DNA of 64,000 nucleotides from the NCBI GenBank assembly GCA_021018995.1, contig CM037598.1, forward strand, positions 48,375,185 to 48,439,184, read 5' to 3'. The notes beneath the pieces were generated by a model. That model saw nothing but the letters and a program-made list of their open reading frames with translations, was not told the DNA's origin and did not search any database. Shown here piece by piece: positions 1 through 64,000 of this stretch. A program made the translations under genes and the position numbers. The DNA is from Chloranthus sessilifolius. Its lineage: Eukaryota; Streptophyta; Magnoliopsida; Chloranthales; Chloranthaceae. How positions within the stretch are numbered: the stretch's first letter is position 1; every line of letters starts with the position of its first letter.

Positions 1-72
1 AGCTCAGCTCTTGTGTGCTAGGGGTTCTGACCAAATGTGTGCATCCCCTCCCTGTTTTCTCTTCTTTTGCAG

Positions 73-1211
73 GTCATCCTCGACCCTTACATAGGATCTC
101 CCTTCTGGAACTTGGCCTCGGTGGGTCCTTCTCGCCTTTTGCTAGACCGTCGCATCATCTTCCTCTACGGGTCCTGGACTAGGGCCTACTATTTAGGGGA
201 GAGAGTGGTTCATCAGTATCGCCCTCTCTTTGCCGTGCCCCAAGCTCCTCTCGTCGATGTGTTGGCTCCGAAAGCTTCCATTGATGAGCTTACTGCTCAA
301 TTTCTTCACCATGGGGTTCCTATTGATGACCTTCTCCTGCCCGGGGGGTATCAGTCGTAGTACGATTCCCTGCCCTATCACTTCTTGTTGCCCCGCTTCG
401 TGCCTAGTGCTAACTTTTTAGCTTTTGGTGGGCTGCGATCTCAGGTAATGCCCCTTTTCTTTTTTTATTCAGCAGCTTCCTTGTGGTTACTTTGATTGAC
501 CTGCCACCTTTAATGATAAAATGCTTCTCTCTACAGTTTGAGCAGGGCGGTGACTCAGATGAGGGGGATGAGGCGGCTACTCCTTATGATGCTGCAGGTG
601 CTGGACCCTCCGATCCTTCCGGGGCTGGTGCTTCAGGCGTGGCCTCAAGTGTTGGACCCTCTGACCCTTTTGGTGCTGGTACTGGTGCTTCTGGCAGTTC
701 GCCTACCATGGTCTAGGGGACCTTCAAACGCCTGGATGATGCCTTTTTGTCCCGCGTGTGTGCCGACGTGGCCGAGAAGGCACGAATCTCTACTGAAGCT
801 ATCCAGGTCACACCTCCTGAGCTGATTCCTGGGGTAATCTCTATCTTGTTGCTCTGTTCTCTTTCCCTTTGAATTATGCTGGTGGTCTGTGTGACTAACA
901 CCTCCTTTTCCTTACTGGCCAGGATTATGAGTCGGTAGTGAGTCAAGCCAAATATTACCGTAACCTCATTGGGCTTAGGGAGACCGAAGTGGTGAGTGAA
1001 TGCTGACCCAACCTAGTTATTTTCTTTATTTACTTTCTGCCTGTTTCTCTACCTGATGGCTTTTGGTGTGTTCCTACAGCGTGCTCGTGAAAAGGAGTCG
1101 CGTTCTCTTCTCAGCCGTATTTCTCAGGCATGGACTCAGGTGGGAGAGACTCGTACCTTTCAAAGTGCGAGCCGGTGCCGGAAGAAGTCAAAGGGGGCTG
1201 CCCAGGACTAG
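73..1211 (+). pseudogene. Antisense intron-containing ORF of the Tat element (gene 1, 3' part), plant-mobile-domain-like
   Basis: Four exons can be read with canonical GT/AG borders and phase 0: 73-444, 537-833, 923-991 and 1080-1211 (stop TAG). The first exon follows a pyrimidine tract and AG, so more exons lie left of the window. Exon 1 has the hydrophobic/aromatic pattern WNLASVGPSRLLLDR and FLYGSWTRAYYLGERVV, which I associate with plant mobile domain/aminotransferase-like proteins carried by plant transposons (family from memory, moderate confidence). Exon 2 is rich in Gly/Ser/Ala/Pro and acidic residues; exon 4 ends Lys/Arg-rich. In-frame TAG stops at 358-360 and 714-716 mark it as decayed. 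It is antisense to gag-pol of the surrounding element and lies beyond integrase, the place where extra antisense ORFs of Tat-lineage elements occur. Confidence 0.6.
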
Positions 1212-1620
1212 TTTATTTTCTGTAAATTTGACATAATGAAATAGTTTAGACTTGGCTTTATTGGAGGATATGTAATAATTTTTAAACAACAACAATTTTT
1301 TTTTTGGATGGCTTATAATTTTTATGCTTTGTATGAATGTTTCATTTTTTTTTTTTGCTTTGGTGGTTTTCTTTCCTTTGGTTTGAAACAAACTGGCACC
1401 CATCCAATGATGGGGGGGGGGTGATCCCGCAGGTGATTCTCTGCATATTACCTATGGATAGTGCGTCATCCGAGGCCTCCCTCCCTCATGGGGGTGTGAG
1501 CATGCCCGCTTGTGGGCTGCCCCGAGATGAAAAAGTGGGCCAACCAAAATAAGTCCCTCCTTGGGGAACAAAAATGGACCACTGGGAGAGGGGGGCCTTG
1601 CTAGCCCCGACCTTAAACTG
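1212..1620. other. Intergenic spacer between two antisense genes
   Basis: Long T-runs follow the stop of gene 1 (1295-1360), consistent with a 3' UTR and termination region. A G-rich stretch occurs near 1411. I see no coding potential beyond short chance frames. Confidence 0.5.
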
Positions 1621-1782
1621 GGCGTATGTATTATATATGCCCGGCAAATGTTCGGCCATAATGGCCGGGCGTATATATTATATACGCCTGGCCAATCTAT
1701 AGAAAAAAAGGCCGGGCGTATATATTATATACGCCAGGAAAAATGGTTCAAAATTTTGCCTGGGCGTATATAATATATACTC
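1621..1782. promoter_or_regulatory. Array of four near-perfect palindromes (GCGTATATATTATATACGC)
   Basis: Four copies lie at about 1621-1642, 1667-1690, 1715-1735 and 1763-1781, roughly 46-50 bp apart. Each has GC-rich ends flanking an AT core and is its own reverse complement except at the centre. The array sits directly upstream of a TATA box and the ATG of antisense gene 2. The same motif recurs, also four times each, in the Tat leader (15293-15440) and LTR U3 (17265-17480). Confidence 0.85.
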
Positions 1783-1785
1783 CTG

Positions 1786-1793
1786 CTATAAAT
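1786..1793 (+). promoter_or_regulatory. TATA box for antisense gene 2
   Basis: CTATAAAT lies just after the palindrome array and about 170 nt before the ATG at 1961. A second weaker candidate, TTTATAA, is at 1810-1816. Assignment rests on motif and position only. Confidence 0.5.
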
Positions 1794-1960
1794 TGGGCTC
1801 AGCGGGCTCTTTATAACCCGAGCCTAGTCCCCCCTTGTCCCCTCCTCCACCTTGGTTTGACTGTTTTGCCCCTCCCTTCATTTTCCTTCTTTCCCTTCTT
1901 TTTCTAGTGGGTCCATCGTCATACATTGACCGATTTTATAAAGAATATCTTTGTACGTCG

Positions 1961-3435
1961 ATGGACCCGCCTTCGAAAGGGGGCCCAAGCTTTTATACGG
2001 GGGCCGGTATACTTCCCTGTTTGGACTTGGGGCTCAGTTTTTTGTAAAAATGGCATGATAGTTTGGCTGAGAGCGAGCTTGCTGTTCTGAATTGCCTCGG
2101 GTTGTCCCGCCTTTCCTCTCTCCTTGCTGTTCCTCTGTTGCCCAACCTACTACGGGCGGCTTTGGCATCGTGGGACCATAGGGCCCATGTCTTTAAATTT
2201 GGGTCTAGGGAGCTAACCCCAACCTTGGAAGAGCTAGCCTCCATCACGGGCCTGAAGATGCATCGAGGCCTTGCCAAAGTAGTGCCCAAACCGGGGTATG
2301 CAAAGGCGGTCCACGCGGTCCTCGGCTTAAAAAAGGGTGGATATGAGAAATGTTTTGCCGGAGGGCCCACCAGGTGTTCGAAGAAATTCCTGAGAGAACT
2401 TTTCGATGACTCGAGCCTTCAAAAGTTGCCAATTCGAGATCCCTTCAATGTAAAGGCCTTTGCCCTTTATTTGCTGTCTAAAGTTCTCTTCTTCACTGGG
2501 GGTGAGAGCTTTTCCCTTGGACTATGTGATGTCTTGACCAAATTGGAGGGAGGTCGCTCATTGGTACACCTGGTCCTGGCGGAGATGTATCGAGGCATGG
2601 ATGATGTGGCCTCGGGCCGAGTTGGGATTCTCAGCGAGAGCCCGCTCCTTGTTCAGATCTGGATAGGAGAGCATTTGGCTATCATGGGGCCTGTGCCGAT
2701 TCTGCTTGATAAGAGGGGATGTGGCTCGGGGCTTTCTGATCTGGAGTTCGAGACTGCCTTGCGTCGAGGAATTGAGCCTGTGGCTATCTGATGCGGAGCT
2801 GACCTGGCAACTTCCCTAGATGGACGACACCTTTCCGATTGTCCGCTCTCGGGATTGTGAGGGTATCACACTTTTGGGGTTGACTGGTAGCACATACTAC
2901 TTCCCATACTCAAAGATGTGTCGTGGTAATCGTAAGGCCACCTTTGTGCTCTCTGATATTCTCTCGAGGTTCTTTTAGTGATCTTGATCGTGTAGCTGCC
3001 CTCTGGGAAACCCGCCAATCGGCGCATATGTGTAGCATGGTTCAGGGGGGCGTTGTCTCTCCTGATTATGAGGTTTGGCTGGTATATGAGGAATTACCTA
3101 CTCCTAGCCCAGTTTTGGTAGATGTGATAGGGCCCTGGCCATGTAAGGAAGCGATGCTTCGGACTAGGATCGAGTCTCTTTTTATAGAGAGGCTGGTTTT
3201 GATCGAGGCTTTGGAGAAAGAAAGGGTCAGAGCGGAGATTGCAGAAGTGAGAGCTGCCACAGCCGAGAGTGAGGTTCTTCGGTTGACTGGGCTTTTGATT
3301 GAGTCTCGCAGCGCAGCTGAAGCTTCACGGAGACGGCAGAAGAGTCTTCATGGTAGGTGGATGTCTGATCGAAATGCCCGCGAGGACTCTCTGCTTGCAG
3401 AGATCAGCGCTTTGAAGCGTGCTCCCTACCCTTGA
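1961..3435 (+). pseudogene. Antisense ORF of the Tat element (gene 2), DUF7745-like with C-terminal coiled coil
   Basis: The likely start is the ATG at 1961; the frame meets a TAA at 2045-2047 and then runs open to 2791. It contains WDHRAHVFKFGSRELTPTLE followed by a PTLEE-type helix, the signature I associate with the DUF7745/transposon-associated family of plants. Homologous reading continues in frame 3 from about 2775 to 2979 (with a TAG at 2817) and then in frame 1 from about 2970 to 3435, so at least two frameshifts and two stops are present. The last 90 residues (about 3160-3435) are Glu/Arg/Ala-rich and strongly heptad-like, a probable coiled coil. It is antisense to the gag-pol genes and converges on integrase. 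Function is unknown; it may be a DNA-binding or chromatin-related accessory protein, which is speculative. Confidence 0.6.
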
Positions 3436-3532
3436 CCTGTTCCTGCACATATCATAGATCATATACACGGAGGGGAGGAATGCCCCCTAACAGAGATCTC
3501 TTTTTGGGTTATTTTCCTTCTCTTTTTTTGTC

Positions 3533-3562
3533 ATATATATATAGATATATATATATATATAT
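3533..3562. repeat. AT dinucleotide microsatellite
   Basis: A near-pure AT repeat with one G interruption lies about 100 bp after the stop of antisense gene 2, in its probable 3' flank. AATAAA-like A-rich sequence follows near 3590. Confidence 0.85.
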
Positions 3563-3724
3563 TGGTTTTTTATCTGTAAAGAAAGCAGCAAAATAAAAAG
3601 TGTGTCATATCGTTATCTTTTTGGGACGTAACACTCCGCACGCAATACTGTAAAAAATGGAATGAAATCTATACATACATATATTTTTCGTTTTTTTTTT
3701 TCTTTGTACATTTCGCAATGTAAG

Positions 3725-4440
3725 GCTTTTTATGGAGATTTTCTCTTCCACAAAGTGGGGTTTATTTATTTATTTATTTATTTTTTTAATTTTTTTATGG
3801 GACAGGGAAGTCTATTATCTTTTTTGAAATTTTCTCCTCCACAGTGTGGGGTTTTTTTCTTTTATGGAAAAGGGAAATCTATTTTCTTTTTTGAAATTTT
3901 CTTCCACCACAGTGTGGGGGTTTTTTATGGAAAAGGGAAATTTATTTTCTTTTTTTGAAATTTTCTTCCCCAGTGGGTGGGGCTTTTTATGGGAAAGGAA
4001 AATCTATTATCTTTTTTGAAATTTTCTTCCCCAGTGGGTGGGGCTTTTTATGGGAAAGGGAAATCTATTACCTTTTTTGAAATTTTCTTCCCCAGTGGGT
4101 GGAGCTTTTTATGGGAAAGGGAAATCTATTATCTTTTTTTTGAAATTTTCTTCCCCAGTGTGGGGCTTTTTATGGGAAAGGGAAATCTATTATCTTTTTT
4201 GAAATTTTCTTCCCCAGTGGGTGGGGCTTTTATGGGAAAGGGAAATCTATTATCTTTTTTGAAATTTTCTTCCCCAGTGGGTGGGGCTTTTTATGGGAAA
4301 TGGAAATCTATTATCTTTTTTTTTTAAATTTTCTTCCCCAGTGGGTGGGGTTTTTTATGGGAAAGGGAAATCTATTATCTTTTTTGAAATTTTCTTCTCC
4401 AGTGTGGGGCTTTTTATGGGAAAGGGAAATCTATTATCTT
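3725..4440. repeat. Tandem repeat, about 12 copies of a 58-66 bp unit
   Basis: The unit carries TTTTATGGGAAAGGGAAATC, then a T-run, GAAATTTTCTTCCCCAGTG and GGTGGGGC. TATGG occurs near 3730, 3796, 3861, 3927, 3988, 4050, 4111, 4169, 4230, 4291, 4356 and 4416. The left copies are more divergent and the middle copies almost identical, the usual gradient for unequal exchange or replication slippage. It lies between integrase and the antisense genes, the 3' part of the Tat element. The repeat gives long open frames on the plus strand, which I take as by-products. Confidence 0.92.
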
Positions 4441-4799
4441 TTTTTTTGTGTTTTGTGTTTTTTTTTTTTTTTCTTTTGGATCTCTTGTGATGCCGATAAG
4501 TACAAGGCCAAACCAGCGGGTCCCCTTTTTCGAGCATGGTCGAACCCTGTTCATGAGATACAGGTTTTTCCTTTAAACGTGGGAAAGTCAGCTTCCCAGG
4601 GGTTGGTCTAGTCTTCTGTCTTTCCCTTTGGTCATGCGTCAGACGCTGCGGTAGAGACGACATACTTGATCGGGATCTGATCCAATTTTCACATGAGTGG
4701 CCCCTCAAAAAAAGGGAGAAGGGGGTCAAACTGGAATGGGCAGGCCAGAACATGTCTTCTCCTAATCTCTCTTTTCTTGACATTTTTGCTCATAGCGAC

Positions 4800-4978
4800 T
4801 AAGATGGGTTTTCGCCATGCCCGTCATCCCTGTTTTTACCCGTAGCGCCCTTTCGGGTTTTCACTACGTCCATGGGCTTGCTTTCTTACCCCAGGCGCCC
4901 TTTTAGGTTTTCACTTGGTCCGCGTGAGTTCGCTGTTTTTACCCGTGGCGCCCCTTTCGGGTTTTCACCACGTCCGTC
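4800..4978. repeat. Tandem repeat, about 3.5 copies of a 50-53 bp unit
   Basis: Copies begin near 4838, 4888 and 4941, each with ACCCgTgGCGCCC followed by TTTCGGGTTTTCAC and a CGTCC block. A half copy precedes them at about 4805. The unit is unrelated to the 60-bp array on its left. GC-rich with many CpG sites. Confidence 0.85.
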
Positions 4979-5601
4979 TTGCTTTGAACCCAAATTAATA
5001 ATTTTTTTTTTCTCTTCTTTTTTTTCTTTTCTCTTCTCTTCTTTTTTTTTTAGAACCAGAAGGCCACGACATGGACGTCGATTCCGTCATAGCCGACTGA
5101 ATGAAGTTCTGTGTGGTGTGTTAACTCAGCTTGTTCTGATGCAGTAGATGTTATGACCGCTTGTGGACCTTAAAGAGGGCTTTCTTCCGAGTTGTAATGT
5201 GGCCGGGGTTCAAACACGTTGGGTTTTTCTGGGAATTTGGATCTAAGATTTGAGTGAATTTCATATTGGGTGACTCCTCTTTCTTTCCCAAAGGCTTTTT
5301 ATGCCCCAGTCATTTCTTTCTTCTTGGTCCCCCTCTCTCTCTTTTTTTTTTTGAGGGGTTTTGCTTTTTTCTTCTTCTTTTGATTTGGATTTTTCCTCTT
5401 TCTTCTTCTCTTTCTTTCTTGGAATTTTGGGTGGGGTATATGAAAGAAATGGTTGTTGGCCCGAAGTGTGTAGCAAAAAAGGATGAAGGTTTTTAGGAAA
5501 TATTTCTTTTGGGCTACTTGACTTTGAAATGATGGCCTCTTTTATGGGGCCCTTAAGCGGTCACGCATCTACTTTTATCGAAACTTACCTTGTCCCAAGA
5601 C
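4979..5601. other. Pyrimidine-rich noncoding stretch next to Tat integrase
   Basis: Several long T/C runs (4998-5052, 5336-5420) read as A/G-rich on the element's sense strand. The stretch separates the integrase stop from the tandem repeats. I see no gene in it. It is too far inside the element to be the LTR-adjacent polypurine tract. Confidence 0.5.
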
Positions 5602-6984
5602 CTATGAGTAGAACTTACGGAGGTATCCAGCGCTGATGGGCTCAGGAAAGTGGTCTCCGTCCATGGTGGCGAGGCGAACGGCGTATCCTGGCAGAACCTC
5701 TCGGACAACGTAGGGTCCCTCCCAATTTGGCCTAAACTTCCCTCTCGGATCAGCGTGGAGAGACGGGAAAATTTTCTTCAGTACAGTGTCTCCTACCTTT
5801 AGGTCTCGACTGCGGACACGCTTGTTGTAAGCACGTGCAATTCTCCTCTGATAGACCTGAGTGTGGCACAAGGCTAGGAGTCTTTTCTCGTCAATCAAGT
5901 CTAGCTGTTCAAAATGGGCTCTTTCCCTCTCAGCTTCAGGTAGATGGGATTCCAAAAGGATACGGAGCGACGGTACCTTGACCTCAACGGGTAGCACGGC
6001 CTCGGTTCCATACACAAGGGAGAATGGTGTTGCCCCTGTCGTGGTACGGATAGACGTTCTATAGGCCCAAAGTGCGAAGGGTAACTGCTCACTCCAATCT
6101 CTGTAAGTAACTACCATCTTCTCCAGGATGCGGATCAAAGTTTTATTGGCTGCCTCCACAGCTCCATTCGTCTGAGGCCTGTATGGGGATGAGCGATGAT
6201 GCCTGATCCTAAACCGCTCACACAAGGCCCAGATGCGCTTATTGGCGAAATTAGTGCCATTATCAGTGATGATATCTTTGGGTACGCCGAATCTACAAAT
6301 GATGTTGTTCTTGATGAATTTCTCGACATGACTGGCCTTAATGCTGGTATAGGAGGCTGCCTCTACCCATTTTATGAAGTATTCCACAGCGATGAGGATG
6401 AATTGATGTCCATTGGAAGCTTTAGGATTGATCTTGCCAATGACGTCGAGACCCCAGGTGGCGAACGGCCAAGGAGTGGCCATGTTGTGTAAGTCAATGG
6501 CCGAAGCATGTATTAAGCTAGAGTGTTCTTGGCATTTGTAGCACTTCTGCACATGCTTGCAGCAATCGGTCTCCAAAGTGGTCCAAAAGTATCCCTGCCT
6601 TAGAATTTTCTTAGCGAGCAAGTGTCCACTGAAGTGTGCCCCACAGACTCCCTCATGGATCTCTCTCATGATCTCAATCGCTACTTTCTGGGTTAGGCAT
6701 CGGAGCAGAATATTGTCGTGAGACCGTCTATACAGGAGATCACCGCAGACGACGTAGTTTGTTGCCAATCGCTGGATGGTGCATCTGTCTACCTTTGATG
6801 TTCCTTCTAGGACAGTTCGGGTCTCGAGGAAATTCTTGATGTTCAAGAACCAGGGTGGTTCATCATCTATCTCTGTAGGTCCCTCGATGAGGTGACAGAA
6901 AGCCGGTTCGTTCCTCTGCTCTATCATGATCGGCTTCATCACGACTCCATATGGAATCTCAACCATAGAGGCCAGGGTGGCCAA
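5602..6984 (-). CDS. IN: Tat-lineage integrase (C-terminal part of pol)
   Basis: This is the best preserved frame of the element: 460 codons without a stop. The zinc-binding region has H110, H117, C148 and C151. The catalytic triad is D180 (WGLDVIG), D241 (TDNGTNF) and E277 (QTNGAVEAANK), with 35 residues between D241 and E277, the D,D-35-E spacing of retroviral-type integrases. The C-terminus has a GPY-type module (EGPYVVREV near residue 425) and ends at a TAG before 5602. Integrase inserts the cDNA into the host genome. The listed ATG is only the first in the open frame; in the living element the protein would be released from a polyprotein, and homologous pol reading continues upstream with breaks. 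Confidence 0.93.
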   Translation of the reverse strand: MATLASMVEIPYGVVMKPIMIEQRNEPAFCHLIEGPTEIDDEPPWFLNIKNFLETRTVLEGTSKVDRCTIQRLATNYVVCGDLLYRRSHDNILLRCLTQKVAIEIMREIHEGVCGAHFSGHLLAKKILRQGYFWTTLETDCCKHVQKCYKCQEHSSLIHASAIDLHNMATPWPFATWGLDVIGKINPKASNGHQFILIAVEYFIKWVEAASYTSIKASHVEKFIKNNIICRFGVPKDIITDNGTNFANKRIWALCERFRIRHHRSSPYRPQTNGAVEAANKTLIRILEKMVVTYRDWSEQLPFALWAYRTSIRTTTGATPFSLVYGTEAVLPVEVKVPSLRILLESHLPEAERERAHFEQLDLIDEKRLLALCHTQVYQRRIARAYNKRVRSRDLKVGDTVLKKIFPSLHADPRGKFRPNWEGPYVVREVLPGYAVRLATMDGDHFPEPISAGYLRKFYS

Positions 6985-7870
6985 GGCATCAGCAAACTGA
7001 TTTCTTGCTCATGGCACATAAGAGAAGGTGACTTCTTCGAAGTAGGTTATCAGATCCTCCAGATGTTCATGGTATGGGATTAGTTTCTCATCCTTGGTCT
7101 TCCAATCTTCGTTGGTCTGGCATATAATTAACTGTGAATCTCCAAAGACCCTAAGGTGAGTTATATTTAGATCAAGAGCCGCCTGTAAACCAGCTGTACA
7201 GGCCTCATACTCGGCCATATTATTGGTGCATGGGAAGTTTAATTTGATTGAGATGGGTATATGTGATCCTCTTGGCGAGATAAGAATGGCGCCAACTCCT
7301 TGGCCTCAACATGCGATGCCCCATCAAAGTGCATTACCCAGGGCTCCTCCGTTTCCTCTGGATCCTTGCCAGTCATGAATAGAATGTCCTCATCGGGGAA
7401 TTCTGTCCTTAGAGGCTCATAGTCCGGCAGAGGGTTCTCAGCAAGATGATCAGCGAGTGCTTACCCCTTAATCGACTTCTGGGTGACTTAAGTAATGTAA
7501 AATTCGGATAGGAGTAGTAGCCATCGTGCAGTTTGGCCAGTGAGTGCAGGCTTCTCGAATAGGTACTTCAATGGATCCATCCGTGCTAGAAGTAGAACGA
7601 CTTGGGATAACAGGTAGTGTCAAAGTCTTTGAGTAGCCCAAACGAGCGCCAAGCATGCTTTCTCCAGATGAGAATAGCATGTCTCGTAATCAGTGAATTT
7701 CTTGCTTAGATAATAGATGGCCTACTCTCTTCTTCCTGTCTCATCATGCTGTCCTAACACGCAGCCCATGGAAAACTCTGTCATGGACAAGTACATTATC
7801 AGGGGTCTATCAGGTACGGGTGGTACCAATACCAAAGGTTTCAGGAGGTAACCTTTAATCTTGTCGAATG
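6985..7870 (-). pseudogene. RNH-aRNH: Tat pol: RNase H followed by a second, archaeal-type RNase H
   Basis: Reading from 7870 down, an RT-linked RNase H is visible in pieces (SMGCVLGQHDETG, then LSKKFTDYETCYSHLEK), broken by stops. Further on, 7218-7009 encodes MAEYEACTAGLQAALDLNI and VFGDSQLIICQ, the signature of the second (RVT_3/archaeal-type) RNase H that marks the Tat lineage. Several stops and small frameshifts lie between the two and before integrase, so the segment is not translatable as one piece. RNase H removes the RNA template during reverse transcription. Confidence 0.75.
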
Positions 7871-9137
7871 CAGCCTAGCAGTCATCATTCCATTCAACCG
7901 GTGAGTCCTTTCTCAGTAATTTGAAGATTGGTGCGCATATCGGAGTTAACTGTGCGATTAATCGGCTGATGTACTGGATCCAGCCTAAAAAGCCTCTGAC
8001 TTCCTTCTCTGTAGATGGTGGCGGCATTTCAGTGATGGCCTTGATCTTGGTCGAATCGACCTCGATCCCTCTCCTACTGACAATAAAACCCAATAGCTTT
8101 CTGGACATAGCGCCAAATGTGCATTTCTGGGGATTCAACCGTAATCTGTATTTTCTCAACCTCTTGAATAGCTTCTGAAGGTTTATCAAGTGGTCCTCCC
8201 TTTCTAGTGATTTGACAATCATGTCGTCGACGTACACTTCGATCTCTCGGTGCATCATGTCGTGGAACAGGGCCGTCATTGCTCTTTGATAGGTTGCCCC
8301 AGCATTCTTCAGCCCGAATGGCATTACTTTGTAGCAGAAGGTTCCCCAGGGGGTAATGAACGCTGTCTTCTCGCGATCAACCTCTGCCATCTTTATCTGA
8401 TTGTATCCTAAGAATCCATCCATAAATGAGAGCATTCCATGCTTTGCGGTGTTATCGACCAAGATGTCGATGTGGGGTAATGGAAAGTCATCCTTAAGGC
8501 TCGCCCTGTTGAGGTTTCAGAAATCAATGCACATTCGAACCTTTCCATCCTTCTTCGATACGGGGACGATATTGGCTAGCCATTAGGGGTACTTGGATAC
8601 CATGAGAAACCCTACATCATACTGCTTAATGACCTTGTCCTTCACCTTCAACATCCATTCGGGTCGGAGGCGTCTCAGCTTCTATTTAACTGGCTTAACA
8701 TCGGGGCAGAGTGGCAACTCATGCTCAACCAGATCTGTATCCAAACTAGGCATGTCTTCATACGACCATGCGAAGACGTCTTGGTATGACCGAAGGAAGT
8801 CTATCATACCTTTCCTCTCCGCAAGGGACAGCGATGTTTCGATTTTGGTGATTCTGGGGGCCTCTGTGGTGCCCAAATTGACATCCTCTATCTCTTCGAC
8901 GATCGGGGTAGGGCCATGCTCAAAATCGGCAAATTGTTTGAGGAGCTCATTGGGGAGCTCGTCGGTTTGGCCTTCCTCGTCCAAACTCGTGACTCCTACC
9001 ACTTCTTGTATTTCTATAGGAAAGGGGTCAGCTTCACGTGGGATGGGTATCACGACATCAATTTTAATTTTATTGGGAATTTTAAAGGACAATATTTTTG
9101 GAATTGGTATTTTTTCTATTTTTATGGTCTTTTGCAT
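7871..9137 (-). pseudogene. RT: Tat pol: reverse transcriptase
   Basis: The core is open from 8462 to 7878 and has FLGYNQIKMA, the FGLKNAGATYQR block and the active-site box YVDDMIVKS, followed by the thumb motif PSTEKEVRGFLG. The N-terminal part (9137-8682) includes the DVFAWSYEDMP block just before the fingers. Stops at about 8683 (a former CAG), 8582, 8518 (a former CGA) and 7876 (a former CAG) interrupt it; original codons are inferred from the family pattern. Most are explainable as C-to-T changes. It would copy genomic RNA into cDNA in the cytoplasmic particle. Confidence 0.85.
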
Positions 9138-10065
9138 TTTTTTGGAGGTCAGCCCCTGGAGAGGTGGATCTCTATATATACAAGGTAGAGTGGTCCAGAG
9201 GCTAACCTCACTTTTTACAGGTTGTTTTTTTTTGGAGAGCCGGTGCCGTTTTCATGGCATTTGGCAGCTCCCAGGAGTTGGGGCAAGGATGCCCAGTTAC
9301 TCACCTGCGAGGCTTGGCCTTTACCTCTTTGATTGGGAGTGGCGTCGGTAGGCTCTTGCATTTCCTCCCTCAACATATTTATAGAGGGGTCCTCTGGGAC
9401 CCTGTCCTCTATGGTTAGGAGGGGCCCAGAGTGGCTGGTGCTGGAGTGATGGGTGGATCGGGGAACTTCTTCCTCAAATAAGGAAAGGGCGGCTAAGTCC
9501 ATTTTGAAGTCTGGGGGGATGATGTAGGGATTGGTGGGGTGGATTGAAGTAGGCTTACGTGGGGTGACCCTCGTCTCCCCATTTAGATCAATTTTTACTA
9601 CCCCGGTGCTCTCAAAGGTTTCACGGATGTGGGGGTGAGCGTGAGGTTTCTCTTCCAAGATGATTCCTTTGGCCTTGGCGACTGCTGCGGCTCTCATCTT
9701 TTCCTTGGCCTGTCTGACATCCTCTTCTCTGGGCCTATAGCCTAAGCTGAATTTAGTTTGTTGCCCCTTGGCCTTGACGGGGTCTCTTCTTCCTTGGAGG
9801 CGTGGGCCCAGCCCTTTCCCTTTTTGATGGCCCCATCTTGGAGCATGAACATAGCTACGTCCATTCCTCCTTCAGTTTTATCCGAGGTCTTTTCAGTTGG
9901 TTCGAGGGTAACATTTGAGAAGTCATACTCAAATCAGTGGAGATCGGCGTCCTCTGCTGTGTGTGGAATGTTTAGCACTTTCGAATTCTCAATGTACAGA
10001 GCGCTCTTCCCCATGTCCTCTCTGCTCTCACCTATGATGGTGACAATTTTTCCTTCTGAGATAAA
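9138..10065 (-). pseudogene. Tat pol: PR-RT linker with G-patch-like motif
   Basis: Around 9835-9790 the sense strand encodes GKGLGPRLQGRRDP and, after a short gap, SLGYRPREE, matching the G-patch-like segment often found between protease and RT in Tat elements. The frame then continues to 9215 with a Lys/Glu/Pro-rich linker containing a short block MDLAALSLFEEE. A frame change separates it from RT near 9137-9215. G-patch motifs usually bind nucleic acids or helicase partners; the role here is unknown. Confidence 0.65.
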
Positions 10066-10908
10066 TTAGAGCTTTTGGTGCAGAGTAGATGGTATTGCTC
10101 TGAGCTTATGTATCCACGGCTGGCCCAATAATAGATTGAAAGTAGACTTGATGTCCATCACCTGAAAGGGGGTGGTGAAGGTTTGCAGTCCAAGGATCAG
10201 GTCAAGGTCTACTTCTCCTATGATTTCCCTTCTGGTGTTGTCGAATCCTCTGGCGCTTGATATGGATGGCCGGAAGGTGTCAGGGTCACACCAATTTTGA
10301 TTGCCGTCCTTAGAGGGCATACGTTCAGCGCCGACCCGTTGTCTATTAGGTCAAATGGCACCACCAGGTTCCCTACCTCAACTGTTATATTCAGGGGTTT
10401 AGAATGGTCATTCCCCTTGATCGGTAGGTCTGCATCGGTGAAAAAAATGGCGTTTGGGGCCAACACTTGCCCTATTATTTCCCCTACTTCATCTGGAGTT
10501 ACGTGGGTGGAGACATGCGCGTCCTTGAGCGCTCCCATCAGGGCTTGAAAGTGGAGTGGAGACGTGATTAACAAATCCCACACAGTAATATGTGCGGGTG
10601 TTCTCTTGAGCTGTGTCTTTAGTATGTGTTCCCTGACCATTTTTTCAAAGGGATTTCCCGCGGCTTGTTCTTTCTTCTTTTCTTCTCCTCTGACTGCCCC
10701 TGATGCTTCCGGCTGAGCAGAAATCTGGCCCGATCGGGTAACAAATTCAACAACCTCTTCTTGGTTGCACCCGACGTTCATGTCCGTCTGTTCATAGATC
10801 AACGGTACTTGATGCGGGTCATAAGCAGGTTTTGGGATGAGAAAAGGAGTGCATGAGGATTCTAGGGAGGATTGGGTTGGATATACTGGTTTCTCGGGTT
10901 CAACCAGG
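10066..10908 (-). CDS. PR: Tat aspartic protease and flanking gag-pol junction
   Basis: The sense strand encodes NLVVPFDLIDNGSALNVCPL, with the DNGS variant of the aspartic protease DTGS loop that I know as typical of this lineage. Downstream it reads NLLLGQPWIH, the conserved hydrophobic-glycine strand of the fold. Upstream is a Lys/Glu-rich stretch and RTPAHITVWDLL, a conserved pre-protease block. The frame shifts near 10220-10320, where two frames overlap, and there is a stop near 9935 after the fold. The protease would cut the polyprotein. Confidence 0.75.
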
Positions 10909-11760
10909 TTAACTCCAATGAGGGGTGGAATGGTAGTGGGGGGAATTGGCAAAATTGGATTTATGGGCACGGAGGGGGCTTGTACTGGTATTACCTGGGC
11001 ATGGTAGGACCAGTGGTGATGGGAGATGAGGGGATTGGGTGAGGTGTTGCTTGCATGAGTGGGGGAGGAGTTGGATTGGGGCCAAAATAACGAAGGGATG
11101 GCGGGAGTGTGATTGGGATGGAGAGATGGGGAGACATCTGAGGTGTGGTGGATGCGGGGTGATAGGGGTATGAAGGATTTGTATATGGGGAGGTATGATG
11201 GGATGGTGATGGGTTTGTGGATGAAGTGGGGTAAATTGGGGACGATGGAGTTGTGCATGGAGCGGGATGATTTGGATAGGGGTGGCATGGTGAGGTGATG
11301 ATGGGTTTGTGGGTGAAATGGGGTAGATTGCGGATGATGGAGTTAGGCATGGAGCAGGGTGATTTGGGGATGGTGGGATGGTGTATTGGGTGGTGAGATT
11401 TGAAGGTGTGTATGGGATGGGGTAACTTGGGGATGGCGGAGTAGTGTATTGGGTGGAGAGATTTGAGGGTGTGTATGGGGTAGGATAATACGGGGATGGC
11501 GGAGTTGCGTATGGTACGGGATGATTTGGGTGTGACGGAGGAGTGTATGGGGTAAATTGGGCGTGGGGTGGATATGTGTATGATTGCGGCGGGGTTGTGC
11601 CCGTTTGGATTTGATAGGCGGGAGCAGGGGTGGAAAAATACTGCCCTAAATCTAAGGGCTCCTCTTGGTATGCCGGTGTGGGAAAATAATCGGCTAGATA
11701 CAATGGCTCGATCACCCCAACAAATAGTTCATCTTCGTTCAACCTGGGGAGTGAAAACTC
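10909..11760 (-). repeat. Pro/Tyr-rich low-complexity segment between gag and protease
   Basis: From 11742 the sense frame starts as a normal acidic region (NEDELFVGVIEPLYLADYF) and then becomes a degenerate repeat of about 21 residues with the pattern TPPSPxYPxPYTPSNLxTQY, in at least two clear and several weaker copies. Two reading frames overlap to the left (11350-10991 and 11288-10909), showing that the repeat array has shifted frame at least once. The plus-strand frames here are shadows. Confidence 0.7.
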
Positions 11761-13225
11761 CTCCTGATTACTGATATACTTTGAAGGGTCAAACTCTTCT
11801 TCTTCCTCCTCTATCCAATGAATGTTAGGCCTGGGGCCTCCTGGGTGTGGTGGTAGAGGGGCTTGATGGATATTCTAGTTCTGCCCTTGAGGAAGTGGCA
11901 GGGGAATGATTTTTCCCGCCTATATAAGATCTTGGACCGCATGCTTTAACGGGAAGCACTGGTCCGTAGGGTGACTCAGTCCCTGGTGGAACTTACAATG
12001 CAGATTCGGATCATAGTTCCTCGGTAAGGGATGGGGTGGCGGGCGAGGTTGCAGTAAATTGACCAAGCCTTTTTGTAGCAACACTGGCAACAAGACACTC
12101 AAGGATTGCCCCAATGGTGTGAACACTCGTTCGAACCGTGCTTTCATCTGTTCCTGGGTAGACTGGGTTCTTGGTCCGTTGCTTGGCCTTGGTACTTACT
12201 CAAAACGGGCCGGGGGTGGTTGTGTAACCTAGAGCTGTATCGAGGGGGCATTGGTATTGGCCTGGGGGTAAACAATGTTCGTCGCCTCGGTCTTCTTTCA
12301 ATTCTTGGTTCGCCGCTGAACCCCGTGGCCTCATGACCACATTTCTTCCTAACCGCCTCTCTCTAATGGCGCTCTTCGCAACGATTGCATTTCGACTGAT
12401 CAAGAAAACTAGACTCGATATACTAAAAATCTGGATGATTGGGAGGGCTCCTTGGTTATCAATTCAATTTGCTCATCATCGAACTGGCGAGTTACCCGAG
12501 CGCTAATGCCCTCCACCTCCCAAGTAAGCACTAAATGTTTCATCATGTCTTTGCTTTAAACGGGCCAAATCCGACTTCCTTGGTTCTATGTCCCTGTTAT
12601 AAACATACTGCTCTTAAAATAAGCATGGCAGATCTTTCCAATTTTTATCATGGGCGGTTCGAGGATGTGAACCATCTCAGTCGAGCCCGTTATACTCTTG
12701 AAATACTTTGATGAGGAGTCGTCATCTCCATCATCGGCACATATCCCCACAGTAAGATTTTAAGTGGGCGATGGGGTTGCCAGTGCCGTTGTATTTATCA
12801 AACGATGGCATCTTGAATTTCTGTGGCAGGGGGACATCAGAGAATAGACACAGGTCTGAAAAGTCTGTTGAATGTAGTTCTATTCCTCCCATCTTCATCA
12901 GTTGCTTCTGTATTCTGTCTATTTGTTTTTTCAACTGTTCTGGTTCTTTTGAGGCTATAGTGGGGATTGCTTCCCCCTGATTTTGTTCGACCATAGGTGT
13001 GATGATGGTGGGCCCGGGAGGGTTGAAGCTGGCAACTCCTCCACTATTGTGGATTTCATCCTCCTCAGACTGTTGGTCATGGTATTGGTGAGAGGCGAGT
13101 TCTGCTATTTGGACTTGGGGGGTGAGAGGTTGGATGACCTGGTGGGGCCATATGGTTTGTAGGGGATGAGAAGGAATAAATGGGTGAGCAGTTTGTGGGT
13201 AAGCGATGTGCTGAGCTGGGTGCAC
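11761..13225 (-). pseudogene. gag: Tat gag: capsid region and zinc-knuckle-like motif
   Basis: At 12810-12740 the sense strand reads FKMPSFDKYNGTGNPIAHLK followed by SYCGDM, the conserved start of the Tat capsid-like domain. Between 12730 and 12150 the homologous region is broken in several frames. At 12147-11920 it resumes and contains CKFHQGLSHPTDQCFPLKH, a C-x2-H-x4-H-x4-C arrangement that fills the place of the nucleocapsid zinc knuckle. It would package genomic RNA. Not translatable as it stands. Confidence 0.7.
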
Positions 13226-14777
13226 ATTTTGGGGGTGAGGGAGATGTGGTTGTGGTGGCGGGATGTTGTGGGCTTGAGGAATAGGATGGATTGGATTCCC
13301 CGTTGGAGGCGGGATGGGGGCGTAAGGGGTATAGGTGAATGAAGGGTACTGGTAGGGGGGTATGGGTTAGTGAATGGGCCTTGATGAGCATGGGTGGATG
13401 GGCCTTGGGTTTGATGGTTTTGAAAGGCTTGGATTGACGGGCCTTGGGCCTGGGCGTGGGGGTTAATATGACTTTGGGCCAATGGGCCTTGTTGGGTTTG
13501 GGCTAATGGGCCATGAGGGGGTTGGGTTTGGGTCCATGGGCCCTGGGCTTGGGTTTGGTAGGTTTGGGTCCAAAGGCCCTGGGGGGCTTGGACTTGGGCC
13601 TGGGTTTGATGGGTTTGGGCTTGGGCCCATGGGTTTTGAGGATTCTGGGCCTGGACCTAAGCCTGATGGGCTTGGGTCCATGGGCCTTGAGGATTCTGGG
13701 CTTAGGCCTGGGTCTGATGGGCTTGGGCCCATGGGTTTTGAGGGTCTTGGGCCTGGGTCTGATGGGCTTGGGTCCATGGGCCTTGAGGATTCTGGGCCTG
13801 GGCCTGGGCTTGGGCCCATGGGTTTTGAGGGTCTTGGGCCTGGACCTAAGCTTGATGGGCTTGGGTCCATGGGCCTTGAGAATTCTGGGCCTGGGCCTGG
13901 GTTTGATGGGCTTGGGCCCATGGGTTTTGAGGGGCTTGGGCCTGGGTCTGGTGGGCTTGGACTTGGGCCCATGGCTCTAGAAGTGTTTGGGCTGGGGCCC
14001 ATGGATTTGTATGGGTTTGGGTCTGGAATTGAGGTGGGGGATTTTGGGAGGTATGGACGATGGGTGGTTGGGCATGGTTAGGAGGGAATGGGGTATGGAG
14101 GTTTTGGAGATTTGGATGCGGGGTTTGAGAGGTAGGGTTACGAGAAGCAGCCCACAGGGCGTACATCGTTCTCATGTCCTCCATCGAGGGCATGGATTCA
14201 GGTGTGAGATTGGGGGGTGATGGCTCACTTAAGGATGGAGGGGGTTGGGAGAAATTGGGCATGACCCGGGTAAATGGGGGGATATGTTGGGATGTGGATG
14301 GGCCATGTAGTGGGAATGGTACTTGAGATGAGGTGAATGGGATGTAGGATGTTGGGGGCATGGATGATGAGAGGGATGGAACGTGGGAAGTAGGCGGGGG
14401 ATGGGACTCCCTATGGGGTCTTTGGAAATATGGGGATGCGATAAGGGTGTTCGGATGGGAGATGGGGATGTATGGGTCGGTTGGGAAGTGAGGGGTTTCA
14501 GTAGGGGATGAAAAAGGGGTATGTTGGGAGAATGTGAGGGAAGGGGATGGGGTGGAGGTGACACGGGCACCCCAAATGGGCCCGTGATATCAAACCGGGT
14601 TTGGGTGAAGGTGTCGGAGATCGGGTCTTCTCCGATATGAGAATGGGATGGGGATGACGGTGGGGATGTGTCGGCTCTTGACATGACCCGCTGACGGGTG
14701 TTGTATCGATGTCGCGGATAAGGGTCAAATACCTTCCTTCTACGGGACGAGCTTGAAGTTGCGGTAGTGATGGTCAC
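13226..14777 (-). CDS. N-terminal extension of Tat gag: proline-rich, then Gln/Ala-rich tandem repeat
   Basis: The first ATG on the element strand after the leader is at 14777, giving MTITTATSSSSRRRKVFDP and then about 160 Pro/Ser/His-rich residues. A related frame from 14361 includes MEDMRTMYALWAAS, a conserved-looking block, and runs into the repeat below. Frames change at least twice, so start and continuity are uncertain. Unusually long N-terminal extension compared with a plain gag. Confidence 0.5.
13482..13990. repeat. Coding tandem repeat, 48-51 bp unit (16-17 residues)
   Basis: On the element strand each unit reads like NPWAQAHQTQAQAQ; on the plus strand the landmark GGGCCCATGGGTTTTGAG or GGTCCATGGGCCTTGAGG recurs near 13625, 13674, 13724, 13771, 13814, 13863 and 13914. 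Two subtypes alternate, suggesting a higher-order dimer of about 98 bp. Both strands and several frames stay open across the array, which explains the long Gly/Leu-rich plus-strand frames that I rejected as genes. Confidence 0.85.
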
Positions 14778-15292
14778 ACCAAAAATATACTACTCTTCTC
14801 TTTTTTTTTTATTTTTTGGGTTATGGTTTTCTTTTCTCTCTTTTTTGGGTCTGTTTTGTTTATTTTTGTTTGGTTTTTTTTTTTTTTTTTTAGAAAATGA
14901 TGATTTGATTTTTTTTTTTGAAGAGAGATTTTTTGGAGATGATTTTTTTTTTTATGGAGATTAACTCCCCTTTGCTTAGATGAATAATGACCTAGTGCCC
15001 AAGGTCAACTCCCTTCTCGGGCGATATATGTACCTTTAGTAGGTCCCACGGCGGGATCCGACACACTTCGGAAGAGGCGAAAGGGAACCCTTTCGTTCTA
15101 TTGAAGGTGCGGGAATCCACACAAACGACCCGATCCCCCGGAGCAAATCAATGACAAGTTGCCTTCTTTTGATTGGGCGGGGGCATGTTGGGTGTTAGAG
15201 GATGCGGGAGGCTACTGCAGGCACTAATACCGCTAATCGGGGAATTGGGGTGGTGGATTGGGCCTCAGGTCGGGTTGTTTTTCAAAGATATA

Positions 15293-15440
15293 TCGGCGAT
15301 ATATTATGCACGCCGACTAAAATTATACAGATTTTGGTGGGCGATATATTATATATACCGCTTAAATCTGAGGATTTTGGCATGATATATTATATACGCT
15401 GTGTAATTGGCTTTTGGTCGCGATATATTATATACGCCGC
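15293..15440. promoter_or_regulatory. Second array of the Tat palindrome, in the leader
   Basis: Four copies of the GCGATATATTATATACGC form lie near 15293-15314, 15339-15360, 15379-15400 and 15419-15440, about 40-46 bp apart. They match the arrays at 1621-1782 and 17265-17480 in both word and copy number. On the element strand they lie upstream of gag. A TATATC-like word near 15022-15030 could be a weak promoter, but this is unsupported. Confidence 0.8.
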
Positions 15441-15949
15441 AAAAGGTTCTGTCGATTATATTTGACAAGGGATGCAAGCAAAAATAGGTCTTTGAACTGG
15501 TTTCTTGGGAGGGATGCTCCTGGGGACTGCTGTGTATGTTATCGGGTCCCTCCTTTCCGTTTCCTAGGGATACAAGGCTGAATTTTGGTTTTTTTGCGCT
15601 CTCACCAATGCGGGTTTTACGGCTTGATCGAAATTGGCAACCCAACCGATATACCTCCAGCGCAAGTGCCTTCTCAGGTATTGGAAGGGGTGGTTCTTTT
15701 CAGGATCATCACCACTAGGGCTGCCGCCTTACTGGGAACCGGGCAAATTGTATCTGTGCCTAAACCCCCCAAAAACTGCCCAAAAATGCAAAAATAAATT
15801 TAATTATGTCCCCACACTGTTGGTTCACTTTTAATTATAAATTTTTTAAGGGGAGTGAAATTAAGTCCAAAAATGGGGTCGAGGATGACAAGCCCGTGCT
15901 GCCTCACCGGGCCGGTGTTCAATGGTGAGATATGATGACTGAAATGAAA

Positions 15950-16114
15950 AGCGCACGTAGGCCCGCAAAACGGCTAAGGCTTGTAAATGACTGAAATTTA
16001 AATGACGTAAAAGTAAATGCGAGCGGGCCCGCCAAACGGCTAAGGTGGCTTAAATGACAAGAATCGGAAAAACAGGAATTTAAAGGTGCACGTAGGCCCG
16101 CCAATCGGCTAAGG
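15950..16114. repeat. Three-copy tandem repeat in the Tat leader
   Basis: The block GCACGTAGGCCCGC followed by AAAACGGCTAAGG recurs at about 15950, 16019 and 16085, with a 67-bp period. The spacers contain AAATGACnnAAAT. It lies close to the PBS, where packaging or dimerisation signals might be expected, though nothing proves that role. Confidence 0.85.
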
Positions 16115-16256
16115 CACTTAAAGGACTGAATCGTAGGGGTAAGTACGTTAGTAAAAATAACAAAAATATAGAAAAAATAGCAGAAAATAAGGAAAAACAG
16201 CAATGGTTAGTAACAAAAAAAGAAAGGCCAACAAGAGGGGAAGCGCTAGGGTGATA

Positions 16257-16274
16257 TCCCCAGCAGAGTCGCCA
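16257..16274 (-). promoter_or_regulatory. Primer binding site, tRNA-Arg type
   Basis: The element strand reads TGGCGACTCTGCTGGGGA, two bases after the LTR end. I recognise this as the PBS complementary to a plant tRNA-Arg that is common in Tat elements. Its orientation fixes the element on the minus strand with its 5' LTR on the right. Confidence 0.85.
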
Positions 16275-16975
16275 TCTGTGTGACCAACGATCCTCTCGAA
16301 CCCGTCGCGGCGAAGCGCTCGCTTTTAATGAAATGTAGAGTCGCCACCCGAAGCTTTTGGTAACCCGGGAAACCTTCAAATCAATATTTTGAGCACCGAA
16401 ATGCTAAATATGACTCTGATTTACCGGTCTTTGCCAAAGGCTCTAGGGTAGGGGCTTCGGTTATCGATCGGGAAGGGTTTAGGCACCCGATCAACCCGCA
16501 CGTAGCGGTCTCTATCTATGGCCAAAACAAAAATAAAAAGGGCGGAGTTTCCCCTTGCTCGAAGGCAATACGGTCCTATCAAGCTTTGAGCCAAAACTGA
16601 AATTTCGACGGCGTAACGGCTTGAATCCTTGGACGGAGGAGACACCAAGAAGGTAGAGGAAGAGAGGGGTGAGCCGGAGCTCACGGGCCCTTGTTGCACC
16701 GTGGAAGTCCTCCACTTTGGCATGCTTCCGATGGTTTAAACGATATGGAAATGGATTCTAATGCTAGGATTCGGTAAAATAGGGGGTGTAGAGTGAAGCT
16801 AGAGGCTAGGTTTTAGCTAAAAGGAGTGATCTAATGGTGGAAATGGACTGGAATAGGTGAAGTATGCATGCTTGAATTCTGGAAAAATATTGGCATTTTC
16901 TCTCACTAGGGTTCTCTCTTAAGCACTCTCTAATCCTTCAACAAAAATTCAACCCTTTGGGAAGAGGGGGGCCTC

Positions 16976-16986
16976 TCTATTTATAG
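16976..16986 (-). promoter_or_regulatory. TATA box of the Tat 5' LTR
   Basis: CTATAAATAGA on the element strand, about 890 bp inside U3. Transcription would start near 16945, making U3 about 920 bp and R-U5 about 670 bp. Confidence 0.65.
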
Positions 16987-17264
16987 AGAAGAGGTGGGTT
17001 AGGGGCTTACTTAAGAGCTAATTGGTTTAGCAATTAGGTAATCCCCCTTCTAAGGTTTTCTAGGTTTTCAAGGTCCTAGGGTTTTGGGGAAACTAATTTC
17101 AATGGCAGATGATGGGGTGAGACCAAAGGTGACTTAAGGGTTGTCAATAAGCTCAAAGGGGGGGCAACCATTCTCAAGACACCCACCTCAACCAAGGGGA
17201 TGGTCAAAGGGTCAAACCAGATGGAGGAAATTTGAGCTACTGATGATAGTTACTGTAGCTAAGC

Positions 17265-17480
17265 TGGGCGCATATATTATATACGCCCAGTTTAGGAACA
17301 ATAAATTTATGAAAATCAGGGGAGTTTTGAGAAGATGAAGCCCGTGGTGGGTCCCACCTATACTAGGGACATATATTATATACGCTCAGCCAAATTTCCC
17401 CCAAAATAGGCAGGCATATATAATATATACGCCTGACTAATCTGGGGCAAAAATGGCTGGGCGTATGTAATATCTACGCC
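17265..17480. promoter_or_regulatory. Third array of the Tat palindrome, in LTR U3
   Basis: Four copies near 17265-17289, 17368-17388, 17411-17433 and 17458-17480. The first is GGGCGCATATATTATATACG, others differ by single bases while keeping the symmetry. Spacing is wider than in the other arrays. It precedes the LTR TATA box by about 280 bp on the element strand. Confidence 0.85.
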
Positions 17481-17867
17481 TGAGTAAAAGTCCTATGATT
17501 TTATGTGAAACTTTGAACAGCCATAACTTTTGAACCGTAGCTCTACATTGGGTGATCTTTAGCTTGTTGGAAAGCTGGAGAAGCCCTCTTTCCAATGGTA
17601 TATGGCTCATCCTTGGTAGTGGTTTGTGTGAAATTCTATAGCTCTCCTCCTATCAACTGCTCAGAAAGGTTCAAGTTAGGTATGGGAAGGGAATCTAGGT
17701 TTTAGGAGTGATCTCTAAGGGTTGGGGAATGGTTCTAAAGGGTTCAGGGTGATTCCTAAAGGTCTGGGTAGATTCCTACGGGTTCAGGGATGCCATTAGA
17801 AGCACAGGGGCACATCTCTCCCGAAGTACAGATTGAACGGGCCTTGGGCCGAATTTGGGTGTCTACA

Positions 17868-18272
17868 GAACCCCTGTGGCATGATTAACCTAACCTGATT
17901 TCAGTAAGACCAATTTCCAAGCTAGTCTTCTCCATTTTTTACTTTTAAGTCCTTTCCCCTGCAAGAACTGGATTTCTAAACTCAATCCCAGCTAGTTTTT
18001 ATTTTATTTTAGTATAGCTTAAGTGACAACCCTTTTTAAACCTCTCCCCTGTCTTTTAGCTAATTTGCATTAGTTAGGGTGCCAGATCTCTTATAGACCT
18101 AGAGATCTACCCCATTTTAAACCAGCCTTCCTGTGGACATTCTCCTACTCACCATCTTTTTAAAACTTGCTAAAATAGGCCCTGATTACTTGCAGGTCTG
18201 TGTCAGTGTGATCTGCCTAGATTTATGAGTGAATTTTAGATCCTTTTTTAAGGGAAGGCAGACACTCCAACA
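17868..18272 (+). mobile_element. 3' part of an Athila LTR (R-U5), plus orientation
   Basis: Collinear with the end of the solo LTR (about 23522-23926): the same GAACC.CTGTGGCATGATTAA start, the same CTTGCTAnAA..GGnCCTGAT block, and the end CTCCAACA. Its upstream part was displaced by the Tat insertion at 17867/17868 and lies left of the window. It runs into a tRNA-derived sequence rather than an ordinary internal region. Confidence 0.8.
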
Positions 18273-18278
18273 AATTTT

Positions 18279-18353
18279 TGGCACCATAGCTAGGGATCGA
18301 ACCCGGGTCACCTGCGTGACAGGTGGGAATACTCACCACTGTACTACAATCTC
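18279..18353 (-). tRNA. tRNA-Asp(GTC)-derived full-length sequence fused to an LTR (pseudogene)
   Basis: The minus strand holds a complete 72-nt tRNA-Asp-like sequence plus CCA. It has the A-box TAGTACAGTGGT, anticodon loop CTGTCAC with anticodon GTC, and the B-box GGGTTCGATCC. It lies six bases after the LTR end, exactly where the tRNA-Asp PBS of this family belongs, and includes a templated CCA, so it derives from a mature tRNA rather than a tRNA gene. The acceptor stem pairs poorly, and the anticodon and T stems carry changes of the CpG-to-TpG/CpA type. Not a working tRNA gene. Confidence 0.8.
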
Positions 18354-19423
18354 CAAAATTTTGGTTCAGATCTCGATCGCCCCCAATTTCAATTAGGGAT
18401 CTCTATATATAGCTTTCTCTCTTATTTTTCTCGCCAAAACTCCCTTCTTGAAGGTCCTCAGAGTTTGTTAGGGTTCTATTAGAGCACGTGGGTCTGTTAG
18501 GGATTCCTAGGGAATCTTTTAGAATCGTCGTGTCGGTCACCAAGTGCGTTGAGTTGCGTGCAACAGGTCACCAAGTCGCAGCGTGTGCACAGTTGATTTT
18601 CTGAGGAGTTCTGCACACAATTTCGACAGGTTGGGGAAGCTTCTGATAGGTTTAAGTAGAGCTTTTTAGTCCTTTCGATAGGTTCTCCAATCTCTTCGAT
18701 AGGTTCTGATAGGATGAGCCTTGAGGCTTTAGCATTCACTGCGCTTTATCTGGAGCATTCGACAGGCTAGAGGAGCATTTCAATAGGTTGGATGACTGTT
18801 TCGACAGGTTTTAGCTTTGCATATCATCACTCCGATAGGATGGCTCTCACTCCTATCGAAAGGCTCAAGTATCCTTCGATAAGTGCTGTTCTAGCATCTC
18901 CATTTCGATAGGTCCAGGCGGTCCTCCGATAGGTTCAGGAAACCTTCCGATAGGTTCTCTTTTCTCCTCGAGGCGACTCTATCTTTCTTTCAGCTGTTCG
19001 ATAGGTCCTTGGATCTGATCGAATTTCACAATCCTCACGAATCTTTCTTTTCTCTGCCTTTAGATCCTATCAAAACCTCACTAACTACACGAATTCCTCC
19101 AGTTTAACTCTCAGCTCCTATCGAAGTCTTCAGATGACCTCTCGATAGGATGTTTTCGTCCTGTTTTCACTTCCTGTGCCTTGCTCGGCTGTGGCCACAT
19201 GCTCCAAGGGCCCAATGGTGTGCAACCTTCTAGTGTGCTATTGCTGGGTCTATTCTGTGCTGAGAGATGGCTTCTTTGTGGGTATTCTTAAGTTGTTTTC
19301 TGCATTCTTTTCATCTTTTATTGCTATCTACAAAATAAACTCAACAAAGGTTTATTAGTGTGCTCACAGGTTTATCAAAGGTCAGGTTAAAGGGTGAAAA
19401 GTGGCATTTTTCACCACTTAACA
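18354..19423 (-). mobile_element. 3' LTR of Athila element B, U3 only, inverted relative to 17868-18272
   Basis: Reverse complement of the U3 region of the solo LTR (21780 to about 22855). On its own strand it begins TGTTAAGTGGTGAAAAATGCC at 19423 and breaks off at 18354, roughly 20 nt past the expected transcription start (TATA box GCTATATATAG at 18404-18412). The junction to the tRNA shares the bases CAATCTC, a possible microhomology. R-U5 are missing here and are replaced by the tRNA and an LTR end in the opposite orientation. Confidence 0.82.
18640..19160. promoter_or_regulatory. CCTATCGAAA motif array in U3 (element B)
   Basis: About sixteen copies of TTTCGATAGG or its complement, with variants such as TTCGACAGG and TCCGATAGG, occur on both strands at irregular spacing averaging about 30 bp. 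They lie upstream of the U3 TATA box. Confidence 0.88.
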
Positions 19424-19440
19424 CACCCCCAAACCTAAGC
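19424..19440 (-). promoter_or_regulatory. Polypurine tract of element B
   Basis: The element strand reads GCTTAGGTTTGGGGGTG directly before the LTR start TGTTAAG. This primes plus-strand DNA synthesis. Identical or nearly identical tracts occur in elements C, D, F, G and H. Confidence 0.85.
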
Positions 19441-21250
19441 TTTGCTAGTCCTGAGCAAAGGAGAATTAAAGAAAATTAAAATGCCACTTTCGTAGGGATC
19501 ATGGATGCATATGCACCAAGCCTTTTAAACCCCTAGGTGATCCCTAGTGGAGGAGTGTAGTCTCCTGAGGGTTTTCAGTGAAGGTACCCACAAACTTCGC
19601 CAATGAAATTTAGTTAATCATAGTGCAACCTGTTAAAGCAGATTTTAAGTAGATAAAATAGATTCACACCCTGCACATTTATTAGAGGAAGTTCAATAGA
19701 GAAAAAACTTCCCTTTGAAACATGTAAGTCTGCTGCAATTTCTTCATCATTACTCAGTTCATGTCAAGGCATTTCTCTCCAAAATTTGATGCAGAGCTCA
19801 CCATTCATTTAAGATTTCTGTTCTGATACTACCCTTGTCAGATTGGATTGTAGACCCAAGTCTCACCAGGGCTATTCACTCATCAATACAAAGAAGAGGG
19901 GTGTATCATATCACTCATCTCAAGAACAATTACAGTCCTCAAATAGGACTACAAGCATGAGCATAGGCATTGCTCTGATTTCTGACTTCTCCAGCTCCTT
20001 ACACCATAGATTAAACAGATCCTTATCTCCACATGATAGCTCAATCCATTTCAGATCAGTAAGGTCTTTTTATTGGGCTGTAATGTGGCTTAGAGATGAG
20101 GTTTGTGAAAGGGATAATAGGGGTTCAAATTGAGAAATCAGTAAAGGTAAGAAAGTGTCTAGACAACACCTTCTTCATTTCAACACACTTTCATCTACTT
20201 CTTGAATTTTCAGATTTGAAGTGATCAATCCTCTTTTCAATCTTTCAATGAAATGTCTTCTCTTTCTCAACCTTTCGTTATTTATTTATTTATTAATTTT
20301 TTTCTTTTTATGGGTTGGAATGCCACAATACCACCAAATGAGTTTCTCTCTTTCTGAACCAAAAATCACACTAGCTCTACCTTCTTCCATTTCTTCACCT
20401 TTACCTTCTGAATTCTCAGAGTGAGGGTCAGGCTGCATTAGGTCAAATGGTTTTTTGGGTTTGAATTTTCTACTTTCCATCAAAGAAACAGGGATCTTTA
20501 AGGCTCAAAGTGGGTGTATCAAGGGCAGTTAGAAGGGTAGGATCTTTAAGCTCAAACTGTCCAATGGATGACCTTACTTCATGTCCTCAATATCATAAAT
20601 GCTGTCAAGCTGTTTCAATTAGGGTTTGCCTAACTTCTAGTGAGCAGAATTAGGTCCAACCAGTCCTCAGAGCAAAAGAATTGCCAAGACACTTCAAAGA
20701 GAAAAAAAAAAAAAATTGATTTTTTTATTTTTACTTTTTAGGCCCAAATCTCACTGGGTATGGCCTTCCATCCAAAATTCTGGGAGGTATCCTCACAACT
20801 TTTTCTCATTTAAGGTTTACTTTACATCGAAGATTTTTCAAAACTTGTTGACATTTACTTCATGTCCAATGTTAAAATTGCAGTTTATTTAAGTTCCAAA
20901 TGGTTTAAAAAAAAAAAAAAAAATTTGGTGAGAATTCACTTTGTTTCCACAGGCTCCTTTTTAAGCTTGGCTGCACTGAAATTAACTAATTTATTGGCAT
21001 ACATGCCACACCCTCAGACCTAAACTAAACAGTGTCCTCACTGTTTATAGCATGGGAGTAATGGTGAAGACATTTGAAAAAAAAAAAAAAAAATTATACA
21101 AGTACAACAAAACAAAGCATTTCATTGAAAAGAAACTAAAAGACAGCCATTATAATGGTCAAGCACAAGGATTCTAAAGTTAAGACGTACATTTGGACAA
21201 AATATCCTAGGCAAAGTAAAATTGTCCTTTCCCCTGGCTCAGAGATATCC
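19441..21250 (-). other. 3' noncoding region of element B
   Basis: No ORF is credible. It is collinear with the 3' noncoding regions of C (36321-38093), D, F and H. It holds the pre-PPT stem-loop block (about 19490-19560), a G-tract copy near 19585-19595 (as CCCAC on plus), the polyT/polyA stretches near 20700, 20909 and 21078, and the post-ORF3 hairpin at 21027-21046. Confidence 0.75.
21027..21046 (-). other. Post-ORF hairpin AAACAGTG-AGGA-CACTGTTT
   Basis: A perfect 8-bp stem with loop AGGA on the element strand. A PPT-like tract follows it. Related hairpins occur after ORF3 in C (36477-36490), D (44517-44530), F (55630-55643) and H (62960-62973). Confidence 0.6.
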
Positions 21251-21318
21251 TTAACCTACTTCAGGTGGAAGAGGAACTGCAAGCCAGGAGTGGAGGAAGA
21301 AAAGGAAAAAGAGCCGGA

Positions 21319-21549
21319 TCAGGGGGTAGGGGGTGGGGTGGCGGAGGATGGGGGTGGAGAAGCTGGTGGGTCGATCTTCTGCCTCTTTTTCTCCCACTTT
21401 TTTTTTTTTTCCTCCTTGGTGAGGATCCGCTGTACCTCCTCATATTCATCCCAAAGGAATTGCAGTGGGTCAGGTTCCTTGGGCGGTGGCGGCTCTAGCC
21501 ACAAGAGGGAGAGTTGGGCTGGAGTCAAGGTGGGCTTGTCATCCGCCAT
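21319..21549 (-). CDS. Small 76-codon ORF of unknown function in the place of Athila ORF3
   Basis: It starts MADDKPTLTPAQLSLLWLEP in a good context (A..ATGG), has a Glu/Lys-rich middle (TKEEKKKKWEKKRQK) that may form a basic helix, and ends Pro/Ser-rich. I recognise no domain. It is in element sense and sits where other Athila elements here carry the large ORF3. A TATA box lies about 65 nt upstream. The frame is intact although the neighbouring pol genes are broken. It may be a captured host fragment, a novel accessory ORF, or chance; I cannot decide. Confidence 0.35.
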   Translation of the reverse strand: MADDKPTLTPAQLSLLWLEPPPPKEPDPLQFLWDEYEEVQRILTKEEKKKKWEKKRQKIDPPASPPPSSATPPPTP

Positions 21550-21614
21550 AGCTTATGAGGAGGAGTGCAGAGGGTAGAAGGAGGTGAATGGGAAGAAGTC
21601 GAGCCATCTGCATC

Positions 21615-21622
21615 TATTTAAG
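21615..21622 (-). promoter_or_regulatory. TATA box upstream of the small ORF
   Basis: CTTAAATAG on the element strand, giving an expected start about 40 nt before the ATG. The CCTATCGAAA array of this element (24045-24460) lies further upstream, now separated by the solo LTR. A 9-bp inverted repeat AATGAATGG/CCATTCATT lies at 21682-21708. Confidence 0.4.
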
Positions 21623-22054
21623 GTGGGTGTATGCTAGAATATGAAGCGGCGTATTCAATATCGCCGCCTTCCAAGATAAGGAATGAATGGGTAATTCCAC
21701 CATTCATTATGGGGAACGAAGTCGTGCATTAACTGACAGCCTATATTTAGCACTGGGAGTTACACTGTAATGCAGAAACTGTTAAGTGGTGAAAAATGCC
21801 ACTTTTCATCCTTTAACCTGACCATTGATAGACCAGTGAGCACTCTAATAAGCATCTGTCGAGTGTATTTTACAGACAGCAGTAAAAGATGACACTAAGG
21901 TAGAAAACCACTCAAGAATACCCAAACAGGGGCCATCTCTCAGCACAGGAATAACCTAGCAACAGCACACCAGAGGGTAGCACATCACTGAACTCTTGGA
22001 GCACATGGCTGCAGCAAGGCAAGGCAAAGGATGTGAAAACAGGCTGAAAACATC

Positions 22055-22575
22055 CTATCGAGAGGTCACCTGAAGACTTCGATAGGAGCTAAAAGCAAAG
22101 AAAAGAGGAATTTGTGCAGTTGAAAAGGTTTCGATAGGATCTGAAGGCAGAAGAAAGATGGATTTGTGTGGATTAAGGGGTTCGATAGGATCAAAGAACC
22201 TATCGAATAGCTTAAAGAAAGGAAGAAACCATCCTATCGAAAACCTGCCTAAGGTGTAAAAGGAACCTATCGAATGGTTTCCTGAGCCTATTGAGATGGA
22301 GACGCTGGAACATATCCTATCGAAGGGTGATTGAGCCTTTCGATAGGAGGGAGAGCAACCCTATCAAAATGATGACATGCAGAATGGAACCTATCGAAAT
22401 GGTTTTCCAACCTGTCGAAAAGCTTCTCCAACCTGTCGAATGCTCCAGGCCAAGGGATGAGAACGCTGAAGCTCTTAGAGAAGGCTCATCCTATTAGAAC
22501 CTATCGAAGAGATCTGAGAACCTAGAGAAAGGACCAAAAAGCTCCATTCCAACCTGTCAAAAGCCTCCTGAAGCT
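22055..22575. promoter_or_regulatory. CCTATCGAAA motif array in solo LTR U3
   Basis: About sixteen copies, for example AACCTATCGAAATGG, CATCCTATCGAAAACC and GTTTCGATAGGATC, plus CCTGTCGAA variants, on both strands. It ends about 220 bp upstream of the LTR TATA box. Confidence 0.9.
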
Positions 22576-23287
22576 GTCGAAATCGTGTGCAGAACTTCTC
22601 AAAAATTCAGCTATGCACATGCTATGACTTGATGACCTGCTGCACGTAACTCGAGGCACTTGGTGACTGGCACGACGATTCTAGAAGATGCCCTAGGAAA
22701 TCCTAACTGACCCACGTGCTCTAACAGAACTCTAACAAACTCTGAGGACCTTCTAGAAGGGATTTTTGGCAGGAAAACAGAGGAGAAAGCCATATATACA
22801 GACCCCCTATTGCAATTAGGAGGAGATCGAGATCTGAACAAAATTCTAGAGATTAGAGCTTGCATAGAAATTCTATTTTCCCTCTTTTAGCCCAACAATG
22901 GTTGGCTAATCCCCTTGGAGTAGCGAGGAGAGAGGTTAGATATGCAATTTGGTAAAGTTAAGAGTGTTATTGTGGGTTCCCAGCTGCACAAACTATAGAT
23001 CTGAGAGTATTGCCATTGTAGAGTGATTTTGATTGCAATGTATATGCTATTATTAACGCTTTAATTAGATCTAAAGTTCTTTTAGTTTCATTTGGTGATC
23101 GATCGGATTTGTGTAGAGGAGTCTGTAGATCAGCTCACCCACTTAACTAGTAGGCCTCTTGGATGCCATTCGATCTCCCTGGATCTGATACTCCTGTAAT
23201 TCCCTAAGTCTGTGACCTTGGAATTGCAACATTTGTAGTGGTTTTCATTGTTCTAATTGATGCTTTAGCTTTGGAGGAGATCTCTAG

Positions 23288-23452
23288 GATGGTCTGTGAC
23301 CATTAAAGTGGACAGATTATAACCTTAAGGTTAGTCCAAGCTCAGGCTCCAATTGGATTCATCTGTTGCAAATCCATGGATCCGATAAAGTCTATAGGAT
23401 GGTCTATGACCATTCAAGTGGACAGATCATAGCCTTAAGACCAGGTGGATCC
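23288..23452 (+). repeat. Two copies of the shared 50-bp LTR unit
   Basis: Copies at 23288-23340 and 23398-23452 centre on GACCATTaAAGTGGACAGAT and are followed by a CTTAAG word. The unit is repeated one to three times in LTRs C, D, G and H and lies in the probable transcribed part of the LTR. CTGTgaCCA/TGGaCAG can pair around TTTAAG. Confidence 0.75.
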
Positions 23453-23931
23453 TATGTTTGGAGTGGAGCCTTCTGCCCTGCAGCTGTGCTTAGAGCCAGT
23501 TGAGGGAATTGTGTACTCTGAACCTCTGTGGCATGATTAATCGAACCTAATTTCAGTGAGACCAATCTCCAAGCTACTCTTCTCCATTTTCTGCTTTTTA
23601 CTCTTTTTCCCTGCAAGATCTAAGTTTCCAAACTCAATCCAAGATAGCCTTTGTTTAATTTCAGCTTAGCTTAAGTGACAATCCATTTTAAACATCTCCC
23701 CTGTCTTTTAGTTAACTTAGCATTAGTTAGGGTGCCAGATCTCCCACAGATCTGGAGATTTATAATATTTTTAAACTAACCTCCCTATGGACATTCCCTT
23801 ACTCACCATCTTTTTAAAACTTGCTACAACGGACCCTGATTACTTGTAGGTCTGTGTGAGTGTGCTCTGCCTAGTTTGATTAGTAATTTTAGATCCTCTT
23901 TTGAGGGAAGGCAAGCACTCCCAACAGAAAC

Positions 23932-24697
23932 CCAGGAGGGTTAAGAGTGTAAATCCCATGCTTCGTGCAGTTGTACATATGGTACATGTGGGGTAAAATT
24001 CCTGTGCAGCATAGGTGCACAACAAGCATGGAAAGAGTGAATATGCTTTCGATAGGATGAGTTTTTAAAATATCGATAGGTTAAGGCTTCCTATCGAAAT
24101 GTGACAAGTATGTAGCTAGCAGTGGAATGGTCCGATAGGTTCAACTCTTCCTATCGAAATGAATGAATATTGATTTTGATAAGCTGGGATGAATGCTTTC
24201 GATAGGTCAGTGTCCTGTCGAAAGCATGGCAGATAAAGCATTCAATTCGCAAGAATGTCGATGGATGAAAACAGTCTTTCGATAGGTTAGATAGTACATT
24301 CGTCATCCTGTCGATAGGTTCTAGATAGGAGTCCGAAACCTATCGCAAAGTTGGTCTCACCTATTGATAAGTCTTAGCACCTCTCGAAATCCTCACCAAT
24401 CCTATCAACGTCAACAACTGACCTAGCGAAAGGTTCAAATGACCTATCGAGAGGTCCTATAAGCACAAGAACATAGCCTGTGTGCGCAAAACTTTAGCCT
24501 TAGCGCCCAACAACTCTTTTGCTGTGCTACCATTCAGTTCATTTTTCTTTTGACCTTGTTCCGATGGTCCCTAGACAGCAGGCAATATTGAAGTGAAGCC
24601 TAATCCTTAAATGGCCATTTTATTGCAGAAAAATAAATTAGAAAGAATCAAAATAGAAACCAAATATAGTACATAGGATACAAATCGAAGAAAGAGA
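23932..24697 (-). other. Element B interval between pol and the downstream ORF, with motif array
   Basis: Noncoding. 24045-24460 contains about fifteen copies of CCTATCGAAA/TTTCGATAGG and variants, the internal counterpart of the U3 array. The part 23932-24045 contains ACATATGGTACATGTG-like palindromic words. The solo LTR interrupts the interval on the left. Confidence 0.8.
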
Positions 24698-25830
24698 TTA
24701 ACCTAGAGGATCCTGAAGATCAATGATCTCCTCAGGCTCACAAATGTTGTTGACACAAAGTTTTAGCCTCTGACCATTGACCTTCATGACTCTGCCATTT
24801 GTAGGGTCCATGACTTCAACAGCTCTAGATGGAGAAACGTGTACCACTATGAAAAGCCCATCCCATCTCGACTGTAACTTTCTTGGATAGAACTTCATTC
24901 TGGAGTTGAACATCCATACCTTGTCATTTGGCTTAAATTCTTTCCATAGCAAGTGTCTGTCATGGAAGGCTTTGGTCTTCTCCTTATAAATCTGGGCATT
25001 TGCATAGGCTTCTAGTCGCAATTCATCCAGCTCGGATAACTGGAGTTTCCTGTGTATACTAGTGGAGTTTAAGTTAGAATTTATTACTCCAATGGCCCAG
25101 TATGCTTTGTGTTGCAATTCAATAGGAAAGTGACATGCCTTGCCATAAACTAGTCTGAATGGGGACATGCCTATGGGGGTTTTATAGGATGTCCTATAAG
25201 CCTAGAAGGCATCCGTTAATTTTGTGGACCAATCCCTCCTGTCAGTTCTTACAGTCTTCTCGAGAATATGTTTGATTTCCCTATTGAAAATCTCTACTTG
25301 CCCACTGGTTTGTGGGTGGTAGGGGGTGGCTACTCTGTGGGTCACAGAGTATCTTTCCATCAGTTTATCAAAAGGTTTATTACAGAAGTGCCTTCCCCCA
25401 TCACTAATAATAGCTTTAGGGATGCCAAATCTTGAGAAGATGTTGTCTTTCAGGAATTGGATTACAACCTTGTGGTCATTTGTCCTCGTAGCTATGGCCT
25501 CTACCCATTTGGACACGTAGTCCACAGCTACAAGGATGAAATTGCATCCATAAGAAGGGCGAAAAGGTCTCATAAAATCGATTCCCCAAATATCAAACAG
25601 TTCGACAACAAGTATAGGTTGCAAGGGCATAGAGTTTCTCTTTGCAATGCTGCCCATTTGCTGGCATCGAGGACAAGCTTTACAGTGTTGTTGGGCATCT
25701 TTGAATAGAGTAGGCCAATAGAAACCACTTTGAAGCACCTTCGCCGCAGTCTTGTTACCACTGAAGTGGCCCCCACAAGCCATGGTTAGGATGTTTTAAA
25801 CTTCGTTTACTACACAACGTCTGATCACCT
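24698..25830 (-). pseudogene. IN: Element B (Athila) integrase
   Basis: The zinc region reads [20 protein letters not shown] followed by CKACPRCQ. The catalytic residues are visible in WGIDFM (D), ISDGGRHF (D) and [12 protein letters not shown] (E). A TAG near 25201 replaces the Trp of the conserved LWAYRT block, and reading resumes in the same family order ([15 protein letters not shown]) to a stop before 24698. The C-terminus has WLFNS/KVW-type and RWDGLFIVVHVSPSRAVEV blocks typical of Athila. Stops upstream of 25783 damage the N-terminus. Confidence 0.85.
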
Positions 25831-27170
25831 AATATGTGCAATGCTTAAAGAGGTGAGGATCCTCTCACATGTAATATCAAATCTGTGAGAAGAACAGATT
25901 TTTATCATCCTTGTTCCAATGTGGAGGGATCCTACCCACAGCAAGGTAATTTACAATATTTGCAAACCAGGGCATACTTATCTGTACAGTAAAAAGCTGC
26001 TCATCTGGGAAAGAGTCATTGATGGGCAAACTCTCTGTTTCAGCCGCTGAGATCCTTGACAGATGGTCAGCAACCACGTTCTCAACTCCCTTCTTGTCTT
26101 TAATCTCCAAATTGAATTCCTGCAAGAGAAGAATCCATCTGATTAGTTTTGCTTTGGCTTCCTTTTTGGACAAGAGGTATTTCAAAGCTGAGTGGTCAGT
26201 GAACACAATAATTTTTTATCTTAGTACATAAGACCTGAATTTTTCTAAAGCAAAGACAATGGCTAATAGCTCTTTCTCAGTCATAGTATAATTCAATTGA
26301 GCATCAACCATTGATTTACTAGCATATGCTACCACAAAAGGTGACTTGTCTCTTCTTTGACCCAAAACTGCCCCAATGGCCAAATCTGATGTATCACACA
26401 TCAGCTCAAATGGCAGGGAGAAATCAGGGGCTTGTAAGATAGGCGCTATAGTCAAACAAGTCTTTAACAGTTCAAAAGCAGCTCGGCATTCATCATTGAA
26501 CTCAAAAGGAACATCCTGGCACAACAGGTGACAAAGGGGTCTGGAAATTTTGCTGAAGTCCTTGATGAACCGCCTATAAAACCCAGCATGGCCCAAGAAT
26601 GACTTGACTTGTTTGACAATTTTGGCAGGGGGCAAATGAACAATTAAGTTGATCTTAGCCTGATCAACCTCTATTCCTCTGTGAGAGACATGTCCTAAGA
26701 CAGTGCCTTGAATCACCATGAAGTGACTCTTTTCCCAACTCAGAACTAGGTTGGTCTCCTCACACCTTTGCAGCATAGAGCTGAGATGGTGCAGGCATTA
26801 GCTAAAATCATCCCCATAAATGGAGAAATCATCCATAAAGATCTTTAAAAACTTGTAAATCATGTCAGAGAAGATATCATGCATGCATCTTTGGAAAGTG
26901 GCAGGTGCATTACACAACCCAAATGACATCCTTCTGTATGCAAAGGTTCCAAATAGGCAAGTGAATGTAGTTTTTTCTTGGTCCTGGGGGTAGACAGGGA
27001 TCTGAGTGTACCCTGAATATCCATCAAGAAAATAGTAATAGGCCTTTCCTGCCAACTTGTCCTAGATCTGATCTATGAAGGGCAATGGAAAGTGATCCTT
27101 GCTAGTTTTTTCATTGAGCTTTTAAAAATCTATGCATACCCTCCAACCAGTGGTCTGTCGGGTTGGAATC
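25831..27170 (-). pseudogene. RT-RNH: Element B reverse transcriptase and RNase H
   Basis: RT is seen in 27055-26798 (GKAYYYFLDGYSGYTQIPV and the active-site box FMDDFSIYG) and 26776-26216 (thumb FLGHAGFYRRFIKDFSK, then RNase H start FELMCDTSDLAIGAVLGQ). RNase H continues at 26206-25877 with [11 protein letters not shown] and [10 protein letters not shown]. The pieces are separated by single stops near 27122, 27061, 26797 and 26213, mostly without length change, so decay is recent in appearance. Confidence 0.88.
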
Positions 27171-28560
27171 AGCTCACCTGAACCTGCTTCAACAACTGTG
27201 ATGCTGGATTTCTTGGGTACTACCTGGGTAGGTGCCACCCATTGTGAATCTGAGATAGGGTAAATTATCCCTGCATCGAGGAGTTTGACTACCTCCTTCA
27301 TCACAACTTCCTGCATATGTGGGTTGAGTTTTCTCTGCATCTCTCTAGAAGGTTTGGAGCCTTCCTCAAGATGAATTTTATGCATGCACACAGCAGGGTT
27401 GATTCCCCCTAGGTTTGCAATGGTCCATCCTATTGCCCTCTTATGCCATTTTAGTACACCAAGTAGTTCTTTTTCCTGCTCAAGGGTGAGGGAAGAAGAG
27501 ATTATCACAAGTAGTTTGTTGTTGCCCCCTAAAAAGACATATTTCAAAGACTTTGGGCGCTGCTTTAACTCCACATCTAGGGGACTGATGAGGGAGGGCA
27601 ATAGGGGTGTCTTAGAGGGGGGTGGGAGAGGCAACAAAGTAGGCCTCCATGGATGGCGCTTTGCTGGTTCTGCTTCAGAAGATACCAGTTTCACATGCTC
27701 AATCTCAGAGGTGGGAGCCTTTTCTACCTCTGCTTCCTTCCATTTTTCAGCAAGATCATTAAACCATTCCTTACCATGCAGCAGCATATTCAAATTTTCT
27801 TGCACAACCTCATCTATCACATCATGGAAAAAATAGTCCTCATCAAGATGAGGTTGATTGGCTGTGTTGTACACATTTAGTTTGACCTTCATATTACCGA
27901 AAGATACTTCCATGACTCCAGACCTGCATTGAATACAAGCATTAGCTGTGGCCAAAAAGGGCCTTCCTAATATTACAGGTATAGAAGTGACACTCCTACC
28001 TGCCTCCATATCCAGCACCAAAAAGTCAGCAGGGTAAAAAAACTTGTCAACCCCCACCAAAACATCTTCGTTTATCCCTACAGGCTTCCTTTCAGATCTG
28101 TCAGCCAGCTATAAGACCCAGCTTCTCATATAGTGACTACGGAAGCAAATTTACACCGACTCCCATATCTAATAAGGCTTTGTCAATGGTGTGATCCCCA
28201 ATGATGCAGGGGATAGTGGGGAGGCCAGGGTCTTGGAGTTTGGGGGGAGTTGCAATAGACAGGACTTGCTTTGCTTTTTCTACTGCGAAGACCTTCTTGG
28301 ATAAGTGTATCCTACATTGTATTTTATGGGTGCACAGGTCTTTCGAAAACTTGGCATAGGCTGGGACTTGTTTAATTACATCAAGTAAAGGTAAATTGAT
28401 CTTTACTTGCTTGAAAGTCTCCATCATTTTCTCGATTTTACCTTTCCCCTTATCGAAAGGGGAAGGTGCTTGCAGTGCCTTAAGAAATGGCAGATGTGGG
28501 ATTGCTCCCTCATTTGTAGCCTTAGCCAATGGGGCATCTTTCTTTTTGATTTTTTACTTT
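27122..28560 (-). pseudogene. PR: Element B protease and PR-RT linker
   Basis: At 28190-28140 the protease loop reads ALLDMGVGVNLLP, with G in place of the usual S/A after DxG. The strand VILGRPFLATANA follows at about 27980. The linker contains acidic and Pro-rich stretches and then the RT N-terminus with SQWVAPTQVVPKK near 27230. Reading is open from 28060 to 27122; a short damaged stretch separates 28137 and 28060. Confidence 0.8.
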
Positions 28561-30218
28561 TCTTAAGGATCCTCTTTATCCTCTTTATTCTCAGTTGGTT
28601 GCTCCTTCAGGTCCACTACTGGTGGCCCTTGTTGTATTCTTGCAGAAATCACTTCTTTTTCTTCCTCCAAGCTCCTCACAGGCTCACAGCCCACTTGGTT
28701 GTCCACTAGCCTACCACTTCTCAATGTTGTAATAGATTTGGCTTCCTCATAGGTGGAGGAAACTTCACCCACTACAAATTGTCTTCGTGGGTTATCCTGT
28801 GGTTGGCTGGGCATCCTTCCTCCCTCTCTCCTAGTTAAGGCATCAGACAGCTGACCAAGTTGGTCCTCTATCTTTTTGATGCTCTGGCTATGAGAGTGCA
28901 CAGTTTGAGGTAAGGAATTCAAATTCTATTGTGAAGCCAGAACTTGTTCCTCAAAGGAAGATGCTCTCGCAGCTGGAGGGGGTGCAGGTTGCTGCACAGG
29001 TGGAGCCACAGGTTGGGCCATGGTCTGCTGGTACTGGGGCCTTGGGACATAACCTTGGTGATAGGGCTGAGCATTTCTGTAGGGCATGGGCTGCTGGGGC
29101 TGCTGCTGCTGGCTTGGGTATGCATCTTGTCTCCACCTCAGATTGGGGTGGTTCCTCCATTGATACCCAGCAGCAGGCTGCTGCCCATAAGACTGAGTTG
29201 CAGCCACATGCTCTGTTACAAAATCAGGAAACTGGCCAGCAGATGGGCATTCTTCAAGGGAATGAGCAGGGGACTGGCATATAGCACATGCCTCCTCCAC
29301 TCTAGCAGCCATAGGTGACTGCATTGTTCCCATAAGTCTATCAAATTTCAGTGCCAGGCTGTCCACTTTCCTTTCCAAATCACTTTGCATCCTCACTTCA
29401 TACAACTTTCCTCTTGAAGTATTTTCCTTCACCAACCTAGGAGGCTCTAGATCCCTAACCAAGGTTTCCCTTTGCATAGAGTTCTCACTAATGATGTCAA
29501 ATAGCTCCCATGCCTCCTCAGCAGTTTTATGGAGGTAGGTGCTACCACAGGAAGCATCTACCATGTCTCTGCTTTTAGAATTAATTCCCTGATAAAAACT
29601 TTGAACCAATTGTCATTCAAGGATTTGGTGGTGGGGGCATTTCTTTAGGAGTTCCTTGAATCTCTCACAGGATTGGTGAAAATCTTCAGTTGGGTCTTGG
29701 GTAAATGAGATGATACCCTTTCTCAACTAGCTAGTTTTTGACATAGGGAAGAATTTGGCCAAGAATTGACATTGGAGGTCACTCTAAGACTGAATGTTAT
29801 TGGGTGGAAGCATTAACAACCAGGTCCTGGCTCTGTCCTTTAATGAAAAAGGAAAGAGTTTCATCCTGGTGGCCTCCTCCCCCAAACCTGTGATGTGGAA
29901 GGTAGTGCATAGTCCCAAGAATTCATCAATGTGCTTGTAGGGATCCTCCTTAGTCAGACCATGAAATGAGGGTAGCATCTGGATTATGGAAGATTTGATT
30001 TCATAGTTTCCTTGAGAAGTTGGGAATTGAATGCAGAAGGGGGAATTGTAAACCCCTAGTGCATTAAATTATTTGAGGGTTCTCAGCTGCTGTTGCTCTC
30101 CCATTTCTAAAGAGTCAATTGCAAGAGATGTGGATGGAGTTTGTCTGGATCTGAGAAGTCTTTCAACCTCTGGATTTAGTGGAACAATCTGAGGTTGGAG
30201 AGTTCTCCTACCAAACAT
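28561..30218 (-). pseudogene. gag: Element B gag
   Basis: The start MFGRRTLQPQIVPL is at 30218. The capsid region includes MLPSFHGLTKEDPYKHIDEF and WELFDIISENSMQRE. The zinc knuckle is CAICQSPAHSLEEC (C-x2-C-x4-H-x4-C), followed by a Gln/Pro-rich stretch and QSIKKIEDQLGQLSDALTRR, a coiled segment. Stops near 30073, 29783, 29735 and 28925 interrupt it. It is followed within the same polyprotein by protease. Confidence 0.85.
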
Positions 30219-30522
30219 ACAACACTCAAAGTCTGAATGCAAAGAAAAACCTCAACACAACAAGTAGAAATAACACAATGACTAACTAATCTAAAAATCA
30301 ACAGATCTAAAAAATAACAGGAGAGTAGAGGGATGCAAACTACAGAGCAGCCTCCAGCACAATGCTTCTCTCACACAGCAGCTTCAGATCTGATGAAATG
30401 CACACAAAAGACTAAAAAACAACAAAACTTGCAAACACAGTTAGTAAAATCAAACAAACCACTACAGATCTTATGGTCTAAACTAAATCAAAACTTAGAT
30501 CTACCAATTTCAAAAACAAACC
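30219..30522 (-). other. Element B 5' leader
   Basis: About 300 bp between PBS and gag ATG, A-rich on plus (T-rich on the element strand). No ORF or notable structure seen. Confidence 0.6.
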
Positions 30523-30540
30523 TCCCCGGCAGCGGCGCCA
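30523..30540 (-). promoter_or_regulatory. Primer binding site, tRNA-Asp type
   Basis: The element strand reads TGGCGCCGCTGCCGGGGA, the tRNA-Asp-type PBS of Athila with one change from the usual form. It starts six bases after the LTR end. It confirms that element B uses tRNA-Asp, the same tRNA copied at 18279-18353. Confidence 0.9.
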
Positions 30541-30546
30541 AAAACT

Positions 30547-30867
30547 TGTTGGAGGATTTCAGTGTACTGATTATTGTGTAATGATAAAAGTAAAATAAAA
30601 TCAAAGTAAAATAGAGGATGGATTTAGCACATCTAAAATATTCTAGACCTGCAAGATACAGGGTCCTTTATAGCAAGTTTTAATAAGTAAGAGTTTGTCC
30701 CACAGGGAGTAGTGATCTAAACCTAGAAGGTGTATAGTAGACCTCCAGATTTGGGTACGGATCTGGCAATTCTAAGAAGAAAGAGAGCTTTTCGAGTGTC
30801 ACTTGATCTAATTCTACAAAACTGAAATATAAAACTAAATCTAAAAGATGGAGGAAGGTGGATGGAA
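30547..30867 (-). mobile_element. Truncated 5' LTR of element B (U5 end)
   Basis: Starts (plus view) TGTTGGAGGATT next to the PBS and contains the conserved block CAAGATACAGGG and AGCAAGTTTTAATAAGTAAG seen in all Athila LTR ends here. It breaks off near 30867, where plus-strand gag sequence of element C begins. The U3 part is lost. Confidence 0.8.
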
Positions 30868-31768
30868 AAATTCAACAATTCAGATGTTACCTTCTTTACA
30901 TGGGTTGAGTAAAGAGGACCCATACAAACATATTGATGAATTTCTTGCTTTGTGTACTACTTTTAATATTGCTGATTTGAGGCCAGAAGCCACCAAGCTT
31001 AGGTACTTACCTTTTTCATTGAAGGACAAAGTTAGGGCCTGGTTGTCTATGCTCCTAACCAACAGTATTAACACTTGGAATGAACTGTAATGTCAATTCC
31101 TAGCTAAGTTCTTTCCTATGTCTAAAACAAGTCAGTTGAGAAAAAGCATCATATCATTTTCTCAATTCTCAACTGAGAGCTTCCATGAGGCTTGAGAAAG
31201 ATTCAAAGAGTTGTTATGGTAATGTCCCCATCATCAAATTCCTCAATGGCAACTTGTACAAAGTTTCTATCAAGGAATTGATCCAAAAAGCAGAAATATG
31301 GTGGATGCCTCTTGTGGAGGTACTTACCTTCATAAAACCGCTGATGAAGCCTGAGAGTTGTTTGAGGTTATTGGAGAGAATTCAATGCAGTAGGAGACCT
31401 TATCTAGGGACATGGAGTCTCCAGCTAAATTGATGAAAGAGAACACAACAAGAGAAAGAATGTATGAGGTCATTGGTTACAATGATTTGGAGAGAAAGAT
31501 AGATAGTTTGACTCAGAAGTTTGATAAGTTGATGGGAGCAATGCAGTCTCCAATGCCTGTCAAAGTGGAAGAGGCATGTCTGATATGTCAGTCTCCCACT
31601 CACTCCCTTGAAGAATGTCTCTCTGCTGCACAATTTCCAGATCTAGTTATGGAGCATGCTAATGCTGCTCAGTCCTTTGGATAGCAGCCAGCTACTGATT
31701 ATCCTTGGAGAAACCACCCCAACCTGAGGTGGAAGCAGGACAATTTCTAAAACCTGCAGCAGCAGCCA
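30868..31768 (+). pseudogene. gag: Element C gag (partial)
   Basis: Reads QMLPSLHGLSKEDPYKHIDE at 30890, collinear with the B gag. The zinc knuckle CLICQSPTHSLEEC is at about 31590. Stops and frameshifts occur near 31088 and 31430. It ends in PMPYNKP, where it joins directly to integrase, so protease, RT and RNase H are missing. The start of gag is also missing at the junction with the B LTR. Confidence 0.8.
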
Positions 31769-32459
31769 ATGCCATATAACAAACCTTTTGAAAAGCTATT
31801 GGAAAAATATTTTGTGACCCACAGAATTGCTACTCCCTACCACCCACAAACCAGTAGGCAAGTAGAGATTTCCAACAGGAAAATCAAACACATCCTAGAG
31901 AAGACTGTGCGAGCTGATAGGAGAGATTGGTCCATAAAACTGTCAGATGCCTTGTGGGCTTATAGGACTGCCCCCCATAGGGATGTCCCCATTCAGGCTA
32001 GTATATGGCAAGGCATGTCACTTGCCTGTTGAGTTAGAACATAGAGCATATTGGGCCATTAAAGCATTAAATTCTGACTTAACTTCTGCTGGTGTGAATA
32101 GGAAACTGTAATTATCTGAGCTTGATGAGTTAAGGTTGGAAGCATATTCAAATGCCCGGACTTACAAGGAAAAAACCAAGGCTTTTCATGACAGACATTT
32201 GCTGCGGAAAGAATTCAAAATAGGTGACAAGGTATGGTTGTTTAATTCAAGATTAAAATTCTTTCCAGGAAAATTACAGTTCAGATGGGATGGGCCTTAT
32301 ATAGTTTTACATGTTTCCCCATTCGGGGCTGTAGAAATCATGGACCCCAAAGATGGTAGAGTCATGAAAGTCAATGGGTAGAGGCTAAAGATTTGTGTTA
32401 AAAAAATTTGTGAGCTTGAGGAGACCATTGATTTTCAGGACCCTCCAATTTATACATGA
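31769..32459 (+). pseudogene. IN: Element C integrase, C-terminal part
   Basis: Begins inside the catalytic core after the second Asp ([20 protein letters not shown]) and includes the catalytic Glu in [15 protein letters not shown], the ALWAYRTAP block, and the C-terminal module FNSRLKFFPGKLQFRWDGPY. A frameshift lies near 32000-32030 and an in-frame stop near 32108; the last codons end near 32459. Confidence 0.82.
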
Positions 32460-32707
32460 TTTGAGTATGTATCATATGTACTATATTTTGATTTTGTTTT
32501 AAGTGATTACTTTCTATTTTGATGTTTTGTTCATTTTCAATAAATTTGTCATGCTAGCATTAGGTCATCATATCAATCTTGCCAAGCAGTCCAGGGACCA
32601 TGGGAGTATGTTAATAATGAAAATAACGTGAATGGAAGCATAGCAAAGGAGTTTGCTGGGTGCTGAGGCTGAACAAAACACATAAATGTAGTTTCTATGA
32701 GCATATG

Positions 32708-33003
32708 GGACCTTTCGATAGGTCATTTGACCTTTCAATACGTCATTTGGGGATTTCGATAGGCACTGAGACTTGTCGATAGGTGAAAACAACTCTTCAT
32801 AGGTTCAAAAGATCGAAAAGAAGTTTTCGATAAGTTCTGGATACTTATCAGGAACCTATCGAAAGGATGAATCATGTACCACATGAACCTATCGATAGGA
32901 AGGATTTGACCTATCGAAGCATCTCATCTGCATGCTGTATTCTTTATAGTGTTCGATAGGATGCCTTGACCTATCGAAATCACTCAGCTCATCCTATCGA
33001 AAT
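32708..33003. promoter_or_regulatory. CCTATCGAAA motif array upstream of ORF3 (element C)
   Basis: About twelve copies within 300 bp, for example CCTTTCGATAGGTC, GAACCTATCGAAAGG, CCTATCGATAGG and CATCCTATCGAAATTG, on both strands. It ends 13 bp before a TATA box. Same word as in LTR C U3. Confidence 0.88.
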
Positions 33004-33015
33004 TGATTTTCACTC

Positions 33016-33023
33016 TTTATATA
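33016..33023 (+). promoter_or_regulatory. Candidate internal TATA box for ORF3
   Basis: TTTATATA directly follows the motif array and lies 332 nt before the ORF3 ATG at 33355. The array-TATA-ORF order copies the layout of the LTR promoter. Confidence 0.5.
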
Positions 33024-33354
33024 CCTGTCGTTAGGTCATTTCTACTCCATTCAACACTTTTTGCAAACCCTAGCTCTCTCTTCCTCATTGGTCACTGCTC
33101 TCATTTTCTATCAAATACTCTAAGGACCTTTCGCCACTCATTTTGCCATTCCTCAAGTTCATTCGCCCACACAAAGGAGCATTTTGTGCCTGATTTTTGG
33201 GAAATTAGAGTTGTGCATCACGATTTCTGCAAAACCCTAGGATATTTGGGTATGTTATCTCTCTGCTTCACTATGTTATTTTCCTAGTTGTTTACTTCAG
33301 AATTGTAATTCAAATTAGTGAGTGAGCTTTAAGAGATCAATTTCTGAGAGCATA

Positions 33355-36320
33355 ATGGTCAATTTTGAAGAAACCCTAGCTGACCTATTCTGGCAATCAG
33401 CTTCTTCCACCCCAAAGTCCTGCAAAAAATCAAAGCCTACCACCAACCCACCTTCCAAGAGGAAGCTTCCTGAGGGGAAGCCCAAGAAGGCACCTAAAGT
33501 AAAAAAGGCTAAGTCTGTTACAATTCAGGAGCCTGATGCAGAAATACCCATGGAGAGATCTGCTCCAACTGGGGAAACTCCTTTGCCCAACCCTGACATA
33601 TTTCCTGCGGTGGAGCTTGCAACTGCATTAACCACCCGTAATGAGTTTGTGGATGGGTTAAGCCTTATCCCTGAGACAGATTTTGATCTTGCATACTTTA
33701 CTGAGATAGAGGAGTGCCAGGGGACACTAATATATCCAAAGAAGGAGGGATTGTTACCCCTACTTATACCCTTGAAGGAGACTGGGTACCCCAAGCTAGT
33801 TAAATTATGGTACCAAAATTTAACAAAGAAGGTGGTGCCTAGGAATGAGGCTGTGCTGGAAATTCTGATTGATGATTGGAAAATAACTGTGGATTGTAAG
33901 GACATTGGGATGGCTTCGGGAGTTCCACATCAATTTGACTCTACTAGAACTGAGGGAGTATCCAAATGGGTTATATTCAGAGAAATGGCTAAACAGCTTA
34001 CTAATGGAATTGTGGGATCTGGTGAATCTTTGATGAGAAGAGACCTCCAACCTAACCTCAGATTCATCGACACTATTCTGAGAAAGAATGTGTATGTCAC
34101 TGGGCACCTGCAGGAGAGAAGGCCCCCAGTTGTAGATGCTTTATACTACTGTTCAAAAGGGCAATTTTTGAGTGCACCACAACTAATTTTTGAGATAATG
34201 GTAGACATTAATGATAAGGTGCTTAAAAGACAGACATTTGCTAAAAGTGTTGGGTTGCCTTTCAGCAGGCTCATTACATGTTTGCTAAAGGCTAGGAAAT
34301 ATGTGGTTAAGAGAAATGAGTCAATCGAGAAGTTGACTCTAAAAGTGTATGGAAAAAGGGCATGGTCCACCAGCCTAACCCTGATTAAGAAGAGTAAGCC
34401 AACTGAGTTGGAGGAGGTTGAGGAGGTGCCCACTACCACTGTAGCAGATCTTACTGCTAAGATACCCTCATCCATCCTTTCACCTACCTTACCTACATCA
34501 TCACCAACACCTCCACCCACTTTGCTTTTCCCCTTTGTATCAGTCCCTCTTCCAACAGACCCCCCTCCTCCTACCTCAGAGCCAGTTTTACCTCCACCCA
34601 CCACTCAAATTCTCGAACCTGAAGTCCTTGAACCTCCAACCAACACTACCAGAGCCTACCCTTTCTTCTCCACCCTTTGACCAACCCATTTATGACTTCC
34701 ACCCTCACCAACCCCTACATCATACCCAGGGCTTAGACCAGTTTACCACTGCCGGGTTCACTGCCCTAATGACATCCATTGTGGAAGATGTTGGGCATGA
34801 GTACACCCCACTCCTAGACTCCCCCCACCCCACTCCCCCTCAATTCAACCATGCACCCCCCCCCTTTCAGGCCCATTCAAGCACCTGTCCCCTCCAACCA
34901 CATCATGCCTGATTCTTTCACTCAAATTCTCTCCCTATAATAGTCCATTCAAACTCAATTGACCACCAACACCAACAACCAAGCCATCATGAGCTCCTAC
35001 CTTCAATCCATTCAATCAACCCTTGCTCCATCCGCTTCAGTTCCTCAACCCCCTCACACTCCCCCTCTTTCCCCTATCTAATCACCTATCCTTTTATCCC
35101 CTCCATCTTCACCCATAGTTCCACCCCCACAGCTACTACCTAATCTTAGGAGGGAGCCACTCCATTTTGCCCCATACCTATCCCATCTCTATCTTTTATC
35201 CCTTCCTCACCCCCAATAGTAGCCACTGAAGCTGTTGTGTCACCTAACTCCCAACCTCCCACTCTCCCTACACCTGTCTTCAAAGATGCCTCCACTCGAA
35301 CTGATCCATGTGAGGAACTGGTTTTCTCCAACCCCTCCTCTTCTTCCACTCCACTCCCTTCTTTACCCATTATCCTCAGGTCCCCCATCTGCATACTCCC
35401 TTACCTCACCCTATTGTATGTAATGAGGGACAACCCCAACATCCGCCGGGATGTCCTGAGTGGAATGGTTGCCCTCCGAGCTTCCCTGGAAGTCACCTAT
35501 GAGGAGAGGATTGCTTTCATAGAATTGGAGCAAAGAATCCAACTCCGGGATATCTCTCAGGGGTGGAAGGAAATCCTGACTTGTTATGAGTCCGCCAAAC
35601 TTCTTACTGAGGCTCAGACTCACATTGCCGAGTTTAAGAAGAAGAATGCTGAGCTTCTCAAAAAAAAATTAGCCAATGCTCAGGAGATACTTAAGGCCAC
35701 CCAGGAACTCTCTGAGTCTGACTTGCTTTATGCAACGAAGAAAATCAATATTCTAGAGAGAAAAGTTGCTTCATTGACTTCCAAACAATTTCAACCAACC
35801 CCTCTTGCTACATCTCCTCCTTCCAACCCTCCTGCCACTTAACCTACTCCTACCCCACCTGTAGATGTTCCCCCCTCCAGCCTATGATCTTCCTGCAGCT
35901 AAACCTTCCCCACCACAACCTAAGAGGACTTATACAAAGAGAAAAGTTACTGTAAAGAGATCTGTTTCCTCTGCTTCTACTCGCAGTAAAGGGAAGGAAC
36001 CTGCTACCCAGCTTGAAGAGGTAGCCCCCACCAAGCCCCCACCCCCACATGGCATCTCCTCCACCTTACTCTCCAAGGAGGAAAGAAGGAAAGTTGTTGC
36101 TGCCCTTGGCCTAGATCCTACTGTCCTTTTCCCTTCTGATTCTGATTCTGACTCTGTTACTGCTTCTGCCATGAAAACCAAGAAATTTGCTGTCCAGTCT
36201 GAGGAGGCCCCCAAGCAATCCACCCAGAAGTCCCAACCTAAAGGAAAAGCTCCTTTATACAAGGAGGATTTGAAAATTTTAGCATACTTGTATGATTGGC
36301 CTGATGATGCTTGTAAATAA
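33355..36320 (+). pseudogene. Element C ORF3 (Athila env-position ORF, putative plant transposon protein)
   Basis: ATG at 33355 (MVNFEETLADLFWQ), rather than the non-ATG start eleven codons earlier. A Lys/Pro-rich N-terminus (KPKKAPKVKKAK, possible nuclear signal) precedes a conserved domain of about 270 residues with LLPLLIPLKETGYPKLVKLW, LRRDLQPNLRF-like MRRDLQPNLRFIDTILRKNV and VTGHLQERRPPVVDA. It is followed by a long Pro/Ser/Thr-rich tail. The frame ends at 34680, but related sequence continues in other frames through a coiled segment (35430-35800) and ends with ILAYLYDWPDDACK at 36320. No signal peptide or clear membrane segment is visible, so an envelope role is not supported by this copy. 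Confidence 0.7.
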
Positions 36321-38093
36321 ATATAGACTATTTTTGTTTGTTTTCCCTTAATGATTTAGACTATGTACATATGTTAGCTGTTAATCATAGTTTCTTTTCT
36401 GTACCCTGTCTTTCTTTGTACTTATTGTGCATCTGTTTCTTCATCTACCCTTTTCATGGTTACCATGCTCTCTGAATAGTGAGGACACTGTTTAATTTAG
36501 GTTTGGGGGTATGGCAAGTATGCCAATGAAATGAGTTAATGCTAGTGCAGTAATGTTGAAAAAAGTTTTTGAAAATAAAGTGATTTCCCACCTAATTTTT
36601 GAAAAAAAAAAAAGAAGAAATTAAAAACATTTAAAATTGAAATGAGCTGTAGTTTTAGCATTTTTCATGAAGCAAATGTCAAGAATTTTTAAAAAGTGAT
36701 GTTTAGTTAACCTGAAAGGAGAGAAAACTGTGAGGATACACCCCAGAAATTTGATGGAAGGCCATACCCTGTGAAATTTGGGCCTGGAAATTTGTTTTTC
36801 TTTGAAGAGTGTCTTGGCAATTTTTTTTGCACTATGGATTGATTGGATCTAGTTTCGATCACTAGAAGTTAGGCAAATCTAAGTTAAAATAGCTTGACAG
36901 CATTCATGACATTGAAGACATGAAGTAAGGCCATTCCTTGGACAGGTTGAGCTTAAAATGTCCCACCTTTGAACTGCCCTTGATACGCACCATTTGAGCC
37001 TTAAAATTCCCAATTTTTTTTTATAAAAACCAGAAAATTTGAACCCAAAACCCCTTGACCTATTTCAATTCACCCTCAATCTGAGAAATTAAGAAGGGAA
37101 AGGAGAAGTGAGGTTAGAGGAGCAAGGTTTGACATTTGGTAGCATTTGTGGCATTCCAGCCCATGGAAAGAAAAATGGAGAAAAACACAAAAATAAAGGC
37201 ATATTTAAAAAAAAAAAAAGAAAAAAAGAAGGGAAAAATAGAAAATACAAAAATGAAAGAGAAGTCACTTCATTAGATACATTGAAATGAAGATTAGAAA
37301 TTAATCACTTCAAATCTGAAAATTTAAAGAAGATGAAGATGAGATGAAATGAAGAAGGTGTGCATATCACCTCCTTACCTGTAATGATTTCTCAATTTGA
37401 ATCCATTTTACCCCTTTATTCTTTATTAACATCACCCATAAGCCCAATAAAAAGTCCTTACTGATCTGAAATTTGATTGAGCTGTCATGTGGAGATGAGG
37501 ATTTGTGTAATCTATGATGAAAAGAATAAGAAAATGTCAGAAGTTAGAGAAATGCCTATGCTCATGCTTGCAGTCCTATTTGAGGGGCTGTAACTATTCT
37601 TAAGCTGTGTGAGAAATGATGCACCCTTCTACTTTTGTTGTGAGTCAATAACCCTAGTAAGATTTGGGTCTAAAATTAAAGTTGTTTGGGGTATTATCAA
37701 AACAGAATTCTTAAATTAAAGGTGAGATCTGCATCAATTTTCAGGCACAATGCCTTGACATGAACTGATTGATGATGAAGGAATTATAGCAGAATTTCAG
37801 GTTTTAAACTTATGATTTTTCTGCTGAAAATCCTCAAAAATTGAAGGGACATGGTGTGGAATTTATTTCATTTCACTTAAACTCTGTTTTAACATGTTGC
37901 ATAAGTATTAACTGATTTTATTGGAGAAGTTTGGGGGTACCTTCATTGAAAACCCTCAGGAGACTCCACTCCTCCACTAGGGATCACCTAGGGGTTCAAA
38001 AGGCTTGATGCATATGCTAAATGCATCTGTGCTCCCTACAAAAGTGGCATTTTAGTTTTCTTTATTCTTCCTTTGCTCAGGGACTAGCAAAGC
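36321..38093 (+). other. Element C 3' noncoding region
   Basis: Contains a post-ORF3 hairpin (36477-36490), a PPT-like tract AGGTTTGGGGGTATGG (36499-36514), A-rich runs, a second G-tract near 37930, and a conserved block before the PPT with stem-loop GATGCAT/ATGCATC (38007-38027). No credible ORF. Collinear with B, D, F and H. Confidence 0.75.
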
Positions 38094-38095
38094 TT

Positions 38096-38108
38096 AGGTT
38101 TGGGGGTG
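38096..38108 (+). promoter_or_regulatory. Polypurine tract of element C
   Basis: AGGTTTGGGGGTG abuts the LTR start TGTTAATC at 38109. Confidence 0.85.
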
Positions 38109-40080
38109 TGTTAATCTTTGAAAAGTACCACTTTTCACCCCTTAACAGGAGCTTTGATAGACCTATGAGTGGACTAATAAATGCTTGTTGAGTATGTCTT
38201 GTAGATAGCAGTAAAAGGTAGTCATAGTGTAGAAATCCATCTCTCAGTGCAGTTCAGACCCAACAATGGCCCACTTAGAGCATGTAGCAACAATAAAGCA
38301 GCTTTGAAGGAGTAAAAATAGGCTGAAAACAACCTGTCGAGAGGTTACTAGAACCTGTCGATAGGATCTGAAGGCTGAAAAAAAGGATGAAGTCGTGAGG
38401 ATTGGAGTATTCGATAGGATCCAGAACCTATCGCACAGTTGGAAATGAAAAGGGAGCATCCTATTGAATGGTTACCTGAGCTTGAACATTACCTATCGAA
38501 GAGTCTGAAAAGCTATCGATAGGAGCCAAAAGAGAACCTATCAAGAAGTCTGGAACCTGTCTATAGGAGCTAGAAGCAAACCTATCAAAATTTATTACGC
38601 AGAGAACAACCTATCGAAAGGATTCCCCAACCTGTCGAACACACCAAATGAAGGTTGTGGATGCTAGAGCTCTATTCCCAAGAGCAACCTATCAGAACCT
38701 ATCGAAAGGATCCTGAATCCTAGCGAAAGGAATAAAAGTCATGTTTGCAACCTATCGAAAGCCTCAAGAACCTATCGAAATTGACTGAAGGACTTCTCAG
38801 AAAAGCTATTGTGCACACGCTACAAGTTGGTGACCTGCTGTATGCAATCCGAGGCACTCTGGTGACCGACACGAAGTTTCTAGAAGTGCCCTGGGAAACC
38901 CTAACCGACCCACTTGCTCTCCCCCAACTCTAACTAACTGAGAGAGCCTTCTAGAAGGGGAATAAAAGAGGGAATAATAGAATTATTCCAGCTGAGCTGT
39001 GATTGGCGGGAAAAATAGATCTGAGGCTGAAGGAAAGAGCTATATAAGGAGTGAAGCTATCAGAAAAAAGGGGGATCAATTCTAGAGATCAGAGCCTGCA
39101 CCAAAATTCTCTCATATTCTCTCTTTTAGCCCAACTATGGTTGGCTAATTTCTTTGGACCAGTAAGGAGTGAGGTTGGATCTATAATTAGAGAGAGTTGA
39201 GAGTGTTATTGAGGGTCAGATGATGCACAGACTACAAATATGAGAGCATTTCATTGTATAGCGAGTTTATTTCAATGCAATGTTGGTTTAATTGTTGTAA
39301 TTAGATCCATAGTTCATCTGGTTTCATTTGGTGCTCGATCAGATTTGTGTAGATGGGAATAGCACACCCACTTAACTGGTAGACCTCTTGGATACCATTT
39401 GATCTCCCTAGATATGATGTTCTTGCAATTGCCTGTGTCTGTGGCCTGGCAGTTGTAGCATTTGTAGTGATTATACTGTTATGATAGAAGCTTGAGAATG
39501 GAGTGAATCTATTGGATGATCTGTGACCATTGAAGTGGACAGATCATAGCCGTAAGATCAATCCAAATCTCTGACTTAGATCAGACCCTTTTACCCTGTA
39601 GCTGTGCTTATAGCTAGATGAGGGATTGACGCACTCTGAATTCTTTGTGACACTGTCAGCTCAATCCAATTACAGCAAGACCAAATTCCAAGCTGTTTCT
39701 CTCCATTTTCTGTTTTTAATTTCACCTGAAATTCCCCTCACTTGTAAGATCTGAACTCTGGATTTAATCTCAATTCATTTTTGTATTTAATTGTGTTTCT
39801 GTAGTTTAGTTTAAAGTGATAACCCCTTAAAAACTCTCCTCTCTTTTGCTATTTTAGTATTAGGTAGGGTGCCAGATCTGCCTTAGATATAGAGATATAC
39901 TTAATTTTCAGGTCACATTTCCCTGTGGACATACCCTTACTTACCCTTTTTAAAACATGCTACAACAGGCCCTGAATACTTGCAGGTCTGTGTGTCTGCT
40001 TGCCTTGGTGTGTGCAACCAATAGATCCTTTTATTGTGTGATTTTAAACCCCTGTTTGAACACAAGGTAAGAAGCCAACA
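38109..40080 (+). mobile_element. 3' LTR of element C
   Basis: 1972 bp from TGTTAATC to GAAGCCAACA. It has the terminal hairpin at 38120-38136, the CCTATCGAAA array at 38335-38790, a TATA box TATATAA at 39041-39047, one copy of the 50-bp unit (39514-39568) and the conserved LTR-end block near 39955. It is followed directly by the integrase tail of element D. Confidence 0.9.
38335..38790. promoter_or_regulatory. CCTATCGAAA motif array in LTR C U3
   Basis: About sixteen copies including AACCTATCGAAAGG, AACCTGTCGATAGGATC, AGCTATCGATAGGAGCC and AACCTATCGAAATTG. It ends about 250 bp before the TATA box. Confidence 0.9.
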
Positions 40081-40318
40081 GAGGCTGGGGCCACGGTATG
40101 GCTGTTCAACTCCAAACTGAAATTCTTCCTAGGAATGTTAAGATCCAGATGGGATGGCCCTTTTGTTGTAATTCATGCATCCCCATCTGGGGCTGTGGAG
40201 ATAATGGAACCCACTTCTTGGAAGATTATGAAGGTGAATGGTCAGAGACTCAAGTTATGTGTGGAAAATTCCATGGAGTCCTCTGCAACCATGTATCTTT
40301 AAGACCCTCCCACTCATG
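40081..40318 (+). pseudogene. IN: Element D integrase, extreme C-terminus
   Basis: Reads TVWLFNSKLKFFLGMLRSRW, then GAVEIMEP and KVNGQRLKLCVEN, matching the integrase tails of B and C. Everything upstream is replaced by the LTR of C. A frameshift lies near 40200, where another frame takes over. Confidence 0.75.
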
Positions 40319-40724
40319 AGTGATCCACTGCCATATACACTTTGTAAAATAACTATTTTGTGTGTTCAAATTCTGTCATTTGTTGTTTTTAGTTTGTTCT
40401 TGTACGCTTTAATGTTTTGTGTTAATGCTTAAGTGTTTAGATTATCTAGATCTGAATTTATGAGTCTTCATCTACCATGGATTGGGCCATCTGCATGTGC
40501 GATTTAAGTGTGTAGAGTAGATTGTGCAACCAGGGGTTTAAATTGATTGTCTGCTATGATTCGTGTTGTGAACATATGTGTGCATGAATTATGCAATGGG
40601 CAAGAGTCTCACAGCTGTGAAATAGTTGAAATGTGACAGAAATATGGTGTTGGTACACCATGGCAGGGTGCATGATAGTTTAAATGAAGATGCCAATTGG
40701 CTGGCATTGAGAAGTAGTGGATTT

Positions 40725-40935
40725 GGCCCTATCGCGAAGCTCATTTTCAATTGCGCGAGTAGTGAATTCCATACTTATTCTAGCTCGTGAGGCTCCTTCT
40801 GAATTGTGCAAGCTGTGATTTACCTTGGATAGAATTGCACAATAGTACATCCAGTGCTTATTCCAGCTCGTGAGGCTCAACTTCTAATCTCATCCTCGCG
40901 ATAACCTAGCGAGAGCCTCGCGAAGCACAGGTATC
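40725..40935. promoter_or_regulatory. CTCGCGAG-type motif array upstream of ORF3 (element D)
   Basis: Words such as TATCGCGAAGCTC, TTGCGCGAGTAG, GCTCGTGAGGCTC (twice), CTCGCGATAAC, CTAGCGAGAGCC and CTCGCGAAGC occur on both strands. They occupy the same place as the CCTATCGAAA array of element C. The rest of 40319-41322 is noncoding. Confidence 0.75.
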
Positions 40936-41322
40936 ATTGATTTAAACCCCGCGATTGCTTCTTCTTCATTTCATCTCTTTGCCCTAGCTTCTAGTGCACA
41001 CCATAGAGCTATCATTTCCATTCCTTCACCTTCACTGCCCATTTTGCCCCTGCTCTTACACCCTACTCTTGTCACTTTGCACCATGTCAGCTCCCAAGCA
41101 TTTTGCACCTAACAAAGAGCAGATCGGTTCATAGTGCAAGTTCTAAGCTAAAACCCTAGCTTTCAGAGGGTACATGCTCTATTTTCTCAGCTGTGAGTTT
41201 AATTTGTATTTCCTCTGGTCTATTATTTGATTTTGTGGGAGGAATTTATGTGGTGAAACCTCAGTGGAGCTATAGCTACCTAGGGTTTGTGTTTCTAGAC
41301 CTAGAACTTGGTATTTTGTGAA

Positions 41323-44202
41323 ATGGCTGACAAAACCCCATTAGTGGAAGACCTTGATGACCTATTGAACCTCCCTCCAACAGACATCCCCACAACAACA
41401 AGAAAATCAATGAAGATTGCTGAGGCATCCACTGTGAAGGGCACTGATGCCCCTGCACCCCCATCTGTTGACCCTAAGAAGAGGGCTGCCCCAAAGAAGA
41501 GGGCAAGAGCTGCTACTCTGAGCCCTAAAAAATTAAAAAAATAGAAGAAGGGCAAGGAGGTTGTCCCTGAAGTTAATCCCCTGACAACTCCTAGTGAGTT
41601 TATGGCTGTGATTAAATTGGAGCCTGAGAATACCTTTGATATGGCATTTTTTGAGAAGGAGCCCTTGACTGCCCCATCTATAGAATTTCTAACCAAGGCC
41701 TCCTTGGTATCTCTACTCAGGCCCCCATTGGAGTTAGCCTTTCCTAGTTTAGTCCAGCTATTCTATCAGAACATCAGGGTCAGGAAAGATAAGGATGAAA
41801 ACCTTGTGTTGTTGATCCTAGTGGATGATTTTGAAATGTTAGTGGATCCATCTGTGATAGCCCAAGTCCTAGGGATACTAGCTGCCTACAACCTTGAGTG
41901 TACCTTGGGAGCACCTCTAACTGCCTCCATTACTGTGATTGCTGAAAAGATAATACAAGGGAAGAAGGCTTTAGGAGACCCCATCAGGAGGAGAGACTTA
42001 GAGCCCAGGCTGCTTTTCATGGACCATGTTTTGAGAAAGAATATCTATGTGACTAGGCACCAACAGGAGAGAAGGGCACCGCTAGCTGATGCCATCAATA
42101 GCTTCTCTCAGGGGCATTGTTTGATGCTGCCTAGCTAATTTTTGATGGAATGATGAACATCCACTTCAAGGTGCAAAAGAAGCAAAAGCCTCATGCACTG
42201 TCATACAGTAGGCTCCTCACATCACTGCTAAAAAGAGGGGGTTACCAATTGCAGATGGGAGAGGAGACAAAGACACTGCCACCTATTCAGTTTGGAAAGA
42301 AGCTTTGGGAGATTAGTTTGACAATGGTGAAGAAAAAGAAAGATCTGAAGGCTGAGGTAGCCCCCACCATCCAAGAAGCACAAGCTGCAACTACCATAGC
42401 TACACCAGATGCTCCTGCTGTTGCCAGCTCAGCCATCCCACACACCACCACTCAACCTTCCATCATCACCACCAGCCTAATGCCAGTTCCTCCTCCACCC
42501 ATCATTCCATCCCCTATATCTTCCATAATCCCCATCCCCACCATTTCTTCATCAACCCCTTCTAAAACAACCACCCCTATCCCTGTGCCCGACCCTAGTC
42601 AACCCACATTTCCTTTCACTTTACCCACTCCCAGCATTTCAAGAACATACAAAAAGAAACCCTTTCAACCATCCAAAGCAACCACCACATCCCAACCCAC
42701 TACCATCCTTGAGCCTACTCCTAGTTCTATATCCATCACCTTACCTCCAATCACCTACACACCATACCTCACACCACAACCTATTCCAAGCCCAGACCCC
42801 ATTCAATCACCCCAGCCTATATCAGGCCCTCTTCCAACCTCAATAACAACCTCTATTCCAGACCTACCTACACCTTTTCCTTATGATGTCAGTGAGCCTT
42901 TAGCCACTGACATTGACCAACTCAATACCTCTACATCCATTGAACTTGACACCTTAGACCCCTTTGACCATTCCATTCACTTTTTCCCTTCCTATGACCT
43001 AGACCTATACACCACTAAGGGATACTCAGCTATGATGGACACCATCATTGGGGACATCAGGTATGAGTTCACCCTTCTCCCTGACTCCCCATAGCCCACC
43101 CACTTTCACCATGCCCCAACCTCCCCTTTTCAGCCCATCCCAATCACTCAACCTACAATCCTAGCCATCCCGGATCCATTACCTCAAATATTTACCCTCC
43201 TAACCTCACTTCAAACCTAACTAGTAGCCAACACCCAAAATCAGGCCACACTCCAAACTAGCCTACAATCCATCCATTCAACCCTAAAATCCTTTACCCG
43301 CTCATTCCAGCTACCTTCATCTTCACCCAGACCTGATCCTCTCCCCCTACCTCACCTCAGCCACTAGCTTCTGTATTGACAGTAGCTGCTGCCACACAGA
43401 CCCAAATTGAGCCTTTAGAGTTGCCCCTTATTCAACCTCCCTGGCCTCTACCTCCACACAAACCCATTTTGCGGTAGAGGAACTACCCCTCCTTCTCCCT
43501 ACCTTAACCTCTGCCTTTACACAAATTGTAGAAGAGGAACCATCCACCCTACCCACATTTACATACACCTTTACCCAGACAGACCCTGAGCCTCTACCTA
43601 TGGAGATGGCTCCTATCCCACCAACCTTCATCTCTACCCACACCCAGACTGAGCCCAGTGAGGAGGAACTGACACCCACCCTTCCACCTCCATCATCCTT
43701 CCCTTCATCATCAGCCACTCCTTCCCATAGATTTGAGGACCCTATTGAAAGGGCCATTATTCCAACTTCCTCAAATCCAATGCCCCCATTTTCTACCCTC
43801 AAAAGAGCAATGGTTGAAAACCCTTACATCCAGAGGGATGTCATTAGAGGGATGGCTGAGCTCAACACAAGGGTCAAGCAGCCATTGGTAGCTGAAATTG
43901 CCTAGCTGCAGCTGGACCATAGAGTTGAAAAGAGGCAGCTAGAGCAAACTGTGATGCCAGCCCTGAAATTATACCAAGTGTATATGGAGAAGGCAAAATA
44001 GTTGGCAAAGCTTGCAGACACCCTCCAAACAACAATCTCAGTCACGAAGCCAACCTCAGTAGCAGAAGTGACAATCAAGGAGCCTTGTCAATAACAGGGC
44101 AGCACCAAGCCCAAGAAGTCAGCTGCCAAAAGAACCAAGGCTGGTGCTGCCAGTGCTAACACTATGAAGAAAGAGAAGAATAAATATTCAAAAAAAATAT
44201 AA
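41323..44202 (+). pseudogene. Element D ORF3 (Athila env-position ORF, putative plant transposon protein)
   Basis: ATG at 41323 (MADKTPLVEDLDDLLNLPP), a Lys/Arg/Ala-rich stretch (KKRAAPKKRARAA, possible nuclear signal), then a stop at 41542. The conserved domain follows (41602-42138) with FPSLVQLFYQNIRVRKDK and RRRDLEPRLLFMDHVLRKN, a stop at 42136, then SRLLTSLLKRGGYQL and a very long Pro/Ser/Thr/Ile tail. A C-terminal block NPYIQRDVIRGMAELNTRVK is shared with element H. It ends KKI and TAA at 44202. Function unknown; compared with C the domain order is the same and the sequence clearly divergent. Confidence 0.7.
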
Positions 44203-46160
44203 TTGGCAACTTGATTTTGTCTTGAGTTCAGACTCAGATACTGGTTAGTTTAGGCTGTAGTGTTGTCAGTTGTACTTAGAGGCTGTAATTATTTTTTGTC
44301 TAGGTAGATTTTTGTAAATTCATTGCTGTGTTGTCACTTTGTAGGCTATTTGTTTTGTAACTGTTGTCTTTAGTTCTTGTTAATGGAAATATCTTTTTCT
44401 TGTGTGCCTTACTTGCTTTGCTGTCACATTTATAATTTCTGTGCAAGTTAGTTTCATGTTTTGTGTTGATAATTTTAAATTATACCCTGGTGCCCCTGAT
44501 GTCTTATTCTTTCAAATAGTGAGGACACTGTTCATCATAGGTTTAGGGGTATGGTAAAGTAAGCCAATGATGTAGTTAGCCTAAGTGCAACAGTTTTGAT
44601 TAAGTGTATAATATATAGAGTGGAATCCACCTAAACAATATGAAAATGAGGAAATTTAAAACTGATGCAAACTGTGTAACATTGAAACTCACTGAAAAAT
44701 CAATTACTTCCATGAGGTGAGCATCAAGAGAAACCTTCCACAATCAGAACTTAGTGAACCAGTAATGAGAGAAAAAGGTGAAAACATACCCCTTGAGTTT
44801 AATTGAAGACCATACCTAGTGAGCTTTGAGCCTAAATTAATTTTTTTTGAGTGTAAGGTTAATTAGGTCTATAGGTTTAGGTACAAGTACTCTGGTGTCT
44901 CTTGCAGAAAAATTGGAATTTAAGGCTCAAAGGGTGTATGCAAAAGGGCAGTTTCAATGGGTTGGTACTTTAGGCTAAAACTAGCCAATGAAGGCCTTGA
45001 TCATCTCTTTAGTGTCATGATTACTGTCAAACAATTTCAACTAGGGGTGCTTATCTTCTAGTGCGAAGAGGTTGAATATGTCAGTCCTTAGAGCAGAAAA
45101 GGTTGCCATAGACACTAAAAAAAAAAAATTTAGGCTCAATAAAGGAGAGGGAGATGAAGGTAGATAAGATGGGTTCAATATTTGGTGAATGAAGGAGAAA
45201 AGCAACATGTGGACCATAGTGTATCTGTGGAATAGTGTGGTATTTCATAAAAGAAATAAAATTAATAAAATTAAAAATAAAAATAAAAGGGAAAAAGAGA
45301 AGTCAAGAGGATAACTTCATTTGAAAATTGAAAGGAAGAAGAGAGGCTGGCCACTTTGAATCTAAAAAATGTCAATGAAGATGAAGTATGCTGAAATAAA
45401 GAAGGTGAAGTCATGAATCACCTCCTTACCTTGCTGATTTCTTAGTTTGAATTCCCTTTATCCCTTCCATTCTTTTCAAACCACACCCATAAGCCACATT
45501 ACAACCCTTGTAAAAGACTTTGTTGATCCTAAGTGAAATGAACTATCATGTGAAGATAAGGGAATGTCTGATCTATGGTGAGAAGTGTGTAATGATGTCA
45601 AAAATTAGTAGCAATGGCCTATGCTCATGCTTGTAGATCCATTTGGGGTTTGTAACTGCTCTTGAGCTTGTGTGAACTAAAACACCCTTTAAATTCATTT
45701 GGGAGAGGAAACCCTAGTGAACATTGGGTCTGAGATTGAACTTATTGGGTATTGTTTGAAGTTAATTTTTGAATCATTGGTAAGTTTAGTACTGGTTTGC
45801 ACACTGTGTTTCTTGTTGTTAGCTGATTGGTTTGATAAGTATACATGCATGATTTAAGTGTTTAATGTTGGCATTCAATGTCTTGAAACTACTAAAATTT
45901 GAAAGATCAAAAGTGGACTAATACTCTATTTGTTGAAAACTGATTTAATCATGTTTGCACTTGTGTTAACTATTTTATTAAGAAGTTTGTGGGTATCTCC
46001 ACTGGAAACCCTCATGAGACTTCACTCCTCCACTAGGGATCACCTAGGGGTTTAAAAGGCTTGATGCATAAGCTAAATACATCCGTGCTCCCTATGAAAG
46101 TGACATTTAAATTTTTAGAGTAGTTGTTTAAATTTTACTTTGCTCGAGGACTAGCAAAGA
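44203..46160 (+). other. Element D 3' noncoding region
   Basis: Same order as in element C: hairpin at 44517-44530, PPT-like AGGTTTAGGGGTATGG at 44539-44554, G-tract near 45985, and the pre-PPT block with stem-loop at 46063-46083 (one mismatch). No credible ORF. Confidence 0.75.
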
Positions 46161-46162
46161 TT

Positions 46163-46175
46163 AGGTTTGGGGGAG
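46163..46175 (+). promoter_or_regulatory. Polypurine tract of element D
   Basis: AGGTTTGGGGGAG directly before the LTR start at 46176. Confidence 0.82.
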
Positions 46176-48657
46176 TGTTAAGTACTGAAAAATACCATTT
46201 TTCACCTCTTCACCTAGCATTTACTACTCCTTGGAGCCATTTAATAATCCTCTTTTGAGTTTATTTTGTAGTTAAGAATAAAATTTGCAGCTTAGTACAA
46301 TAGCCATGTTTTGGAGGCTAAGAAGAGAGATTTAAAGCCAAGGGCTGTAGCTGATGGAAGAACAAAGGACACACTAGGGTGGTACACACCATGGTGACTA
46401 TTTTGGCTGCTGAGGTGGGCCGTAGAAGTTAGATGGATGAAAGAAAGATGGGCCAAGCAGAGAACACTACCGCAGCAGCATGTGCACTACAACAGAGAAG
46501 AGAAATGTCGAGCTTGCGCAGCCCTCACGTAGTTCAATTTGGCCTGAAAAGCCCCCTCGTGCAGCTCTCACTTAGCTCAAGCCCATAGTAGTAAAAGAGC
46601 TCGCGCAGATCTCGTGCAATGCACTGCAACAGTAAAAGAACTCGTGCACAACTCGCGTAGCTCAAGAGGAGAGAGATTCCTAGAAGATATTCTCGTGAAG
46701 CTCTCACGCAGACCCCACACTCTTCAAAGACAGAGCCAGCCACGCGAGATGTGCAACCATCCTAGCAATCAACCCTGCGCAGCTCAAAGCTCATCCTCGT
46801 GACAGCCTGGCGAGACGTAATGCAGCCTAGCGAGGTCCTCGTGACTTTAGCCACCTGGAGAACCATTTGTGTGAGCTATGCTACTCAATACAAAAGGGAC
46901 CTCGCGAGGCTCGTTCAACTGTAAGGTCAACCACGTGATAGGTTCGTGAGAGGCCAAACTGCAACACTCATCTACGTGAAGCTTGGGATCCCTACTTCTC
47001 AATCTTCTCAGTCCATACATAGGGACACTTCGGGGATTTTTCAACTTCTAGGGCACACATCCCGAGGTTCTAACCTATTTCCTACTTCTCGAGGCATCCA
47101 AGGGCCACAATTGGGCCATGCCTTCAAGGAGCAATTAGGTTTTTCTCTCATGTGCTCCTATTGGCCAAGGCAGTGAGAGAGTTGGTATCTAAGCTGTAAT
47201 GTTTTAGCAAAAACTTATCTGATCTTTAACCAAAATTGGCTATGAGCTAGAGAGTTCTTAGGCCATTAGGGTTGGGGTTAGATCATCCATTTTTCTTTTC
47301 TTCTTCCTTAGCTCAGCATTTGCTGGCTAAGATTTTTGTAAGTAGATAGTTTATTTTAGTTTACAATGCATTTTGTATGAACTTGGGGGTTGATTTGAGC
47401 TTCTGCACTGGCTGTTGCCTTGAGGGCAGACATTGTAAGTTACCTTTTCATCAATGCAATGCCATTCTTATAGCTTAATTGAATCTATATATTTTCTATA
47501 TTTCACACATGAATTTCTATGGATTTGATGCACCCATGGCTGCTTGAGCTTATAGCCTTGCAAACATGGTGACATCAGCAATTATCCTGTTCTATTTCAT
47601 CATCTATGAGGAAGATAACCTCTTGGATAACCTGTGACCATTTAAGTGGACAGACTATAGCCCTAAGGCTGGTCTAAATTACAGATCTAAGATAAATTCT
47701 TCTTCTTTGTACTTGAGCTTGTAGCCAAGTGAGAGATAGTTGCAGATCCAAACTCTCCTTTGTGTTGCAATGCCATTTTTAGATTTTAGATATGATGTTC
47801 TATAGAGATTTAGACTTGTGAGCTAGGTCATTGCAGGCCTTTTATAGCAATGACCAGCTAAGTCTATGTCCCCATTCAACCTCTGATTATCCGTGGTTTC
47901 CACTAGATTTTCAAGGGTTGTTTGCTCCTATGAATGCATGAGCTTGTAGCCTTGCAAACATCGTGTCTACAATGGTATTCATGTTCTGATTTAATTTATT
48001 GGTTGGAGGAAATCTCTAAGATAGTCTATGACCATTTAAGTGGACAGATTATAGTCTTAAGATCAATCCATTCCTTTGGATTAGATTAGCTTTCTAAGTT
48101 TAATCCATGTGAGTTGATCATCTCTCTAGGATAGTCTGTTACCATTTAAGTGGACAGATTATAGCCTTAAGAGAGTAGTCTAATTCGCAGGGGTTGATTT
48201 GGATTCCTCTACCTTGCAGATGTGCATGTACCCATCCGAAGGATCACTGCAGAGTCACCTCTAGATCTGAGTTGCACAACTGACTTAATCTTAGCTACAT
48301 ACTTTTCATCATTTTACCTTTATTCTACCACACCATCATCACCTTCTTTAAAACCCTTTCTATAGTATAAGACTGCATTTTATTTCTTAGTGTTAGTTTT
48401 AGTTGTGACAACCCCAAAAACTTCCTTTCTTTAGGATTGCCAGATCTGTAGTTAGACCTTGAGGCCTACTAACATAACCCTCTTTGGGTTCTAGATCGAA
48501 ACCTCCCTGTGGGACAAGCCCTTACTTCTTAAAACTTGCTACAATAAGCCCTGGATTCTTGCAGGATTGTGTTTGCTTTGTGTTTTGCTCCATCTCATTC
48601 ACCTTTATTTCCTCTCAAATTTTTAACCACCCATTTTATAATAAAGTTTTGTCAACA
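46176..48657 (+). mobile_element. 3' LTR of element D
   Basis: 2482 bp from TGTTAAGTACTG to TTTGTCAACA. It holds the terminal hairpin (46187-46203), a CTCGCGCAG-type array (46505-46975), three copies of the 50-bp unit (47622-47680, 48012-48070, 48121-48180) and the conserved end block CTTGCTACAATAAGCCCTGG near 48535. Followed by a fragment of element E. Confidence 0.88.
46505..46975. promoter_or_regulatory. CTCGCGCAG-type motif array in LTR D U3
   Basis: More than a dozen words such as GCTTGCGCAGC, CTCGTGCAGCTC, AGCTCGCGCAGATC, CTCGCGTAGCTC, CTCGTGAAGCTCTCACG, CTAGCGAGGTCCTCGTG and CTCGCGAGGCTCG. Related to the array at 40725-40935 in the same element. Confidence 0.85.
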
Positions 48658-48802
48658 TAAAGTCCAAAGCAACACCTTCCTCTAGCAGACATGACATTCT
48701 GCAATATGAAACCAAAAGTTTCATTAGCAGATGGTCCCTATATTCAGACGCATCTCAAACATAAAATCATCTAAGGCTTGTCAGAAATCTCTAAAGCAAA
48801 AT
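48658..48802 (-). mobile_element. Internal stub of element E
   Basis: About 145 bp of 5' leader next to the PBS, cut off by the end of LTR D. No coding sequence. Confidence 0.55.
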
Positions 48803-48814
48803 GCTTTGATACCA
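48803..48814 (-). promoter_or_regulatory. Primer binding site, tRNA-Met type (element E)
   Basis: The element strand reads TGGTATCAAAGC, one base from the common initiator-Met PBS, two bases from the LTR end. Confidence 0.75.
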
Positions 48815-48816
48815 AC

Positions 48817-50989
48817 TGTGATAGCCCGAATTTCCGTGACCGGAAACCCGCGCCGTCGGTATGACCCTTAAAGCTGCACCTAATATATCTCACAGAACAC
48901 TTGGCACATCCACACACAAAGCAGAAGCAAAGAAGAAAGTCTTACTAAACAGATCGAGTAATCATAAAGAAAATAAATCTCCATTTCTATTAAATGATGA
49001 AACTAAACAAGGTAATCCAAAAGACGGTTCTAATCCCATGCCAATCGCTTGAGTAAAAGAACCGAGCCGAACCATTAGTGACAACCAACAAGTCACCCAA
49101 GGATGGTTCGCCAAAAATTATAGTATCCCATAATTACATTATTTTTAAGTTATATTGGCCGGATGTACCACACCTTACAAAACACTCTCAAAGTACACAA
49201 CCATATCTGCTAAAAGAAATCCTCGGGAGGAGGCTCAGTCTCCCCCAAAGGCATGTACTCAGAATCATCCTTTTCCTAGTCCTCAGTGCCAATATCATCA
49301 CCTATATCTGTGACGTATAGTAGAGGGATAAGCTACATCTAAGCTCAATAGGGAAAAAGAAATAGCATGTATATATTTCACATCACGCACATATTTCATG
49401 ACATAACTCAAAGCATATTTGACTTGATGAAAATCACAAAGTTATAAGCATTTAAATGGACAAAAAGAATAACTGATGCATATTTAAGAATCACATTGAT
49501 CAAAATTTCAAATGCTTGTTCTTATTTCACAAAACTTAAAACAATCACTTAAATAGTCCCTCGAAAATCTATAGCATTAAGCCCCCGATGGAATACTCAC
49601 CATCGTCATTCACATGAACCATTTGCACAAAATGCCCAAGCTCCTTCGACTAGGAGACATGTGCCGAGTAAAGTGTTTCCACAGATTGAAATCCAAAGAA
49701 CGGATATCCCGCCGTACCAGAGCACAATTTGTATGGATATCCCACTGTACCAGTCTCAGATATCCCGCCGTGTCGGTCGGGTATTCACACATAATCCTTA
49801 AATCAAAGTGCTAAGTCTACATATAGTTATTCACCGTGAGTTCATGAAAATTATAATAATTCAAGGTTTTCAAAAACTTCACACATATTTTTATTTACAT
49901 ACGTTTGATGTCTCACACATAATTACATCCTCCTGATGTCACATACACGTTTCACATGGCACATACACACACACCCATATCTTTTCTATTTAGTGCACAT
50001 ACGTATAAATGAATCTGTCTCGATCTAGCTAGCCTCTCACACACGTGACCATGTTCATACCTAAACACATACAAATCATAGCCCCACACATCAGAAATGA
50101 CGTAAAACATGAAGACATAAAGCTTCCCCAAATTCCTCAAGACAAATTGAAACAAAATTCTGAATCTGACCAAACCGATCAATCGATTCCAAACTTATCA
50201 GTCAGTTTCCCCGAATCACTCGATCGGTTTACTCACTGAGAAACCAAACCTTTGCTCAGGTGCCACATTCCGATCGATCGGTTTCTCCAAATCGATCGAA
50301 CGAAATTAATTTTGATCAATCAATTTCTTCAGAAACCCAACTCTTTCTTCTCTTTGAGAAAACCGATCGAACGGTCACTTATTTCGATCAATCGATTTTG
50401 TCAAATTCAGCACACTCACGGGCTTTAACTTCTCAAACTTGTTTTCTTAATTACTTATCTCCTAAACTTCTAATTCTCTCTCACATACATATACAAGAAT
50501 TAACATAACTGAAAAATCCAACTTCATATAAATTTCTTACCTTAATTTGATCGATTATTCGATTCACGTACTCAAACACAACTAGGGCTTCATAATTGGA
50601 GCTTCAGATTCTTCACGATCCTAAATCCACAGTCTCTCACAAAAATCCTAGTTCTTCGCACACATGATCACACGCATTCAAAGCTTATCTCCTTTCTCTA
50701 TCTCTCTTAATAACTCTACAACAACCAAAGCAAGAGAATTTATTTCTCTTACGTTTGTCCTTTATACTTAAAATCTCTTTCACAAGTGTTGAATACATAC
50801 ACCGTACTTTGGTTTACGCTACCTCATTAATGGTTCATACACACATTCATCTTTTCTTTCTCATTCGCATCTAAATTAATTTAACCCACATTTAAAATTT
50901 TTATCATTTCATCTTATCGGGTGTGTGACCAATCGAGCACGCACATCGAGGCTTACTGTTCACAGGTCTAAAAGTTTTGGGACTTTACA
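48817..50989 (-). mobile_element. 5' LTR of element E (unclassified, tRNA-Met primed)
   Basis: 2173 bp. On the element strand it starts TGTAAAGTCCCAAAACTTTT at 50989 and ends CGGGCTATCACA at 48817. It is unrelated to the Athila LTRs. No pol remains, so gypsy or copia assignment is not possible. It contains its own palindromic motif array (50158-50400). Confidence 0.82.
50158..50400. promoter_or_regulatory. CGATCGATCGG motif array in LTR E
   Basis: Nine or so copies of AACCGATCGATCGGTTT-like words, intact at TTCCGATCGATCGGTTTC (about 50269) and diverged at CCGATCAATCGATT, CTCGATCGGTT, AATCGATCGAACG, TTTGATCAATCAATTT, ACCGATCGAACGG and TTCGATCAATCGATTT. Flanked by ordinary AT-rich sequence. 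Confidence 0.8.
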
Positions 50990-51717
50990 CCTACGATGCA
51001 AATTCTTGGCTAAAATTTTCTCAATTGGTAAAACCAGTCAGTTGAGGAGGAGCATTATCTCTTTGGCTTAACTCCCAACTGAACAATTTCATGAAGCTTG
51101 GGATAGATTTAAAGAGTTGTTGAGGCAGTGCTCACACCACTAGATCCCTAAGTGGCAGCTTGTGCAAAGTTTCTACAAAGGGATAGATGCCAAACGTAGA
51201 TCCATGATTGATGCATCATGTGGTGGCACATACCTCAGCAAAACTAATGTAGAGGCTTGGGATTTGTTTGATGTGATAAGTGAAAACTTCATGCAACAGG
51301 AGTCTTTGTCGAGTAATGTCATTGAACTAGCTGCTAGAGGTTCAAAAGAACCCACTTCTATTGGGAAATTGTATGAATTAACTATATACAATAACCTAGA
51401 GAGGAAGGTGGATAACTTGTCTAGAAAATTTGATAAAGTGTTGAGTGTGTTGCAGCTCCACATGGCTGCATAGGTTGGAGAGGCATGTTTGAAATGCCAC
51501 TCGCCCACACACTCCCATCTTGATTGTCCATATGCTGGTCCATTTCCAGAATTAGTAAATGAGCACGCCAATGCTGTCCAATCATATGGATAATAGCCTG
51601 CTGTGTACACTTGGAGGAAGCACCCAAATTTGATGTGGAAACAAGTTGATTTGCCTCAAACCCTGCAGCAACAGGCATTGCCCTACAATTCCAATTAGTA
51701 GTCCCCTCATGGTTATG
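50990..51717 (+). pseudogene. gag: Element F gag, first part
   Basis: Reads SFYKGIDAKRRSMIDASCGG and WDLFDVISENFMQQE, collinear with B gag 29609 onward. The zinc knuckle is CLKCHSPTHSHLDC-like near 51490. TAG stops occur at 51471 and near 51700. It is cut at 51717 by the insertion of element G. The gag start is missing at the junction with LTR E. Confidence 0.8.
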
Positions 51718-52207
51718 TGTTAGAGTATTTTTTGGTGCTTGCTACTGACTTTATTGGAAATGGTGATAAGAATGGGGTTAGTAAAAATGAATCAAAGGTG
51801 GATTGAAGAGCAGCAAGCCTAAAAATACACAGTCCTACAAGATACAGGGCCTATTGTAGCAAGTTTTAATAAGTAAGAGTTTGTCCCACAGGGAAAGTTG
51901 ATCTAAAGCTCCAAGGGAGCTATCTTTAGTAGGCTCTCCAGATCTGGCAATCCTAAATGGAAGGGGATTTAAGGTCACTATAGTCTAAATCCTAAGGTAA
52001 CTTAATGTCTAAACTACAGAAAGGGTTAAGAAAGAGGATGGAGTGTGAGAGAATAAATATAAAAGGGTGAGAAATATGCTATTAGGTACAGATCTGATGG
52101 ATCTTATAACTCAGATTCAGATCTGCTGCTATAGAAATCCTGTCCAATGACTACATTATCACCAGAGAGGAGAAAAGATCCAACTCACCCCTGTGCCATG
52201 ATCCAAT

Positions 52208-52685
52208 CTCTTATGGCTATAACCTGTCCACTTAAATGGTTACATACTATCCAATAGGAGAACCACAATCCAGAGATGGGTCAGAACAAGTTTATCATTG
52301 TAGGCACTACTTCATTCAAGCTACCAGCTCTAGAATCCATAGGAACCTCAACCTCTAAAGTTCTGTGTGTGGGGCTAGGCCTACAACGTGCACTAGCCTG
52401 GACACACAGAACCAGCAAGAGTTTGAGTACTAGCTTTTAAGCTTGGCTGTTCACTGCTTTAGAAAGACAGCAGTGATCCAGTCACAAGCCTACAATCTCT
52501 ACAGCCAGATCAGATTTGCCATCTGATGGTGGGTCTATACAAAGACAGGGGAGTCTGTCTCTACACAATCTCTCACAAGGCTACAAGCACAAGTGCAGAG
52601 AAGAAGAATCTGTCTTAGATCTGTGGATTGGCCTCACCCTAGGGCTATAATCTGTCCACTTGAATGGTTACAAACTATCCACAGA
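52208..52685 (-). repeat. Two copies of the shared 50-bp LTR unit in LTR G
   Basis: At 52208-52255 and 52640-52685 the plus strand reads TGTCCACTTaAATGGTTACA with flanking CTATAA and ACTATCC, the complement of the unit seen in LTRs C, D and the solo LTR. Confidence 0.7.
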
Positions 52686-53163
52686 GGCTATCCTCCTCAC
52701 AGAGGTCTAAGACAGAATAAGAACATTGCTACCGCCACCATGTTCACAAGGTTACTAGCTCAAGCTCCCATGGGGATTCAGATTTAGTGGGTCCTGTGGT
52801 GGGGCTAGGCATGCAATGTGCCTAACCTGGATACACAGGTCACTTGGATGTAAGTAAAACCTTAAAGACAATCCTCCATTACTTACAATACAACTTAGCA
52901 ATGGAGGATCTCAAGGCAGCAGCCTTGTACAGAACAACTCATAAAACACCAATCCCATACATGCAATAGATCCTATTACAAAACTCTATTAAAACTATAC
53001 CAAATAATCATACAAAGGCATAGCCAGCAAGTGCTAGACTATGGAGAGAAGGAAAACGGAAAAAGAAAACTCCTAAACCCTAACTTTAGCCTACTGTAAT
53101 TCTACAGTCAGTTTTAAGAAGGAGTACAGAAGTCAAGTCCCCTAAACCTAAGCTAGGCTTAGG

Positions 53164-53171
53164 CTTATATA
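53164..53171 (-). promoter_or_regulatory. TATA box of LTR G
   Basis: GCTATATAAGC on the element strand. The CG-rich motif array (53345-53900) lies upstream of it in the element sense. Confidence 0.55.
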
Positions 53172-53344
53172 GCAGTCAGCTCTCTAAGAATTAAGTTTAG
53201 GAAAACCCTAATTTATCAATGCTAGCGTGGCCCATTTCTGTTCCTTGGATGCCTTGGGGCGTGTACACAGAGATTAGAGCATTGGAGTGTGTGTCCTAGT
53301 TGCTGGAAGTTCCCAGATTGGCCCTATAAAAATGGGGAGAAGTT

Positions 53345-53900
53345 AAGAACTCGAGCCTCGCTAGGTAGAAAGGCTTTCTAGGTCTTATCGCGTGATAGAA
53401 TTGGCGTCGTAGGGTTGATTTGACTTAAAGCTCTTTCCATCGTGAGATTGGTACTTTGGTCATCGCGGGGATGGTCTGGTCGTTGCAAGATTGCTCTTTC
53501 CATTTGAATGGCGCGGGAATTGCGCGCGCAGTTCGGTACTTGGTGAATCCCGCGGTGATCCTCGTGAAGAAACAATGTGCATGGGCTTCTGGATTGCGTG
53601 AGCAGTTCCTTAAAATTTTATATCCTATGACAACTGTGTGAAAGCCACGCGCAGGAATGCCTGGAGCTCTCTCTCTTCAGTGAATCACGCAAAGATTGAA
53701 GACTCATTTCTTGAGCTGCACGAGATTGCGCGAGTGCTTCGCGAGTGCTTATGACTGACCCTCACAAGAACTGTGCGAAGTCTGCTTTTCAATTCCTTCT
53801 GTCATCAAACCGCGCGAGAACGACGTGAAGACTGCGCGACCAGTTGATGTGCTGCCTTCAGAAGCCCGTGACAACTGCGCGAAGCATTCTTCCTGGTTCA
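53345..53900. promoter_or_regulatory. Cgcgag-type motif array in LTR G U3
   Basis: Words such as TTGCGCGCGCAGTTC, GATTGCGTGAGCAG, GAGATTGCGCGAGTGC, TTCGCGAGTGC, ACCGCGCGAGAACG, GACTGCGCGACC and AACTGCGCGAAG on both strands. The rest of U3 is not CG-rich. Confidence 0.78.
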
Positions 53901-54308
53901 ATTGAACCCTGTGACATCTGCATGAGGCATTCTTCTTGATATTTTTCTGCTTTGCTGTGCCTATGCTGCAGCTAATTCTCTGTTTGGGTTCAACGTCCTT
54001 TCTTCTGAGGAACTTCTGGAGCAACAGTAGGCTTCTTGGCATGGTTATGGCCTTATTTGTAGCTACTGCTTATTACCTACAGGATAGACTTAAAACACAT
54101 TTATTAAATAATTAAGGGTCTAACAGAGATTAAGTTAAGGGGTGAAAAGTGATACTTTTCAGGTCTTAACACACCCCTAAACCTAATCTTTTCTAGTCCC
54201 TTAGCAAAGCTGTAACTAATTAAATGTCACTTTCGTAGGGATCACGGGTATATTTAGCATATGTACCAAGCCTTTTAAACCCCTAGGTGATCCCTAGTGG
54301 TCTTAACA

Positions 54309-54705
54309 TTATGCACCAAGACATCATTTCCCACATCAGTCCCCCCAGCCAGGTCAATTAGCGTTGCCCCCACCACAACCAAGAGCCCCCTCCTTTGAGG
54401 AGTAGGTTTTGTCTTCATTGCAAAACCTTGGCTCCTTATCACAGATTATGGATTCTCACAGTCAGAGCATCAAGAAAATAGAAGACCAGCTGGGTCACAT
54501 CTCAAATGCTCTGACAAGAAGGGATGAGGGCAGACTCCCAAGCCAAACTGTGAACAATCCCAAAGGCTATTACATGATTGGTGAAGCTTCTTCAATCAAT
54601 GAGGATGCTAGGGCCAATCATGCCTTGAGGAATGGTATGGTGGTTGAGCATCAAGAGGTTTTCAATGGAAAATGGTGTGCAAGAGAGAGAGAGGACTGAG
54701 TTCCT
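54309..54705 (+). pseudogene. gag: Element F gag, second part
   Basis: Continues the gag of F after the G insertion: a Pro/Gln-rich stretch, then RAPSFEE, a TAG near 54402, and SQSIKKIEDQLGHISNALTRR, matching B gag near 28860. Confidence 0.8.
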
Positions 54706-55230
54706 GCTGTAGTGTAGCAAGAGCTGAATAATGGGCTGCTCTTGAGCCTCATTAAAAAAAAAAAATAATTAATAGCAAAAAAATTTTAAAAGAAAAAAAA
54801 AAATTTACCATGTTGAGCCCCATTTCCTCATGTTTTTCAGGAGCCTTTTCCTTCTTACCAAGGAGAAGGCTATGATGGAGGAAATGAGATTTGTGACAGC
54901 TGCAGCCATTGGTGGAGCAGACCTTGCCCAATCTGCTGGACTGGGCTAAGGTGTGTGCTAAAAATTTTAAAGTATGGACTGAAGAGGCCCCCACCCATGT
55001 CCTCCCTCAGCCATCTAAGGCACCTTTGCTGCCTTTTTAATTTACTGCCCACCTATTGCGGAGCTAGAGCTGCTCCCTGCATCTACCAAGCAACTGTAAA
55101 TTGCTGAGCTAGAGGATCTCAGGTTTGACACAAATGCAAAGGTATGGCCTTTATTTTTTTTTATTACAGTTCTTTCCAATTCAGCTAAGATCTAGATGGG
55201 GTAGGCCAAAATTGATGTCAACAGCCCCAT
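54706..55230 (+). other. Degenerate remnant between gag and 3' noncoding region of F
   Basis: Protease, RT, RNase H, integrase and ORF3 are absent. Short scraps resemble the gag-pro linker (CHSCSHWWSRP-type frames), with A-runs at 54754 and 54795. Nothing further can be assigned. Confidence 0.5.
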
Positions 55231-57268
55231 CCGAACTGTTATGTAAATATTGTGTTTGTGTGATCTGATTTTGTATGAATCGTGCTTTCAAATGTGTACT
55301 ATTAATGTTGATAATTCTTTACCATCAATTTAGATTCATACTCAAACCATTTTTTGGAAGTTGTGTTTAGGATTTTACTATTTTAGGTGTTTAGTATAGT
55401 TAATTTTTTATATATACCTGCTTGTTTTAGTGTAATTTCTAATATATATATTTGCTATTTTAGGAATTTGTGTAGTTTCCTTGTTAGCTAAGTTGTCATT
55501 TGGTATATTCTCTTTTTCTCTTTCTTAGGATAATTTTCTACAATTTTTAGTTAGTTTTCTCTTAATTTGCTTGCTATCTTCTGTTTTTCTTTAAAATAAA
55601 TCAGTTGCCCCTATACATGCTTCTTAAAACAATGAGGACACTGTTTAATTTAGGTTTGGGGGTATGGCAGGTATGTAGGCCAGTAGAATAGTTAATTCTA
55701 ATGCAACAATGTGGGTTGAATTGAGATAAATAAAGTCAATTCCCACCCCATGTGAGAATGAGGAAAATTAAAAATTTTGCAGACACTTTAAAACTGAAAA
55801 TTTTGAAAAATTAGCACCTCCATGAGGCTAACATCAAGAAATTTTTTTCAATTAGTTCTTAGTGAACTAGAGAGGAGAGAAAAAGGTGAAAATACACTCC
55901 ATGTGTTACATTGAAGACCATACCCAGTGAGATTTGGGCCTATCAAATATCTTTTTAAGAGTGTTTTTGGCAAAAAATACCGGCTCTAAGGACTGATTGA
56001 TTCAATCCCCTTTCACTAGAAGTTAGGCACCTTCGAATTGAAGCTGATGGACAACACTCATGACACTAAGGAGATGATTTAAGGCCTTCATTTGGACAGT
56101 TTGAGCCAAAATTTCCTACCCATTGAACTGCCCTTTTACATACACTCTTTGAGCCTTAAAAATCTATTTTTACTTCAACAAAAACCAGAGTACTTGCACC
56201 TTAACCTCATGACCTGATTCAACCTGACCCTCACTCTGAGATTTCAAGAGGTAAAGGAGAAGAAATTGAAGATAGGTAGGTTGGGTTCAACATTTGGTGG
56301 AAGGAGAAGAACTATAAACAATAGTGTAGTAGTGGTATATGTCTGGCAATTCATCATAAAAATATAAAAATATATAATAAAAAAAAGAGAAAAAGAAAGA
56401 GAAGTCAAGTGAAGTACTTCATCTAAAAATTGAAAGGAAGAGAAGAAGTTGGCCACTTCGGATCTGAAAAATATTAAGGAAGATGAAGCAGTGCTGAAAT
56501 GAAGGTTGTGAAGTCATGAATCACCTCCTCACCTCGCTGATTTCTCAATTTTGAACCCATTCTACCCCTCCTATTCTTTTTAAACCTCACCCATAAGCCA
56601 CATTACAACCCATCAAAAAGACCTTTTTAATCTAAAGTGAAATGAGTTGTCATGTGGAGATAAGGAGATGTCTAATCTATGATAAAAGTACTAGAGGATG
56701 TCAGAACTTAGATGCAATGCCTATGCTAATGCTTGCAGGCCTATTTGAGGTATGTAACTGATCTTGAGCTGATGATAATGTGAACACTCTTAAATTTTCA
56801 TTGTGAGAGATAGCCCTGGTGAGGATTGGGTATGAATTTTAACTTCATTGGGGTAGTATTTACATCTGATTTTTGAATTAATAGTGAACTTGGTACTAAT
56901 TTTTGCACCTTGAATTCTTGATGTAAACTAATTGGTGGTGATGTAAATACATGTTGATTTTGAGTTTTAAATTCTTTGCATTACTGCTGTAATTTCCTTT
57001 GAATTTTAAAGAAGGTGTGAAATGATGCTTTATTTATTAAAATTTGTTTTGTCATTAGTTGCACTATACTTAACTGTTTTACTGGTGAAGTTTGTGGGTA
57101 TCTTCACTGAAAACCCTCAGGAGACTTCACTCCTCCACTAGGGATCACCTAGGGGTTTAAAAGGCTTGATGCATATGCTAAATGCATTCGTGCTCCCTAC
57201 GAAAGTGGCATTTACTGTTTTGAATAATTGTTTTAATTTTTTTTCTTTGCTCGAGGACTAGCAAAGAT
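55231..57268 (+). other. Element F 3' noncoding region
   Basis: Hairpin at 55630-55643, PPT-like AGGTTTGGGGGTATGG at 55652-55667, G-tract near 57092, and the pre-PPT block with stem-loop GATGCAT/ATGCATT at 57168-57188. A T-rich stretch at 55380-55600 is specific to this copy. No credible ORF. Confidence 0.75.
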
Positions 57269-57269
57269 T

Positions 57270-57281
57270 AGGTTTGGGGGG
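57270..57281 (+). promoter_or_regulatory. Polypurine tract of element F
   Basis: AGGTTTGGGGGG directly before the LTR start at 57282. Confidence 0.82.
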
Positions 57282-58522
57282 TGTTAATCTCTGAAAAGTA
57301 CCACTTTTCACCCCTTAACCTGGCCTTTAATAGACCTTTGAGCTGGTTAATAATGTGTTTTTAAGTGTATGTGTGTAGATGACAGGAAAATATAACTTAG
57401 TGCTGCAATCCATTATTTTCAAGCCAAGAAGAAGGAATTCTGAGTTAAGTTGTAGAGCTGATGGATTCACAGTGAATGCACCATGGTGGTTCACACCATT
57501 GGGGCTGTTTAGAATGCTTCGGGGTCGCAGAAGGCCTGTTGAGAGAGAAAAGTGGCGCTCAGAGTTAATGAAGTGCTACTGCAACCAACTATACAAATTG
57601 CACATTCAATATTGCAGTAGATCAAGCATGCTGCATCTATAACACTTCAACCTCAAGACCTTGAGTACTACTGTATGCATGCAGCAATGCAACATTTTAT
57701 GTGGGACACAATAGCTGAAAGCAACTGCACTGGGCAGCTCAAGCAAGTAAGCAGTTGTAACTACCTGCCAAGCCTAAAGCCAATTAATTGTTGTTGTCGA
57801 GCAGTTCAACTAAACTCCACAAGCAGCAGACATGAAGTCGAGTGGTTCATGGTTGAAGAGAAGAGCCTCTTGAGCAGTTCACTGCTGTGAATTAACCCAT
57901 CTCGAGCAGTTGCCTTGAACTTGTCGAGATGGGCTCATGAAGATTTGAAGCACACATGTCGAGTAGCTACACTGTAGCTTCAGAAATGTAGCTTGAGTAG
58001 ATCACTCTCAAGCATTTAAAGCCCTCGAGCAGATCATTAAACCACTTGAGTTGTATACATATCAAAGCCATCCTATTGAGCACCTTAAATCTAGAGCTCC
58101 ATTTAATCTGCTCGAGCGGATCAAAACTCAACTCCTAGTTGCAAGGATCCTCTCAAACACTTTAATGTGTTAAGTGATCCCCTCGAGCATCCTCTCGAGT
58201 TGGAAATAGCTGAAGACCTGAAGCCTTCATCCTGTCAACCTGCAGAGCTACAACACCATCCATTCAAGAAGCACCTTTTAGCATTGAAGCTAGTATTCAA
58301 CCAAGAGCACTCGAGCACCATAAAACTGCTGCTGTAATCACTCAAGCTGCTGCTGCAACCATCAAAACCTGCTGAAGCAAGCTGCTGTTTAGCAGCTTAT
58401 AGACCGGCCTTTGCTGCCATGAAGCACAATAGCAGTTGCACAAACTTGTTTTACAGCTGCTACTGCTGTAAAAGCACACACTCGAGCTATACATTTAGGC
58501 TGTCGAGTGGTTCCCTGTAGCT
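57282..58522 (+). mobile_element. Truncated 3' LTR of element F (U3)
   Basis: Starts TGTTAATCTCTG with the terminal hairpin at 57293-57309 and contains the CTCGAGCAG array. It stops near 58522, where the LTR of element H begins in the opposite orientation, so H appears to have inserted into it. No R-U5 is present in the window. Confidence 0.78.
57795..58515. promoter_or_regulatory. CTCGAGCAG motif array in LTR F U3
   Basis: At least thirteen copies, for example GTCGAGCAGTTC, ATCTCGAGCAGTTG, CCCTCGAGCAGATC, CTGCTCGAGCGGATC, CCCTCGAGCATCCTCTCGAG and CTGTCGAGTGGTTC. The core CTCGAG is a perfect palindrome. Confidence 0.85.
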
Positions 58523-61266
58523 TGTTGTTGGTTACTTTCGGATTGTTGTCTTGTTATTGGTGAGAAAACAGTGGAAGAAATATAAATAACAAAGTGAAGG
58601 AATAAAAATTGGTTAGAACAACAACCTAAAAATACATAAACTGCAAGATACAGGGTCTGTTATAGCAAGTTTTGAGTAAGAGTTTGTCCTACAAAGAAAT
58701 TGATCTAGAACCCAAAATGGGTTATGTTAGTATCTTCCATATCTAGCTATGGATCTGACAATCCTAGAGAAAAGGAGTTGGGTGTCACAACTATACTAAA
58801 TTAACACTAAAAGAAGAGAAATAAAGTGCAGTCCTATCCTAAAGAAAGGGTTATGAAGAAGGTGGTGATGGTTTATGTTAAAATAAAGATTAAATGATGG
58901 GAAGTAAGCAGTTAGGCTAGGGTTAAATCAGCTATGTAACTCGGACTTAGGGCAGTCTCTACAGCAAATCCCTCAAATGGCTACACGCACATCTATAAGG
59001 AAGAAGTATCCAACTCAACCCTTATGGTTTGACCTGGTCTCTTAAGTTTATAACCTATCCACTTCAATAGTCACAAAATATCTAATAGAGAGGATCAAGC
59101 CACATGGCCTAAATTAGAAAACCGATCTGATCCACTGGAGTATACTAATCTTAAGGCTATAACTTGTCCACTTAAATGGTCATAGATTATCCAATAGATG
59201 TCCTCCACCCAATGGATCAAATTAGAACATGAAAACCATTGCAGGCACTATATATGCCAGGCTACAAGCTCAGGCATCCATGGGGGCAAATAGTTCTTCA
59301 ACAAACCAGTGGAACAACAGCAATTCAAAAGTTATTTGGGGACTTTAAATGTAGCTGATCATTGCCATAAAAGGCTTGCAATGACTCAGCTCACAAGTCT
59401 GCAATCTCTACAGGGAAATCAGATCTAACCTCTGATGTTGGCCAAGTATTATAGAGGGGAGCTTGTTCCTGCAACATCCTCCCACAAGGTTACAAGCTCA
59501 AGTACAGGGGAGAAGAATCCTTCTCAGATCCGTGGCTTAGAATCACCCTAGGGCTATAGTCTATCCACTTAAATGGTCACAGGCTATCTACAGAGGTTAT
59601 CCACACCACAGAGAATTGAGCTGGAATATGTATATTGCTACAACCACCATGGTCCCAGGGCTACAAGCTCAAGCTCCCATGGGTATTTCAAATCAGCCCA
59701 AATCCTAAATGCATGGCATAGATTGAACAAAAATATGGGCAAATAGAAAAATAACAGATTGAATAAATAATTAAAATACAAATTTCATTGTTCAACATAA
59801 TACTTATAATGAGATTTCTCAAGGCAGCAGCCTTGTGTAAAATAGCTCATCAACTAATCCCAATGTGCACAAAACCCATTACAAAACTGATAAAACTAAA
59901 CCTAATTTCTTACAGAGAATTTAGCCAGCAAGTGTTGGGCTACGAGAGAAGAAAAAAATGGAAAAAGAGATGATAAAACCTTAACCCTAGCCTGCTCGAG
60001 CTCACAGCTAACAGAGGTTGAAGGAGAGATATCTGTTCTAAGTAAAATTTATAGCCTAAATACTCAGTCCTAATGCCTTAGCCAACAAAAGATTAAACCT
60101 TAATTTTTAGGACAGATGTGGCACTGTTACAACCCTCGAATGCCTTGGGATGTGTGCCCCGAGATTAGGGCCTCAGGATGTGTTGGAAATCCTCAAAAGT
60201 TCCCTGAGTAAAGACTGAGAAGTGGAGAGCCCGAGCTTCGCGGGGTAGACTTTTGCTCTTTAGTTCATTCACATAGCTGTTGAGTGCTTCATGAGGTGGA
60301 ATTTGTCTTGGAAGGTCCCTTTCTCGTGCAGAAGATCTTTAAATGGTCGCGCAGCTGCTTTGGCCTTTAATGCACTCGAGAGGAAGAAATTGTAGTGCTT
60401 AGCTTTGCTCGTGCAGTAAAGCTTCAAAAGTTTCGATCGCGAGGGTGTCGCGTGGAAGATTTTAAATCTCGCTCGGCTTCTTGTCAGCGGACTAACATAG
60501 GTCGCTCGGTAGAGGTTTGAGCTTTTAAGCGCGTGAGAACTACGCGAGGAAATATCTGGAGCTCTCTCTCCTCTTGAACCATGCGAGGACTTCGCGAGCT
60601 TGTGGTTGTTCTTTGTGCCACTTGGCCTCGTGAGATAGTGCGCGTAACTGATATGTGGCTTGTTCCTTGTGAGAGCTTCACGAGCTAGATTTCTGAAGGC
60701 TTAGTGCACGAGAGCTGCGTGAAGTCTTAGAGTGTTGAAAGTAGATCAATCGCGCGACTACTGCGCGAAGCAATTCTCTGAAGTTTATTCCTCTACTAGA
60801 CGCGTGAGCTCTTCATGATTTTTCTTATGCTTCATGTAACATTTGCGTGAGGAAGCTTTGCTGCAGCCTTCAACAGTGCCAGGCAGCATTTGTACTATGC
60901 GAGGCAACATTTGTACTGTGCGAGATAACACCATTTCTCCTCTACTGCTATGCAGCTGCTACTGTTACAGCCTTCTCCCTCACATTCATACATCTTTCAT
61001 CTGCTGGACTTCCTTGGTCCACCATGACATTAAAAATAGTCACCATGGTGTCTACGACCATGGTGTTCCATCATTTCTTTGCCTCAGCAGTCACCCTTGA
61101 CTTGAATTCTTTCTCATTTTGGCACCAAAGGTATATACTTTATATTAAGCTGCACAAATTATAACTAGCTACAAAACAAGCTAAACAAAGAGTTATTAGT
61201 CAGCTTCAAGGTGTAGTAAAGGCTAGGTTAAGAGGTGAAAAGTGGTACTTTTCAGTGAATAAGACA
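58523..61266 (-). mobile_element. 3' LTR of element H
   Basis: About 2744 bp; the left border (58523 or 58526) is uncertain. On the element strand it starts TGTCTTATTCACTGAAAAGT at 61266, next to the PPT, and contains a terminal hairpin, a CG-rich motif array (60230-60930), a TATA box at 60047-60053 and three copies of the 50-bp unit (59040-59096, 59149-59205, 59552-59608). The block CAAGATACAGGG near 58647 marks the LTR end. Confidence 0.82.
60230..60930. promoter_or_regulatory. CGCGAG/CTCGTGCAG-type motif array in LTR H U3
   Basis: Words such as CGAGCTTCGCGGGG, TTCTCGTGCAGAAG, GGTCGCGCAGCTGC, GATCGCGAGGGTGTCGCG, AACTACGCGAGG, GACTTCGCGAGC, AATCGCGCGACTACTGCGCG and TATGCGAGGCAAC. It lies upstream of the TATA box in the element sense and uses the same word class as D and G. 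Confidence 0.8.
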
Positions 61267-61277
61267 CCCCCAAACCT
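61267..61277 (-). promoter_or_regulatory. Polypurine tract of element H
   Basis: AGGTTTGGGGG on the element strand, adjacent to the LTR start. Confidence 0.8.
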
Positions 61278-63228
61278 AATCGTTGCTAGTCCTCGAGCAA
61301 AGCAAAATTTAAACAACTACTCTAAGAATGTAAATGCCACTTGCATAGGGAGCACGGATGCATTTAGCTTATGCATCAAGCCTTTTGAACCTCTAGGTGA
61401 TCCTTAGTGGAGGAGTGAAGTCTCCTGAGGGTTTCCAATGAAGGTACCCACAAACTTCTCAATGAAAATAGCTAACAACAGTGCAACCTCACCAAATTAG
61501 TACTCAACAATTAGAGCATCAGTCCACCCTTGATTCTTTTCAAAATGTGAGGATTTTCGCAAATGAAATGCACAGACCGTTTAACATAAAAACTCTTATA
61601 TGTATGCACATCAGTTCCAATCAGCTTATAACAAGAAAAATAACAAGTATATATCAGTACTGAGCTCACCATCAATTCAAAAATTAGGTTTAAGCCATGC
61701 CCAATACATTCAATGTCAGACCCATTGCTTACCAGGGCTGTCTCTCACAAAGAACTTTGAGGGTTTTCATTTTCGCACAAGCTCAAGAGCATTTACAAAC
61801 CCCAAATGGATCTGCAACCATGAGCATAGGCAAGGCTTCTAAATTCTAGCATCACTGACTATTTCTCACCATATTTTGGACAACTCCTCATCTCCACATA
61901 ACAGCTCATTCAACTTAGGATCACAAGGTCTTATGACTGGGTAGTAATGTGGCATATGGGTGTAGGTTATAAAGAATGGAAGGTGAAAAGGATGCAAAGT
62001 TGAGAAATTAGCAGGTGTAGGAGGTGATTCATGACTTCACCTTCTTTTAATCTTAGCATATTTCATCTTCTTGGATATTTTTCAGACTTGAAGTGGCTAG
62101 CTTCTCCTCTTATTTTAACTTTTTCCAATGAAATTTCCTCTTGACTCCTCTCTATTCCTTTTCATTAATTTGTTTTTTTCTGTTTTTCCTTTGAATACAT
62201 TTTTCTTTTCTGTTTATCTTTTATTTTCATGAAATGCCACCCTTTTGTTCCCAGCTATTACACTGTTGTTCTCCTTGTGAGTTTCTTCTCCATTCACCAA
62301 ATGATGATCCTAACTTGTCCATCTTCAATTCCTTCTCCTTTACCTTCTGAATTTTCAGAGTGGGGGTAGGTTTTGAATCAGGTCCATAGGTTTAGGTGCA
62401 AATACTCAGGTGTATTTTGAACAAAACTAGAAATTAAGGCTCAAAGGGTGTATGCACAAGGGCAGTTTACTAGGTTTGGGTATTTTAAAGCTCAAACTGT
62501 CCAAGAGAATGCCTTGATCATTTTCTAAATGTCATGGGTACTGTCAGCTGTTTCAACTTGGAGATGCCTAACTTCTAGTGGGGAAAAGACTCAGCCAGTC
62601 CCTAGCGCAAAAAGAGTTGCCTAAGACACTCCTCAAAGAGAAATTTCTTTTTTTTTTGTAGGCTCAAGTTTCACTAGGTATGGTCTTCCATTGAACTCAT
62701 AGGCATGTCCTTACCTTTTTCTCTCTTTAATGGTTTACTAAATGCTGACACAAGTGAGTTTTCTTGGTGTTCACCACATGGAAATGTTGAAATTTAGAAG
62801 TTTTTAATGCCTAAAGGTCTGCAAAATTTTTAAATTTCCTCATTTTCAAAGTTCCTTAGGTGAATTTAGCTCTATTTCTATCTTACTTCCTTGGTTCTGC
62901 TATACTTAGGTTAACTACCTCATTGGCAATCCTTTCCACACCCCTAAACCTATGAGGAGCAATGTCCTCACTGATTCAAAGATAAGGGATATATGCAGCA
63001 GGGTATTGTGATAACAATCAGACACAAAACAAAGCAAGGAATAAAAGCAAATAAAAACTCACACAAACAACTAAAACAAACAAACAAATAGCAAACAACA
63101 GAAATAAAGTAAATCAAATAAATTTCAGAAAAAAGCTACAAAAAGATTTACATTTATATAACAGGGAATGGTATAATGCAAGTGAATATAATCAAAAAAA
63201 GGATCTTAGCAAAATACATGTGTATAAT
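61278..63228 (-). other. Element H 3' noncoding region
   Basis: Collinear with B, C, D and F: pre-PPT stem-loop at about 61360-61385, G-tract near 61450, PPT-like tract and hairpin at 62939-62973. No credible ORF. Confidence 0.75.
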
Positions 63229-64000
63229 CTAATCATCAGAATTTTTAGCTGCTTCAGCTGTGTCTTGGACTCCTTTTCCTTTTTCCTTCTTTAGAGCTGC
63301 AGCAGTGGACTGTGATCTTTTTAAAGTAACTTTTTGTTGCTTGGTGCTGCCTCATTTTCTAGGAGTAGGTACAAGCTTTGGGGCAGGCTTTGGTGCAGGC
63401 GCCTTAATATTGATCTTAGGTTTTATCTTTTTAGGCTCTTGGGGTTTGGGAGCAGTTGCCTTTGGAGGTGCTGTAGCAGTGAAAATTTTGGCAGCTTCTT
63501 CTGCCAAGTCTCTGTCACCAATATCTGCTAAGGTCTGCTGCAGTGCATGTGCAGTCCTAGAATACTCATTCGCCCTATCCCCTATCAATATTAGGGATTC
63601 TTTCAAAATCTTTATTACATCCTCCATCCCATCAGCTCGATTCTTTTCTTCATTATATTTCAGCAGTGTCTCCCTTCATCTATGTTTGATTCCCTTTTTC
63701 TCCATCTTATGAGTTAGTTCCAGGAATTTGATTTTATCAAGGAGGGGCTGCCGAACTGAAGTTCTGAGGTCAGCCATGCCCCTAACCACAACCCTCTGGA
63801 TGTAGGCATTGTCTTTCATTGTTCTCAACAAGGTGTAGTATGGAGGCATGGGGTTGAAAGAGGCTAGGAAGATGGGCTGCTCAGTAGTTGAAGAAGGGCC
63901 AGCTAGTAACAGTGAAGGGGTGGATGATGGCATGGGTGGGGTGGATGTAGAGGGTAAAGGCTGAGGGTCTTCAAGCTCAGGTTCTGTGAGGTCTATTACC
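63229..64000 (-). pseudogene. Element H ORF3, C-terminal part (runs off the window)
   Basis: Reads LLRTMKDNAYIQRVVVRGMA and RTSVRQPLLDKI, the same C-terminal block as in D ORF3 (43800-43905). It is followed by a coiled segment with KYNEEKNR and LQQTLADIGDRDLAEEAAK, an Ala/Pro/Lys-rich tail (PKPQEPKKIKPK), and ends AAKNSDD with TAG at 63229-63231. Stops at about 63677 and 63350 interrupt it, the latter consistent with CGA to TGA. The N-terminal domain lies outside the window. Confidence 0.72.

Follow-up and report, generated by a model that had tools for sequence, protein, structure and literature searches.

Helically phased palindrome arrays before two putative promoters of Athila-like retrotransposons in Chloranthus sessilifolius, and ORF3 as a candidate for a factor that may bind them

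Why should a retrotransposon carry the same short motif in front of two of its promoters, once inside the element and once in its LTR? The question is raised by element C in a 64,000-nucleotide stretch of Chloranthus sessilifolius DNA (here called the window). The internal array of this element (32708..33003, plus strand) consists of 11 sites of the C type, a near-palindrome of the form AACCTATC|GAAAGGTT, and lies 5' of ORF3; downstream of it follows a TATATA (33018..33023, plus strand) that may be the ORF3 promoter. A further array (38335..38790, plus strand), with 16 C-type sites by a loose rule, lies in U3 of the 3' LTR (38109..40080, plus strand; TGTTAATC...CCAACA, ends set by eye), which is preceded by a polypurine tract (~38099-38106), has a TATATA at 39041 and is similar to the solo LTR described below. 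ORF3 is broken in this copy. Its open piece of 441 amino acids (33355..34680, plus strand) is followed by later pieces (35237..36320, plus strand) in two open frames, 35237-35842 and 35865-36320, with one hydrophobic, one heptad-like and one basic stretch.

A sequence-only reading of the window had described these arrays as clusters of the 10-mer CCTATCGAAA on both strands, with about twelve copies before ORF3 and about sixteen in U3, each cluster standing before a TATA box. This description is borne out, and the pattern is stronger than first reported: the exact 10-mer occurs 21 times in the window against 0.14 expected, and with at most one mismatch 63 times against 3.6 expected, and none of 100 shuffled sequences reached either total. 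Before ORF3 we count 11 copies with at most one mismatch (one site being read on both strands) and likewise 11 by a looser core rule; in U3 the numbers are 10 and 16, respectively. The 21 exact copies without exception, and 58 of the 63 with at most one mismatch, fall into five clusters (18621-19149, 22054-22509, 24047-24452, 32713-33002 and 38356-38780). Genome-wide the 10-mer is present in 39,737 copies (reversed control: 5,670) and forms 31,149 close pairs (control: 654), part of which are due to an unrelated repeat.

The first three of these clusters, in which the same pattern had been claimed, belong to element B and to a solo LTR inserted in it. Element B has an internal array adjoining its integrase end (24045..24460, minus strand; 15 sites of the C type under the loose rule), and a truncated 3' LTR (18345..19423, minus strand) with an array at 18621-19149. 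The solo LTR (21780..23926, plus strand) contains an array at 22054-22580 and a TATATA at 22793 and is flanked by the 5-bp target duplication GAAAC (by eye). Element B has the gypsy domain order, with RT_RNaseH (26216-26776, minus strand) ahead of integrase (25202-25783, minus strand), and the pol ends of elements C and D are homologous to that of element B. We class the elements as Athila-like Ty3/gypsy retrotransposons. The copy of element B has kept its C-type arrays; an ORF3 is not recognisable in it.

The spacing of the copies, thought to be irregular, turned out to be regular: whether neighbouring centres are taken or every pair within 110 bp, the distances peak at a period of 10.5 bp. 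Since the centres of the near-palindromes on both strands lie at multiples of 10.5 bp, the sites face one side of the helix. For the five C-type arrays of the window the mean cosine over all pairs is 0.488 (null 0.016, sd 0.044), opposite-strand pairs alone give 0.445 (null sd 0.071), and every array is phased by itself (p <=0.0033, 300 draws). A higher conservation of motifs than of spacers, proposed as a check, was seen with a motif-guided alignment and was gone when the motifs were hidden during alignment; within the C family it was weak (31 of 270 shifts were equally good). Because of the hidden-motif control we do not claim site-over-spacer conservation.

The neighbouring elements D, E, F and G carry other motifs in their U3 regions, which had been overlooked, and element D carries its motif in both places. 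Element D shares the two-array layout of element C with a different phased palindrome, CCTCGCGAGG (D type). Its internal array (40690..40960, plus strand; TTTAAA at 40941) lies 5' of a broken ORF3 (41324..43094, plus strand), and its U3 array (~46490-46990) in a 3' LTR with an approximate end (46176..48590, plus strand); no TATA box was found after this U3 array. Both arrays of element D contain D-type and no C-type sites; in elements C and B it is the reverse. The ORF3 proteins of C and D are 36% identical over 174 amino acids, the pol ends 57%. D-type arrays are also found in the U3 of elements F (53330..53930, minus strand) and G (60200..60860, minus strand), and the LTR of element E (57282..58560, plus strand, end approximate) has an array of a third motif, CTCGAGCAG, at ~57780-58520. 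For D-type sites the phase value is 0.581 when 41 arrays are pooled and 0.506 when each of 6 similarity clusters contributes a single array, with a peak at 10.5 bp; among the exact-match D pairs of contig C1 the maximum is at 11.5 bp, and the value at 10.5 bp is 0.22. A genome sample of E-type sites reached 0.632 among the 100 pairs listed; the U3 arrays of E and G in the window, each tested alone, showed no significant phase.

Does the class of the motif follow the class of the gene beside it? C-type arrays accompany the C-like ORF3 at all 30 of its loci; among the 50 loci with a D-like ORF3, 41 have at least four D-type sites (the window's own C and D included). In U3 outside the window, C-type sites were present in 3/3 C-like copies and D-type sites in the one D-like copy. 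At the array position of the nine D-like exceptions there is LTR sequence in five (BLAST) and pol sequence in one, these six being interrupted or rejoined upstream; the other three are L074, L085 and L089, the last of which is CpG-rich at this position and could carry another motif. The joints read at L056, L067 and L068 end in ...CAACA, as LTRs do, so that nested insertion fits. That the array-less copies are spliced retrocopies was considered and dropped, an LTR lying directly upstream in five of the nine. Since the motif class tracks the ORF3 clade and both arrays of element D are of the D type, ORF3, already named as a candidate by the sequence-only reading, is a fair candidate for the factor. 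Arrays and ORF3 are carried by one element, and co-inheritance alone could therefore explain the match.

The ORF3 of element C has a basic, NLS-like stretch (residues 34-52) and a proline-rich tail. Its match to PF20167 (Transposase_32) is weak (E 3e-4 and 5e-4; 21 and 20 bits, the curated cut-off being 45) and recurs at E up to 0.1 in 12 of 38 members of set A3; otherwise the Pfam scans gave a few isolated weak matches. A search of solved structures with the ORF3 sequence profile found none at E up to 1, and the AlphaFold2 models were unusable (mean pLDDT 44.5 for the C ORF3 and 42.1 for the homologue P0001). A strand-turn-strand-helix stretch of ORF3 may resemble plant mobile domain proteins. 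Hydropathy means over 19 residues reach 1.78 in one C piece and 1.74 in one D piece, the usual threshold for membrane segments being 1.6; with peaks at or above this value there is room for an env-like membrane reading of ORF3.

By analogy, the closer structural precedent is found in the Sireviruses and not in VANDAL. These Ty1/copia elements have CpG islands and contain element-specific palindromic motifs that are repeated 8 times or more, with 32 copies as the maximum. Most copies stand upstream of the TATA box in the upper LTR half, and others precede the env-like gene; in the table of that paper, the nine elements with env have copies before it and the four without env do not (PMC2829016). 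Element C likewise has its palindromic motif in U3 before a TATA box and before the gene in env position, and element D has both arrays, although without a TATA box found after that in U3. The differences are that the window elements have the gypsy order (read in element B) and that the mostly CGG-CCG core of the motifs (Tnd-1: ACAATCGATTGT), which were called Sirevirus-specific, is absent from the C and D site matrices; the parts of the Sirevirus account drawn on here mention neither a helical phase nor a link between motif and env clade nor a self-encoded binder (PMC2829016).

The sequence-only reading had pointed to VANC of the Arabidopsis VANDAL elements, where short family-specific motifs such as YAGTATTAY, often in tandem repeats, accumulate in noncoding DNA and differ between related families, and where the product of the extra gene was shown to bind them and to cause loss of methylation (PMC5735166). 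This logic is recovered here, as related families have different words. VANDAL is, however, a Mu-like DNA transposon, whereas the window elements carry LTRs, a polypurine tract and integrase. For the Athila group itself, an extra 3' ORF in sunflower has a partial PF20167 match and a predicted nuclear signal (PMC11728184), with which the weak match and the NLS-like stretch of the C ORF3 may be compared. In work on Athila epigenetic clades it was suggested, citing VANC, that factors encoded by LTR elements may shape their own methylation, an idea said to remain to be investigated for Athila (PMC12844716); motif arrays are not discussed in the portions of these two accounts used here.

We lean towards the reading that the arrays are operators for a family-specific dimeric factor acting on both promoters, most likely ORF3. 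Families C and D would have one operator array in U3, at the promoter of the genomic RNA, and another before ORF3, serving a putative subgenomic promoter. On the about 4 to 17 copies per array of a family-specific, CpG-centred palindrome at whole helical turns, dimers could be placed next to one another along a single face of the helix and have a cooperative effect on the adjoining promoter or its silencing; ORF3, expressed from the internal promoter, would in turn regulate the two promoters by activating them or by counteracting their silencing. Of the earlier interpretation, clusters of sites before two promoters that look like those of one factor have stood, and irregular spacing has not.

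Plant LTRs are generally subject to host factors, as in Tnt1, Tto1 and ONSEN. Host transcription factors, different for each family, might also bind the present arrays, with ORF3 being something else, such as an env-like membrane protein. The presence of the motif in element B, where no ORF3 is recognisable, and the hydrophobic stretches in the ORF3 pieces are in favour of this, as is the finding that the Sirevirus palindromes matched mainly stress factors (PMC2829016). Yet there are three motif classes in one genome, and in C and D the same class is found in both arrays and tracks the ORF3 clade, which a host factor explains only via shared descent; we consider it rather unlikely.

Three further explanations were weighed. 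Phased CpG and AT steps might position nucleosomes or shape methylation by DNA structure alone, as suggested by the 10.5-bp phase and by the share of CpGs in the motifs, which hold 65 of the 83 in the five C-type arrays and cover 39% of the bases, but a palindrome of 12-16 bp recurs, which is more than a dinucleotide, and D and E have other words in equivalent places; this is very improbable. The chance is slimmer still that the motifs work in RNA as packaging or dimerisation hairpins: the palindromes could pair and both arrays would lie towards the 3' side of the genomic RNA expected, but the sites occur in both orientations and, in C, before TATA boxes, and 10.5 bp is the period of B-form DNA. 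Slimmest is the chance that the phase merely reflects a unit of ~21 bp having been duplicated in tandem. Short tandem repeats (period 20-21, 44 and 52 bp, about two copies each) are present in the arrays, and the spacers are more alike than shuffled ones in two of the five C-type arrays; in the other three they are not, and in C as in B the internal array has nothing but the motif in common with the U3 array, no sequence being shared after masking. Opposite-strand pairs are phased about as much as same-strand pairs, which direct tandem duplication cannot yield, and this largely refuted explanation was rejected.

The preferred reading, operators for an element-encoded factor, bears on an old question, what the extra 3' gene does in Athila elements. 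Different words in two related families, each in step with its own extra gene, suggest that each family is controlled by a DNA-binding protein of its own. A bolder reading, somewhat less likely than not, gives the Athila-type ORF3, which has long passed as env-like, the part of a dimeric nuclear regulator. It would bind a palindrome of 12-16 bp repeated at whole helical turns, both in its own promoter and in that of the LTR; ORF3 and both arrays would change together and so divide the elements within one genome into separate regulons, each under its own control, and Sireviruses would have arrived at this plan on their own. Should motif and ORF3 co-diverge, a concrete and cheap binding test is at hand, with own arrays against those of the sister family. 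If true, family-specific self-control would be found also in LTR retrotransposons, not only in Mu-like DNA transposons, and with a sharply defined DNA geometry of palindromes phased at 10.5 bp.

The window, taken from a 2.17-Gb genome that the types of element mark as presumably a plant's, holds several nested LTR retrotransposons; the gypsy domain order was observed in element B. Element C reads left to right from its pol end (31777-32460) through an internal array of the 10-mer (32708-33003), followed by TATATA at 33018, to ORF3, the extra gene between pol and the 3' LTR (an open piece of 441 aa from 33355; further pieces follow in other open frames). Next come extended noncoding DNA, a polypurine tract and the 3' LTR (38109-40080, ends judged by eye), which has a U3 array at 38335-38790 and TATATA at 39041. 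Element C appears to be nested in element D, since the C LTR end directly abuts the D pol end (40080-40081). D continues from 40081 with an internal array at 40690-40960, then a broken ORF3, and an LTR from 46176 with a U3 array at 46490-46990. Element B, on the minus strand, carries a C-type array (24045-24460) adjoining its integrase end; its truncated LTR also carries the motif, and a solo LTR of this type (21780-23926), with GAAAC as target duplication, lies within B.

The enrichment of the C-type 10-mer claimed in the sequence-only reading was borne out, with 21 exact copies in the window versus 0.14 expected and 63 with at most one mismatch versus 3.6. Five control stretches of the window (C pol end, C ORF3, C post-ORF3 noncoding DNA, D ORF3 and D noncoding DNA) contained no C-type or D-type site; their sole E-type match lay in D noncoding DNA. 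In the genome the 10-mer occurs 39,737 times versus 5,670 for reversed controls and close C-type pairs 31,149 times versus 654, an unrelated repeat supplying part of both counts. This repeat, CCTATCGAGGTCGCTGAGCGCAG...TTCATTATCGA, is dispersed over many places on contig C1, has no relation to the arrays and inflates the pair count. Motifs account for 39% of the bases of the five C-type arrays and for 65 of their 83 CpGs.

The copies had been described as irregularly spaced, which did not hold. With the CpG dyad as site centre and periods scanned from 7 to 14 bp, the mean cosine was highest at 10.5 bp both for distances between neighbouring sites of the five C-type arrays (0.61, n = 69; null 0.057, sd 0.094) and for all pairs up to 110 bp apart (0.488, n = 200; null 0.016, sd 0.044). 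Same-strand pairs (0.518, n = 119, null sd 0.060) and opposite-strand pairs (0.445, n = 81, null sd 0.071) were both phased, also when the array at 18.6 kb, which resembles the solo LTR most closely, was left out (0.424 and 0.493, respectively). Opposite-strand pairs deviate by roughly 1 bp, with opposite signs, which puts the symmetric centre no more than about half a base from the dyad. A genome sample of C-type pairs gave 0.655 (67 of 100 listed pairs used). The C-type arrays in B, in C and in the solo LTR share descent and are therefore not five independent cases; those of D and E are more independent.

Neither array of element D contains a C-type site; the internal one has five and the U3 one four CCTCGCGAGG-type sites, and such D-type sites also occur in the U3 of elements F (5) and G (7). 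The U3 of element E, the part of E that was covered, has seven CTCGAGCAG-type sites and one D-type site; one or two E-type matches are also present in the B LTR and the U3 of D, F and G. Genome-wide, CCTCGCGA pairs number 10,728 versus 197 controls, some palindromic pairs being counted on both strands, and CTCGAGCA pairs 3,590 versus 46. The pooled phase of both D arrays, F and G was 0.236 (null 0.013, sd 0.045); in the window neither G alone nor E U3 alone was significant. Loci matching D ORF3 gave 0.581 over 41 arrays and, with one array per similarity cluster, 0.591, 0.535 and 0.506 for 20, 10 and 6 clusters, each peaking at 10.5. E-type genome pairs gave 0.632 (100 of 100 listed pairs used, several from one and the same array). 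Exact D pairs, however, peaked at 11.5 (0.495) with 0.22 at 10.5 (94 of 100 listed used); many of these seem to be copies belonging to a small number of families.

Further repeats were seen in the window. At 50176-50420, in another element, CGATCGGTTT/AATCGATCG words recur on both strands and may form a fourth motif array; 1620-1742 (47-bp period) and 17370-17480 hold repeated units with GGCGTATATATTATATACGCC-like palindromes; and at 3792-4444 a 61-bp unit stands in tandem (10.6 copies).

In C and B the two places that share a motif are otherwise unrelated in sequence. With motifs masked, internal and U3 arrays had no more than a single chance word in common (E 0.85 for C, 0.47 for B); D internal and U3, compared unmasked only, had short pieces in common, the best 32 bp at 81%. 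Between C and D neither internal arrays nor ORF3 leaders aligned, and the LTRs did so only in short pieces, versus 70% over 943 columns of post-ORF3 noncoding DNA. The pol ends are 57% identical over 77 positions; ORF3 has diverged further (36% aa over 174).

Motifs appeared more conserved than spacers with motif-guided alignment between families (0.60-0.85 versus 0.45-0.69, six comparisons); concealing the motifs during alignment left little or nothing of the excess (0.59/0.58, 0.61/0.58, 0.74/0.65, 0.67/0.65, 0.68/0.66 and 0.83/0.78). Within C-like copies motif columns reached 0.949 and spacers 0.935, and 31 of 270 circular shifts did equally well. The arrays thus persist; constraint site by site does not follow.

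Motif class follows ORF3 clade. Of 96 loci matching C ORF3 the 30 best were analysed, the window's own C included; all 30 have C-type sites upstream (4-10 each, strict count) and one has D-type sites. Of 50 of the 150 matches to D ORF3 (the best 30, including the window's D, and 20 hand-picked lower-ranked loci free of stops within the matched stretch), 41 have at least four D-type sites (40 at least two by strict count) and six have one or two C-type sites. Directly upstream in the nine without a D-type array stood LTR sequence in five and pol sequence in one; L074 and L089 matched D partially, L085 not at all. The upstream DNA of L089 (1-600) is CpG-rich without a D-type array, so a different motif is possible there. 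Outside the window, C-type arrays were present in the U3 of three of three hand-chosen C-like copies and D-type sites in that of the one D-like copy (first spacings 11, 31, 63 and 42, later ones unphased). LTR sequence, apparently from nested insertions, separates the internal array region from ORF3 in five of the 50 D-like loci (L047, L056, L064, L067, L068); the solo LTR interrupts B likewise, and the region near the internal promoter is perhaps a preferred insertion target.

The simplest account of the palindrome on both strands, the whole-turn phase, the two unrelated promoters and the difference between families is a putative family-specific dimeric factor. ORF3 is the economical candidate because it adjoins one array, has a nuclear-type signal (NLS-like residues 34-52 in C ORF3) and its clade predicts the motif, a correlation that linked inheritance alone could also yield. 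C ORF3 further shows a weak PF20167 match, a proline-rich tail and a basic C-terminal piece. Hydropathy over 19 residues reaches 1.78 (C piece 35237-35839) and 1.74 (D piece 41602-42135), so a membrane segment is possible. Relatives numbered two by single search and 902 with an alignment query (120 among the matches listed). Both predicted structure models were too poor for use; in that of the homologue P0001 the better-scored parts include a long predicted C-terminal helix (447-492). In the position that ORF3 occupies in C and D, element B holds a short lysine-rich frame from about 21551 (20900-21551, minus strand). B retains C-type arrays and may therefore rely on another element's factor.

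A self-encoded, fast-changing binder is described for VANC/VANDAL (PMC5735166), and self-encoded factors were already suggested for LTR elements (PMC12844716). A literature search, partly narrow and with most subscription papers and preprints outside it, found no Athila report of such arrays, phase or ORF3 link. In Sireviruses, according to a 2010 survey, palindromic repeated motifs, there termed Sirevirus-specific, lie in the LTRs before TATA and before env, and elements lacking env have no copies before the env position (PMC2829016). Their plan likewise has two places, but they are Ty1/copia; a two-place motif plan was thus already known in Ty1/copia, and the present case is Ty3/gypsy.
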